A program made the position numbers and the translations under genes. Below, piece by piece: positions 1 through 64,000 of a stretch of 64,000 nucleotides of DNA. This stretch comes from Escallonia rubra (taxonomy: Eukaryota; Streptophyta; Magnoliopsida; Escalloniales; Escalloniaceae). The stretch is taken from positions 1-64,000 of the forward strand of contig JAVXUO010001354.1 in assembly GCA_033065855.1 (NCBI GenBank). The letters are read 5' to 3'. The notes below the pieces were generated by a model that saw only the letters and a program-made list of their open reading frames with translations, was not told the DNA's origin and ran no database searches. The stretch's first letter is position 1; each line of letters starts with the position of its first letter.

Positions 1-208
1 TCACATGAGGAACAGTTGGGAGGCCGGTTCAATATTTCTGGATATCAAATTCCAAACAGACTATAAAGTCATCCTACTTCCACTACTCATTTTTTTGGTT
101 ATGTAGCATTTGGTCTTATGTGGCTTTAATAAACTATTTAATTGCATATTAAACAGAAAGTTTAGAGATGAATCTTTGTAATTATGCACTTGACTTCCAT
201 GTTAAATT

Positions 209-1173
209 TGTTGGAATTGTTGCAAGAAACAGGCAAGAACAACTCCTAAAATGTAATATAAAACAGCTGGCTGAGGCGCGGACTAGGTCGCTCTCTTAAG
301 ACGATTCGCGCCCCTTCGGAGAATTACCACCGGTGCAGCAAGGTTATTAACGCGTCGCCTCCGGGATACAACAGCCCAGCTTTCACTGTTGCTTCACTCG
401 TAATTCTGCACAAACGAATGAAGCAGAAGCTTCACTCGATACCTTACCAAAATGCCCACAAGTCTAAGTGTTTAGAAATCAGAAAAGAGAGTTTGAGAGT
501 TGTGTGTTGAAAAGTGAGGAAGATATCTCCTTTTATAGGTGAAGAAAAATAGCTGTTGGAAATCTGTTACAAAAAATAAATCCAAAATTTATTTCAGAAA
601 TAAAGTGCTGCAATAAAAAATATGACTGTTGCCCAACAGCTATATTTTGCAGAATAAATAGACATGCTATAGTCCCATATGAGCCTCCTTTTATAGGTGA
701 AGAAAAATAGCTGTTGGAAATCTGTTACAAAAAATAAATCCAAAATTTATTTCAGAAATAAAGTGCTGCAATAAAAAATATGACTGTTGCCCAACAGCTA
801 TATTATGCAGAATAAATAGACATGCTATAGTCCCATATGAGCTTCGGGGAGGCCGGAATGCTGCCACAGAGCACCCGTAAATTATAGAAACTCTCCCCCA
901 CTTGTCCTTCCCCCCTTGCGCGTGCGAGTCTTAAACTCAAGCGCATCTTACTTAAAGGCCAAGGAGTGTCACTTTATATACTCCTTAAAGTTCTTTACAA
1001 TGGCCAATGTGGGACAAAAACTTTCCAAAAGTTTAAGTATGTAAGAAAATTTTCCACTTGCCATTTTCAAGCAATGTGGGACTAAAGCACTTTATGATTT
1101 TATTCAAAACTTCAATGTTTTCTCAAAACCAATCTTGAAAACAAAGAGAATTTTTTGTTAAAATACTCCAACA
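209..1173 (-). repeat. Probable copia-type LTR (3' LTR of a minus-strand element)
   Basis: The block begins TGTTGGA and ends TCCAACA, a 7-bp inverted terminal repeat of the TG...CA type. A decayed copia RNase H coding fragment on the minus strand lies just beyond it at 1320-1415, which is where a 3' LTR is expected. A sequence with the same start and the same early GAGGCGCG block recurs at 3420. A 5-bp target duplication was not confirmed. Calling it an LTR is inference from termini and position. Confidence 0.5.
527..842. repeat. Two tandem copies of a 158-bp unit inside the LTR
   Basis: The unit at 527-684 is repeated at 685-842 with almost no differences (for example TTTTGCAG against TTATGCAG). 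Each unit holds the short inverted pair TAGCTGTTGG / CCAACAGCTA. The near-identity means the duplication is recent relative to the decayed pol remnant next to it. Confidence 0.85.
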
Positions 1174-1900
1174 GAATTTGTGGTAAGTGGGTGCTAATTT
1201 GCAAAGTTCCCTCTTAGCTTTGATCTTTGCTCATCACACCAAGTTTTTATCGATATTTAAAAACGTTCGTTGTCCTTTTTACATGTTAATTGGATAAAGA
1301 GTGGTATTGCCTTTATGATTTTTCTCCGAGATAAAGTGACGGTGCACGTCAACATGCTTTGTACGAGCTTGAAATACTTAATTTTTTGCTAGATATATTG
1401 CACTCTCGATGTCAGAGTACATGCCACAAGGATAACGTAATGGTGCTTAGTGCCGTGCATAACGTGCGTAAGCCAATCACATTCTTGTACATTCATATTT
1501 GCTACTCAAACTCTGCTTACCTAATCAAAGGAAAAATCGAATGTTGTTTGTTATTGCACCAAAATTCTACTCCTTAATTTACGTTAAATTCGTAAACAGT
1601 AGTGGACTTTCGTGTCGATACACGACCACCACATATAGGATCCAACTTTCTGATGTGCATAATCAACTGTTCCATGACCGAATTGCATAATTTGTCAAAC
1701 TGCTTCCAAAAGCGACTTCTTTAGACCTTACATCACCTTGCTAACGACCCCAACCAATAGATATTTTTGGCCTTGTAGTGGATTTGTGTGACGAACTTTT
1801 AGACCGATTTGATCGTACATGGTTGTGCACTCATAGTTGGTCCCCCAAATAGCATTCAGTTTCATGAGTATGTTCATGACTTCTGTTTTTACTTTTGTTA
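1174..1900 (-). pseudogene. Decayed Ty1/copia pol 3' end (RNase H region)
   Basis: On the minus strand about 1415-1320 reads as a copia RNase H tail: an SAIYLAKN block, then an in-frame stop, then an ARTKHVDV..HFI block. The family normally reads SAI.LAKNPVFH.RTKHID...HFIRE. The rest of the interval gives only scattered similarity and many stops, and no integrase or reverse transcriptase is recognisable. It is a dead 3' remnant belonging to the adjacent LTR. Confidence 0.55.
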
Positions 1901-3419
1901 ACGTCGAAGATGGTCAGTGAAATCACCAGATGTGGCCGGAGATCTCGCCGGCGGTGGCCAGAAATCTCGAGATTGGCGGTGGTTGCAGATTCCTTATTGG
2001 AAGCTGGGTAAAATTACAGTGCGAAGGTCTTCTTGCTAGGATTCTCTTTTATCAAAGAGTGATGACGACTGTCATTAAAGGTGTTGGTTTAGGGAGTGGG
2101 TGTAAGAGTTGTTCCAGGCGCAAGGGCAAGCGTGCGGTTTTTAGATTACTTTAGTCCGAATCATGCTTTGGGGGGGGAACATGGGAATTAACAGGGGATA
2201 GGAGTATTCAAATACCAACATTTAATACCACTTCCAACAATAAAAATAAAGTATGGTTTTAAAAATAAGATAGTTTCAATGAGTTCGACCAATATAGGGA
2301 TTATTTTTTCAAATCTTTTCAATGAGACTGGTTTGGGGTTGCAATATAAAGTGAAGTGACGAGTTTCCTTATTTAGACAACCAAACTTCAACAGATTGAT
2401 AGGTTGCTAGTTAGCCATGTGTTTTGTGCAACAGCTTTCAGAGTTAATTTTATTGGTAAAAGCGATAGTTTTAATAACAAATTATTAGTTTTTATATTTT
2501 AGTCTTAAAAAAAAGTGTTTTGACTTGAAAAGACAAAAATGATAAAAATATTAAAAGAAAATCAACAGTCCACGTAAGAAAGAAAAATCTCGGTTCACAT
2601 TGCGCCTATTTGGGCGCAAACGCGCCTAGCGCCTTACGCGGCAAAGGCGCGCGCCTTATTGAACGCGTGCCTAGCCTAGGCGAGGCTTTTAGCGCGCCTT
2701 TTCTACCTCTCTACCTCTAGACGGACGAAGTGCTTGAACTCATCATGTTATTTCCTCTCAAATCCTCGTGAAAGGCTTCATTCATCTCAGTTGCAAACAA
2801 GATGAGATCATCCGCGTTCATTCATACGTTCCACAAACAAACAAGATGCAGAAGGTGCTATGTTCATTCATGCTTCAGCTCATATAAAGCTTTTCTGAAC
2901 TCACAAATGTAGCGTGGCTTTGGACGATCCTTGAAACCTCGTGAGTTATGACTGCTCCATATAGATTTATCTTTTAGTTTCTCGATCTATGTGAAGATGC
3001 ATTGTTAACTTCTACTTGCCAATTAGCTTTTATTCCTTGCTGCCATAGCGGTCAATACGCGCTTTACAAATCCAAACTTGAAGCTCCATTTGACTCTTTT
3101 AATGCATGGCCATTTAGTCCAACTCAACAGAGAAAGGGCAGTACCCCTACTTACATTCCATGTGGATATTTGGGCACGGATGCATTAGTTGCAACTTTAA
3201 CTTACAATAACTTTATCTTGAGCTGTGAACAAAAGTAAAAATTTGAAAATACAAATATTTCTTTACGAGACAAGTTACTCACCCAATTGACGTCAAAGAC
3301 TTTATTTTAAAACCTTTAAACGTTGGACCTGAGCGTTTAAAACTTTTACAAGAGCGACCGTAGTAAGAGTTTAACAAGGCTATTACTCAGAGAAAAAATA
3401 CTCATCTGAATGCACTAAG
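1901..3419. other. Gene-free interval, unassigned
   Basis: No coding region was recognised. At 2600-2700 there is a GC-rich patch built on GCGCC/GGCGC words (GCGCCTA, GGCGCG and similar), unlike the AT-rich surroundings and probably a TE fragment. Short open frames here have no recognisable domain. Confidence 0.4.
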
Positions 3420-4085
3420 TGTTGGAGATTGATGGAAACAAGATTACAATAAAGATTTTGAGGCGCGTAATCACTATGTTTAAGAGTTTATTTATCCCGA
3501 CTCGTAATCGAGTTTGCTAATGGAGTAAAGACAAATAAACCTCTAGGATATAACAAAATCTCGGTAGACATATGCAAACGACAAACTTAAAGATCTCCCT
3601 TTGAATTCTTCTCAAAGTGGTGCAAGTCTCAGAACTGTTACATAAAGGAGAATGTTTCAAAATTGCAAGTGTTTTGAAAAAACAGAATCACCCTGCATTT
3701 ATGAAACATGAAAATGCACAAACTCAAATGTTGGGATAAAAAGTTGTTACAGTTATAATTACCAAAAATCTTTTGAAATAAAGTAGGACAAGTTAAGTCA
3801 AGTTTATTAGTCAAGCCTTTCGGTAAAATTTATTCTTTTCAAAATAAAAGTATTTTTAAAAAAGTAATCACGTCTTTTCTCGTGCATAATAAACTGCGGC
3901 TAATTTCGCTCACCCTTACGTGAGTACCACTAAATCTAGTACACTATGATCTTGTTACTCCACTAAATACATTATTATAGAAGTATCTTTTCAATTATAA
4001 ATTCTTTTTCAAAACTCATTTTCTAATAACGTAGGACCAAGGAGTTTGAATCTTTTCAAGCAAACTCCTCAAATTACCTAACAAA
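3420..4085 (-). repeat. Probable diverged second LTR of the same family
   Basis: It starts TGTTGGAGATTGATGG, like the LTR start at 209 (TGTTGGAATTGTTGC), and keeps the same order of landmarks: a GAGGCGCG block, a CTAGGATATAACA-like block matching CCGGGATACAACA, and a GTAGGACCAAGGAGT-like tail. The right boundary is approximate. It may be the other LTR of one decayed copia insertion or a separate solo LTR. Confidence 0.3.
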
Positions 4086-7000
4086 GCACGTGCCACCGGT
4101 AGCGGCTCGTTTTCTCACTTCTTGTAAACTACTAAATGATGTCATAATTGTGTTTAGTCATTTTCCTATAACCGAGGTACGATTTTAGGTTAATATTCTA
4201 GCACGTACACTCACACGTGTGGTGGGGACATCAAACAGCAGCTTTAGTACGGAAGATACGAATATGAGCCGTTCGATGACCGGCTCATCGTAGAGAATCT
4301 TCGGTTTGTGGCCGTTGGATTGCGCGGGGATCCGAGACCGGAAGGATACACGTGTCGAAGTCCGTAAAAAATGTGGAAAAGATGAGGAAGCAAAAAACGA
4401 CAAAAAAGACAGTAACCCGATTGAAAAAGCCGAATTAAAGGCCAAAAAAGCCAAAACAAATGAGAGGGAGGAGAACAATGATGACATCGGGTTAATTTTT
4501 TTTTAACCCTAGTTAGAGTAGCCGACTAGGTGATGTGGCACATGAAAGTGACAGCCAAATGGCGACATGTTAACGATTTTGTTGACGGACGTTATTATGG
4601 GTTTTGACTATTGACCTGGGCAAGACCAGTCCACAAACTTGTAGCTAAAGCTTTTCTTTTACTTTGCAAAAATCAATAGAAATGTAGCTATAGGTGTAAA
4701 TTTAATGCATTTTAGCACTTTAAAGTCTATATTAAGGAAAATAGTGAAAGAAAATTCTTGACGGTAAGATTTGCAAGTACGAATAGATTCAAGAAAGGCA
4801 TCGAATGAATTCAATGGCGAAACAGCGTTTTAAAATAAAAATATTTAAAACTCAAGTCTAACTGAGTCATTTCGTTCAAAATCTAACCGAGTCCTTCCTT
4901 AGTTGAGCTTGGAGTCTGAATAATACGGTGATGTCTTTTGTGTTGATTCTGCGAGATCTGTATCTGACTCATATGACCTTTAAGAAAACCTTCCGTCCAA
5001 ACGTTTTTTTGTGATTGTTGAGACATAATGTTAGAGAATTAAATACCAAAGAAAGGAAAAAAATAACAAAATCTCATTTGTTCATCCTCTCATTTTATTA
5101 AGTATATAATAATAATAATAGTTGCGGAACAAATTTAGTAGACGTATGTTAGCTAGATATAAGTTGAAATGTTCGAAGGGCAAGAGAGCTTAGGAGTAAA
5201 AAGCTGGGAAATTCTTTTAGAAAAAAAAAAAAGGTCAAAATGCTCAAACAAATTTGTTTAGTTTCCTTTTAATTTCTTGCCAAACCGCATATGGTTACCA
5301 TTTCGTTGTTTTCTTTTTTATGTGTTTCAGAATGCGAAAAACGATTCTTTTAAGGGAAAAAAACACACACATGTTGCCTTGTTTAATGTTTTAAGAACTG
5401 TGAAAACAACTCTATGTTGTCATAATATCATTTTCCAACACATTTACATGTTTGAATGTGTTGGATGATTGCAATGAAATATTTCAAAAAGTTGGTAAAT
5501 AATATTTAAAATTTATTTTTGTAAACCTAGAATTTGAAAAAGGTAATCGAACGAAAGATACTTGGTTCAGAAAAAAATAAAACCGTGAAAAAGTAACCAA
5601 ACAAAGGGACTTCAAAGGTCTTGCTCAAATCCACTTAGATTCTAGGCGATAAACATGTTTGGAAAAAATGGACTTAATATAATGCAACGAAGTGATCTTC
5701 GATACTGCATATAGCAACTAAGTCCAAAAATAATAATAATAAAAATTATAAAATTGTAAAAACATAGTAAATATCGTAATGTAATGGAGAATCAATCAGA
5801 CAGAATAACCAGTATGTCCATGTCAAGTTGAATAGAAAGGTTAAATATTGTCAAATTTCTTAAATTAAGTAGATGTTTTCTAGACACTTTTCACGTCTAA
5901 AATAATGCAATTAGGTGTGTTGGTTGAGAAACGTTTAAAAAGTATCATAATTAATTAAGTTTTTGTCTTGTTTATGCTAACCAGATTACCGGACTATTAA
6001 TTAAAGGTAAGGACATATATATCACTTTCAATTTGTGATGAAGTACAATACGTTAAGGGAGGAATTAATGCAAAGGAATGACCTACATATCTATTGTTGT
6101 ATATATTGCTTCATAACTATGTAGTTCACTTGAATGAAGCTCTCTTCTTGAAAGATAATGTTAGTCGCAATTTCAATTGGCGACAAGAGAAAATAGTTAT
6201 TTAACTCTAAATTTGAACGAGCATACTTCTCATCTCTTAGTGTCGATTGAAGACGGAATTTTAGAACGTCTAGCCGCAATAGTTAAGCTGACAAGCGTAA
6301 GGGAGAGTTAGAATTCTCCTTTTCAACTAAGATTATTTATGAAACGTTGTAAGATCTCGTGCATAATAAGAGTGCTTGAGGAAAAAACACGGTCAACACA
6401 TATAAGATCACTCCCAATGTCTAGTTGATACGAGTGGACTCTAATCAGTTCTAATTCGTCAACTGTCACTTTGTTTGTCCGTTCTCTAAATTACCAGCTC
6501 TCTTATCTTCGTTTATCATTACCCGACAAGGTTCACATGGACAACACAAATTTTCATTTGGAGTCTCATTTGATAGGAATACTTTTTGCAAACTATTTTC
6601 TCTGTTGTTTTTTCTTCGGTGATGTCTATGATATTACTATAGGATGCTTAAAGCTGTGATGGTAAGATCATTAAGATAGAGTGTGTGTGTGTGTGTTCTT
6701 TTTTTCTTTTGATAGTAGAATTATATGCATATGGCAAAAGACCGCGACTACAAAATTAAGCAGGAAAAAAAGAAAAGATATACATAGATAATATTCCCAT
6801 CTGGTGAGCTCCAACAATAAAAAAGAAGCCAGTCAATAATTTATTGTTGACATTATGTACTTCCCCACACTTTATTTATGAAAATTTTTCTTTTGAACTA
6901 TTATTTGAAAGAAAAATTTCGACTGCTATTCAAGTTATAGAAAAAAAAGCTTTAATGGTCAATAGATATAGCTAGTGATAATAAAAAAATACTGCTAAAA

Positions 7001-8035
7001 ATTCTTACTTAAAATATTAATAAAAATATTACTAATTATATAATACGATTATTAATGATCTCTATTGGAGGACAACCGTAAATGTTTTTCCTTATTTGAT
7101 AAAAACTAAAAAATGGTCTCGTGAAGTCAGTCAAAACCAACCACCACAAAGCAAACCACTGAGTGTGGTTAAGAACCGTGGCCGTTAAGTCAGTCAGTTT
7201 TCAATTGGAATTGAATTCATGATTAAAAGAAATGGGTCAAGTCTGTCAGTCATCACAGAGTAGTGTGGGGCCCGTCGTTGTCGCCTTGTGACGAATCATC
7301 ACCTCCAAAAGTAAAAAGCACAAACTGAAAGGATACCCTTTTTCAGGAAAAAAATATAATTACCCCGTTTTTTCTTGTTCACATAAACTTTTTGTGTACA
7401 CATGTCCTTGTATACACGTATTAATACCTATTCTTTAAGACTAATTCATCTGAAAATCAGTAATACGTAAATCATCGTCTCAAACTAAGATCGATCGATA
7501 ATCCGAACAGATAGATTTGAAGTTCTCATGTCCCATAAAGTTAACTCTTTGTGCACTCTTTTAACTCATGTTATTAACTCTTATCGAGTCGAGTGAACCT
7601 AATATAATACTAGCAAGTTTGTCTTTGATAGTGTGATAAGATTAACTACAATAAATTTTTTTTTTATTGCTTTTACACACATAATACAAGTAGGTTAAGA
7701 GATTATTTCTAAAGTTTCTTGTTGAAGTCATATTTGACCGCTAACATTTATTCGTTCTAATCGACCAATTTATCAAAAGAAATAGTCTCACCGTATAATT
7801 AACGTAGTTACAAAAAACAATGGATTTATTCTATTTCTAAAAGAACTTTTGATAGAAAAAGTAATTACTTGACGCGTTACACTATCATGATATCTGTTTT
7901 CGAATATTTTAATCAAACGCGTGAAGTAACATTTCCTTTATTCATTCTAATAGGCCAATTTGTCAATGCTATATACACGTAAAGTTTGAATATCAATTTT
8001 CAGAATATATACACGTATATTGGTCAAATACTGTG
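4086..8035. other. Gene-free AT-rich interval upstream of the FLZ gene
   Basis: No gene or intact TE was recognised. The interval holds short simple repeats (an ATA run near 5108, a GT run near 6681) and scattered A/T tracts. Small open frames at 4185-4506, 5277-5468, 6091-6279 and 6471-6659 lack domain features, and those at 4185-4506 overlap each other on both strands. The last few hundred bases are presumably promoter of the gene starting near 8.05 kb, but no clear TATA box was assigned. Confidence 0.4.
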
Positions 8036-8039
8036 TACA

Positions 8040-8132
8040 ATACGTAACAAATTTCAGGAGAGAGAGAGTGTGAGTGACTGAGTGAGGAGTATCTGAGAAG
8101 CTCACTGGTTCTCTGATTTTGATGCATGTAAT

Positions 8133-8176
<44 letters not shown>

Positions 8177-9091
8177 TGCACAAGTTTCACACCGATTGAG
8201 GGAGAGAGAAGAGAGGGGGGTTTGTTTATTTTTACTGCATTTGGGGGCATTACTCCTCTCAAAACACCATCCCTCTGAAGCTTCCGGAGGAGAAAAACCA
8301 GGTGGGTTCTTTTTTCTCCCGTCTCTCTTTCTCAGATTTCATTCCTTATTCCCCACTGCACTCTATGTGATTCAATGATGCATTCATCTGAAGTTTTTTT
8401 CCGGGGTTTTGGACACTCAGTAAGGTTTATCAATTTTGTTTTTGCATTTGATTGTTTTTCTGATTGATCTTTCGCTAAATGCAGCTTTTCTCTTTTGGGT
8501 TTTTGTTCCTTTCCGATTAATGCGTTTTACTGTGCATCTGTGAGGTGTATTTGTTGTTTATTCATCATTGAGCGGAAAAAGGGTTTTCTATTTGGGATTT
8601 TCATCACTCGGAAATTAGTTTGGTAAACATTTTGATGATCTTAAGCGATCGTTTGTTGGCATTTGGGATTTGGGCGTTTATGAATTTGATTAAGGCATTG
8701 TTTCTTAGTCTGTAACTTTAGAGTTTAGACCCAGAGTTCTATTTTTTGTTTGATTATTCATCTGGGTGTTTTGGTGCTTTGGTTGTTTGAATAGGGTCAA
8801 TATATAGCTCATCTGGGTCTGTAAACCTTCGATCAGTTCTATTGTCTTGACTTTGAAGCGCATGAACAATCTTTATTTTTTGCATTATTATTTCCATCAT
8901 AGGCTGTTTGCTTGTGTACCTAATAGTTAATACCTGCTGGTATTTGAAGTTCTGCTTGGATTAATGCAGCTCAAGATAGTATAATACCAGCAATTAATAT
9001 ATTTATGATTTTCATGAATACTTCAAATATTTGTGATTTTGATACAAATTGGGGATTTTGTTGCCTACTGCAGATTTGAGTTTTTGTGATA
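8040..9091 (+). promoter_or_regulatory. Inferred 5' leader with a 772-bp leader intron
   Basis: A splice donor CCAG|GTGGGT at 8301/8302 and an acceptor CTACTGCAG ending at 9073 frame an intron of T-rich plant character (8302-9073). The second leader segment, 9074-9091, runs straight into the ATG at 9092. Leader introns are usual in this gene family. The transcription start is not visible and is placed only roughly. Confidence 0.5.
8136..8173. repeat. (GA)n microsatellite in the FLZ gene leader
   Basis: An uninterrupted GA run just upstream of the inferred leader splice donor, flanked by further GA-rich words at 8057-8070 and 8199-8215. GA/CT tracts are common in plant 5' leaders. It makes several overlapping Leu/Ser open frames on the minus strand that are not genes. 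Confidence 0.85.
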
Positions 9092-10404
9092 ATGCTGAAG
9101 AAGAGAACCAGATCAAATCAGAAAGATCAAAACATGGGTCATCCAATGTCTGATGCTGTTTCAGAGTCCTATTCTCCTTCTGATGCTTTGGGGCAGAAAC
9201 AAAAGACCAGTTCTTTTTTCAATGTCTCTGGTGTGTTTGTTGGGTTCAGTCCCAAGGGTTCAGAATCTGATTCAGTTAGAAGCCCCACTTCTCCTTTAGA
9301 CTTCAGGGTGTTTCCAAATCTAGGTAAACCTTTTAGGTCCAATAAGTCATCCAATGAGGGGCACCAGAAGAGCTGGGATTGCAGTAAAGTAGGCCTGGGC
9401 ATATTAGATTGCCTTGATGACGAGACCAGTCAATCGGGGAAGGTTCTACGATCATCAGATAGTAAGAATATTCTTTTTGGACCCCAGATGAGGATTAAAA
9501 GTCCTAATATACAAAGTAGTTTCAATTCTTTTGAGGCACCTAAGTCACTGCCTAAAAATCGTGCAAATTTTCCTTGTGCCCAGGCTAAACCGTCTGGTGT
9601 TGTATTTGAAATTGGAGAAGCTCCATTAGAATCCGAATCATTTGGAAAAATCCAGTCTTATTCACTGGATTCTGGAACTTCTCGGCCAAAATTTGCTAAT
9701 CTAACATTCCGTATGGCCAACTCGAGTTCTGGGGGTTTTTCTGTAGAAAATGGTAGAGACTCAATGATTTCACCTTCTCAGTTCACAAGAGGAAGCCCAA
9801 AGTTGAGCAGTTCATTGGGTACAAAGCTGAATCCTGCTGCAGTATCCATTGGCTCTGTTACCGATTTTGTTGGATCTCTCTCATCAAGGGAGATTGAGCT
9901 TTCCGAGGATTATACTTGCGTTATAACACATGGCCCCAACCCAAAAACAACTCATATTTTTGGTGATTGCATTTTAGAAGGTCACAGCAATGAGTTTGCC
10001 CATATCTCTGAGAAAAAAGAGCAGGAGTTGCCATTGACTTTAACTCCGGCAGTTGACTGCTCTGAAGATCCTGCTCCATATCCTTCTGATGATTTCTTGA
10101 GCTTCTGCTACTCTTGCAAGAAAAAATTGGAGGGGGAAGATATTTACATGTACAGGTATGCCACACTTTACTATTACTATTACGTTGTTTGGTTCATTGT
10201 TGCATTTCAGGAGTTTGAAATTTGAGTTTGGGTTGTTTGTTATCGTGCAGAGGTGAGAAGGCATTTTGTAGTTGGAGTTGCCGTGCAGAGGAGATTTTGT
10301 TCGAGGAAGCAATAGAGAAAACCAACAATGACTCTTCCATGACCTCTCTTCAGACTAACAGCTGCGAGGAACTTTTTGAGACCAGCATGTCCGTCGGCAC
10401 ATAA
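9092..10404 (+). CDS. FLZ: FLZ-type (FCS-like zinc finger) protein
   Basis: Two exons, 9092-10155 and 10251-10404, encode about 405 residues. The donor is TACAG|GTATGC and the acceptor GTGCAG|AGG; the split Arg codon joins the two halves of the zinc finger. The FLZ domain (about 335-375) has Cys339, Cys342, Cys361 and Cys365, with the diagnostic FCSWSCR stretch. The long N-terminal part is Ser/Pro-rich and low in order, with conserved-looking blocks such as FFNVSGVFVGFSP and FRVFPNLGKPF. FLZ proteins are plant-specific adaptors that bind SnRK1 kinase subunits in energy and nutrient signalling; that role is family knowledge. The ATG at 9092 is chosen because the open frame upstream starts only at a GTG (9086). 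The gene converges on the PPR gene, with about 480 bp between stop codons. Confidence 0.88.
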
Positions 10405-10883
10405 AGGAGCTGTGATTGCACTGCCTTAGCCACTATGCCCATGATTGATGAAAATATCACATAGGTAGACACGCCTGATCATCTGTTTACCAAGAGCTGT
10501 TTATGTTCATCTGTTTTAGCAGCCATGGGTGATCATTGTGTACATTGTTCCTTATGCTGAGTATGTTTCATCTTTCATGGTCTTAGTGGGTAATGGCCGC
10601 AACCGGCCAGTTTTGCTTGACATAAGTGCGACATTAATATATAGTATAATCTTAGACTCAACGTGGCGTTCAATGACTAGTGTGGTAGCTGATATCCTGG
10701 CTCCCCATTTTATTTTTGACCTATTCACTCTTGGCAGGAGTTGATGTATAAGCCTCCATATTCGAGATCTTGAATGAATATAATCTACTTTTTTATGCAT
10801 CCTGATTTATGCCCCTTACTTTCTGATGACAAGTTGAACTACTTAATCCTTTTTTTGTTTACTTTATAAGCAGAAAACTCGTT
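10405..10883. other. Shared 3' flanks of the convergent FLZ and PPR genes
   Basis: Non-coding spacer between two convergent stop codons. It should hold the 3' UTRs and polyadenylation sites of both genes; AATGAATATAAT near 10772 is a plausible plus-strand polyadenylation region. No separate gene is seen. Confidence 0.5.
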
Positions 10884-13451
10884 TCACCAGTGACCATTAC
10901 ATGAGCAAGATCCATGTTGGAACCGATGAAATCTGAAGTTCTCTCTTAAAACAATCTCCCTGTCATAAGCCCGAGATATCATTTTCATATCCGAGTGACA
11001 ATCACTGCACATACGTAGATTGTTGACAATGCGGATGGGAGTTCTTGTGGGAGTGGTTATGAGTCCAAATGCAACAGCCAGCTTCTCACTATGTTGAGAT
11101 GATGGGGCTGCTTCTTCCTCTTCATGTAGTCTTCCTTTCTGACCTTCAATCTCATCCAGCATTGAGTAAATTTCTGCATATTTAGTGTCAGAGAAATCCC
11201 CAGATGTAAACTTGTGAACAGTTCCATTATGTTCAATAAGACTACATCCAAGTTGCTTCTGCACTCCTATTTCCTTCATCTTTCTCCTAACCCAACTCAT
11301 ATCTTCCCATCTTTTGGCTTTTGCATATATATTTGAAAGGAGTACATAAGCTGAAGCATTTGAGGGATCCATCTTTATTATACGTTCAAATGCATGTTCT
11401 GCTAATTTGACCTTATGGTATGTTGCACATGCTCTCATCAAGGAACTCCATATAGATGCATCTGGTTCAATAGGCATGGTCTCTATGAACTCTTTTGCGT
11501 CTTCCAGGCGCCCAACTCGGCCTAGGAGATCAACCATACATCCGTAATGCTGAACTGCAGGTTTAAGATTGTAGACAGTCCTCATCTTGTTGAAGTACCT
11601 GTAGCCCTCATCAACCAAACCTCCATGGCTGCAAGCAGATAGCAGAGCAATGAAAGTGATGTGGTCCGGCTTTATCCCTGACACCTCCATTTCCATGTAA
11701 AGAGCAATTGCTTTGTGGGGTTGGCCCTCCATGGCATGTGCTGCTATCATTGCTGTCCACAAGAACACAGTTTTCGCCTTTATTTCAGAAAACACTTCCT
11801 TCGCTTTATGAATGCTCCCACACTTGCCGTACATGTTTACCAGGGCAGTAGCCAATTTGTTATCTACTGCAATTTGATTCCTTTTAATATGAGCATGGAC
11901 CCAAATGCCATGATTTAGGGCTCCAACAGAAGCACAAGAAGAAAGCAAACTGACCAAGGTGAGGCTGTTGGGTTTCACCTTAGAACCCTGCATCTCGCGA
12001 AACAAATCAAACAGTTCCTCAAACAGATGAAACTTGGTGTAGCAATTCATCATAGTGTTCCAAGAAACCTCATCTTTCTCAGGCATCTTTTCAAAGAAAA
12101 TCCTTGCCTTCTCTATTTCTCCACTCCTGCAGTATCCATCCAACATCGAGTTCCACGAGACGACATTTTTGCCGGGCAACTGCTCTAGAACCTTGTTAGC
12201 CAAATCTAGTAGTTTACATTTTGAATACAAGTCTATCAAAGAATTCCCCAGGAACCCATCTATGATCATTCCGTACTTGACAACCAAGCCGTGGATAGAT
12301 CTGCCTAGAATGATATATTCCATGTGAGCACAAGCTGAAATGACTGTCAGAAGAGCTACCTCATCTGGCCTCACATTTTCAAGTCTCATTTCTCTGAACA
12401 ACTCCAAACTTTTGCTGTAGAACCCACCCTGAACATAACCCGAAATCATCGTAGCCCACGTTATCAGATTCTTCTTCCTTGTCTGGTTAAACAAGTGCCT
12501 AGCCGCAGTAAGGTCACCAACTTTCACAAATCCACTGATCAAGGTAGTCCACAAGACAACATCAGTAGTTTCACTCTCACAGCTACCCAGGAGCTTGAAT
12601 GCTTTTCTCATCTCCCCACACTTGATATACATATCAACTAGACAATTCAACAAGCTCCCACTAGTATCCAAACCATTCTCCTCAGCATAAAGATGCAAAC
12701 TCTCTCCCATTTTCAAATCTCTCAACTTGGAACAAGCTGATACCAAGCTGATCATCGTTATCTCGTCGGGTTTAATCCCATCAGCCAACATCTTCCCAAA
12801 CAGATCCAGTGCCTCCGTGAACAATCCCAGCCGAACGTAGCACGAAATCATTGTGTTCCAGGTTATAACATCTCTGTCAGGAAAGTTCTCAAATAGTTGT
12901 CTCACTTCCTTTAATCTGCCATCTTTCGAGTACATACCCATCAGATTGTTATTTAGGGACCTACTAATTCCAAACCCAGACTTCAAAATTCTTCCCTGAA
13001 CTTCACTTGCTTGTAGAATATCAAAATCCTTACAGCATGCATGAAGCAAGAAGTGAAATGTAGTGATATCTAACATAATCCCCTGAGAAACCATCTGATA
13101 GTAAGTCAAGAACACTTGTTTTGGCCACCCATCTTGGTCTTGAAGTTGGTTTTCCAAAAGGGTGTTCCAAACTTTGGTCTCTGGCATGCATTGTTGACTA
13201 AAAATGAGCCGAGCGTAATCCACGTTTTCAATCGAGACAAAGAACTGGAGAATAAGACTAGCAATAAGAGGGTCTTGGATGAGATTTGTGGTGATCAAGT
13301 GGGCATGAATTGGAAGAAATTCTTTGGTATTTGAGCAAGATTTGAGAAATGAGATGCAGTGCTGTGTTGGATCAGAGATGCTTCTTGTGGCTTTCACTGT
13401 AGGAGAAGGAATGGAAGAGAAGATGGTGGAGGGATGGGCTATGCTAGCCAT
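10884..13451 (-). CDS. PLS-class pentatricopeptide repeat protein with a DYW-type C-terminus
   Basis: An intronless frame of 855 codons with a clear ATG at 13451. The N-terminus (MASIAHPSTIFSSIPSPTVK) is Ser/Thr-rich and lacks acidic residues, as in plastid or mitochondrial targeting peptides. Repeated PPR motifs (such as VITWNTMISCYVRLGLF, VVSWNSMLDGYCRSGEI) fill about residues 90-680, followed by E and E+ motifs. The DYW deaminase-like domain has HSE at 787-789 and CSDCH at 815-819, the zinc and catalytic signature. These proteins bind organellar RNA and usually direct C-to-U editing. The last three residues are GHW rather than the canonical DYW. Such genes are usually intronless and about this length. 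The editing site cannot be deduced here. Confidence 0.92.
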   Translation of the reverse strand: MASIAHPSTIFSSIPSPTVKATRSISDPTQHCISFLKSCSNTKEFLPIHAHLITTNLIQDPLIASLILQFFVSIENVDYARLIFSQQCMPETKVWNTLLENQLQDQDGWPKQVFLTYYQMVSQGIMLDITTFHFLLHACCKDFDILQASEVQGRILKSGFGISRSLNNNLMGMYSKDGRLKEVRQLFENFPDRDVITWNTMISCYVRLGLFTEALDLFGKMLADGIKPDEITMISLVSACSKLRDLKMGESLHLYAEENGLDTSGSLLNCLVDMYIKCGEMRKAFKLLGSCESETTDVVLWTTLISGFVKVGDLTAARHLFNQTRKKNLITWATMISGYVQGGFYSKSLELFREMRLENVRPDEVALLTVISACAHMEYIILGRSIHGLVVKYGMIIDGFLGNSLIDLYSKCKLLDLANKVLEQLPGKNVVSWNSMLDGYCRSGEIEKARIFFEKMPEKDEVSWNTMMNCYTKFHLFEELFDLFREMQGSKVKPNSLTLVSLLSSCASVGALNHGIWVHAHIKRNQIAVDNKLATALVNMYGKCGSIHKAKEVFSEIKAKTVFLWTAMIAAHAMEGQPHKAIALYMEMEVSGIKPDHITFIALLSACSHGGLVDEGYRYFNKMRTVYNLKPAVQHYGCMVDLLGRVGRLEDAKEFIETMPIEPDASIWSSLMRACATYHKVKLAEHAFERIIKMDPSNASAYVLLSNIYAKAKRWEDMSWVRRKMKEIGVQKQLGCSLIEHNGTVHKFTSGDFSDTKYAEIYSMLDEIEGQKGRLHEEEEAAPSSQHSEKLAVAFGLITTPTRTPIRIVNNLRMCSDCHSDMKMISRAYDREIVLRENFRFHRFQHGSCSCNGHW

Positions 13452-13629
13452 CTTTGAGTATTAGCCGTTGGTTCCCTCCATTCTCATTTTGTAAGATCTG
13501 GACTTTGGATAAGATTAGGCTTGTTGAAGCCGTTTCTACGCTTTTTGTTCTCAATGCGTTGAAATAGCGACAATTATTTTCCTTTTCTTTGAGCTGGCGA
13601 TTTCCTTGGTAAAATTCATTTGCCACTAA

Positions 13630-14870
13630 CGGTCCGTTTGGAACCAATTCTTTTAGGATTTGGATATCAGATTTGGAATTCAATTCACTTTTTTTTTGTT
13701 TGAAACGAAAGGGAATTCAAACCGCGGAATTCCAATTTTGTGTTTGTAGAACATAGGAAATGGAAAGGTAATAAATTTTTAGACAATTATATCATTGATT
13801 TACGATGAAAAATAATTATGGTAAGTGGTTTCAAGTGTGTTAGTGCCACCACATGGTGGTGGTGGTGGTGGTGATGGCAGCACTACACGGAGTAGCAACA
13901 TCGACGGTGAAAGTGGTGGGGTGGTCAAGTGATGATAATGATGGTAGTAGTGGTATTGAGGTGTAACAAGGTGTAACTGGTGGTCGTCAACTGACGCCAA
14001 TAGTGATGTCGGTGGCAGTAGTGGTAGCGGTGGTGGCAATAGTCGTGGCGATAATAGTGGTGGCGGCGACGGTGACAGTAGTGAGGTCGTCGACGGCGGT
14101 GATGGTGGTGGTGGTGGTGACATTATCGGTGGTTGTGGTGGCGACAATGGTGGTGGTGGCGGTGGCAATAGTGGTGGCGGTGGTGGTGACAGTAGTGGTG
14201 GCGACGATGGTAGTTGTGGCATACTGGCGGTGGTGGTGGCAGTAATGGTGACGACGGTGGTAGTTGTGACAGTACTAGCGGTGGCGGCCGCAGTAGTGGT
14301 GGGGGATGTAGTGGCGGTGTTGGTGGCAGTAATGGTGACGATGGTGGTAATGAAGGCAGTAGTAGCAGCGACAGTGGTAGTTGTGGCACTACTGGTGGTG
14401 TTGGCGGTGACAGTAGTGATGGCGGCGGTGGTGGTGGTTGTAGTGGTGGCAGCGGTAGTGTTAGTAGTGGTTGTGGCGGCAGTGACAGTGGTAGTGGTGG
14501 CGGCAGTGGTGGTGGCAGTAGTGGTAGTGGTGGTGGCAACGACGGTGGTGGTGGTGGCAGTATTGGTGGTAGTAGTGGTGGTAATAAAAGTGGTGTGGCG
14601 GTAGCGGCAATGAAGATGGTAGTGGTTGTTCATTGTTGGAGAAATCCAGAAAAAGGGTAATATATGTAAATAATTATTTTTAATTCAAGTAAATCGAAAT
14701 CTCATGAAATTCGATTATTTTTCATCGAATTTCACACTATAGAAACAAATCCAGTCAAATCTCATGAAATCCAAATCTAATTTATTTTTTTAATGTTCCA
14801 AACAACAAAATTTGAGGATTTGAAATGAAATTTTATCAATTTCATGATTTCAAATACACTCTAAAGATAG
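13630..14870. mobile_element. MITE-like element enclosing a triplet-repeat array
   Basis: The left side reads GGTCCGTTTGGAACCAATTC and is followed by AGGATTTGGA / GAATTCAA words. The right side carries the reverse-oriented words ATTTGAGGATTTGAAATGAAA and TTCCAAACAAC, ending in TTCAAATACACTC. This CCGTTTGGA / TCCAAAC(A) arrangement is typical of plant hAT-like MITEs. The interior is the array at 13853-14595. Exact ends and target duplication were not resolved. Confidence 0.4.
13853..14595. repeat. GGT/GGC/AGT triplet-repeat array, about 740 bp
   Basis: The plus strand is a nearly pure mix of GGT, GGC, AGT, GAC and GAT triplets with almost no C-rich segments, so it is strongly G-skewed on one strand. 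Long open frames occur in several phases on both strands because the triplets seldom form stops; all are low-complexity (poly-Val/Ala, poly-Gly/Ser, poly-Pro/Leu/Ser, poly-Thr) and not proteins. Clustered GG runs could form two-tier G-quadruplexes (inference). Confidence 0.9.
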
Positions 14871-15031
14871 TTATGGATAAATATGTGTACATGGGAGTGT
14901 CAAGAAGTAGGCCTGCCCATGGGCTTCCCAGCCCGCGCAACCCCACTTCTAAATGAGTTTTAGGTGTAGACACCTACTTTTTGTAAGTCTATTTTATAAT
15001 TTATGTATTTATGAGCTATTCAAATTTGCTA
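14871..15031. other. Short spacer between MITEs
   Basis: AT-rich spacer with no gene. It includes a GGGCTTCCCAGCCCGCGC patch near 14920 of unknown origin. Confidence 0.4.
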
Positions 15032-15293
15032 CTCCCTCCGTTCCAAATCTTGTTTGACTTGCATGCTTATTTGGGATATGAGTCATATTTTATCAGTTTC
15101 TCATTTTATCCTAAGAGAGACATAGAGAGAGGAGAAGAAGAAAGTGGATCAGGAGAGAAAGTGGGTTGATAGAGAATTAAACATGGAGAGATAAAATATA
15201 ATAAAATGGGTGTAAAATGGATAAAAATGAAAAAACACTTACATAGTCTTTTTTAATTTGAAAAATGATCAATTTTTTTTGGAAGGCAGGGAG
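15032..15293. mobile_element. Stowaway (Tc1/mariner) MITE, 262 bp
   Basis: The left end CTCCCTCCGTTCC and right end GGAAGGCAGGGAG are inverted copies of the Stowaway terminal consensus, and a TA dinucleotide flanks each end (15030-31 and 15294-95). There is no coding capacity. These MITEs are mobilised in trans by mariner-like transposases. Confidence 0.85.
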
Positions 15294-16001
15294 TAGTATC
15301 TAGGCTTTTATTACTATTATGAGTTTAGGCCTAATGATAAATAATAGCTTAATTTAAATAATTAAGTCATGTCCAATAAGCAGTCAAGTTAGTAGCTCAG
15401 TCTAGTTAGCAGTCAGTCCAGTTAGTTGGATTTAATTTAACCTACTATTTGAAGATGTTTAGGTCTGATATGTGAATATACTCATACTCCCTTTATTTTT
15501 GTAATGTTATATCTATTCTGTTAACTTTTACCATATGCAGGTAAGCAGTCCTTTTAGGAACTATACAATGGATGAGTTGCGCGCATGTACGACAATTCTT
15601 ATTTATAGTGGGAACATTATTTGGATTTTTTTTTTTAGTTAATTAGAAAAATGATATTGATATGAACCAAGTTACAAGAGTAGACAAGTTACTCTCCTGG
15701 AGCATCACAGGATAATTTGTCTAATTAGTTACAGGAGTAGTTAGGCTACTTTCTAGGAAGACCAAAGAAATTTATTACAGCCATATTGAAATACAAATTA
15801 ATGCAAGTCTCTAAGCTAACTCTTTTTTTTAAATGGTCTCTAAGCTAACTCTTAATTATACTAAAACCGTGCTTGAATAAAACTCCAAAGCAAATTCAGC
15901 AATGAGGCTGGAGTTGCTTGGGTGTCTGAAAAGGGAAAGAGTCGGTGTTTTTTTATTTTTTATCTTTTGTACCTTTAACTGAGAAAATATTCACACTAAG
16001 A
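15294..16001. other. Gene-free spacer
   Basis: AT-rich sequence with near-repeated short words (TCTCTAAGCTAACTC at 15809 and 15837; AGTTACAAGAGTAGACAAGTTAC and a close copy at 15670-15740). No gene or intact element was recognised. Confidence 0.4.
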
Positions 16002-16592
16002 GGATGTTTGGGATTGATTTTGAGATGGTCAAACCTGATTTAATTCAGATTAAATCAGGTACGTGAGTGTTTGACAAAGAAGATTAAGAAATTTAATCCG
16101 TCTCGAAAAGTTAAAAACTGATTAAATCCTGGAAATTGAGGATTATGAAATCCATAATCAAGTTTGACCTTCGAATTTACTATAGTATCCTCATATTTCT
16201 TATAAAAGGACATTTCGTACCCTTTAAGTAATTTGGAAAAGCTATTGTACTATGAGCATTAACTTGGGATTGTGGATTTTTTATTTTTAAATAAGATATA
16301 ACTTTTTGATAATTTATCTTTATATTATAGTCATTTACCAATAAAAGTTATGTTAACGTTGCCTTCTAAATGCATATTAAACTTATTTACTAAATGTCCT
16401 CTACGGTCATTTTGCCACAGCTATGTGGATTTAAACACTTTTTATCTAAACGCTTTTTGTAACTTTAAGCTAGTTTATAACTACCTTTACCAAATAGCAA
16501 ACTGATTCTGCGTAAAGTAGATTTAATCTGATTTTAAAAATTGATTAAAATTTTAACTGAAATTTGTTTTTCAAAATTAATCCCAAATTGGC
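16002..16592. mobile_element. hAT-like MITE, about 590 bp
   Basis: The left end GATGTTTGGGATTGATTTTGA is matched by the inverted right end TCAAAATTAATCCCAAATTGG. Subterminal words GATTTAATC/GATTAAATC recur on both sides. The form (TGTTTGGGATT termini, AT-rich non-coding interior) is that of common plant hAT-derived MITEs. No 8-bp target duplication was confirmed. Confidence 0.55.
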
Positions 16593-17079
16593 TCTAAAAC
16601 AATACAAGTAACATCAAGCAACTACCTTGATGAATCTAATATTCACTTTTTTCCCCTTTTCTTTTGCATGAAAAATTGTCTATTCTAAGATGTCCCTCTA
16701 AAGTCAAAAAAGAAACCTAGCTTCTTTGCCCAACACTAGCTCCTCTGCTTAACACAAGTTCAAAACTTGGAGGATACTCCAAGCCAATATCCTAATGATC
16801 ACTCTCCAATGAGGGGCGTGAAAATCACATCCAGCACCTTTACCAGTAGCGCCACCACTGCAATAACTGGGACAATACAACCACAGCATAATCCGACGAA
16901 GTTTAAGAACAATATCGTTAAAGCCACAGCCATAGCTTCACGCCAAGGCAAATGAATGAACCCACCCCTACAATTCGGTAACAAAGAGACTAGGGGGAAC
17001 CACCACTATGAACAAACGTGGTGGCACCGAGATAGAAACATAGATGCTCAAAATTACAGAGTACGCAAACAACAGTGAC
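16593..17079. other. Spacer with one unassigned hydrophobic open frame
   Basis: Holds a minus-strand frame at about 16984-16799 that would encode a strongly hydrophobic stretch (AMAVALTILFLNFVGLCC and onward). It has no recognisable family, a stop eight codons upstream of its first usable codons, and abuts a CACTA terminus. It is not called as a gene. Confidence 0.35.
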
Positions 17080-17935
17080 CACTACAAGAAAAAAGGCTTT
17101 TAGCGACGGGTAAATCCGTCGCTAAAACAATTAGCGACAGATTTACCGTCGCTAAAAGTCCCTCGTATAAAAGCCCGTTACTAATAGTTTAGTGACGGAA
17201 TTTTCAAATCCGTCGTCAAATATGTAAGTTTTTGCGACGAATTCATTTTTAATTAGCGATGGAATATCCGTCTTTAATTATATTTTAAGTATTTTAATTT
17301 ATTTTCTTTTTTGTTAAATTAGCGACGGAATAAATGTTTTAGCGACGGAATATTTCCTCGCTAATTAACTGATAGTAGGAACACTTTTAGCGACGGAATT
17401 TATCCGTCTCCAAAAGTCAATTTTTTTTTAATTTTTCTATTACCCAGACCTGTAATAAAAATTTCATTTTTCAACAACAACGCGCAATAATCAATACACA
17501 AAGAAATATATATAATCAATCATAAAAAATGTTTATTATAAAAAAGACTCATTATGTATAAGTCGGGAACTGGATACAGCTGGTTAGGGGAGGGGAAAAG
17601 AGTACAAGCTGGGCGCGGGGGGCGGGGGGGGGGGGGAAGCTAGGAACGGGCATGAGAAGGGGCTCATCAGGGGTTGTCGAGTCCCGGATCTGGATCCTGT
17701 TGATCCGGGGCCGGCTCGGCATGTCCAGCAGCGGTACCCTGCTCCCTGATCATCCTCACCACCACCGTAGCAATGCGCTGGATCTCTTCGTCGTCCAACG
17801 GACGCCGAGGAGCCGGTGTCTGTGGAGGGGCAGTGGGGGGTGAGGACGCTCCTATCACGGCACGAGCAGTCGTGCTAGGCAGATCCGCGTATGCGCTGGA
17901 TCTCCACGACGTTGACGTTGTGGAGCAAAAAGCCT
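17080..17935. mobile_element. CACTA (En/Spm) element remnant
   Basis: CACTACAAGAAAAAAGG at 17080 is a typical plant CACTA terminus. It is followed by many subterminal copies of TTAGCGACGG and its complement (17099-17420), as expected for transposase binding sites of this superfamily. A minus-strand frame at 17858-17667, with DDEEIQRIATVVVRMIREQG, looks like the C-terminal tail of a CACTA-encoded protein, cut short by G-rich runs. The opposite terminus was not found, so the element is truncated. Confidence 0.65.
17612..17637. repeat. Poly-G/GC-rich low-complexity tract
   Basis: A run of about 14 G within GGGCGCGGGGGGCGGGG. A second G run lies at 18009-18019. Such runs are prone to length error in assemblies. 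Confidence 0.7.
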
Positions 17936-18271
17936 AAGGCAGCAGCGATGAACTACAAGTGATTTAGCAACTGTGATGGTAAATGGTCGGGTTTGAGAAG
18001 AGAGGCCGAGGGGGGGGGGGGCTAGAAACTGAAAATGGGAGAGAGGGGTGGGGGTGGGGGGAGAGAGGAGGAAGTGCACCTCAACACCCTCCCCCCGGCG
18101 GCATCAGATTAGGTTGTGAGGGTTGTTCTTCCATTTGTTAGTTGATGTAATATCACTTTTAATGTATAAAATTGCCCATTTAAAATAACAATATTTGGTA
18201 CTATATATATAATGATATTATATATATTTTAAAAAGAATAACACAAACCAAAAACTTAGAAGTAGTAAATC

Positions 18272-19272
18272 AGGTAACATTTGAAACAATTTTTATTTTC
18301 ACGTCTGAAAACTGGAAAAAATATCGACCTTTGACTGACAGTTTTTGTTTTTGTTTTTCCCTTCAGTTTTATAAACCAGTTTTTAGTTTTGGTTTTTTTT
18401 TTTGAGATCCACATTTCAACTCTTGTTCGAAGCATTCTATGTCTCCTCTTCCCTTCAATCTCCATCACCAAGAGCTACCACCCAAGAACACTAAACCACC
18501 AACATTGGCAACCACAATACCCATTGACTGCCGCCACCGCCACCCACCATCACCACCAATTATTAACACTCATAAACACCAAACTACAAATATAGCCAAC
18601 CACCACAACAACTGACCGTCGATCTGTCGCCACCACTAATCAGCACACCCAAACATCAAACCTGCCAACACTGCTAACCACCATGACAATTGGCCGTCGC
18701 CACCACCAACATCGACGAACACCATCAACCCCCATAGCCACTAATAACCACAACCAGTGGCCAACACCGCCGAACACGAAACCCTCTAACATCGGTCACC
18801 AGCAGGGCACCACCACTTCTCTAAATCCAAATCACCATCATATCGATCACCATTATCCCTGTAACAAACACCACCAAAAGATTTCATCCTTCGATTAGCC
18901 CTAGTATGTTCGATTCAACAGATAAATTTCAAGCCAATCGAACCCCGATCAAACCAACGAATCCTTAATTCGTAAGCTATGTGTTACTGCCATAGTAGTA
19001 GTTGGACGGTGGTAGATGAGATGTGGTGGTTGTGGTGGGGGTGCTTTTAGTTGTTGAACATAGTAGCTCAGAAAAAGTTTTCAAGTATTGGAAAATGAAA
19101 GAAAAAAGAAGAGAAGAAAAATAAAAAAGAAAATGAAAAAGAGAAACAGAAGTAAAACTCAAAATTTCAAAACTGTATCAAACAGTCCATCAGTTTTTTG
19201 AAAAAAAAAAACTCAAAGAGATTTTAGTTTTTGTTTTTTTGAAAGTAAAAAATGGGTTTCAAACATACCATT
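18272..19272. mobile_element. MITE-like element with inverted ends, about 1.0 kb
   Basis: The left end reads GGTAACATTTGAAACAATTTTTATTTTC and the right end, read inverted, GGTATGTTTGAAACCCATTTTTTACTTTC. The adjacent subterminal segments (GTTTTTGTTTTTG left, CAAAAACTAAAAT inverted right) also match. The interior (18480-18880) is rich in CACCA/CCACC words with short His/Pro/Asn-rich open frames. Similar CCACC-rich interiors occur at 43100-43450, 46640-46770 and 50560-50900 in this window. Confidence 0.45.
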
Positions 19273-19372
19273 ACTTAAGATGTTTAGCTTCCAAAATTCG
19301 AAACTCATTATGATAATATAGTGAAAGTGCATCCTAAAAATGATGCTTTGATATAAGAGTTAATTTCTTGAT

Positions 19373-19543
19373 TGGTCACTATACTATTAAACAAATTCAA
19401 TTTTGGTCCCTAGACAAGATTTTATGTCAAAGTGACCATTAAACTTTAAAATTTATTTCAATCCGGCCACTTCGTCAAATATTCTTGTCGCCGCTCCATT
19501 AAGTCCCATTTAGTCAGGGGTATTTATGTCTTTTTACCCTCTA
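19373..19543. repeat. Terminal-repeat-like block (left partner of 36195-36345)
   Basis: Bases 19438-19475 match 36271-36308 in inverted orientation with roughly 33 of 38 identities by eye. The phrasing (GGTCACTATACTATTAAAC, GGTCCCTAGAC, CAAAGTGACCATTAAACT) is typical of plant MULE ends. It may be the left end of an older element that encloses the aspartate-kinase fragment and the later MULE. Confidence 0.35.
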
Positions 19544-19775
19544 TCTCTCTTTCTCTTTCTCTCCCTCTCTTTATTCTCTTTCTATCTGTCTGTCTATCTG
19601 TCTGTCTGTCTCTCTCTCATACACACACACAAACTCCCCCCACCCCCACCCCACACACATACACACAGGCACGCACACTGTCACACGCACGCACACATAA
19701 ACCCGCGGGCACAGTCACACACATACACAATCAGACACACACGCACAACACACTGTCTCATACTCACACACTGCA
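19544..19775. repeat. CT- and CA-rich microsatellite tract
   Basis: A CTCTCT/TCTGTC-rich segment passes into CACACA/CACGCA repeats. The open frame across it is low-complexity and not a gene. Confidence 0.85.
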
Positions 19776-20161
19776 AACGAGGGAAGACATATGTGCTTGA
19801 ATAGAGTGAAACCCATAATCAAAGTGCTGAAAGCGTAGATAACGCGTTGACATGTGTCATGAAGTTTGGTGGGTCATTAGTGGCATCGACGGGGATGATG
19901 AGAGAAGTCGCTGATCTTATCCTCAGTTTTCCAGAAGAGAGGCTTGTAATTGTTCTTTATGCTACGGGGAAGACAACTAACATGCTTTTACAGCTATTTT
20001 TAATTTTTGTTTTAGTTTTCCATACTTTTTAATTTATTATGCATCTGTTTCTCACAAGGCTTTCATGGAAGTTTAGACTGAAAATTGTTAGCCTATGCTT
20101 TTAGGCTGGAGAAAAGGCTGTTAATTAGTTGTGGCTTTACAAATGTTCGCGATATCACCGA

Positions 20162-21274
20162 TAGGGATGGCAATTTGAGTCGCACCTGACAGATATCCTC
20201 CCCCCCCACCCTGATAGGAGCAGGTTATTTTGACTTTGACCGGGTTACGGGGCGGGTATGGTACTTAAGTTTTTAACCCACAACGGGTATGGGTCGGGTT
20301 TGGTATATACTTTACTCCGCAGCGGTATCCGACCCGCCCTGCCCTGTTGCCATTTAATCCTAACCCTAAACTAATGTACAATCACAACCGTCCATCTTGG
20401 CCATATAAGTAGTAAAAAGGAAACCCTACCATAGTGTTCTCTTTTCTTCTTTTTCTGCCGCGGTGTTTCTCACTCTGTGCGGTGTTCAACCACAGTACTG
20501 CTCTCTTCTTCTCTCTCTGCCGCGACGATCAACGTCTCTCTTCTCCCCTGCACCATCATCCCCTCACGGACCACCTCCACCTCGCCGTCCACCATACACT
20601 GCCCGATCTGTGGATGCGACTTTCCGAAGGTCCACGATAAGGAAAACTATGCTGCCCACCTTGAAGGTTTGATTTGATCTAACTTTGATTAATGATCGTT
20701 TTCGTGTTGAAATGTTAATCATCTTGAGACCAAATCTGATTCTATGTGATTTTTTTATCTTTCACATGTATAGTGGGATCTGGACTTCTTCGCGAGACCC
20801 ATTCTTAATGTAAGAGGGAAGATGACAGAAGAGGGAAGATGACAAAAAAGTGAAGAAGATTTGGAAGCTTATCTATTGAAGTGATTATGTGCTTCTTGTG
20901 TTGCACTTAAATTTCCAGTCATTTGTATGCATGTAAAATCTGGATAATAATTGCAACAATTTAATTTTTTTCAGTAATTGTAATGAATGTCATTAATTTG
21001 TATGGAAGTGAAATCTATAAGTTATTTGGCGATTTCTATAATTTTAGTAACTATTTTAGAGATTTTGAACATTAATTTGATTTTTGTTTTACTTTCTTTT
21101 TGCAATATAGTTTTGTAGATTGATCGGGCCGAGATCGATTTTTTTTTAAAGAACCACCGGATCGGGGATGGTATTCCTGTCCCTTGACCCGATGTCGGGG
21201 CGGGGTATAAGTACTGCCCGAGCGGGTTCGAATTGCATAAGATTCGCATTTGACCCGCCCCATTGCCATTCCTA
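20162..21274. mobile_element. Non-autonomous hAT element, 1113 bp, with exact 8-bp target duplication
   Basis: It begins TAGGGATGGCAAT and ends ATTGCCATTCCTA, a 13-bp terminal inverted repeat with one mismatch. The target ATCACCGA is present at 20154-20161 and 21275-21282, an exact 8-bp duplication as hAT transposases make. Removing the element and one target copy rejoins an aspartate-kinase exon piece. Subterminal GGGTCGGG/CCCGACC-type words occur on both sides. No transposase is encoded. The interior has a small plus-strand Cys/His motif (see 20477-20677). Confidence 0.88.
20477..20677 (+). pseudogene. Short zinc-finger-like coding fragment inside the hAT element
   Basis: The frame opening with ATG at 20477 runs 66 codons and ends with a CPICGCDFPKVHDKENYAAH segment, a C-x2-C ... 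H ... H pattern. The codon series is interrupted by a possible splice donor (CTTGAAG|GTTTGA near 20667). It looks like one exon of a captured host gene with a small zinc finger, perhaps ubiquitin-binding-type. The family is not certain and no downstream exon was found. Confidence 0.3.
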
Positions 21275-21456
21275 ATCACCGATTTGTCCTCTGTGAAAGA
21301 ATTGCATGACAAGTAAGTTATTTTCATATTTCCATTTCTTATTTAAATAACTGGAGAAGTTTGCATCTTGTGTTTTAGACCAAGTTTAATTCGGCATTAA
21401 TGTTTGCATATTCAAGACTATGGTTGAGCTTGGAATAGAAAGTTCTATCATTTCAA

Positions 21457-22391
21457 GTGAGTTGCCATCTCAAGCAGTTTGGTTTTAACATAAAGAATTA
21501 GAAGCTCCACTGCTGATTCTAAATTTCTATTTCTTTTGAAAATCTGTTTGTGCGAAAATATGTGAGTGTGCATGCGTGCAGTGGCGGAGTGAGGATATTT
21601 TCTCAAAGGTGGGCACCAAAATCTCAATCTGAAATTAACAATCTCACTTGCAGCAATTGCAAAATTCTACCAGTTTCAAATTGTAAGTTCCAAAACCCAC
21701 TTGTCACATTTAAATTGATATAAAAAAAGGAAAGGTTCCGAAAAGTAGAAGATTCGAGAATCAATTACTAGATCTTACCTTGCTTTCACTGACTACCGTG
21801 ACCATTACTATTATTAGTGTCATCGTCGAGAAATTGACCCATCGACTGCGGTCCGTGAACGCCGCCGGTGAGCCTGTGAATCACCTTTACGGCCATGCCT
21901 AAGCACCTGAGGTTGTGATCTTTGGGCTTTGGGTACCGTGACTCATAAGCCCCTGACCTACTGAAGGTGGATTAACCAGTGGAGGCACTGATGTTGGCCG
22001 TTGAGGGCGTTTCGCCATGAGGTAAGGGCGGTGGGCAATGAGGGAACTGAGGAGGAGGTGGTGTTGTTCTTTCCACGTATGTGCCTTTAAGGCTTTGAAA
22101 GCATTGATGCTTTGAAAACTGTAGAGTGTGAGAATAGAAATCATTTTTTGTGTTGACTTTATGCGTAGACTAAGTCTTTATTTATTTTTTTGGTTTATTT
22201 GTGTAAGTTCAGCATTTTAAATGAGTAAAAAGAATTTTTTTTGAACCATCTTTGAAACTTTTAGGTACATTAACATGTAAAATGACAAAAAATACATCTC
22301 CTTTAAGCATTTTTAAAATTTTTAGGAGGACACTTTTACGATTGGATATAAAAGATAGAGGTAACAACACATATGGTGCCTAAACTTTTCT
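21457..22391. other. Spacer with TE debris
   Basis: GCAGTGGCGGAGTGAGGATTT-like words at 21577 resemble the CAGTGGCGGA termini of some plant hAT elements, but no partner end was found. The minus-strand frame at 22144-21899 has no recognisable domain. GGTGCCTAAACTTTT just before 22392 may be the outermost part of the following MULE end. Confidence 0.35.
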
Positions 22392-22557
22392 CCGTTCTCA
22401 CGTGTAGTCCCTATATTTTAGAAATGGTAAGATCAGTCCCTATACTTTTTAAATTTACCCATTGAAGTCCTTTTCCACACGGCCGTCTGTTTTCAGCCGT
22501 TAATGTGACTTTTGGCGGGGGTATTTTCGTCCCTTCCCCTCGGTTTCCCTCCAAAAT
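22392..22557 (+). repeat. Left terminal inverted repeat of the MULE
   Basis: Begins CCGTTCTCACGTGTAGTCCC and ends GGTTTCCCTCCAAAAT. Compared with the inverted right end there are only scattered substitutions and small indels. Confidence 0.85.
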
Positions 22558-22638
22558 AAAAGTTGCTTATCTCTTTCCCGCTCAAGTTCACCGAGAAATA
22601 ATTCCACACTCGTTGACCAACAACCCATCCCCTGGAAG

Positions 22639-23071
22639 ATGCCAGCTTATGGCCATAGCTGCAGATATATGCAAGCTTAATGCCTTTGTGGAGTGAGTGC
22701 AAAGTTGCGCACTTCATGGACATACCTCAATCCAAGAAGGAGGTTTTATGTTTGCGAGATCATTGGGGTAAACTTATGTTTTGATATTCTTTCTTTTTTT
22801 CTTAATGAGTTGATTTTTTTTTTCATTTTGTAACTTTAAAGCTGCGTTAACTGTAATGCACACCAACTGTTTGTAGAATGGCTCATGAGGATATTTTGAG
22901 TGGTATGATCCCCATATGTGTCGTAGATCATGTCAACTGATTCCTGGGCTCTTGCGAAAGATTAAACACATGGATGCTCAGATTACAAGGCGCAATCAAA
23001 GGGAAAAAAAGCTTTGGATGGCCCTGTTCTTGTCATATCTGATGGCACTGGTGTGTTGGTGTCTAAAGTAG
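22639..23071 (+). pseudogene. GRF-type zinc finger protein gene, broken, inside the MULE
   Basis: Two exon-like pieces, 22639-22767 and 22877-23071, join in phase 0 across a GT-AG intron. Piece one reads CLCG ... LRTSWTYLNPRRRFYVC, and piece two reads GYFEWYDPHMCRRSC then LIPGLLRKIK, ending in a hydrophobic tail (ALFLSYLMALVCWCL). This is the small plant GRF zinc finger plus C-terminal membrane segment architecture. GRF fingers bind nucleic acid; the job of these TE-linked copies is not established. Two in-frame stops break it: TAA at 22678-22680 and TGA at 22886-22888, the latter where the finger needs a Cys codon. It starts about 80 bp inside the left terminal repeat and points toward the transposase gene. 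Confidence 0.65.
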
Positions 23072-23591
23072 TGCCTATGTGTGTTCTTGGAGTCTAGTTA
23101 TTGTGTACCCAAATGGAATTGTAAATTATGGACTCCAATTTGTTTTGATGCAAGCAGATGTCCTAATGTTAATGTAATGGACTCCAGTTTGTTTTGATGC
23201 AATGTGCCTGAAATGAGTTATTTTTATGCAATGGGAAGTGCAATGCATGGTTAAATGCAGTACGCACACAAAAGACATAACTCCATGAGCAATGACACTA
23301 TCAAACAACATAAAATGCACCACCTGTATTACCATTAACAAGCTACCAATTTATTACGTCAAAAAACTCAATTTGTTTTAAAAGTTCCAATCAAGCTCAT
23401 GATTACCAATCAAGCTACCAATTCATTACATAAAGACACAACACAGAAGATAAAAGTTCTAATCACACTCAACTACCAACATAACCAGGTACATAAACAT
23501 GTAGCAGGGCCTCAATTCCTAAACACATATCCATCAATTCCTATGATTCCTCTTCTTGGTAGGGGTAGTAGCCTGACTTTTTGTAAGAACC

Positions 23592-24170
23592 CTAGTGGGA
23601 GTGGCAAACTTGACTTCTTGTCACCACCCTAGTAGCTGTAGGAGAGTGAGTAGTAGCAAGAACACTGGCAGTAGGAGGCTTGGATGGATTAGTAGCCTTG
23701 CTTCTTGTCACTTCCCTAGCAGGATGAGAGCTATCAAGAACACATATTCTGGAACTAGCAAACTTGGCTGGAGTTGCAGCCTTGCTTCTTGTTACTACCC
23801 TAGTAAGAGAAGAACTATCAAGAACATTGGCACTGGAACTTGCACATTTGGCTAGAGTTACAGCCTGGCTTCTTGTCACTACCCTAGCAGGAGTAGTAAG
23901 AGGTGTAAGAGTTGTAGGAGTAACAACAACAAGAACACTGACACTGATAGACTTGGATGGAGTAGCATCTTGGCACCTTGCAGCCACATCCACCACTGCA
24001 TTTGCTTTTTTCCTCTCAAGTATGCCCTTCCTCAATGCTGTAGATTCTTGGCCAGTCACTTTTACAACCATCTCTTCACTGTGTTGTTCTTGAGCAGCCA
24101 CATCATTTGTATTTACTTGATCATTTCTTGCTCCCATCTTCTGTGCTCTTGTTGCTCTTGCATTTTTCAT
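23592..24170 (-). pseudogene. Probable distal exon(s) of the MULE transposase transcript, repeat-rich
   Basis: A 192-codon minus-strand frame downstream of the transposase body, separated from it by the LINE. It is Ser/Thr/Ala-rich and contains about four degenerate copies of a unit built on RVVTRS(Q/K)A.TPAK..SS...LDSS. No catalytic domain is seen. It lies where the C-terminal tail of the transposase would be, with an AG acceptor (ACATAG|AAG) just before its start. Assignment to the transposase is inference; it could be a separate small gene. Confidence 0.4.
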
Positions 24171-24648
24171 CTTCTATGTAATCAAGTTCTTTGTTCTTTC
24201 ACTACCATCCACATTCATACTACTTGGGCTTTGATTTGTATTAACCTGTTTAAAGATGCCAAAATATACAGCTTTGAAGGTGTATACTGCTTTAAAGGCT
24301 GCCAGAAGCAGAGAGGGATAAGAAGTGCTCACGGCAAAAGAGTATAGCATCCTAACGTCGGAATACTCTCCACACTTCCAACTGCTCATCATCCCTAACA
24401 CCAACTCCCCGTCTCACCTTGCAAGTCTGGTTTTCTTTCTCTGTTTCCACTTCTTGGAAACCCATCTGCTGTATGTCCTTATCCTATAATCTTTTCAACC
24501 GCTGACCCAAAACACTCCTCATTACTCCCCTCTTTTCTCTCCTTTGGACCGAATCAATTCCACGGGACCACACCTCACTCACAACAACTCCAACTACTTC
24601 TCAACATTCACTGCTTCCACCATCTTTATTCCCTACCTTTCTCAGTCC

Positions 24649-25512
24649 ATGGATGATCCTTTACCCCACGATGGGAACATCACCAAAGAAATGTTCCTGA
24701 ATATGCGCTCTGCTCTTATTCCTTTAGATGAACAAATGGTTCGAAATACACGTGCAAGCATAGGCAAAACTCTACTTGGAAAATTCCTTGACTCCCGTAC
24801 CTTTTTCGAAAAACAGATTCAACGAAAAGTGTCTTCTTGCTGGAATCTCCAAGGTCCAGTTGTGGTCACTAAAACCCCATTCATGTTTCTCTTTAACTTC
24901 TCAGAATTCTCTGATGCCAACTTGATTTTGACGAATGGACCCTGGAATATATTTGGTGCTTTGCTTCTACTGAAACCTTGGTACCCACATGTTATTTACT
25001 TCTCGGTCACCTTCTAATTTGTGGACTTATGGGTGCGGGTGAGCAACATCCCGAGCAACTGCTACCACTTCTATCTGGCCGAAATGGTAGGCATGGCGGT
25101 GGGAACTCTCCTTGAAATAGATTGGTCTGCCCAAAGACAGAAAAACCGCGACTACTTCCGTATCAAAGTCCGACTGCTACCCGATGCGCCGCTTCTACCT
25201 GGTGTTTTTATTGACCTTCTTGACAATCATGGTGTTCAATTACTTCGTTGCACATATGAAAGAGTCTTTCGTAACTGTCACCGCTGTGGCCGCATTGGTC
25301 ATGCTAATGGCAATTGCAATGTCTCCTTACCGGAAATTACCGAAATGCTGGATCGCAGAAATGCCTACAACCAAGGACCCAACCATTTTCCAAACTTCTT
25401 TCTCAACAATCACCCAATGTTCGATGTCCCCCTACGTGCTTATCCCAATTCTGATTGGAATCGCACATCTAGAATCCATATCTACAGAGACCCCAAATGG
25501 CCTCCATTTTAA
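24649..25512 (+). pseudogene. LINE ORF1, N-terminal part (DUF4283-like domain and CCHC zinc knuckle)
   Basis: From the ATG at 24649 the frame reads a DUF4283-type domain (SSCWNLQGPVVVTKTPFMFL, then NGPWNIFGALLLLKPW). It is interrupted by one TAA at 25015-25017 and continues in the same frame with DLWVRVSNIPSNCY. The knuckle CHRCGRIGHANGNC (C-x2-C-x4-H-x4-C) follows at about 25279-25320. LINE ORF1 proteins bind element RNA and assist reverse transcription. Frames upstream of 24649 begin only at TTG. The ORF1 tail (25513-26914) continues in other frames. Confidence 0.8.
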
Positions 25513-27835
25513 CCATCATTACGATGCCTTTTCACCTAATCCCACCATGGCTGATAGCGATGACAACGAAGCTTTTCATACACCACAATCATCTTTTAAT
25601 TCCAGCTCAGACGAGAACCAGGAAGATGACCTCCCACTGAACCATGAAGTACACAATCCGTTTGGCTTGGATGCCCTTGAAGAAAATATTGGTGACCTGA
25701 ACCTGCAAAATATAAACCAAATTCATGACCCACCTATAAACCCATTAGACAATCTGGAACATCAGAGAGAGCTTAACTGTAATTTCAACAGCAATTTGGA
25801 CGATAGTAGCGATTAAGAAGACCAATTCAATCACTTACCTCCTATTGCAGATCTGTTGGTTGAAATTGCTAATCTCGATGCTGCACAACCCATGTAGATA
25901 GACAATGAAATGGCACTGGAAAACGAAGAGGAGATTAACCACTTGCCAATGGTCGCCGAAATCGTCCAGGACGAATTTGCACCTGAAGAAATCATATGGT
26001 CGGAAGAACTCACTGAAGTCGCACCGCCGGACGTTGAATAGGAGGACACAGACTCCACTGCATCACTGAAGGATGACGTCGGCATGTTGCTTAACCACGC
26101 GCCTACGACGATCATTACCAATCATGACACAATCCCTGAACTTGATCTTACTCTCTCTCCTACGCTGTTTTTGAACGTGTCACTCGATCCACAAGTGAGC
26201 ACGTCGCTTTTGCCAACAACGAATCTGCCAAATCCTATCTCTCATGAAATCCCAAATCTTCCTCTATCTCATCTAGATTTGTATACTCCAATTGCATCTA
26301 CACCTAAATCTAGAAGTTTTGAGGTGGGATCCACCTCCCTATGCACTGAATTGCAGACAATAGTTGATGCCACTGTTGTGACCACAAAAGCTACGGACTG
26401 GCCGAAATCTGTTTCACCGATGGGCCAGGCCCAACCATCCTGCAACTGGGCCAACTTCATGCTTAACCTTTCCGAAATTGGGCTGGAAATGCTACTACAC
26501 CCCATTAACAAATCTTTTTCCCACCCAATCTTTGCAGGACAAAACCCATCCTTTACTAAACCTTTTTTAACCCAATCTGCCTTAGAGTCCACCTTCTCTC
26601 TTAACATCACCAAGACCGACCAACCTTTAACCACAAGCATACCTGAAGCCAGTAACCATGACTACAATGCGCCTGGCAATAGCACACCTAATGACCACTC
26701 TCTTTCACTCACAAATGTTTCGCTTGGTAATGGCATTGCAATTATACCCTCCTTTATATCTTCTCTACCTAATGAACCCAACAACCCACAAACAAAATCT
26801 TTTGAACTTTCCCCCCAGGACCTCCACCGCATCCATCAAGATCTGGTACTGTACATACCACAAAGGACTAAAGTAACAGAGCTCCATCTCCAAGTGATAT
26901 CTTACCAACAGTAGGGAACTCCAATACCGGTCATGACCAGAGGCATATCTTTTCTTCTGAAATAGACCGTCAACTAAATGGAACAAGATTTTCGGTACCG
27001 GACTTTGATTCTAACAGTGAAGATGAACAACTGCAAGTGTCGCAAGGTATTGATCTGACTATGAACAAATAACTGTATGACAAATACGAGAATTCTTCAC
27101 AAGCAAACAACCCCACCACTGGTTTCAAGAGGGATTTCTACGACACGGGCAATACAACGGTGAACCCATCAAGCTCCAAGCGTCTAAAATTGCCGTGCAT
27201 CGATCCTGTAGCTAACCCACCAGACTCGCCAGGTGCTCTTCCCTTTCACCACCTTTACAATATAGCATATCACATACTACTTTGCTCGTTTATCTATGAC
27301 CTCCAACATATGGTTTATTTTTTGATGCGCATTGAGTCTTATTATAAATTGTTGTCTATATCAAGAACCTGTAAAAAAAAAGGGATAGACTAGGTAGGTT
27401 TATCTGTGGGAGGAAGTCTTTTTTTACCCTGAGCCTTGACCCGATCGATCGAGATCCTCCCCATCGTAAATCTGATCATCATCATCCCAAACGACAATGC
27501 ATAAAAAATCAAACATTTGCTCAAATTTGTTACCTGGCTCTATCTGTGGGGAATAAGTGGCATGTAAACTTTTATTCCTTCGTTAAACGGCGTAAACTAT
27601 ATAGCACAAGATCTGCTTGTGGTTTCGACTCTCCAACACTACTACCTCCCTGGTTCAACAAGGAAATAATGAAAATCGTTATGGTGACTGGTACTCCTTT
27701 CTTTGGAATGAACAAAAATGGAAAACAGAACCTGGGATTTCGGGATAACTTCTTCTCTGTAGCATCCTTATGTGATTACTTCAGTCGAACACGACGGGTT
27801 TCGGGTATTGCCCCCTTGCAATCCCTTAACCTCCA
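25513..27835 (+). pseudogene. LINE ORF1 C-terminal region and inter-ORF spacer
   Basis: An acidic, Asn/Pro/Ser-rich coding stretch continues ORF1 in shifted frames: 25545-25816 (MADSDDNEAFHTPQSSFNSS and on) and 26084-26914 (Pro/Ser/Leu-rich). Stops near 25896, 26038 and 27070 show decay. Low-order tails are usual for plant L1 ORF1. From about 27300 to 27835 there is little coding signal. Confidence 0.55.
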
Positions 27836-29053
27836 ATGAAGGTTATCAGCTGGAACTGTAGAGGGTTAGGTCAAGCCCTCACGGTTCAGACAATCTTCAA
27901 TTTAACTCGAATACACAAACCGTTTTGTGTATTCCTTCAAGAAACTAAACTTCTTTATACTCAAGTTTCGACTTTTTTCTCTCGAATATGTTATTCTTAT
28001 ACTACGGGCACTGACCCTACCGGAGTACTTGGCTCAAAAGGTGGTCTGTGGGTTGGATGGACGGATGATGTTAACGGTTGTGTGCTTCATACGGATAAAC
28101 ATATTATTCTTGTCCAGTTCCAATTCAGATTCGAGCCCCCATGGATATCGGGATTTATTTATGGACAACCAAATCTATCAAAAAGGAAATCTGCGTGGTC
28201 GAGAATATCACGCGTCCTATCATCTCTACGTTATCCTCTTGTTCTATTGGGAGATTTTAATCAAGTATTGGCTCCGTCGGACAAATGTGGTCCCCACTAT
28301 CTCTGCATCCCTGGACATAAGCTATTGGCAGAGTTTCTACAGTTCCACAATCTTTTAGATCTTAAATGGGTGGGACCACCGTTCACCTGGACAAATAATA
28401 GGGATGCACAATCTTGCACCTATGAACAGATTGACAGAGGCTTCGCAGATCCAAGCTGGATTTTGAGCTTTCATAATGCCCATATACAAAATCTTGGAAT
28501 CCAAACCTCTGACCATGCTCTGATCCTCTTAAATCTCAAACCTCTTGATCAATTCCTCCCTCGACCCAAACATTTTGAAGATATGTGGCTTAGACACCCT
28601 GAAGGCAAACAAATAATACAGATCGCCTGGTCTACTTTTATTCCTGGTTCTCCCTTATTCAAAGTTATGAACTGGGGGAAGATCATGATGAGCATCATGT
28701 ATCGCTGGAATAAAGAAAAAATTGGCAACCTTACAATCCAAATCTCAAATGTAAAAGCCCAACTTCTACACTTCCAGTCTCTCCTACCCCATCCGAATGC
28801 GCAATTACTTGAAAAAAATGCCATGAGAACTTTGGACGAACTGTTGGAGCGAGAAGAAATCTTATGGGCTCAAAAGTATCGAATTCGATGGCTCCAACTA
28901 GGTGATCACAATACTAAATTTTTTCACACTGCCACTTTGATATGGAGAAACTCTAACAAGATATCATCCATCAAAGATGAATCGAGTCATCTCTGTGCTA
29001 CCAATTCATCAATCTCAGCCTGTCTGATTAGACACTTCACAAAAATCTTTTGA
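27836..29053 (+). pseudogene. LINE ORF2, apurinic-like endonuclease domain
   Basis: A clear ATG opens MKVISWNCRGLGQ, the standard start of plant L1 ORF2. It continues with QETKL, a GDFNQVLAPSDKCG active-site block and SDHALILL near residue 220-230, all hallmarks of the endonuclease/exonuclease/phosphatase fold that nicks target DNA. About 405 codons are open, then TGA at 29051-29053. The reverse-transcriptase part continues in the same frame after two further stops, so the polyprotein is broken. Confidence 0.85.
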
Positions 29054-31257
29054 CCCCTGCACTAAGAGGATAACACGCCACATATACATCAATCCTTGTC
29101 TACTATTTCAAAAACCCTCATGCCCCATCAATCTGACTGGTTGGCAAGACCCTTCACTGCATCAGAAGTTACAAAGGCCCTCTTCTCCATTCACCCTCTA
29201 AAAGCCCCGGGCCCAGATGACATTCCAGCTATAGTCTACCAACAGTGCTAGTCTTTTTTAGAACGACCAATCATGGCTGCGGTTCTGTCTTTCCTACGAT
29301 CTGGACATCTTTTATCAGAGGTAAATAATTCCTTTCTAGTCCTCATCCCAAAAATTAAACATCCATCCCAACCTGGTGACTACAGGCCAATCTCTCTTTG
29401 CAATACGATCTACAAAGTCATATCCAAAACTTTGGCAAACCGTGTCAAATCTGTCATACACCACCTCATCTCGAAGGAACAATCAGCTTTTATCCAAGGA
29501 AGATTTATTTCGGATAACATCCTCATTGCCCAGGAACTGACAAAAAAGATTCAGAAACATAATGAAGCTAGCAAGATGCTAGGGGCTATTAAAATGGACA
29601 TGAGTAAAGCTTACGATCGAGTGAATTGGACCTTCCTCGAAGCTACCCTCAAGCATATGAATTTTCCCTGCCACCTAATTTGCCTCATCATGACGTGTGT
29701 CTCCTCGGTTTCATATCAAATTCTCATCCATGGATCACCTTCATCGAGAATTCTTCCCACCTGTGGACTAAGACAAGGTGACCCAATATCACCTTATCTT
29801 TTCATCATATGTGCCGAAGCTTTGTCATCCGCGCTTATCCATGCGCAGACCACTGGAATGATCAAAGACATTAAGGCAGGTATTCGCAGCCCACCTGTAA
29901 ACCATCTACTTTTTGCAGATGACACACTGATTTTCACAGAATTCTCAAGCCAATCTGAAGTGCACTTGGCTAATATTTTGTTCACCTACTGTATGGCCTC
30001 TGGTCAACAAATCAATCATAAAAATCATCCATAACGTTAAGCCCCAACACTACTCTGGCAAGGTCCATTCAGATAACCCGACAGATGGGAATCACTGCAT
30101 CTACATGCTTTGGGAAGTATCTGGGAGGATCTCTGGATATTATCACCCATCGGAAATAATTTTTCTGCCTCCTTGTAGAAAATATTTGACAACGGTGTGC
30201 GGGGTGGAAAGGAATCTTACTCAATAAAGCTAGTAGAGCCACCCTCATCAAATCAACTTTATCGACCCTACCTCAGTATCAAATGCAGGTATTTCTTTTT
30301 CCACGTTATGTGTGCAAGCTAATCAATTCCATAATGCGACAATTTTGGTGGTCGGGTAACGACAACGGGCGGAGTATCTATTGGATTAGCTGGAGACATC
30401 TCTGTGCACCAAAGGCAATGGGAGGATTGAGTTTCTGCGATACCCACCTACTCAACAAAGCTTTGCTTGCTAAAACAAGCTGGCGAATAATGAATGACCC
30501 TGACAGCTTTCTGACAAAAGTCCTCTTGGGGGAATATTGTGTCCGTAACCCTTTCTCTAACTGCCCAATAAAAGGTAATTTTTCTTGGGTTGGCAAAGCA
30601 TTTTGGCTGGTAAACAAGTTCTATCTCTCGGACTCAGATGGCAAGTTGGGACTGGATCGAATATCTCTATCTGGAACGATCACTGGATCCCGAATATTGA
30701 CAATTTCCTTGCCGATGAAGTGAATCATCTGTCAAATAGGGTGGACCTTCCGGTGAGGGTTTATGATCTGATTGATCGAAACAAGTGGGATGAGGATCTT
30801 TTCTTATCTCTCTTACCACAACATCTGTAAATAAGATCCTTGCCATACACGTCTCAAACCACCCTTTAGCTGACCAACTGGTTTGGAAGGCAACAAGCTC
30901 TGGCACCTATTCGGTGGCTTCAGCATACAAGTTGCTTTACCATAACTTTGCTTCTGACCAGCGTCTAAATCCGCAACAAAACCTGCCTTCCTCTTGTGAC
31001 GAATCCTTTTGGACCAAATTATGGTCACTTCCCTTGCCTCCTAAAATTATTTATCTTTTTTGGCAAATCTTTGGGACCGGCTACCAATTAAATCAAAACT
31101 CTGCCATCTTAATATTATTAATAACCCTTTAGGTCCCCTTTGCTCTCTCGAACCTGAAACCTTAAATCATTTATTTCTTCGTTGCCCTGGCATCCGTCTC
31201 ATTTGGTTTGGAGGACCGCTTTGTTTAAAAACCGACTTCATGTTCCTCATTCCGTGA
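29054..31257 (+). pseudogene. LINE ORF2, reverse transcriptase and zf-RVT region
   Basis: In the same frame as the endonuclease, stops TAA (29063-29065) and TAG (near 29249) precede an open stretch at 29273-30034. That stretch has the RT motifs PGDYRPISLCN, KMDMSKAYDRVNW, GLRQGDPISPYLF and the catalytic LLFADDTLIF. Frame is then lost; later frames read FWWSGND..., WVGKAFW..., IWNDHWIPN and the zf-RVT-like segment (FWTKLWSLPLPPKI, LNHLFLRCPG). The catalytic Asp pair is intact, but at least three stops and several frameshifts separate the domains. Confidence 0.82.
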
Positions 31258-31515
31258 ATGGCGGATTGCTTGGATAAAAAATACCAAAAAAGCGAACTCC
31301 TCTACCCATAGCTTTGTTCATATAGCTGCTACAATTTGGTGTATATGGTTAGCTAGGAACCATTGCGTTTTTTCTCTCTCTCTTCTCTCAACCCTACAAA
31401 TACAATTCGTGAAATCTATAACCTTACCTCCCTAATCCTCTCATCCTCCCGTATATATCTTCGCCTCAACACCTAATCTCCGGTCAGTTTAAAAGATCAA
31501 CCCACCCTTCCGTTA

Positions 31516-32004
31516 GTGGTTGAACATAATACCCACTTCTGTACAAATCCTTCCTCTAGCCCTATCCGTTTGTTCATGGCTCTCTCATACAATCGTTCTC
31601 TTATGAAATTAGGTCTTGGCATCTTCTGCCTCAATAACAATAACACCAGATGTGGGTCGGCAGCCATATCGGCACGAGCTTCCGACCGCCATTCTGCCCT
31701 TGCTAAAGGAGTATTACTTACAACAAAGTGGGCTCAGTCACACTGTTTAATGCATATCACCGTTTTCACTGACTCTTCATTCCTCCTTTCACAAATTTCG
31801 GATGCTGAAGAAATTAGAGCTACTGTGGGCACTATTTTGTACGACTTTTGCCATGTTGTTATTGACTTCCACTATCACAGTATGACCAGGGCATCACCGA
31901 TGGAGCTCAAAGAGGCTAGATCGTTAGCAACCTTTGCCTGTCAAGCCAGGATTGACGTACACCAAGACTGGCTACACGACTCTTTGTTGCAACATGATCT
32001 ATGA
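31516..32004 (+). pseudogene. LINE ORF2, C-terminal RNase H domain
   Basis: The frame contains EIRATVGT..., FTDSSFLLSQISD and SMTRASPMELKEARSLATFA, matching the plant L1 RNase H (RVT_3) fold, although the start of the domain is altered. An additional RNase H at the ORF2 C-terminus marks the plant-specific L1 lineage. The 3' UTR runs from 32005 to the A tail at 32164-32170. Confidence 0.65.
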
Positions 32005-32425
32005 CATCTGCACTAAGACAACACTTTTTTGTTTTTTGTGATGGTGTTGTACTCTATGTTACTGTTTTATCGTTTTGTTTTACTATGACCATGATATCTC
32101 ATGGAGTCTTCCTTTTGTAATCCGCTGTTGTGGCGATCTTTAATGCTATTTTCATCTTTTATCAAAAAAAAAGATGCCAAAATACATGGGAAGTTACCAT
32201 ACTGTAAACAAATTGGACAGGGTAATATTCATTGACCTAAGAAAAACAAACTCAGAGATAAATGCCGAGTTCTTCCTGCATGCCTTTGACCTGCATCAAC
32301 ATCTATTTGAAAGGCAGTTGCATCACCCACAGTTGTTTTAGCCACATAAGTTGTTGTTTCATTTTTCCTGACTATTTACAGATGCCAAAATACATGTGAA
32401 GTTAACATATTGCATTGCTGTTGCA

Positions 32426-35356
32426 TCAACACATATGTGAAGTTAACATATTGTAAAATATACTCACATGTAACTTCTCTGGCCTTCCTGCTTGTCTTTG
32501 TCTTGCATCAACACATATGACAGGTACATTTTCCATATTTGATTCAGCCATAGCAGTTGCTTTTTGGGGCACATTTCCCTGTCCATTGCATGTTCTTTGG
32601 TTGTGGCCATACTTCCCACATTTGCCACAAGTCATTTTCCCTCTCTTTCTACTTAGCTTAGTAGCACCTTTAGGGTCATCTTCATCCCTTCTCCTAACCT
32701 TTCTTGGCCTTCCGGGTTGAGTATGATGAATTGGAGGAAGAAGTTTAGGATTACCACTAGACTCCCAAAGGTCTGGACCATTGATTGGGTGGATGAGGTT
32801 CTCATATATCTTAATCTGAGTCTCTCTTTTGTAACAATGATGCACCCATTCCTCTGGTCTCATCCCTTTGTTTATGCCATTTGCCTCATCAGAGTATATG
32901 GCAGAAATAGCATGAGGGCAAGGGATGCCACTGAGGTCCCATCTTCTACATGTGCAAGTCCTATCTCTCAAATTCACAACATACTGAGCACTAAAGGGAC
33001 ATCTAAGCTGGTACTCATATCCCCCATTCCAGGTGCTAATACACTCATTTGACCTAGCCTTGTTCTTCTCAACTATTTCTTGAATATGAGGTGTATTCCT
33101 CCCATTGTGCTTCTTCACCTCATCTTTTTTCTTGTACATTTTTTTCATTAGAAGAACTCTAATCCCTTCAAGCATGGTCAAAATAGGTTTATCCCTAGTT
33201 TCCAAAATGAAGCTATTGAATTGCTCACAATAATTATTCAATAACTTATCACATTTAGGGAAAGTAGGAAAATGAGCCATGCTCCAGTGTTTGGGGCTTA
33301 CATTCATTAGCCATTGATAAGCTACTGAGTCATCCTTTTTCAAGTTCTCCATTATTCTATTAAAGTACCTCATTACAGATGCTTTGCTTGCATTTTGCAT
33401 GTAATCTTTCAGATTCTGTCCCTTGAACAACTTGCTATAATTTTTGTACATGTGCAACAAGCAAAATCTGTGCTCAGCATTTGGAAATACATCTTGTATT
33501 ACTGGAACCAAACCCTTCATTTTAACATTTTTTCAAATTAAAATTGGATCACAATAATAGTTGATGAAAATCATAATCAAGATATAAGGTTTTTTGTAAT
33601 TTACCTTTTGCCTATCTGAAATGAATGTCCACTCATGCTGATTTTGATTCCCATTGCCTATGTCCCTCCCAAGCAGTCCCATAAACCATGTCCATGAACT
33701 CTTATTCTCTGCCTCTACCACTGCATATGCAATTGGGAACATGCAATTATCTGCATCTATCCCAACAGCAGACAATAACAGTGAAGGGAAAGGACCCTTC
33801 AGAAAACACCCATCCAATCCAATGAATGACCTGCAATGTTTGAATCCTGCCTTACATGCTCTTAGACAAACATACAACCTCTGAAACCTATACTGATTTT
33901 CACCCTCTTCTATCTTCTTAACCACCATTGTAGTATCTGGATTGGTTATACAAACCTCATTACAGTAATCTCATATTCTCCTGTACTGCTCCAAATGGCT
34001 CCCATTGATCTCATCTAGTGCCTTCCTTTTAGCCCTGTAAGCCTGATGTTTACTTACACCAAGTATGAACTCATTTCTGGCAGCATCTTTCAAAGCAGGC
34101 ATTGGCATACTTGGGTTTGACTTAATCCTCTCCATGTAAGTCTTTGACAGCCACTTATAAGTGGCCCTCCTATGGTAATAAAGGGTAGGGCAATCATGGT
34201 CTTTAAAATATGTTTTCACCTGCCATGTTGTGGACCCCTGCCTCTTAGACCCATACAATGTCCACTTACAGTGTTCACTCCCAATGCATATTGCCTTCAC
34301 CCTAACCTTATCTTTTTTTACAAACTCTATCTATCTCCTCTTCCTTATAGCATACTCTTTAATTGCCACCTTGAATTCTTCCCTGCTAGCAAACAACATC
34401 CCCACTTGAAACTCTGGATCTTTCATGTCTCTGTCAGGCATAAATTGTGCATACCTAATCCTGCTAGCTTCTTCATCAGAGTCAGATGGCAGACTCCTTA
34501 ACTCATCTGACAATTCATAATGCTCATCCCTTCCCTCATTTGGTGCCTCAATCACCTCTAGGTTAGGGACTGTGTCAATCATCTTTTGCTTACCTCTGTT
34601 TCTCTGTGCAGCACCAACCAATTCAACAGCTGAACCCCTGTTTCCATCATTGGGCATGTCTTCCTCACTAAAGTCATAGGCACTGTCCTTAAAGTGGCCA
34701 TATCCTACATCAGCCTTACTATCAGCTTGACTACCATCTTCAGTCAAATCTTCATCACCATCTTCATCACTATCTGACCTACCATCTTCATTACCATCTT
34801 CAATACCACCTTCATTACCATCCAACCTACCATCTACATTAGTTACCTTATCTGATTGCTGAGTTTCAGGTACAATTTCCCTCAAAGGGCCAACTTGTTC
34901 ATTCCCCATAGCTTGACTTTGAGTACCATCAAACGGCCCCTCCAACTGACTACCATTTACATCCATCACATCCTGTGATACCAAAACCCCCCTCTCATCT
35001 GTCATACCCACTAATGTAAGGTCATCAATATTATCAACAATTAATGTTTCCCCTAGTTCCATGTATACCTCTATCACAGTATTAGGACCAATATACACCA
35101 TCGTATCTCTAATATCAGCATCATTCTTTAACCTTCTCAGCTCCTCATCTAAAGCCATACTAGGTACTCTATAGTGGAAATAACATTTTCCCTTATAATC
35201 CTCTTCTTCCACCATTGTAACAAACTCTTGTACTGAAAATAAATCACTGACACATGTCATAGTTGTCTACAACCCCACCCACGTATTCCATTGTTGGGAA
35301 ATACACAAAGTGTCCCCCATGGTGCAATTCAAGAGTAAAATAATCATACCCATTCA
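32426..35356 (-). pseudogene. mudrA-like MULE transposase, broken by two stops and a frameshift
   Basis: Reading leftward from an acceptor near 35356: a PB1-like N-terminal domain (DYFTLELHHGGHFVYF), a frameshift near 35245-35255, an acidic linker with DGNE/DEDG repeats, then the MuDR DNA-binding region (VGMLFASREEFKVAIKEYAI). It continues in the same frame past stops at 34331-34333 and 33971-33973. The DDE domain follows (FIGLDGCFLKG, TFISDRQK), then a 90-bp GT-AG intron (33604-33515), GLVPVIQDVFPNAEHRFCLL, a SWIM zinc finger (CTCRRWDLSGIPCPH) and a CCHC knuckle (CGKCGKYGHNQRTC). Such enzymes cut and join element ends. The stops are single-codon changes in otherwise continuous frames, so loss of function looks recent. 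Confidence 0.85.
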
Positions 35357-35973
35357 CTGCACAAACAATTAACATATGCTTAATTTAATCAGATCAAATT
35401 CACACTACATACAACACACTGACCATATAATATACATTATTCAATTTCCATGGAAAAAAAATCATATACCTCTGCATTAGTATATAAGTATATTCAAATT
35501 AATATATAAATATGAAATTCAACAACAGACAACATCACTTTATCATAGTTAAAGCAATTTGGTAATCAATATTGGAATATACGTATAGAACAAAAAACCT
35601 AAAATGCAACATCGTCCCATATATCAATACAAATTTTACTGTAAAACGCATGATTAAAGCAATAAAGCACCAAAAGTCTGAACAACATACCGTACAACGC
35701 AGCATTGCCGAGATTAACGCCCCTTTCCCGCTTTTGCCAAGTCATGTTGCTTCGATTTCGATACTTGTGGAATCGTGATCAAACAAAAAACCTAAAACAA
35801 ATGACCAAACTCAATTCAGTCAATAAAATCCCTAATTAACCCCTAATTGATATTTAATTCCATAATCAAATAGTAATTGATCAACACATGAAGCCTAATT
35901 CGTACCTAATCTCTTGCTCTTACTCACCAATGTTCAACTCCCTCTCTGCTTTGACAAAATGTGCTATAGGGAT

Positions 35974-36149
35974 AATTTTGGAGGGAAACCGAGGAGGCGA
36001 AGGCGAAGGGACGAAAATACCCCCACCAAAGTCACATTAACAGCTGAAAACAGACGGCCGTATGGAAAAGGACTTCAGTGGATACATTTAAAAAGTATAG
36101 GAACTGATCTTACAATTTTCTAAACTACAGGGATTACACGTGAGAACGG
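35974..36149 (-). repeat. Right terminal inverted repeat of the MULE
   Basis: The inverted partner of 22392-22557, ending CACGTGAGAACGG at 36149. The left end continues outward as TAAACTTTTCT whereas this end passes directly into TGGGTGGATGG, so the outermost bases were probably lost on this side. Confidence 0.8.
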
Positions 36150-36194
36150 TGGGTGGATGGATGGGTGTGTGTGAAGAAAAAGATTAAGAAAGAA

Positions 36195-36345
36195 GAAAGG
36201 AGGAAGAAGAAGGTGAACGGTGAATGACAACTTTACCCCTAAATAAACAGACTTCAATTGACTGAAGCTAACAAAGTGGTCGAATTGAAATAAATTTGAA
36301 AGTTTAACGATCTGCTAAATACAATTAATGTCCTGTGCTCAAATT
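36195..36345. repeat. Terminal-repeat-like block (right partner of 19373-19543)
   Basis: Bases 36271-36308 are the inverted match of 19438-19475. With that block it may delimit an older composite element of about 17 kb into which the MULE and then the LINE were inserted. It ends about 270 bp before the SICKLE-like start codon. Confidence 0.35.
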
Positions 36346-36611
36346 TGCCTATTTGTGAACGCAGTAATTAGGTTAAAACAAGCCCCCGAGAGCAGCCCAC
36401 AGTCTCCAAAGCAGACGCTCCCCGTCTAGTCAGTCCATCACCCCCGAAAAGAGTGATCGACGGACCGCCTTTCTTCACCTGAAGATTCTCGTTGACGATT
36501 CTCTTGCCGGAATTCACGCGAAAAGCCTCGATTGTAGCTTTCAGTCCTGCATGAACTTGGGGCTAGCCAAGTTGAAGGGTTAATTTACAGAATACTTTAT
36601 ATTTAGATTAA
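36346..36611 (+). promoter_or_regulatory. Promoter/leader of the SICKLE-like gene
   Basis: Only about 270 bp separate recognisable TE sequence from the start codon. The segment 36380-36540 is GC- and CT-richer than its surroundings (CCCCCGAGAGCAGCCC, TTCTTCACCTGAAGATTCTCG), as plant 5' leaders often are. No TATA box is evident, so core promoter elements may lie in TE-derived DNA. Confidence 0.4.
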
Positions 36612-39600
36612 ATGGAGGAATCGGCAAAGAGGAAGGAAAGGCTGGCCGCGATGCGAATGGAAGCTGCTCAAGCTACAGTTGATAGTGGGGCGGTGTTTAA
36701 CAGCCTCTCCAATCCGTTGATTGAGACCTCGGCGACTCGCCCGGTGCAGGAGGAGCCGTGTGTGCCTCAGAGATTTGATTTCTACACGGACCCTATGGCA
36801 GCTTTCTCGGGGAATAAGAGGAACAAGGTCATCAATCAGATTCCTCAAGACACCTCCACAACTCCAAGTAATGGTAGATTGTCTTTTACATGCCTTTGTG
36901 TTCTTGTTTATGACTGCTATTTTCATGGGTATATTTTGTATCAGCTCCTCACCTTGTTGTTGTCCAATATCTATAAGTTTGGTTTTAGATATGTAAATCC
37001 TGATTAAGTCTTGCACCAGTTCTCTGCGTAATTGGTAGAGTTTTTGTGTAGATGGTTGGCACCTCCCTTTCTAAGTATCCTTAGTTGATAATATCCTTCA
37101 CTTGTCAAAACAAAATAAAAAATCTCTGCCCCTCAAAAGTTTATTGGTGACAAGCCAAAGCCCTTGCCAACTCTGCTGCTGTCTGATGGATGATTGAGGT
37201 TTTGATGAGCGGCAGAGGAATGGATTTCTATTTAATACACTACCTTGGATATAGACTTGTTGGTATAGAAGTGGATCCTCTTTTTGTGGTGTTAATGTCT
37301 CTGAGTTTGGGTTACTTCTTGCACTTGAATTTCAGTGAATGTTGGGTTTTAGTAGCAAATTTGCTGAATTTCATGATAAAGATAGCTGGCTTGATAGGTG
37401 ATAGAAGTTTGCTCTGGAAAACATTGCAGAGCCGGTGATTGCCGCTTTGAAGAAACAATGTCAGTAATCACCCTTCGAAGAAACAATGCAGTTGACTGAA
37501 ACTCGAACGAATTGTTAAAAGGAAACGAGAGTGGCAAGTTTGGCACTTAATTGAGGAAAATTGATGGCACCTGCCTTCATCTATTTCCTTTTTTTGATTG
37601 CACCTGTGGTTAAGGGGGCTCTGACAGACTAGTGGATCAGTTTCTGTTTCCAACTTAAATGTTTGACGCCGAAGAACTACGTGCTTGTGGAAAGCTGCTT
37701 GAATTATTTCCTAGTCAGTTTCTAATACCCATTTTTTCTGTCCATCCACAATACTTTTCTTATGTATTAAGCGACTATACCGCTTGTTGTCAGCGCCACT
37801 GAGACCCCGTGCAGGCTTCATATAGTTAGCGTTTCCTATAATGACTGAAAATAGTGGGGAAGACATTTACCAAAATTTTGGGACATGTTATTTGCCAGAA
37901 ATGTGAGGCTGAGCTCGAGGGGTTATTAAGTAGGTAAAAGATGAGGAAGATCTCCCAGGACCGTGGTGGTGATAAGGAGGAGCGCTACTGGTTGATCTAC
38001 GGTTAACCGTGTCTGCATAGTTCGTGTTTCTAGAGCAGTATGACGTTTAATTGAATTCATAGGATCAAGAAGAAAGGAACATTTAGGCCTTGTGTTTTAT
38101 CAAGGTACAACTTTGAGTAACAAAGGGCAGGGGCCCCATCCCTATCTTCCGGTCCGACTTCTTCTCTTCTAAAAATTGATGTATGGTTTTGTGCTATTTT
38201 CTCGTTTTTCTTTACAGAGTTGGGGACTGTACGTAATTTTTTGTCATTAATTTGTAAGAGACAAGGGGCAAGTAATTGTAAGATATATGGGGTCACGTAA
38301 TTGCACAAGCAATATGTATCTTCTATTGAATTAATCTGTCTGAATCTTGAGCTGGCAAAGCATTTACAATGTTCTGGTCAATTACCAGAATTCGAAATCT
38401 TTGGTGGATTACTCATTTAGTATTATAACATTTATATTAGTAGAAAAAACAAAAAATTTGGACAGTCGTAAAGACAGCATGTGGCAGGGGAAAGATATAT
38501 GTTCTTGCGTACCTATCAAAAAAAATAAAAATAAAGAAGAAATCGGTTCTTGTGGCCATGACAGGATACCATCAGGACGCATGGCCAGCATTTGGTGGAT
38601 AATTATGAACTTTTGAATGATAGAATGAGCATAATCACAAATATGACACAGATTGGTGAATTCCTTCTTCTTTCTGGATGTCATTGAGGTCTGTTTGGTT
38701 GCTACTGTATGACAAATGTACTATGATTTAACTTCTAACTGATGAGTTTGTCTGGTTGAAGGCAGAAAGCGGGAATGGATTTTGTTTATATGCAAGTAGT
38801 TGCACCAAAACGGCTACTGGTTTTTCTGCTGTGGGACAAAAATCCTTTTGAACTCATTTCTTTTGTGCTACAAAATTATTTGTTTAGGTAATTATGAATC
38901 AAGGAATGATTTGAGACTTCAAAAGCATGTTAGCAAGCTTTGTAGTTTAGTTTCTGGCTTATTGAACCGTGTGTGAGTTGTGATTGCGACTCTAGAACTG
39001 ACCTGCATTTATAAAAAGTAACAGAAGGATACTTTTCAAATTTATTTTTTTCAAGTAACAGTAGGATACAATGATGGAGTAAATGGACATTTTGAAGATC
39101 TCATAGTTATCTACATATTCATTTACAGGAGCACAGAACGCTGGAATACCTCCTCCAGCACTTCAAGGTCAGATTGACTATTCCTCCAACTTGAGAATGC
39201 ACCAAGCACGAGAACCATATCCCAGTTATGGTCCCCCTAACACAGCAGGAATGACCAGTTCTTATGGCACACAACCTGCAACTCCTCAGGGGGCATGGTG
39301 TGGACCTGCTGGCACACCTGGGTACTGCTTTCCATCTAATTCACCAAGAGGGGGCAATTATACTAGCCCTGGATATGGACAGGGTGGTAGTCCTGGTTTC
39401 AATCCTGGACAAGGTCGAGGGCAATGGTACAACAGCAGTTCTGGCCCTAATTCGGGACGTGGAGGTAGCCCCAATTTTGATGGGCGAGGCCGAGGCCATT
39501 GGTTAAGCGGCAGTCCTGGCCCTTCAGGACTTGGAGGCAGCCCTGGTCCGAGTTTAGGACAGGGTGGTAGCCCTAACTTTAATTCTGGACAAGGCAGAGG

Positions 39601-40129
39601 GCACTGGTACAACAACAGCCCTGGTCCTGGTTCAGGGCCAGGAGGTAGCCCTGGTGTTGCACAGGGAGGCAGCACCAATTTCAATCGTGGGCGGGGTAGA
39701 GGTCAGTGGTTCAGTAACAGTCCTGGCCCTGGTTTCGGGCGTGGAGGCAGCCCTCACCCTAATTCAGGAAGAGGCAAGGGTCAATGGTTAGGCAACAACG
39801 CTAGTCCTGGTTCTGGACGAAGCGGCGGGAGAGGACGAGGCTCCCATAATAATGTCTCTGCGGAGCTTAGACCAGATCGGTATTACAATAAGTCAATGAT
39901 GGAAGATCCGTGGAAGTTTTTGGAACCCGTGATTTGGAAGCCCGTGGAGAATCTGAACATCCCAGATTCTCGAAAATCCTGGCTTCCCAAGTCTATTAGC
40001 ACGAAGAGAGAGAGAATCTCAGTATCTCCAAGTAAATCTAGTTCCAAGCCGAGCCTTGCTGAATTCTTGGCCGCCTCATTTAATGAAGCTGCCAGCAGTG
40101 AAGCTACTACTGATGAACCTTCCCTATGA
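36612..40129 (+). CDS. SIC: SICKLE-like proline/glycine-rich protein
   Basis: Two exons (36612-36873 and 39129-40129) give 420 residues. The donor is AATG|GTAGAT; a donor 6 bp earlier keeps the same phase, so the exact junction is uncertain. The acceptor is TTTACAG|GAGC. The N-terminus MEESAKRKERLAAMRMEAAQ, a QRFDFYTDPMAAFSG block, and the C-terminal RYYNKSMMEDPWKFLEPVIW with WLPKSI and SLAEFLAASF match my recollection of Arabidopsis SICKLE. That nuclear protein affects microRNA accumulation and splicing. The middle (about 140-300) is a Gly/Ser/Pro repeat built on GRGRGQW...SPGP..GRGGSP, more RGG-like than in SICKLE. The 2.25-kb intron could hide a small exon. Confidence 0.75.
36874..39128 (+). 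other. Large intron of the SICKLE-like gene
   Basis: T-rich intronic sequence of 2255 bp. Open frames inside it (for example 37190-37438 and 38347-38616) show no domain or conserved motif. No TE with clear ends was recognised. Confidence 0.5.
39370..39830 (+). repeat. In-frame degenerate tandem repeat in the SICKLE-like coding region
   Basis: About five imperfect units of roughly 100-110 bp, each coding a GRG(R/K)G(Q/H)W block followed by an SPGP and a GGSP block. The repeat stays in frame, so length variation would add or remove RGG-type units without breaking the gene. Confidence 0.7.
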
Positions 40130-41600
40130 TAGTTGCGGATTTGAAGCCGTCTCATTCTGCACATTCCATGTATGATATAACTTGGAAATGACGAGCCATC
40201 GTTTGGGATCAGTTTCTTTCTTCGATACACCCTTTGGCCTTTTGTAGCAGCCAGGAAGTTCTTGACTTGTTATTAACTCAGAAATTCTAAATGTCATGAG
40301 CTTCCATTCTTCTCCAATTGTCATGGCATGACAGGTGGTACAGAGATGATATTCTTCCTCCATGTCTGTCCTCTCTTGAGTTTTATCAGTGTAATAAGTT
40401 GCTTTATGTACGTGACTCCCCTGAGAGTTTTACGGAATCTGCCATTCGAGAGTGCTGAAAATTTTATGCTTCACTAGTGGCCGTGACATGCTGGTGCAGA
40501 CCAGGGTCGTAGTCCTTTGGTTTAAGGATGATTTCTGGTGACAACTTTATCTTATGAGGATAATTCATTAATTTTGGACGAGATTGGTACAACAAGAATA
40601 TCTATCTCCGAAAAAGGTGATATTCCTGTCCCAACTCTCATCGTGAAGGGCCGTTTTAGAAAAGGGAGCGTTTATTTTCACTTCATATTCATTATTTCAC
40701 TCTTATTTTGTCGCTAAAAGTGCATAAACGACACTACATAAATGTTTTGCTACATATTGAGGCTGTGAAAATGGACATTACCCTGTAGGAAAATATTTGA
40801 ACTGGCAGGTATTTGAGAATGTCTCTTTGACCAAACGTACGGACATTTCTGAAAGGGTATTCATAATCTCTTGTTGTATTGAAGAAATCGAAGCAACGAT
40901 CCGTAGATTGTACACGCTAGCAGGTTGCTATGAACTGTTCTAAGAAATTGTGATTTTGCTGAATTGCAACCATTAGTATTCGAAGACGCTGCCCTATGAG
41001 AAGTCTTTTGCAGTAGGATTCGGTGGACATAATATCAAGTGTAGGAGTTACCAAAAAAAAAAATATCAAGTGTAGGAGCATTCTAACAGAATATAAGCAC
41101 ATCCCGGAGCAGAATCATCAGTTATCCTCAAGGAAGGCTTGCTGTGATCCATACACAAGTCATATATAAGTGCGCGCGTATACAATTTGCCAAAACATTG
41201 TGTCATCCGGCAGCAGGAGTAAATTGGTAAACTTCAATGTTGCGGACGGCTAAAATTAACCAAAAAAGTTGTAATATGGCCCTTCAATGGACGGCCAGAT
41301 ACCGCAAGCAACTTAAGCTGTCATCTGTGGAATTTGATCAACTCATGTATGGGATGGGGTGGGGGGGGGGGGGGGGGGTTGTGTAATCTCAGAATACCAT
41401 TGACTCCATGCATTCTGATAAAACCATTACCCAACTAGTAAAATGTTTGAACCAGTGTCACTCAAAGTTGCTCGAGAGACTAAACTATACTCTCATGTTT
41501 ACTACCTACGCCCCCCAGCCAACCCTAACCCACCCCTAATAAATCTAGATCAATAACTATCCCTGAGAATTTTCACAGAAAATTGAATCCTGTGTACGGC
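40130..41600. other. Intergenic region between two convergent genes
   Basis: Contains the 3' flank of the SICKLE-like gene (to about 40450) and that of the VIN3-like gene. A poly-G run lies at 41350-41379. A small direct repeat (AAATATCAAGTGTAGGAG) recurs near 41031 and 41061. No further gene was recognised. Confidence 0.5.
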
Positions 41601-44600
41601 TCAATGCCATAATTTAGTGCACAAGCCATGCCGACAATCCATGTTCTGCTCACTACAGATCTTTTCCATGAAGGAATCAATAAGCTGCCCAGCCAAGCAT
41701 TGAGGGTCATTGATCATGGTGTCGATGAAAACATTCACCACCCTTCTCTCTTGAACTGTGGCTTTCAAGCTGAACCAAGTTAGGAACTTCACTCTGAAAT
41801 CTGCACTCAAGTGTCCTTCGTGCTCCAATCTTCTAATTACCCTCACAGAATACTCGTAAGCACTCTCCTTCAGCTGCTTCTTGCCACCGAGGCATGAAAC
41901 TTTAGTCATGCCATCAGATTTACATGGTGTGGGTGGAGGAGTCGAACTGGGGCTAGTCAAAGAATTTTCCTTCACAGGAGGCAATGAAGGTTGCTTGATC
42001 ATATCACAGTTCAGAGTCGCTGAAACAGCCTCGCCAATGTAGTGGGGATAAGGATGTGTAAACCAATTCTCACCCGACCCTGCAACTGCGAGAGCGTCGT
42101 GCATGTGGCCAACCTTTTTAGGAAGCAGTTCACTAGGATTCTCTCCTAGTTCTTGAGCCTTTGTCGATACAGCATCTTCTTTCTCTCCTAGTTCTTCATC
42201 TGACACTGAGATAGAGCTTCCACCGAACATGGGTGTGACCCATTTAGCTTCTAACACATCGAGAGTTCTTCTTTTGCTAAAGAAAGAAACTTTGCAGACA
42301 TATTCAGTTGAAGGATCAAGATCAATCAGCTTGAATCTTCTCTCTGGCCTCAGAACTATGCAAGTTGCTTCTTTGGGATAGCCCTTGGCAGTCGATTTCC
42401 GATGCCATAATCTGCAGCCCAGGAATTCCTCGAATAGATGATCTTCATATTCTAGGATAATATTTGCTGTGGTTGAAGAAGATTTCTGGAAGTGTATATG
42501 ACACGCTGCCACAGTGAATATGAGTAAGCAACTGTCATCAAATTAAATTGCAGGATAATTCTCTGTAAATATTCATGGCATGTGAATTCCTTGCTCTATC
42601 ATATATCTTCCCTTATCACTTGATAAAAAATCACTTCAGATACTGATAAGTTAATTACTTCTAGTGTCCATGATGCTGTGATTTGGCATGACGCTTATTT
42701 GCTCGAGTGCCATAGAATTAAAATATCGTTTTTCAACGAGGCAATCTATATTAGAAAGGTCAATTACACCCGGCACTATTAAGGTTTGACTTTATTAGTC
42801 ACCTACAGCCAACTTTCAAAATTACACTCCGCTCCCTTATTCTGTGTTTTAGCTCAGAGTCAACAATGGCCTATGAATAGACATTAATGCCCTTTTGATA
42901 AATGCAAGGTAAAGTGATAAAAGAAAAAAACCAACCAAACCAAACAATTACACGATAAAAACAATTTGGGTGAGAATTAAATTGTTAACGTCTCTGATCT
43001 CTCCACGATCTCAAACATATACCGCCTACCAACAATTACCATCATGCAAAAACTGAGCCTAAACTTCTCCTCCCTCTCTCGCTAATAAATTTAACCACCC
43101 TAGTCATCACCGACCACCACAACATCGCCAATTCACCATCACCAACCTCAAGATAGCCACTGCCACACCACCTACCTCAAGTTCGCCGTGGCTGCGCCCA
43201 AGATCCGATAGTGGGATTCCGGTGCCACCACACCACGACCATTTCATGGTTACTTCACCATTAAACCCATTTGCCTATCCATCCCCTTCCTCCATTTGTC
43301 ATCACCAACCCAACACCACCACAATGATACCCCTACCAAAACACCACTGCCACCCACCACCGGCACCGCCACCATACTTGCAACATCAATGTCACTGCCA
43401 CATCAGCACCCAATAACCCTCAAAATAGCATCATCATAGCACCACCATCCTCATACACACCAATTGTCTCCCATTTTACAAACGTTCAGATCTAAGAACT
43501 TCTACAAACCTTTACCATTTATAGATCCAAACCCATTTCATTTTCAGATAGAATACCCATTTCATTTGCAGATTATCCCGCATGGAAGACAAAAGGGATT
43601 TTGGTGCAAGTCCGACCGCCCTTTATCCAGATTTGGGTCCCTGAAACTCTGGTGATTTGCGATGCTGATGGTCATGGTCGTTGGGGGTGGAAGTGAAGGT
43701 GGCAGAAGGTGATGGAAGGCGGTGGTTCGATGGTGATGGATGGTGGCAGATGGATGTTGGCTTTAAGAAGGTGAAAAGAAGTTAAAATAGTTAAAAGTTA
43801 AAACAAGAAAGGGGAAGAAAAGAAAAGAATAAGTATCTCACTATCTCGTAGGGTGGTTTGAGCAGAAAGAATCAAATAAGGCTGACATCACCAACTTTTG
43901 GTAACCCTAGTTAACGGTTTGGTGTAAAATGTAAAAAAGTATCAATTAACAGTGTGCGGAGCGTAATTTTGAGAGTTAACTATAGGTGAGTTAAATAAGT
44001 CAACCTCGATATTGCCGAGTGTAATTAACTCTATTATAAACATCATGCTGGCATTATCAAGCCTAACTCATTCAAAGTACTTACTTCTGTGATCCTTCTT
44101 GTCCATATAATTAGAACATCTATCAGATGGCATGGAATCAAAAGCTTCCACTGCCGAAGTGCACAACTGCTGAACCTCGGTACAGCAAGATAGCCTGTTG
44201 ACAATAAGACGATCCATCTCTGTGGATGCCAAATCAAGATTCCCAACTTCGTTCTCAAGTGTCTTCACACAGGATTCAACAAACTTGAGAAGAACTTCAT
44301 ACTTCTCAGTACCTTCGAGAATCTTGTGACTCAGTAAGACTCGTAAACACAGTGCATCAACTCTTCTGGCTCCCATGGCAGCCAACAGTTGTTTTCTCCA
44401 GGTTCTGAAGGCATTCAACATCAGAATAGTCAAGTTTTGCCTTGTCATGTTACTTTGTTAGCAGACTGATAAATATTTATCACCATACAGGACAACTTAT
44501 GTCGTCATACATTGTACTATGGCAGAGAACTAACATTTTGTATACCCATGTTTAAAAAAATTGTCCCTCTACTTTTTTGCGAAAGTGCAGGAAACACCTA

Positions 44601-45577
44601 TTATTCACATTATTCTTTTTTTTTTTACCATTATTTGGCTTGTCACGCAGTTGTTAATTAACTTTCAAACATGACTTTTGCCTAATCAAATTAGGTATTC
44701 AACTATCTTTGTAATTCTGGGGAAAGAAAAAAAAAAGTACAAATGGAGGTAGGATATAAGCATGCATATGCAAAGAGCATAGAATAGGCCACTTGAATCA
44801 ATGGTTTCTTTTTCTGCAGGGAGGGAGGGAAGGAGGGAGGAAGATATGTGAGTCCTTGTTCTCATCTGCATGCGTGAACACAAAGAAGAAGTGCGTTGAG
44901 AAAACTTCATCACCTCATTAGTCCATTAACTTTACCACAAGAGACACAAAAGAAACTCCCATCCAACTTGGCACAGCAACCTTCCATTGATATGCCGGCT
45001 CGTTCGTGCTTTAAGGCACACTTTAGATGGCATGACATTCCACAAGACTCCCATTCGTCAGGATGATCAGATTCACAGCAGATCCAAAGACTAGGATCCT
45101 TATTATCATCATACTGATGACAGATACAGCAAGAACATCTTTTGCAAAAATTATCTTCTGGGCTCATAGTAGCTCTGCATGCTAGATTCTGACAAAGCAG
45201 AAGTTTTACTGTTTCTCTCTTGTTCTTCCAGGGAGCATGATCAGGTCTAACGGATACTTCAAGCAGCTGCTCTTCCTTCCTCTGCCTTTTAAAACCAGTT
45301 ACAGTGTTGGATGGATGCAAAGCAAGACTATCATCTGTAGTTTCCTTGGACTTCTTAGAAACCAACTTTAAGAGGTGCTCTATCATTTTAGGTTTTGACA
45401 ATCCAGTGTACTTCCTCTCTTCACCCATTTCAGCACATATGATTTCAAGAAGTTCTCTGCGCGTCAATGAGCTTAAAATCTTTGGGGCATCTTTTGACAA
45501 CTGAGCGATCTCGCGAACTAGTAGTCTTCTATCTTCCATGCTCAGCTGATTACATTTTGCAGGGTCAAGTACAAAAT
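41601..45577 (-). CDS. VIL: VIN3-like protein (PHD-like finger, FN3, VID domain)
   Basis: Exons 45577-44914, 44404-44085 and 42505-41601 join cleanly through GT-AG sites (ATGAG|GTGATG, CAGAA|GTAAGT). From the ATG at 45539 this gives 616 residues. The frame remains open upstream to an acceptor (TTCTCAG) at 45578 with a family-like FVLDPAKCNQLS, so a short first exon lies further upstream and was not found. A Cys-rich PHD-like module spans about 113-205, a KRQRK basic stretch lies near 82, an FN3-type region covers about 318-395 and the C-terminal VID region about 530-600. VIN3-like proteins associate with Polycomb PRC2 and help silence FLC-type repressors after cold. Intron 2 holds a TE. Confidence 0.85.
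42754..44029. mobile_element. TE with inverted ends in intron 2 of the VIN3-like gene, about 1.28 kb
   Basis: The left segment 42758-42845 (GTCAATTACACCCGGCACTA onward) matches the inverted segment 43950-44029 (AGTTAATTACACTCGGCAAT when read inverted). Matching extends through CAACTTTCAAAATTACACTCCGC against CAACTCTCAAAATTACGCTCCGC. The flanks TCTATATTA and TCTATTATA look like an imperfect 9-bp target duplication. That size, the long ends and the CCACC-rich interior suggest a non-autonomous MULE. It lies 249 bp from the exon 3 acceptor and 55 bp from the exon 2 donor. Confidence 0.65.
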
Positions 45578-46787
45578 CTGAGAATGGAATATAAGAACAA
45601 GCTCAGCTTGAAAGCCCATAATTACGTGTGTATCAGAATACTGCAAAATATAGTCCATGGCAAAGCTAAACCTGGCGACTAATTACGAGTAAATCATATT
45701 AGATGCGCATTAGTGAAAAATAATAAATGAGGCTCAAATTACATAAACAGTTGAATGTGCCTTACAGAGAAGATAAAAAAGACCACCTTTTTTTTTTCAA
45801 TTTTAATTGCTATATAGTAGGCCATTATTGAATGATCGGCAAAGTTTCTGAATGTTCCTTTAGTCGTTTATCTGAGTGGATGGCCCATCTTTTTCCTTCC
45901 TGTTCTTAGAATAACAGCTATGGAGATTGAGCCTCAACACGCGCAGACTCCTAACTGAGGCACGTAACGTCTATGTAGCATCTTCTGTTTGAGCAACATT
46001 GTCTGTTTGATGAGTACATATAAAGACCGCAAAGAGAGTACTCAAATCTGCATAAAGTAGTCTGAGCTCCTTTGAGCAAAATCTATGTTTTTAGCTTAAA
46101 AAAAATGCTATTTACACGAGAGAATAACTGACTTGATGTTTTTTATGGAGTTAATAGGATCACTCTGGGAAATAAATCAAACCCTTTCAACTTTACATAT
46201 AGCATGTATACTCATGAAGATGCTTTGGGACACTTAAAAGAAGAGTTTATGCGGTTGACCACTGAACTATAATACAAAATTCATTTTAGTCACTGCCCAC
46301 CTGACTTCGATTTGTATCAAAGTGACCATCAAATTCTTCAAATGATCCCAATTAGGTTAATCAGTTAGTTTTGGCCCGTTAATTTCCCATGCACATGAGG
46401 CTTAAGCAAGGGGCAAAACTGCTAAACGAAAAAGAAAACAAGATTCTCTTTTACATTTTCTAATTTTCGGTCAGACTTCTATTCAATTAAGCCCAACAAG
46501 ACTTCTTTCTGACAACTGACCCCACAGATTCTATTTGTTTTTCAATTGATCTCAACAACATTTCCTTTAATTAACCCCAAATAGATTCTCTTTTACTTCA
46601 ATTGACCCTAACAATATCTCCATTTTCCTCGATTGACCCCAACAAGATACTCTTCTTCTTTCCGTTGGATCGCCTACCTACCGACCTCCACCACCAGCCT
46701 CGCCGCCCACAACCAAGCCTCATTGCCCCACCCAAGCTTCGCCACCCACCACCATCATGACCAAGCCCCATTCAAGCCTCATTGCAA
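45578..46787. other. Region upstream of the second VIN3-like exon
   Basis: Must contain the first exon, intron and promoter of the VIN3-like gene unless that gene starts at 45539, but no exon could be placed. From 46248 there is TE-like sequence (TATGCGGTTGACCACTGAACTATAAT), repeated directly at 50344. It is followed by a CCACC-rich segment at 46640-46770. Confidence 0.4.
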
Positions 46788-47864
46788 GCAGAGCAATATT
46801 AATAATACTCATCAACAAGAACATATATTTCACTGTAAACCCACAAAAATTAAAGATTTAACTAACCTGAGAATGCAGGGTCCATGCCGGAAAACCTGCC
46901 CTATGGTTTTCTCACACTGCCACAGATGCAATAAAGTAAGATAAATTAAGAAAAGGAAAAGAAAACGAAAAAACCCACTTCTTGATATGCAGAATCACAA
47001 ACAAATAAATGGGTGTAAAGGAGATAAAAAGACGAACTACGTGAAAATAAAGGGATTTAAAGTGGGCAGAATAACAAGAACGAACATCGTGTGCACTGTG
47101 GAGAGAGAGAGAGAGAGGTGAGAGAGACAAAGGCATTGATGTTTAACTAATATACGGATGATTATAGAAAACCCCTTGACATTAGAAATAATTACAGTCA
47201 ACTCCATCAACTTTCCAAATGCTACATTTCAGACCAGAATCTTAATAATTCGTAACACATATACCCTTCCGTATTTTAAAAATACCAATAATACCCCTTA
47301 CCCTACCCACCCCACCTTCAACCTTTACACTTGCACTTTCGCGCGCACACACTCACAAACACATCCTATGCACCCAGTGCCGGCGCGCACACATTTACGC
47401 TGATCATTTAATACACATGCGCCGCGCGTATAGATAGACACACTGATTTGACTCATCCACAATCACACACGCACACATTGAATCACACAATCACAAACAC
47501 AACTACACACGCTCATTCTCTTCACCCACAATCACCAGTCTTGGCAGCGGTGATTGCAGCAATAGTGCATGTGTCCGTGGGGTGGGATAGGGAGCGAACG
47601 TGTGCGTGCGTGCTTGTTTTCGCGAGGTAATTATGTAGGGAAGGGGTGAGTAGCAGTGGGTCGCAGTGGTGGGTAGGGCATTTTGTGTGGGCTACAGTGG
47701 TGGGTGGTGCGGCTTGCGAAGGGTTGCGATGGTGGTGATGAGAGCAGTGGGGGGTTGTAATGGGCTGCCGCGATGGTTCGTTGTGCAGTGGGTGAAGGTG
47801 TGAATTAAATCAATTAGTGTGTGTATGTGTGAATTCATCTGACAGAGAGTCTTTGCATGAATTC

Positions 47865-47865
47865 A

Positions 47866-47903
<38 letters not shown>

Positions 47904-47938
47904 GAGGGGGAGAGAGAGAGAGAGGGGGAGAGAGAGAT
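47865..47938. repeat. GA-rich microsatellite in the fold-back centre
   Basis: A run of GA repeats with GGGGA interruptions. Open frames here are pure Arg/Glu low complexity. Confidence 0.85.
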
Positions 47939-49481
47939 TGGTGGTGGCGCCCTGGTTATGCTTGATGGTGGTGTTGGACTTGAAGGAGAAGACCAAGAAG
48001 CGGGTGGGTCTTCTGTCAAAAAGAAAAAAAATTGGAAAGAAAAGGACGATGGCATATGAAAGGAATATTTAACACAAACAAAGGCGTAGTTTTTTTAAGA
48101 ATTGTCTTTTCATCTAAAACGTTAAGGCAGTCCATATTCCATTCCATCCAATAAAAGGGCGCATTTGATATTTTTCACCCAGTTGATACACGCGTATAAT
48201 TATCCCCCAACCTCAAGTGTTGGATAAAATTATAGCTAGTATATATGCTTCTCCACTTTTGCAAAAGGAAAAGGTATAATGAAATAAAAGGTCGTTATAG
48301 AATGCTTGCCAAGTATGCACATAGAAAGAAATTTTTTAAGTAACGTAAAACATTTTAATTAGTCATAAGGTACAATCGAGCATAATTTCTCTTACGTTCT
48401 TCGTTGCGAAAGCAGGTGAGTGCCGCTTTTATGCATTTCGGTTACATAAAGAGTTGTGTCAAAAGTTGTCGCGAACTGTTTTAAAATTGATAATAACAAA
48501 TCATTTTCAATTAGGAAGACGCGCAATGTGGCGAGGATTAGCAAAGAGTGTGCTACTGAATTGCATAGTAAACAAGTCTAGCTCTGGTGTTTGCATTTAT
48601 TTGGTAAAAGCAAACGAGGACTATTGAGCTTTTTGAACTCATTCTTGGATGACACGCTTTCATTATTTACAGGGAGAACTAGCATGAGGCGGGACCCTTG
48701 AGACAAAAACTTGGTTTGATAAAGATAAGTTTGTCGCGTTTTCAGATAAGGTTGCCTTTAGACGACCAATAAGAAGGAAAAAAGGGTAAAAGATTAGGTT
48801 GCTTTTTAGAATCAGTATCTGACGGGGGTTGGGGGGTTTAGGGTGGGGGTTCTCGGTGATAGTAGTAATCTTCACTGGCTAAGGGCCACGGCAGGGTCAC
48901 ATGGAGGATCTTGTGGTTGGATCCTAATCTCCAATTCGTCTATTTCATGCTTATCAGTGATGGTTAGTAAGTGTGCAGGCCCAACCTTTTTTTTTCTTTT
49001 GGAATCAAGATAATAGCTATGTCAAATAAGTAGGGGTGCAACTTATACATGTTGGTTAAAAAAATCAGTGTGCGCGGTTGTGTTTGTGATTGTGTGATAT
49101 TCAATGTGCCTGTGTGTGAGAGATTGTGGACAAGTCGAATCTATATGTATACGCGTGCTCGCGTGTGTGATTCAATCAGAGTGTATGTTGTGCGTGTCGG
49201 CGCTGGGCGCATAGGTCTGTGGGTGTGGGCGTGGTTGGGTGGGATGAGGGTGTGCGCGCGAAATTGCAGAGTGTAAAGGTTGAAGGGTGGGTGTGTGGAA
49301 GGGTAAGGGGGTATAAAGGGTTGTATTGGCATTTCCAAAATACGGAAGGGTATATGTGTTACGAATCATTAAGATTCTGGTCTGAAATGTAACATTTTGA
49401 AAGTTAATGGAGTTGACTATAATTATTTCTAACCTCAAGGTTTTTTTTTGTAATCATCCATATGTTAGTTAAACATGAATG

Positions 49482-49482
<1 letters not shown>

Positions 49483-49521
<39 letters not shown>
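49483..49521. repeat. (CT)n microsatellite in the right fold-back arm
   Basis: About 19 CT units at the point where the left arm has only a short GA run (47101-47117), showing expansion in one arm after the inverted copies formed. Confidence 0.85.
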
Positions 49522-49525
<4 letters not shown>

Positions 49526-49828
49526 GTGCACACGATGTTCATTCTTGTTATTCTACCCACTTTAAATCCCTTTATTTTTCATGTAGTTCGTCTTTCTATC
49601 TCTATTACACCCATTAATTCATATGTAATTCTGCATATCAAGAAGTAGGTCTTTTCCTTCTCTTTTCCTTTTCTTAATACTTTATTGCACCTGTGGCAGT
49701 GAGAGAAAACCATAGGGCAGGTTTTCCAGCATGGACCCTGCATTCTCAGGTCAGTTAAATCTTCAAATTTTGTGGGTTTACAATAAAACATGTGTTCTTG
49801 TTGATCATTATTATTAACATTGCTCTGC

Positions 49829-50343
49829 TAATAATTTATTAGCATTGAAAAAATCATTCAATATGTGTTTGGTTTTCAACTTTGGTCTTTTTTGGTGAGT
49901 TTTTTGTTTTTTGGAACTGTTTATTGCTATGTTATTGACAATGCAGGTTTGTTGCAGATGGGTTTTTTTTTTTTGTGTTCTTGTGGTTCTGATAGCGTTG
50001 ATGCTTTTCTAAGCCTAAAGTTTGGTACTCTCTATGATTTACGTACTTTCTTCCTTGGTAATATTCTCCTGGCATCAGATATTGCTTAGAAGTATATCCT
50101 CTGCAATTTTTATTACATGTCCCAAGGAAATTATAAAACTCCCTTTTACACAATTCATTTCATGCTTTTGTTGCCTGAATTTTGCTGCAACTGATGCGTC
50201 AATATAATCGGGTTTGGGTGAATGTACTAACATATGCTTGCTTTTGGCTTGGAATTTATAACTATCTTGGGAAAAAATCATTACAAATGAGTGTTGTTTT
50301 AGTGAACACGTGGTCGTAGAATAATATTCTTTTCAGAGTTAAA
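49829..50343. other. Spacer, no gene recognised
   Basis: T-rich sequence with short open frames in several phases, none with a recognisable motif. Confidence 0.4.
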
Positions 50344-50990
50344 TATGCGGTTGACCACGGTACTATAATGCAAATTTTACTTTGGTCATTGGACTTCAAT
50401 TTGTGTCGAAGTGACATTGGACTTGTCAATTTATCCAAATAAGTCATTTTGTTAGCTTCTGCGAACCCCATGTCTGTTAAGTGGCTTAATCCAAGAGCAA
50501 TTCCATCATTCTCTTCTCTTTTCTTTTTCTCTCTCATCTTCTCTTCTTCTTTCTCCTGTCACCACCACGACCAAGCCGCCGCTTCGCCCCACCACACCCA
50601 AGCCTCACCACCTATCACCATCACCACACCTTCATCACTGCCGCCATAAAAAACCCCTTCGATCTACTTACTTTTTTGAAAAGTTTTAATTCTTTGGAGG
50701 CAGGTCAGACCACCACCATGCCAACTCTGTTGCCATCGCCGTTGTTTCACAGCCACTGGCCCACTAGTATGACCCCAATTCTCACCACTCATCATCACCA
50801 ACATGCCAAAATCATCTGATCACAACTGCACCAAGCACCCACCCAAGCCCTCTTACACAATTCCTCTCCACCCATCTCCACCATCCATCATCATTTGACC
50901 ACCCACCCTAGCTGTTACCACTCTAATTTCAAAAACTGCTACCACTCTCTAGTATGCTGATCCACATCCATATCAAAACTTTGGATGTCC
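50344..50990. repeat. TE-like block, direct repeat of 46248-46770
   Basis: TATGCGGTTGACCACGGTACTATAAT at 50344 matches 46248 in the same orientation. Both are followed by a CATTGGACTTCAATTTGTGTCGAAGTGAC-like phrase and a CCACC/CAAGCC-rich interior. It cuts off the 3' end of the hAT transposase remnant that follows. Confidence 0.5.
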
Positions 50991-52587
50991 TTCATCAGAG
51001 CATCCTTGTCGGTTTAAACCTTGTCCACATTATTTCCCATAGGGGAATAGTGTTCATAGAGTCGATCCTTGAGAGACTTATAGTCATCAAACACTTTCTT
51101 TTGGTCGCAAGTAGGATATAACAGTCCCCAAGACTAAACTTCACATATTTTAACTTATAATAAGGATCTAAAATCACTGCAATGATCAACAACGAATTAA
51201 TTTTTTCAATGCTGCAATACATATCAAATTGTTTCCTCATTTTCTGGGCCACACTTCTAAATAAATTCATTATCAGTACCCGCCCAACTCAAGATAAGTC
51301 CTTGGATCCTATACATCTCATGAATACAAAGATTAGAGATTACATACTTAGCCCTAGATACTCGATAGCTTGCAACGTAACACTGCTCCAAGTAAGTGGT
51401 AAGACTTTTAACTGTCATCCAATCTTCTTCCGTAACGATGTGACCTACCTCAACTATGAAATTGCGATCATGCTCCTCTAACTTCTCAAACACCCTTTGA
51501 TACTCAAGCGCGGTGGTCAATATAAGATAAGTTATATTCCACCGCTTTTGAACATCCAAACACAAAGACCTCTTGGCTACAATCATTTCTTCCTCGACAC
51601 ATTGTTTAAAAACTTGCAATCGTGATGGAGAACTTCTCGCATATTTCACATAATCTCTTACACGTAACACCAACTCCTTATCTTCCTCAATCCCTTTTCT
51701 CACAATTAAGTTCAAAACATACGCAAAACATCTAAAATGCATACTCTCCACCCATACGACTCATTCTTCCTAGCAAATTCTGTTTTCAATTTCGAAAGTG
51801 CAACATCATTTGAGGAAGCATTATCCACACAACAATTGTACAAACTCTGTCACGGAATCCCCATTCTTTTAAGCATGTTCTAATAGCTTGTGCAATGTTT
51901 TCGCCCTTAAGTGGAGTAGGAAGCACATGAAAATTGAGAATCTTTTCTGTAACCTCCAATTCTTGTCGATGTAATGTGCTGTCAAGCACATATATCCAAG
52001 AGTTTGAATAGAAGTCTATAAATCTGTTGTGAAACACACTAACGAAACAAAACTTTCAAAGATTTGCTTGAGAATAGCTTTCTCACTCACATATATGGAT
52101 ATGCAATCTTTTGTGATTGTAGTCCGTGAAACAAGCTAAAATTTAGGTCGCATTGCATTTACAAAACTTTTAAACCCCTCTTTTTCCATAAAGCTAAAGT
52201 GTAATTCATCAATAATTATCATGCAGCAAGCTCCTTGCGACAAAAATCTTTATTAAAACTCGACCTCATCCTAATAACTTGGTCACAATTGTTGTTTGAT
52301 GATTGAGATGTAAGCAATTTTTGATATTCTTTGCAGCTATTATACACATGACTCGTGAGTGTACTAGTTCTAAAACTCCCCTTATCATTGCATGTCACAA
52401 ACACTCTGTTACTATACTTACAAATTGCTTCAATATCTATACCTTCATCATTTTTCACCACGTCAAAATGATCCCAAACATGAGATGTTAAATAAGTTTT
52501 CTTGCGCTTACCTTTACCTATGCCGCTGCGATTTCCTTCTTTAGGACTCACCACAGAACCAGTTGTTGTGGAGTTGCTCTCGTCCAT
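50991..52587 (-). pseudogene. hAT-family transposase (BED finger type), decayed and truncated
   Basis: The ATG at 52587 opens a Ser/Thr-rich leader and then a damaged BED finger region (TSHVWDHFDVV, a single C..., FRTSTLTSHV) at about 52510-52330. Later frames give the hAT core: KILNFHVLPTPLKGENIAQA near 51950, MHFRCFAYVLNLIVRKGIEE at 51750, SLCLDVQKRWNITYLIL near 51550, and IIAVILDPYYKLKYVKF near 51180. The C-terminal dimerisation region is absent, replaced by repeat DNA from about 50990. Multiple frameshifts and stops show a dead copy related to plant RICESLEEPER/DAYSLEEPER-like hAT proteins. Confidence 0.75.
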
Positions 52588-55245
52588 CAATATTGAAGAA
52601 GCATTCTCGTCGGTTAGACTTGCCTTCTTTCACAACCGGGTTTGTAACAGCCGACTCTGCTCCTGCTTGGAAGATGAATAAATGGAATCAGCAATGTTCA
52701 GGCCAAATCAAGCTAAATCACAAAACCAATCAATATTCACAAAGAAGTATTGAGAGCAACTCAATACTGAAACTCACTTACTAAATTCACTTCTAAAACT
52801 CACTTGTGATGATATCAATAATAGGTTGTTCGTATTGCGTAAAAAGTGTTCTCCCTACGGTAATAAAAGATCTGATCATATGCAAAAATAGTGTGACTAA
52901 TCATATGCAGTAATAGTATTGAGCGACAACCATTTTTTCACATTAGCACTATCAATTTTCTCTTATTGATGGGATAGAAAGGCATGCAGCTAAAAATCAT
53001 ACTTTGCACCTAGGCTGACAATAAAACCATGGGATGGCGCATAGCCACATGCTAGTTAATTTTGTATGAAGCTTCCCTAAGAATGTCTTTGAGGAAATGT
53101 TAGAAAAGGATGGGAGATCCGAGGGAGTGAAAAGAATGAAAGACTACAGTATTGAAAATAGAGTGAGTCTCTTGGAAGCATTTTGTGTTGGCGGGGAACC
53201 ATTAACTCAAGGAGATAACTTCTAGAAATATTGACATTTTCTTCCACTCAAGATGGGACCATATAGTGGCTGGGAACCATTAAATCAAGAAAGCCTGCAC
53301 AAATGAAGGACCAAGGGCAATGCAATGCACACTTTATCACTCTTTCAAGTCAAAAGAGAATAAATGAGTGTTTTGGTGGCTAATTTACCGGATAGTGTCT
53401 GGACGCAAAAAGATTAGTTACCCAGGGATCTACCTGATCCTGGTTGCAAGAATAACCTCAACCAATCCAACCCACCTGCTTGCCAAGTCTAGTTGTAGTG
53501 AGCACTGCCGCCACAGGCAATTTGGTTGAACTTGGCAGGGTGGTTGCCGTGGTGCACGACTTTTGGGTTATTGAATTTGGATTTAGACTTACGGGTAGAT
53601 TCCAAATTTACTTTCAATAGACATAAGGCCGCTAACCGGTCCTAACCTTCATCTTAACAACTTAGCGGTGTAATACCAACTTGGCCGCTAAAGGAAATGA
53701 AGATAGTGGAGGATGAAACCAGGGCTGGGATTTATATGAAATTTCTAGAAAACCAAAGTTGTGTCACCATGTCCAAACAACTTTAACTTAAATCCTGATA
53801 GCATTACAATTACGAGAGCAGTAACATGTGCCAAAAAAAAAAAAACAGCAGACTGGTAAAATGAAGACTTTGATGCCTGAACACCTATCATTTTTCGGTC
53901 AAGTGAAGTATTTATGCCCCCCCTCCCATCTAAGATTCAACTTTTTCAGAATGAAGTGTGAACAATAACATTAGAATGCATTGCAGACAAAGAAGCGTAC
54001 ATGTCCATAATTTCCAAAAATAATCATTGACACGCATAATAATGGTTAAAAGTTGCAAATTACATTCACTGACACTGGTTGTTACAAGAAGTTGACAATG
54101 GGAATACTACCAACAAGTTCACACCCACAAATTGAGCAATAACTAAGCAAAAGAAAAGGCAAGATCATTTGAGATTTGCAACCATGATCAAGAAACATAG
54201 CCTTAGAATTCATGTAAAGTAAATATTCGGCAAGGACAAGTAAACAAGAAGATAAGTTGCATGCCCTAACTGCTCGTAGTATTCGAAAATGTAAACCTTC
54301 TTAGTTGACCATCATTGGTCTTTCAAGTCCATTGGAACCCAATAACCTTAATTCCGGGAACTACAGATTATCGATTATCTACATGTTAACGCTCCTAAGT
54401 TACTCGCACCTAAACCACTACCAGAGAAAGTATAGTAGTGAACGGTAACGTCTAGTTTCACAGAATCCAGGCAGCAAAGTTTAAATTCATAAAGGGACAT
54501 GTAAGCAACAGTCAGACTACGGGTGTGGGTGTGCGTGTGAACAATGAAGCCCCCCCGGGGTTGGGGGTGGTGCAAGTACCTCAAGCTCGGGAGATAAGAG
54601 GGGGTTGAACAGCGGTGAACAATGACGCGACCACTGTGTCTTCGCCGGAGAAGCAGGAGCGGACTGTCGGGAACCCTAGAAATTGATTTGGGCAAAATTA
54701 GCTACTGCGTCTGCCGATAGTCGGGGAAGGAGAGATTGAAAGGGATCTTCATTGACTTGGTTTTTTCCTTTTTTTTTTTCTGGGTGAGGGTGGGTTACCA
54801 TCGGATTAGGATCCTTTTGGCCATGAAATGAAAGCTTATCATCATAAATTTTATCAAGAGCGAGAAAATACTTTTAGCGATAATTTTTTTGTCATTAAAT
54901 TTGCTACGGCATAGATAATGTATAGCCAGCAGAAGATCCTTATCTTTTAGCTTGATTTTAACGGGCTTGACTAAATTTAGTTCATTTAAACATTTGACCA
55001 AATCCACTTTTAAAAAAGTTGGGTTTAATGGATTAAAGCTTGTCCATAAGTGAGGTTCGTTGGTTAAGGCTCAATCTAATCGAGCCCAAATTGCAGTCTA
55101 TAAATAAGTGGACTTTGGTCCAAGTTTGTACTTAATAATGTTCTAATCAAAATACTTTTGATATTTGGAGAAGCCGAAAGTAAGATTTTATCGTAAAAAT
55201 CATCGCTTTACAACAAATTTGACTAGAGTCACTACAAATAAAAGG

Positions 55246-55247
<2 letters not shown>
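52588..55247. other. Gene-free interval, unassigned
   Basis: No gene or TE with definable ends was recognised over 2.6 kb. The minus-strand frame at 54695-54375 is Arg/Ser/Leu-rich with no domain; its GC-richer setting (54530-54680, with TTCGCCGGAGAAGCAGGAGC) could be a leader of a gene read leftward, but no coding exon follows. 54795-55007 is AT-rich and non-coding. Confidence 0.35.

Positions 55248-55296
<49 letters not shown>
55248..55296. repeat. (TA)n microsatellite at the left edge of the giant element
   Basis: About 24 uninterrupted TA units immediately before GGGAGCTGATCCTTTG, the first base of the probable element. Insertion next to TA runs is seen for several plant DNA elements. 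Confidence 0.9.
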
Positions 55297-55299
<3 letters not shown>

Positions 55300-55346
55300 A
55301 GCTGATCCTTTGACAGCGTAGGCAAAATAGGATATCTTGCCAGCGC

Positions 55347-55386
55347 GATCTGGCCGTCCATCCCGAAGGGATGGACGGTCCAGATC
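55347..55386. repeat. Perfect-but-one hairpin near the left end
   Basis: GATCTGGCCGTCCATCCC, a 3-nt loop, and GGGATGGACGGTCCAGATC form a stem of 18 pairs with one bulged base. It lies 50 bp inside the probable left end and differs from the GTCCGCTA palindrome family. Confidence 0.8.
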
Positions 55387-55411
55387 ACTTTTTTTTGCGG
55401 CGCTGTCAGTC

Positions 55412-55622
55412 GTCCGCTACACAGTCTCGCGGACGGATCTTTTTACCATCTTGCCCTCGCTCACCCGTCCGCTAGACTGTGTAGCGGACGAACACATCCT
55501 CCGACAAAAAGTAGTCCGCTACACTGTCCAGCGGACGACTGTCATTCTGACAAAATTGTGACTTGTCTGACACAAGTGTGACTTGATGTCGGCAATTCTG
55601 TCCGCTACACAGTATAGCGGAC
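55412..55622. repeat. Palindrome cluster 1 (4 copies), left end of the giant element
   Basis: Copies at 55412-55434, 55467-55489, 55514-55536 and 55600-55622. Each has the arm GTCCGCTA and its complement TAGCGGAC (with one or two substitutions) around a 7-nt centre such as CACAGTA or GACTGTG. The whole element-specific cluster lies upstream of the transposase leader. Confidence 0.88.
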
Positions 55623-55699
55623 AGTATTGCCCATCCCCACTACTCAATTTTCTTTCAGCACAATTTTCTTCTACTCAATTCTTTCAGCACAATTTTCTT

Positions 55700-56138
55700 C
55701 TCCTTCAGACTCGCTTCCATTTCCAGCTGCCTTCAAGCTTCGAGTAACACTTGCTTCAAGCTTCGCTCAAGCAAGGTAAGTTTGCTTCAAGTTTTCTTGA
55801 TGTTCTAGAAATTTGTCACTGTATTCATCAATTTGTGATTTTATACTCTAGATTTTTTGTGATGTTCTAGACATGATGTTCATCAAAAAGGTATAATTTG
55901 TTAACTTTATATTTAATTCATTATAGTTTAATTCGATTTTTTGGCATGATGAATTCGTCTATTTATCTTACTAATTTAAATTTGTTATGTTCAATAAATT
56001 AATAATTGTTAATTTGGAGACACTTTTGAGATTATGCATACCGTATGTTTGCCATCCTAATTTTTAGGTAATATTTTCAGTTAGAAATGCCATTTGATTG
56101 TTAAGCGTAGTCTATTTCTACACAGCTCTTGTTTCACA
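55700..56138 (+). promoter_or_regulatory. Inferred leader of the transposase gene with an intron
   Basis: A donor GCAAG|GTAAGT at 55775/55776 and an acceptor ATTTTCAG ending at 56080 frame a T-rich 305-bp intron. The downstream leader 56081-56138 has one short upstream open frame starting at 56087 and ending after five codons, which could lower translation. The transcription start is not visible. Confidence 0.5.
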
Positions 56139-58436
56139 ATGTCTGATTTCGTGTCGAGCTCCAACGTCCCCGTAGATGCTAGTGATCCGTATCTAGGACG
56201 AACATTTGCTACGTTGGAAGAAGCTGAAGAATGTTTTCGAGCGTATTCATTGAGGGTTGGTTTTGGCATTAGAATAAAGACTTCAAGAACGAGCACCATA
56301 ACGAGAAAGATATGCTCTCGCTTATACGAGTGCCATAGGAGCAGAAACCCAGTGCAAAATGAGACATGTGTAGGCAATGATGACAGTGAGGACGAAATAG
56401 GATATCCGCGTAGAAGACGGGACTGCTTTGAGCGCACAAATTGCCAGGTCAAGATGTTCGTAAGCTACAAACCCAAACAAGACCATTGGCTTATTACCAG
56501 CCTGGAACTGGCACACAATCACCCGTTAGTAACCCCTTCTAAGGTGAGTGAGATGCATCAACACAAGAAGATGGGTAAGGTCGCAAGGAGCTTGATTCAG
56601 ACAATGAGCAATGCGCGACTAGGACCTACCGACATGATTAATGTTCTTGCTGAACAGGCTGGGGGAATTCAAAATTTGACCTTTAACACGACAGACGTTC
56701 GTAACGCGGTCCGAACCCATAGACGAGCCGCGTATGACCTCAATGATGCTCAAGCCACAATGAGCCTATTGAAACGGATGCAGATGGAGGACCCGCAGTT
56801 GACCTTCGATTATAAACTTGACGACGAGCATCGAGTTAGCACAATTTTTTGGGTCGACGGTCGTTCGAGGCTTGCTTATAAGCATTTTGGGGATGTCGTG
56901 ACGTTCGACACCACATACCGTACCAACAAGTACTCGATGCCGTTCGCCCCTTTCACGGGGGTCAATCATCATTATCACTCCATCCTGTTCGGGTTCGCCT
57001 TGTTACGGGACGAGACCGAGAGTTCTTTTGAATGGTTGTTTAGGACGTGGCTGGAAGCAATGAACTTCACAACACCCAAAGTGATCATCACCGATCAAGA
57101 TTTGGCAATGAAGAAGGCTATTGCGACCGTCTTCCCAGACACTCGGCACAACTTGTGCACCTGGCACATAAGCAACAAATACCCGGAACGGCTGCATCAC
57201 GTGTACGCAAAGTATCAAGACTTTAAACAGGATTTTGACAAGTGCGTCCTCAAGTCGTTAACGATTGAGGAATTCGAGGAGAGGTGGGAAAAGCTTGTTC
57301 GGGATTACTCATTGCAAGACAACGAGTGGCTCCAGCACTTGTACGAGCGCAAAGAGCAATGGATTGGCGTTTACACGAGGAGGTATTTTTCAGCGGGCAT
57401 GAAAACGACGGGCAGGAGTGAATCCATGAATGCCACGTTCGATAGTTATGTGGGTACAGCTACCAATTTGAAGACTTTCGTTGCATCCGCACAAAAAGCG
57501 GTAGCTTCGTTGTTCGTAAAAGAAAGGGCTGCCGACTTTGCAACAACGTACAAACAAAGGAGAACGTTGCTCGAGACCCCGCTGGAGATGAACGGTGCCA
57601 AAGTCTATACGAAGGAGATCTTCTTGCTATACCAAGTAGAGCTGCGAAAATCCGGACGATACAGTATAAACAAGGTGGCAGAAATGTCTACGCGTGAGTA
57701 CAAGGTTTATTCGCTCGTGAATGACCTAGTCCCTGAGAAGCTGCGCAGAATGTATACGGTGAGCCACGACACATTGACGGACTCGGTGACATGTGTTTGC
57801 AAGAAGTTTGAGTTCCATGGCATCCTGTGTAGACACGTTCTGCGGTTTTTCACCCAGAAGAATATCAGGACAATCCCCGATAAATACGTCTTGCCACGGT
57901 GGACAAAAGGTGCAAACAGGTTGCACGGTACCATTTCCTTTCCGGAGCACCCGTATACTGACTTTGAAGAATCAGAGACGTTGCGGTATAATCATCTGGT
58001 GACGATGTTCACCCGTTTGTCCGTAAAAGGTGCTGCTACAATGGTCGGTTATAAACATCTCCTCGAGGTAGCTCAGCAACAAGAGCCCATCGTCGACCAG
58101 TTGGAAGCAGCTTCAGTCACCAATGCGATTGACACCGAGCCTACGACGGGGGTATCAGAAGATGACGAGCCGGAGGAGGAAGACGACAATGATATCCGTT
58201 TGTTGGATCCAATTATATCGCAAACGAAAGGCCGCAAGAGATCTACGCGGATGAAAAGCTCTATTGAAACGGCAACTCAACCTAAAAAGCTGCGAAGGTG
58301 TGCATTGTGCAACAAAATGACCGACCACGACAAGCGGAACCATTACAAGGCACTGGGGATAAGTTCAAGGGGTTTGCAAGACGGGGAAGAAGGTGACGCC
58401 GAAGATGAGGACGAACAAGCTGCAGTGGACCTTTAA
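56139..58436 (+). CDS. FAR1-type MULE transposase, intact
   Basis: A 765-codon single-exon frame from the ATG at 56139; the frame upstream is open only from a TTG. A FAR1-type DNA-binding domain covers about 18-125 (F..LEEAEECFRAYSLRVGFG, then CQVKMFVSYK, HNHPLV). The MULE DDE domain has Asp at about 257 (VVTFDTTYRTNKYSMPFAPF) and about 319 (VIITDQDLAMKKAIATVFP). A SWIM zinc finger lies at about 552-571 (CVCKKFEFHGILCRHVLRFF). An acidic stretch follows, and near 721 a second Cys/His motif (RRCALCNKMTDHDKRNHYKA). It has the same domain order as the host transcription factors FHY3/FAR1, which derive from such transposases. Its setting among element-specific repeats and mobile-type genes favours a transposase over a host factor. 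Confidence 0.85.
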   Translation: MSDFVSSSNVPVDASDPYLGRTFATLEEAEECFRAYSLRVGFGIRIKTSRTSTITRKICSRLYECHRSRNPVQNETCVGNDDSEDEIGYPRRRRDCFERTNCQVKMFVSYKPKQDHWLITSLELAHNHPLVTPSKVSEMHQHKKMGKVARSLIQTMSNARLGPTDMINVLAEQAGGIQNLTFNTTDVRNAVRTHRRAAYDLNDAQATMSLLKRMQMEDPQLTFDYKLDDEHRVSTIFWVDGRSRLAYKHFGDVVTFDTTYRTNKYSMPFAPFTGVNHHYHSILFGFALLRDETESSFEWLFRTWLEAMNFTTPKVIITDQDLAMKKAIATVFPDTRHNLCTWHISNKYPERLHHVYAKYQDFKQDFDKCVLKSLTIEEFEERWEKLVRDYSLQDNEWLQHLYERKEQWIGVYTRRYFSAGMKTTGRSESMNATFDSYVGTATNLKTFVASAQKAVASLFVKERAADFATTYKQRRTLLETPLEMNGAKVYTKEIFLLYQVELRKSGRYSINKVAEMSTREYKVYSLVNDLVPEKLRRMYTVSHDTLTDSVTCVCKKFEFHGILCRHVLRFFTQKNIRTIPDKYVLPRWTKGANRLHGTISFPEHPYTDFEESETLRYNHLVTMFTRLSVKGAATMVGYKHLLEVAQQQEPIVDQLEAASVTNAIDTEPTTGVSEDDEPEEEDDNDIRLLDPIISQTKGRKRSTRMKSSIETATQPKKLRRCALCNKMTDHDKRNHYKALGISSRGLQDGEEGDAEDEDEQAAVDL

Positions 58437-58587
58437 TTTTTTGTACAACTTTATGACATTTGTAATAATATTCGAGGGATAATTTTTCGACCGGGTACTG
58501 GAATTTTTTTAAAATGGACCTATGAGAGGCCATCGAATCAAATCTAAAGTCTTTATTACGAGGTTTTTTTTTTTATTTTGTAATCCC

Positions 58588-58818
58588 CGTCCGCTATACA
58601 ATGTAGCGGACATCATCGACTTTGGTCTTTTACGTCCGCTATATTGTATAGCGGACGGGTGGCATCGAAGTAAAACTTTTGGTCTTTGTATGTCCGCTAT
58701 ACAATGTAGCGGACGTTAGAGCAGGCAAACTTTTGGTCTTCTTTACTGTCCGCTATATAATATAGCGGACGTCATAACTTTTGGTCTTCTTTCATGTCCG
58801 CTATACAATGTAGCGGAT
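58588..58818. repeat. Palindrome cluster 2 (5 copies), between transposase and B3 genes
   Basis: Copies at 58588, 58634, 58692, 58748 and 58796, each 23 bp, with centres such as TACAATG and TATTGTA. Spacers repeat the phrase TTTTGGTCTT, giving a loose 46-58-bp periodicity. It starts about 150 bp after the transposase stop codon and ends about 180 bp before the B3 start codon. Confidence 0.9.
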
Positions 58819-58995
58819 AAGTCTATATGATATATATTAATCATATCGGGCAATCGGCTGTTATCAGTCCAATCTGGAGGCCACTCTCTCTGTCTGGAAC
58901 ATCTAGCCCAGGCCACTACTCCATCTCCGGCGACCCACATCTCCGGTGACCCACAACTCCGGCGATAAACCGTCCCCCCCTCAACGCCGACCTCG

Positions 58996-59459
58996 ATGGC
59001 TTCTGGATCGGAGACCACCTACGATTTTATTGGCAACTTGCACCTGGCAGGCAAACACTTTTTCAAAGTCATGATGCCGGGGTTTGAGAATGAACTTGTA
59101 TGCCATCCCTCTATCTCTGTATTTTCGTGTGTTAAATCTTTTGGTTAAAAACTAACCTATTTGTTGTGTATTGTGTTTGTTAGGACATACCGGAAGCCTT
59201 CACCAATCAATTTACAACAATTCATGACAGTGCAAGATTATATAGCCGCAAGGGGGCATGGCAGGTTGAAATCAAGCTGAAGCCCGGCCGACCCCAAAAA
59301 AAGCAATTCGCAGAGGGTTGGAACGTCTTCGTGCGCCAGCATGGCCTCGAACTCGGGGACTTTGTAGTGTTTGAACACCTTGGGTGGTGGGATTTTCAAG
59401 TTGTAATCTTTGATCGGAGCACTTGTGAAAAAATTTCTTTCCCCCAATGTGAACCCTAA
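58996..59459 (+). CDS. Small stand-alone B3 DNA-binding domain protein
   Basis: Two exons (58996-59097, 59184-59459) joined in phase 0 (GAACTT|GTATGC, GTTAG|GAC) encode 125 residues. Nearly the whole protein is one B3 domain: HFFKVMMPGFENELDIPEAF at the start, WQVEIK and a basic KPGRPQKKQF loop in the middle, and WNVFVRQHGLELGDFVVFEH with FQVVIFD at the end. B3 domains bind DNA in the major groove and occur in plant transcription factors such as the REM, ARF and ABI3 families. This one has no other domain. Its position between two clusters of one palindrome suggests the palindrome as a ligand, which is inference. It could also be a captured host REM fragment that remained open by chance. Confidence 0.82.
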
Positions 59460-59591
59460 TTTATGATTAATAAAATAATTTGAGTTCTTGTTGATTGTGT
59501 TTCGAAATTTTTCCTCGCTTAATTGTGTCGTTTGAAATAGCCTCGATATATTGAGATACCCTCGATAGTGAATGATAGGTTGAGATTTTAC

Positions 59592-60223
59592 GTCCGCGAT
59601 ACAATGTAGCGGACCACACTTAGCGCAGCATTTTACGTCCGCGATACAATGTAGCGGACGGCGCAGCAGTCATTTTACGTCCGCGATACAATATAGCGGA
59701 TGGCGCAGCAGAAACAGAAACTTTCATTTTACGTCCGCGAGACAATGTAGCGGACGGCGCAGCAGAAACATCACCCATCAACACTTAGAAAAATTTGGTC
59801 TTCATTTTACGTCCGCGATACAATGTAGCGGACGGCGCAGCAGAAACATCACCCATCAATACTTAGAAAAATTTGGTCTTCATTTTACGTCCGCGATACA
59901 ATGTAGCGGACGGCGCAGCAGAAACTTCACCCATCAACACTTAGAAAAATTTGGTCTTCATTTTACGTCCGCGAGACAATGTAGCGGACGGCGCAGCAGA
60001 AACATCACCCATCAACACTTAGAAAAATTTGGTCTTCATTTTACGTCCGCGATACAATGTAGCGGACGGCGCAGCAGAAACTTCACCCATCAACACTTAG
60101 AAAAATTTGGTCTTCATTTTACGTCCGCGATACAATGTAGCGGACGGCGCAGCAGAAACTTCACCCCTCAACACTTAGAAAAATTTGGTCTTCATTTCAC
60201 GTCCGCGATACAATGTAGCGGAC
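59592..60223. repeat. Palindrome cluster 3 (10 copies), partly a 78-bp tandem array
   Basis: Palindromes start at 59592, 59637, 59679, 59733, 59811, 59889, 59967, 60045, 60123 and 60201. The last six are exactly 78 bp apart. All use the arm variant GTCCGCGA with TAGCGGAC, and two have GAGACAATG in place of GATACAATG. Each is followed by GGCGCAGCAGAAAC, and the 78-bp units also share CACCC.TCAACACTTAGAAA. The array fills the space between the B3 stop codon and the 3' end of the oppositely directed protease gene. Confidence 0.93.
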
Positions 60224-60408
60224 GGCGCAGCAGAAGAACTTAGAAAATTTTTGCACCATTTCGTTTTCCACATTTCAATCATTCCCAATGAGGCCAAAAA
60301 ACTAACAACGTTCATCAGAAAAATCAGTATTCGACAACAGAAATCAACACAAATCAAATCACACCAATGGCGTACGGTTTATGTAAAAAATACTGTTATG
60401 ATACAATT

Positions 60409-63400
60409 TCAACTGGGGTCCGCATGTTGGGGCGGATTCTCGTCATTAGCCGGATTTTCTATAAACCTAACCGCTCTAGGCCGGCCTTTCATAATTTGCC
60501 AAGCCATTCTATATCTATAGCCTTCAACTTCTGCTTGGCTCCAGACGGTCGCCTTGAGGCTCTCAGAGCGACAAATGAAATCCATGTACATGCAAAGGAA
60601 GACGCCGCAGTCCGAAGTGTTACGTTGCTTGGGCCTCCTCTTCTTCAATCGCCTATTGAGATTTGGCCGCGCCGGTACGGGGACATCACGGACACGATTG
60701 ACCATTGCACAAAAAATATTCTGCGAGAAACAGAAAATGGCGTAAGACACGAGTTAAAATTTATGGCAAGATAGAATCAGAGAATTATACAGCGTCCGTA
60801 ATATTACCAACGCGTCCAACTGGGCTTTGTACATGTGCAGCACAGGCATCTGATGAGTATCGTCGTGGAGACTGTCGATCACCGATACGACTTTAGTTGT
60901 TGGGGAGTAGCAAACCAAGTACCAGTGGCTGTGCCCTAGAAATGGGATTAGAAACACATCGGCAACACTTGCGCTCACCGGACTATCCCTATTAAGATAC
61001 GCTCGTAGGTTAACGGACGGTCTCCACTGGGCCAACTTTTTCTTCCCCCTATTTTCGACCCACTCATGCCATTCAGACACTAGCATCTGATGAAAAAAGG
61101 CATCGAACAGAAAAACGGCCGGATAGGTCGGCTGCTGCCGACACCTTTCCCTCAGAATCTCCACGTAGGTGGAGACGACACCGTTGTCTAACCAACTCCC
61201 CGGAGCCAGCGAGGCCATTTCTCCCCACGAGCAACTGTAATCCATGCCCTCCGGATGATCCACACTATACAACGCTTGGTCATGCGGGACGCCGCTAAAA
61301 TAACGCTCTCTGATTATCTGGCATTTCTGCGGCTTTAGGGGCTTCAACGGATGCCCTTTGCGATATTGCCCTCGGGGGTCGACCGGGGGGTATTGCACTC
61401 CGTCGGGGGGGTCGACGGGGGGATATTGCACTCCTTCGGGGGGGTCGACGGGGGCATATTGCACTCCTTCAGGGGGGTCAACGGGGGGGTATTGCCCGCC
61501 TTCGGCAATAGATGGTCCTGCCCACGGGACAATGGGCAGACTGATGTTTCCGAAACCCCAGTCTTGCGTGACTTGACTCTGAGAGAGGGGTTGGGGTTCC
61601 GAATCCAATAGTAAAGAGAAGGAGGGCGCACTGTAATCTTCCCACGGCGCTTGAGCCTGGCCCATGGTGCTTGGCGGTCCCCAATCACCACCCATCTCCG
61701 GTACAGAGGGAAAACCATATCCCTGGCTCACTCCCGAAGTCTGTTCCGAGGGATCGGTGCATCCCTCGGGAACAAACGGCCGCTGCCACCCCGGATAACC
61801 CATTCCCGGGTTTGGCTGTCCCGATGCTTGCCGCAAAAAATTCCCGCAGCCAACCGCCAACACTTCAGCCTGTTGGCGAAGCTCCTCGCCCATGGCATCC
61901 ACCAAATCCTTCCGCTCGCTCAACTTCTGGAAGAAGGCGAACGAGGCATTAACCTACATCCAGAGAGATAATAAATAAGTAACTTCGTACACACTTAGAA
62001 TGATCAAGTTCAATTAGAAGCACTGGTTGGGCAACTTACCAGATTGTATGCCATGTGCTCATCGATCTGACCCCTAGGGTGGTACTTCTCCCCGCGTTCA
62101 AACCTTACTGGAGCTACTCTCCTCCGGGTGATGCGGTAGTACCACTCATTGTACTGTTCGATGCTGATGACAGGGTCAGGCTCCGACACAATGGCCGCCA
62201 GCGTGTCCTGCCAAGAATTCCAGACCTCAATTTCACGCGCGCACAACTCGTGCGCATTCGCCCTGCCAAACAGTCCGACACCCGGTGGGTTCCTGTTAAG
62301 CCTCATATCTGGCGCGCCGGCTGGCAACCCCTGCAGGTAGTCAAAATGGCGCATAGCGCGATCCGGCAGCTGCCACTCTGCGACCTCGAAGTGGATCAGG
62401 GGTGTGCGTTGCAACCCGGAGAGCGTGAAGACGAACGACTCTCCCACCCGTCGCGCCAAACGTTTGTACGGTGCCCATCGCATCTGGCCAGGAGATAACG
62501 AGTCGAGCTCCCCCCGATAGTATGAAATGTTGTGATGGGGATCGTCTCTCCTCTCGTAGTGGGTTTCCTTCCGGCTGTACTCCCAGGCGCACAACCGAGG
62601 CCACACATTATCTGTTCCGTCCCCACGCCTGGGTGCGCCGGTAGCAAGGTGTTCATAAGACCACACCTGAGAGCAAAGACATTAAAAAAAGTATCGTCAA
62701 CATTTATTGTCCATTCAACAAAAAAAAAAAACAACAAAGAGCACGTAATGAAGAATTGTATGATATACCTGCAATAGCGAGAGACATGCACATATCGCTT
62801 TGGAGTCGGGCCTCGTTGCCTTGTGCAATGCTCGGTACAGGTATGCAAGAGTTGCTGCACCCCAGGCATAATCCCCAACCTCAGCCAGGTTACGCAAAAA
62901 CGGTAAATATTTGACGCTGATCGTGTTCTTCGACGTCGTTGGGAATAATATTGCCCCCATCACCCACAAGAGGAAGGCTTGTGTGTACAGCACAAGGTCA
63001 TGGCCCGTATAGTTTTCCGGCAAAACCCCGTAGGTATCTACCAACCACTTCAACTTGATACCACCACTGCTAAATCCATCCTGGGGTATCGAAGTAAAGA
63101 AGTCCCTAGCGGTCCTCTTATTCGTTGCTTCGGACGGATGAGCTATTACCTTCCGCCCCGTCACCGGTAACCCTAAGATGAACCCTACATCTTCTAGGGT
63201 AATTGTCATCTCTCCGAGAGGGAAGTGAAACGTATTCGTTTCACTTCTCCACCTTTGAACAAGGGCACCTATTAAGTGCCGGTCAAGTTGTTGAAAGATC
63301 TGCCCATGCGTGAAAATCCCAAACCCAATCCCACGCAGTAATCTTTTCTGGGTTCTGTTCAATTTCCAGGCGTTGAAATTATCGCTTACTTCTACCGTGT

Positions 63401-63606
63401 TGACAAGTGCTCTTTCCTACGAATTAGTAAATATTATTTAAGCAAAATAAACACTATACAACGTTCGCAACTGAAATACGTAAGCAAAATAAACGATATA
63501 AACGATAAAATAAGTATCTTACTCCACCATCCCATATGAGCGTACTGATATGGGATGCTTGGTCGTATAATACGGACGAATCTTCTGGTCCAGGGTTGAA
63601 ATCCAT
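60409..63606 (-). CDS. Plant mobile domain - Ulp1-type cysteine protease fusion, intact
   Basis: Five exons (63606-63523, 63416-62769, 62666-62040, 61953-60808, 60720-60409), all introns phase 0 with GT-AG borders, give 938 residues without a stop. Residues about 15-430 form a plant mobile domain (aminotransferase-like, MAIN type): RTQKRLLRGIGFG, FHFPLGEMTITLEDVGFILG, then DYAWGAATLAYLYRAL and W.YEHLATGAP. A Pro-rich linker has four EGVQYPPVDPP-type repeats (604-648). The C-terminus is a C48/Ulp1 peptidase with His796 (HSHWYLVCY), Asp813 (VVSVIDSL), Gln867 and Cys873 (NTSDCGVFL), the full catalytic set. Ulp1 enzymes cleave SUMO-like modifiers. Host mobile-domain proteins act in silencing and genome stability, and both domains occur in plant TEs. 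It may counter silencing (inference). Confidence 0.85.
61363..61505 (-). repeat. 33-bp in-frame tandem repeat in the protease linker
   Basis: About four units of 33 bp coding the 11-residue motif EGVQYPPVDPP with small changes (GGQY, YAPV, DGVQ). The GC-rich units look recently amplified. Confidence 0.85.
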
Positions 63607-63986
63607 TTTTTGCAACTGAAATAATGGAAAGAGGGCAAGGTTGGAAGCGTAAACATTCCCAAACATACAACGCTAGCATATTCAGCGCTAGCATGTGATC
63701 AGATAATACGCAATACACATATATAATATATATGTATATACATTGACAAACGCTAGCATAGTGCCGATCTACTTGCCAACGCCGCAAGATGAACTCTAGA
63801 TTATGAACAGAGAAAGGATTAGTTTGTGAACTTACGTGATTGATGAGACGATTAAAGGATTTCTTGCAAAGAAATTACGCCGATCTACTTGCCAACGCCG
63901 CTTGTTTGATCGTGAGAAGAATGAATAGTTTGATTGTGAGAAGAAGGAATGAATAGAAGTTTAGAAGGCTTCGAATGCTTGCCAAC
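63607..63986 (-). promoter_or_regulatory. Upstream region of the PMD-Ulp1 gene with a short direct repeat
   Basis: Should hold the promoter and leader of the leftward gene. GCCGATCTACTTGCCAACGC occurs at 63763 and again at 63880, about 117 bp apart, and GCTTGCCAACG recurs at 63977. GAATGAATAGTTTGA / GAATGAATAGAAGTT words repeat at 63920-63960. A binding-site role is inference. Confidence 0.45.
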
Positions 63987-64000
63987 GTCCGCTACACTGT
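63987..64000. repeat. Start of a further palindrome, cut by the window edge
   Basis: GTCCGCTACACTGT matches the first 14 bases of the cluster 1 copy at 55514 exactly, and not the variants of clusters 2 and 3. This fits the start of the right-terminal cluster of the same element. Confidence 0.75.

Follow-up and report, generated by a model that had tools for sequence, protein, structure and literature searches.

Structure of the element and its insertion site

At the right edge of the window (the whole stretch of 64,000 nucleotides that was analysed) lies a microsatellite-targeting MULE of FAR1 type, which carries a transposase gene, a B3 gene and, on the opposite strand, a gene joining a plant mobile domain (PMD) to an Ulp1 region. 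Its left end, at 55297, directly abuts a (TA)n microsatellite (55248..55296, 49 bp), the only (TA)10+ tract found in the 64-kb window, and 21 bp more of this tract follow on the right side past 64335. An earlier note on this DNA had delimited the element as 55297..64000; the left end stands, while the right one is at contig position 64335, 335 bp beyond the window edge, giving a whole element of 9,039 bp. The right terminal repeat, which the note had proposed to look for past 64000 and whose absence it would have taken as counter-evidence, is present there. The left terminal inverted repeat (55297..55491, plus strand, ~195 bp) differs from it by one mismatch, such long inverted repeats being typical of MULEs. 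As the matching ends bracket all three genes, the note was right to see one young MULE with the genes inside it; the ends, the copies and the common gene order speak against the alternative that the three genes merely lie side by side, which is rejected.

The TA repeat makes a target duplication unreadable in the own copy, and the figure of 9 bp comes from a sister copy at another locus (C17), which is inserted outside TA repeats and flanked by the perfect duplication ATTAAACAA, within the 8-11 bp expected of a MULE. The whole left flank of the own locus has no second copy in the genome that could represent an empty site. At C17, none of the 40 candidates scored for an empty site ran across the junction; one 45-base piece matched at 93%, and the rest were old repeats (68-77%).

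Genes of the element

The transposase gene (56139..58436, plus strand) is a single open frame of 765 aa with FAR1 (48.9 bits), MULE (PF10551, 113.1 bits at a cut-off of 27.6) and SWIM (23.1 bits) domains, each exceeding its Pfam cut-off. DDE-like motifs are situated at residues 255, 317 and 425, with letters that we take to be catalytic. The B3 gene (58996..59459, plus strand) comprises two exons (58996-59097 and 59184-59459) separated by a GT..AG intron, and encodes 125 aa with a B3 domain (41.2 bits, cut-off 30.1). The closest solved structures are VRN1 and At1g16640, both weakly similar (E 0.0096 only for VRN1, the nearest). A host source of the gene was not found among the best 150 of 1401 candidates, these 150 being near-identical.

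The PMD-Ulp1 gene (60409..63606, minus strand) has five exons (63523-63606, 62769-63416, 62040-62666, 60808-61953 and 60409-60720) with GT..AG introns and encodes 938 aa. The PMD match (residues 71-420; 244.8 bits, cut-off 34.9) and the Ulp1 match (707-910; Peptidase_C48, 53.8 bits, above the cut-off) are connected by a linker with 11-aa tandem peptide repeats, whose number varies between copies. The Ulp1 region aligns with SENP2 with the His, Asp, Gln and Cys positions matched, the letters there presumably being catalytic, and is a predicted protease; the same four motifs are found in the own copy, in all 16 other copies holding the region and in one older copy (L013). For DUF1985, a domain of VANC, the PMD gene scores below the cut-off: the E-value of 0.018 for a single exon weakened to 0.2 for the whole protein (12.0 bits, cut-off 35.1). 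The three products thus agree with those listed in the earlier note: an uninterrupted 765-aa FAR1-type transposase, a 125-aa B3 protein and a 938-aa PMD-Ulp1 protein.

The family and its landing sites

The element belongs to a large young family. Genome-wide, we counted 329 matches to the terminal 45-mer, 520 to the B3 pattern, 250 to the transposase pattern and 220 to the Ulp1 pattern, with none for the reversed controls; copy counts are inexact, as two copies (L010 and L012) have a common flank, so that here and there both haplotypes may be present in the assembly. The further copies that the note had proposed to search for are there in number, and with the same gene order: at least 92 of the best 150 PMD places have one of the best 150 B3 places no more than 7 kb away and arranged alike. 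Among 20 copies chosen by a 1.7-kb match, a choice that under-samples short forms, seven have an open reading frame and intact start, stop and splice sites for each of the three genes. Left ends (20/20) and right ends (16/16) are situated in TA-rich repeats, at 19 independent loci; 19 of the 20 left ends are in perfect alternating TA of at least 10 bp, and the remaining one (L025) in imperfect TA. In five of the 20 left flanks the ATCAGCTCCC tip of another element is seen across the TA tract.

The note had also held that finding the genes apart at unrelated loci would speak against it. The B3 pattern matches are about twice as numerous as those of the transposase or Ulp1, and for 34 of the 100 listed exact B3 places the contig also has an exact transposase place among the matches listed. 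Two B3 places absent from the PMD list were read. One of them, C17, carries the full set of three genes. The other, C103, read up to B3, has no match to the transposase pattern, yet contains, in the expected order, B3 preceded by palindromes and a transposase with 92.8% DNA identity. Hence, judging from these two places, a diverged subfamily accounts for at least part of the B3 surplus.

Palindrome clusters

The palindrome GTCCGCNANANNNTNTNGCGGAC (in short GTCCGCTACAC..GTGTAGCGGAC) has 19 matches in the window with at most two mismatches, compared to a mean of 0.01 in shuffled sequence. They form three clusters, the number given in the earlier note: cluster 1 (55412..55622, 4 copies) within and beside the left terminal repeat, cluster 2 (58589..58818, 5 copies) between the transposase and B3 genes, and cluster 3 (59592..60223, 10 copies), situated for the most part in a 78-bp tandem array. 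The element, however, has four, as another 4 copies are located at the right end (from 63987..64000 and continuing beyond the window), making 23 palindromes in all.

The end palindromes (4 + 4) are kept in all 16 copies with both ends, including three deletion copies of 2.8-4.6 kb in which the inner palindromes are gone and the genes incomplete. If the palindromes are binding sites of the transposase only, with the inner arrays titrating or regulating it and neither PMD-Ulp1 nor B3 touching them, such retention would be expected, and transposase sites do occur in long MULE terminal repeats, according to the accessible part of one study (PMC3310237). We give this reading somewhat less than an even chance, because the own copy has an inner array that is larger than the end sets and has a changed half site (GTCCGCGATA vs GTCCGCTACA), and because the array length varies from copy to copy (8-13 palindromes in cluster 3 of 13 other copies with clusters 2 and 3 apart), a fast turnover resembling that described for VANC targets (PMC5735166, in the part accessible).

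Age of the parts

In all three older relatives tested, the transposase, palindromes and PMD-Ulp1 gene have the same layout, and B3 is absent. Between the older family and the own copy, dN/dS is 0.28-0.33 for the transposase, 0.29-0.36 for PMD and 0.38-0.46 for Ulp1. The transposase, palindromes and PMD-Ulp1 thus are an old, selected unit, which B3 joined later. The earlier note had treated transposase, B3 and PMD-Ulp1 as one self-regulating element; this is supported for the first and the last, together with the palindromes. A private system of B3 and palindrome is not supported: B3 is absent from the older relatives, and seven of the 20 copies lack a whole B3 gene. The older copies themselves are broken, despite the low dN/dS relative to the own copy.

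The older copies have a near-identical half site at the same places, in the terminal sets as well as in the array. Since they have it without B3, the palindrome is not private to the element, as had been claimed, and B3 was not the first protein to read it. The suggestion of the earlier note that B3 binds the palindrome and thereby regulates its own element could draw on the position of B3, which has a palindrome cluster on either side, cluster 2 preceding its start (in C103 likewise), and on the strong conservation of its exons; given the older copies, we consider it improbable.

Between the own copy and C103, whose transposases differ with dS of 0.16, B3 has 3 changes per 375 exon sites, compared to 7/84 in the intron and 37/243 in the flanks, the exons being kept better than both the intron (p 4e-4) and the flanks (p 5e-13). 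Because the exons are almost unchanged across subfamilies with clearly different transposases, B3 is probably used by the element. Synonymous sites are conserved too (1/76 changed), so that exchange between subfamilies might also have contributed to this conservation; changes in B3 within the 20 copies are too few for a selection test.

One could instead regard the accessory genes as passengers, captured pieces of host genes of no use to the MULE. Gene capture is common in MULEs, as far as the accessible text of two reports goes (PMC2528002, PMC13317346), and the lack of a whole B3 in seven copies, as well as its absence from the three older ones, agrees with this. Against it, PMD-Ulp1 remained constrained while the older family split off (dN/dS 0.29-0.46). 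Further, the edges of the seven B3-removing deletions differ in every case, hence no B3-less lineage has spread among the copies read. The passenger reading was unlikely from the start, and the conservation of the B3 exons made it still less likely.

Comparison with known systems

The following comparisons cover the accessible parts of the cited papers. MuTAnT and AutoMuTAnT of Medicago (PMC4486113) are likewise MULEs inserted into (TA)n, with a Jittery-like transposase to compare with the FAR1-type one here and a 9-bp target duplication where visible. AutoMuTAnT, however, has a single gene in 4.9 kb, whereas the present element has three genes in 9 kb; most of the MuTAnT family is 200-300 bp long, a size class under-sampled here by the 1.7-kb match. 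The SaTar elements known from guayule and rice (PMC5907723) are also MULEs that sit in TA microsatellites; they are joined end to end into arrays, similarly to the modular arrays seen in our left flanks. An ancillary targeting system has been proposed for them; their autonomous partners are few, several being called defective, and no accessory genes are reported in that text.

VANDAL/VANC and KIU (PMC5735166, PMC10398659, PMC13317346) share with the present element a fast-evolving accessory protein with tandem peptide repeats and variable non-coding tandem arrays of a motif, which here is a putative target; some VANC carry Ulp1. In contrast, VANDALs have degenerate ends rather than ~195-bp terminal repeats, and VANC contains DUF1985 rather than PMD. 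The ULP-carrying MULEs KAONASHI and those of melon and grapevine (PMC2528002) have an Ulp1 gene downstream of the transposase, reversed in some, but a PMD fusion, B3 gene or palindrome arrays are not reported there. PMD has been captured by MULEs (PMC5418596), where its anti-silencing use was a speculation; in grass and Amborella MULEs it is fused to the transposase, here it is in a separate gene fused to Ulp1. In the literature searched, no paper combined "plant mobile domain" with "Ulp1", and among the papers listed none mentioned "B3 domain" in such a context or seemed to deal with a B3 gene in a MULE.

Most of what is known of microsatellite-targeting MULEs concerns short non-autonomous copies, autonomous partners being few; for their targeting, an unnamed ancillary system was proposed. 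The present family is young, with many long copies, several having every gene open, and in it a selected PMD gene is fused to a SUMO-type protease and adjoins a repeated candidate target motif. As copies with and without B3 coexist in one genome, a natural comparison is available, and the element is a good test case for the choice of landing sites and the silencing resistance of such elements.

Possible roles of the accessory genes

On balance, we favour the interpretation that this is a young MULE with a FAR1-type transposase, autonomous by gene content and mostly inserting into (TA)n, with PMD-Ulp1 as its core accessory protein and B3 as a later gain. The transposase would bind the terminal palindromes and perform cut-and-paste insertion. 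PMD-Ulp1 may find element copies via the palindrome arrays and strip the chromatin factors there of SUMO or SUMO-like tags, which would ease silencing or help insertion. B3, a REM-like DNA-binding gene by this account, would have entered the element once the older family had split off but before the young subfamilies diverged, and could now serve as an added transcription or targeting factor.

An anti-silencing function of PMD-Ulp1 is suggested by analogy with VANC, given its fast change, the variable peptide repeats and the variable palindrome arrays. Between the own copy and C17, amino acid change in Ulp1 is about sixfold that in the transposase at equal synonymous change (p 1e-6); the Ulp1 dN/dS of 1.7 is statistically indistinguishable from 1 (p 0.45), and relaxed constraint would account for it as well. 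A bolder and rather doubtful extension is that plant MULEs have evolved sequence-specific anti-silencing a second time and separately, in the form of PMD-Ulp1 acting through de-SUMOylation at palindrome arrays, that the branch adding B3 subsequently expanded in a burst, reaching hundreds of copies in TA repeats, and that one of the proteins may be the missing microsatellite-targeting factor.

C-to-T singletons per site are 2.8 times as frequent in CG and 2.4 times as frequent in CHG as in CHH, a mutation pattern which suggests that the copies get methylated. Any anti-silencing would therefore not be lasting.

Structure of the element

The element starting at position 55297 is complete. As the earlier note had claimed for the region 55297-64000, all three genes and all three clusters of the palindrome, a short inverted motif, are present. 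An uninterrupted frame of 765 aa encodes the transposase, in which the FAR1, MULE and SWIM domains are found; the B3 gene comprises two exons separated by a GT..AG intron (125 aa), and the PMD-Ulp1 gene, on the minus strand, has five exons (938 aa; all introns GT..AG). The palindrome has 19 matches in the window, compared to 0.01 expected from shuffled sequences. The matching right inverted end, which the note had suggested to look for past 64000, was reached on the same contig 335 bp beyond the window, where the left 195 bp recur inverted with one mismatch. The length of the element is 9,039 bp, and it carries 23 palindromes: four at each end, five between the transposase and B3, and ten between B3 and PMD-Ulp1 (cluster 3). 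It is flanked by (TA)n on both sides, the left tract being the only one in the window with at least 10 perfect TA units.

Family size and insertion sites

The family is large and young. In the 566 Mb genome, the first 1.7 kb of the element were found in at least 40 places at 98-100% identity (40 of 2853 candidates scored). Allowing for at most three mismatches, we observed 329 matches to a 45-base terminal pattern, 520 to a 48-base B3 pattern, 250 to a transposase pattern and 220 to an Ulp1 pattern; the reversed control patterns gave 0 matches. Among the matches listed, pairs of terminal patterns only 0.3-1.9 kb apart occur on contigs C687, C979, C2458, C2465 and C2632.

Twenty of the 40 places, including the element itself, formed the copy sample; as they were picked via the transposase end, short forms are under-sampled, and as L010 and L012 have a common flank, the sample represents 19 independent loci. 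All 20 left ends and 16 of 16 right ends are situated in TA-rich repeats, the right end of the other four copies not being found within the stretch examined. The transposases are 98.7-99.8% identical to that of our element at the DNA level. Judged by the sequence of each copy itself, 16 copies have an uninterrupted transposase frame, start and stop included, and 13 an open B3; all three genes are open in seven (our element, L018, L019, L020, L022, L024 and L027), with the PMD-Ulp1 length of 925-959 aa. Seven of the 20 copies lack a whole B3, with different deletion edges in each. Another three, shortened by deletion to 2.8-4.6 kb in some cases of the sample, retain all eight end palindromes.

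For at least 92 of the best 150 PMD places, one of the best 150 B3 places lies within 7 kb in the same arrangement; two pairs from these sets are arranged differently, both on contigs with neighbouring copies. In five of the 20 left flanks, another element with an identical terminal tip lies across the TA tract, similarly to the stacked layout described for SaTar elements (PMC5907723).

In L014, L015, L021 and L025, B3 is lost wholly or partly, and the right edges of the deletions, each distinct, fall in cluster 3; deletions of this kind may be promoted by the arrays. In L009 (about 3900-10000; contig 64.9-71 kb), two further elements directly adjoin a family copy; they have related tips (GGGAGCTGATTC, GGGAGTTGATCC) and palindromes, along with a PMD-Ulp1 gene that is broken. 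A remoter transposase relative (30-37% identity) is found in L031 (2125-3957, minus strand; contig C2451), within a few kb of a young copy.

Sister subfamilies and conservation of B3

The copy on contig C17 has the same gene set, with B3 exons of 99.6-100% DNA identity and a single 1-base gap in PMD exon 2. The target duplication that the note had sought was seen at this copy: it is a perfect 9-bp one, at a site with no TA repeat. An empty insertion site was searched for at our locus and for C17, and none was found. The place on contig C103 has B3 but lacks a match to the transposase pattern. Its order is transposase, palindromes, B3, palindromes, with the transposase 92.8% identical in DNA over the portion examined, and this copy represents a third subfamily.

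Comparing our element with C103 gives a dS of 0.16 and a dN/dS of 0.19 for the portion of the transposase covered. Of the 375 exon sites of B3, 3 differ (two aminoacid changes, one silent), as do 7 of the 84 sites aligned in its intron and 37 of 243 in its flanks. At silent sites (stretch L038; window 58996-59459), the differences are 1/76 in B3 versus 41/284 in the transposase. The B3 protein is kept between the two and, unexpectedly, its silent sites are as well. The near-identity of the exons, silent sites included, could be explained by strong selection on the exons or by exchange between subfamilies; the diverged intron argues against an exchange of the whole gene.

Older relatives

When an older PMD-Ulp1 region served as the query (40 of 1882 candidates scored, 76-100% identity, the query itself counted), diverged relatives were obtained, three of which were examined on the transposase side. 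The aminoacid identity of the transposase is 73-86% in eight of nine aligned pieces and 55% in one. The palindrome array starts 135-310 bp past the transposase and reaches the PMD-Ulp1 match. The majority form of the older palindrome is GTCCGCTACACTATGTAGCGGAC in three of four copies counted and GTCCGCTACACTGTGTAGCGGAC in one, with a half site nearly identical to that of the young family. Given this layout and the near-same half site, the transposase, the palindromes and PMD-Ulp1 are old companions. B3 was absent from the three older relatives, and there is no room in between for the 464-bp gene. Most simply, B3 would be a gain in the young branch, or else it could have been lost in these three older copies.

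Selection on the transposase and PMD-Ulp1

Relative to the broken older copies, dN/dS was 0.28-0.33 for the transposase (rows L033-L035, the other rows being dropped because young copies were mixed in), 0.29-0.36 for PMD, 0.45-0.49 for the linker between PMD and Ulp1, and 0.38-0.46 for Ulp1; these values understate the constraint, since the older copies contain stops. Between our element and C17, synonymous change is similar in the transposase (0.018) and Ulp1 (0.019), whereas aminoacid change, compared to the transposase, is raised sixfold in Ulp1 (p 1e-6) and fivefold in the linker (p 3e-4). For PMD there is no clear acceleration (p 0.07), and B3 has one change. For Ulp1 alone, this comparison revealed no departure from neutrality (p 0.45). 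The catalytic motifs of Ulp1 are retained. Its fast change would reflect either shifting targets or recently relaxed constraint.

Likeness to known systems

While the data show the anatomy, the transposase would probably use the palindromes at the ends. In its inner arrays, its 11-aa linker repeats of variable number and the fast change of PMD-Ulp1, the element resembles VANC systems. VANC proteins target short motifs arranged in tandem in non-coding DNA, and their variable regions frequently contain peptide repeats (PMC5735166). Two further papers report Ulp1 in some VANC proteins (PMC13317346) and propose an anti-silencing role for PMD genes in MULEs (PMC5418596). The long ends and the absence of DUF1985 rule out that the element itself is a VANDAL. 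In 19 copies (L012 dropped), C-to-T singletons numbered 35 per 11,165 site-copies at CG, 21 per 7,917 at CHG and 30 per 26,904 at CHH; the enrichment at CG and CHG over CHH counts against a lasting escape from silencing.

Earlier reports describe a MULE that sits in TA repeats and has the transposase as its only gene (PMC4486113), and Ulp1 genes downstream of MULE transposases, reversed in some (PMC2528002). As far as the literature searched shows, the PMD-Ulp1 fusion and the B3 gene within such an element, the palindrome arrays as a common feature subject to turnover, and the abundance of long, open copies in the family are new.

Other element-like or gene-like frames in the window

By translation alone, two long frames at 32426-35260 (minus) resemble a MuDR-type MULE transposase (SWIM-like and CCHC-like finger), and broken frames at 50262-52587 (minus) resemble a hAT-type transposase. 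Likewise, frames at 27836-30034 (plus) resemble endonuclease and reverse transcriptase parts of a LINE, and a frame at 10884-13451 (minus) resembles a PPR gene.
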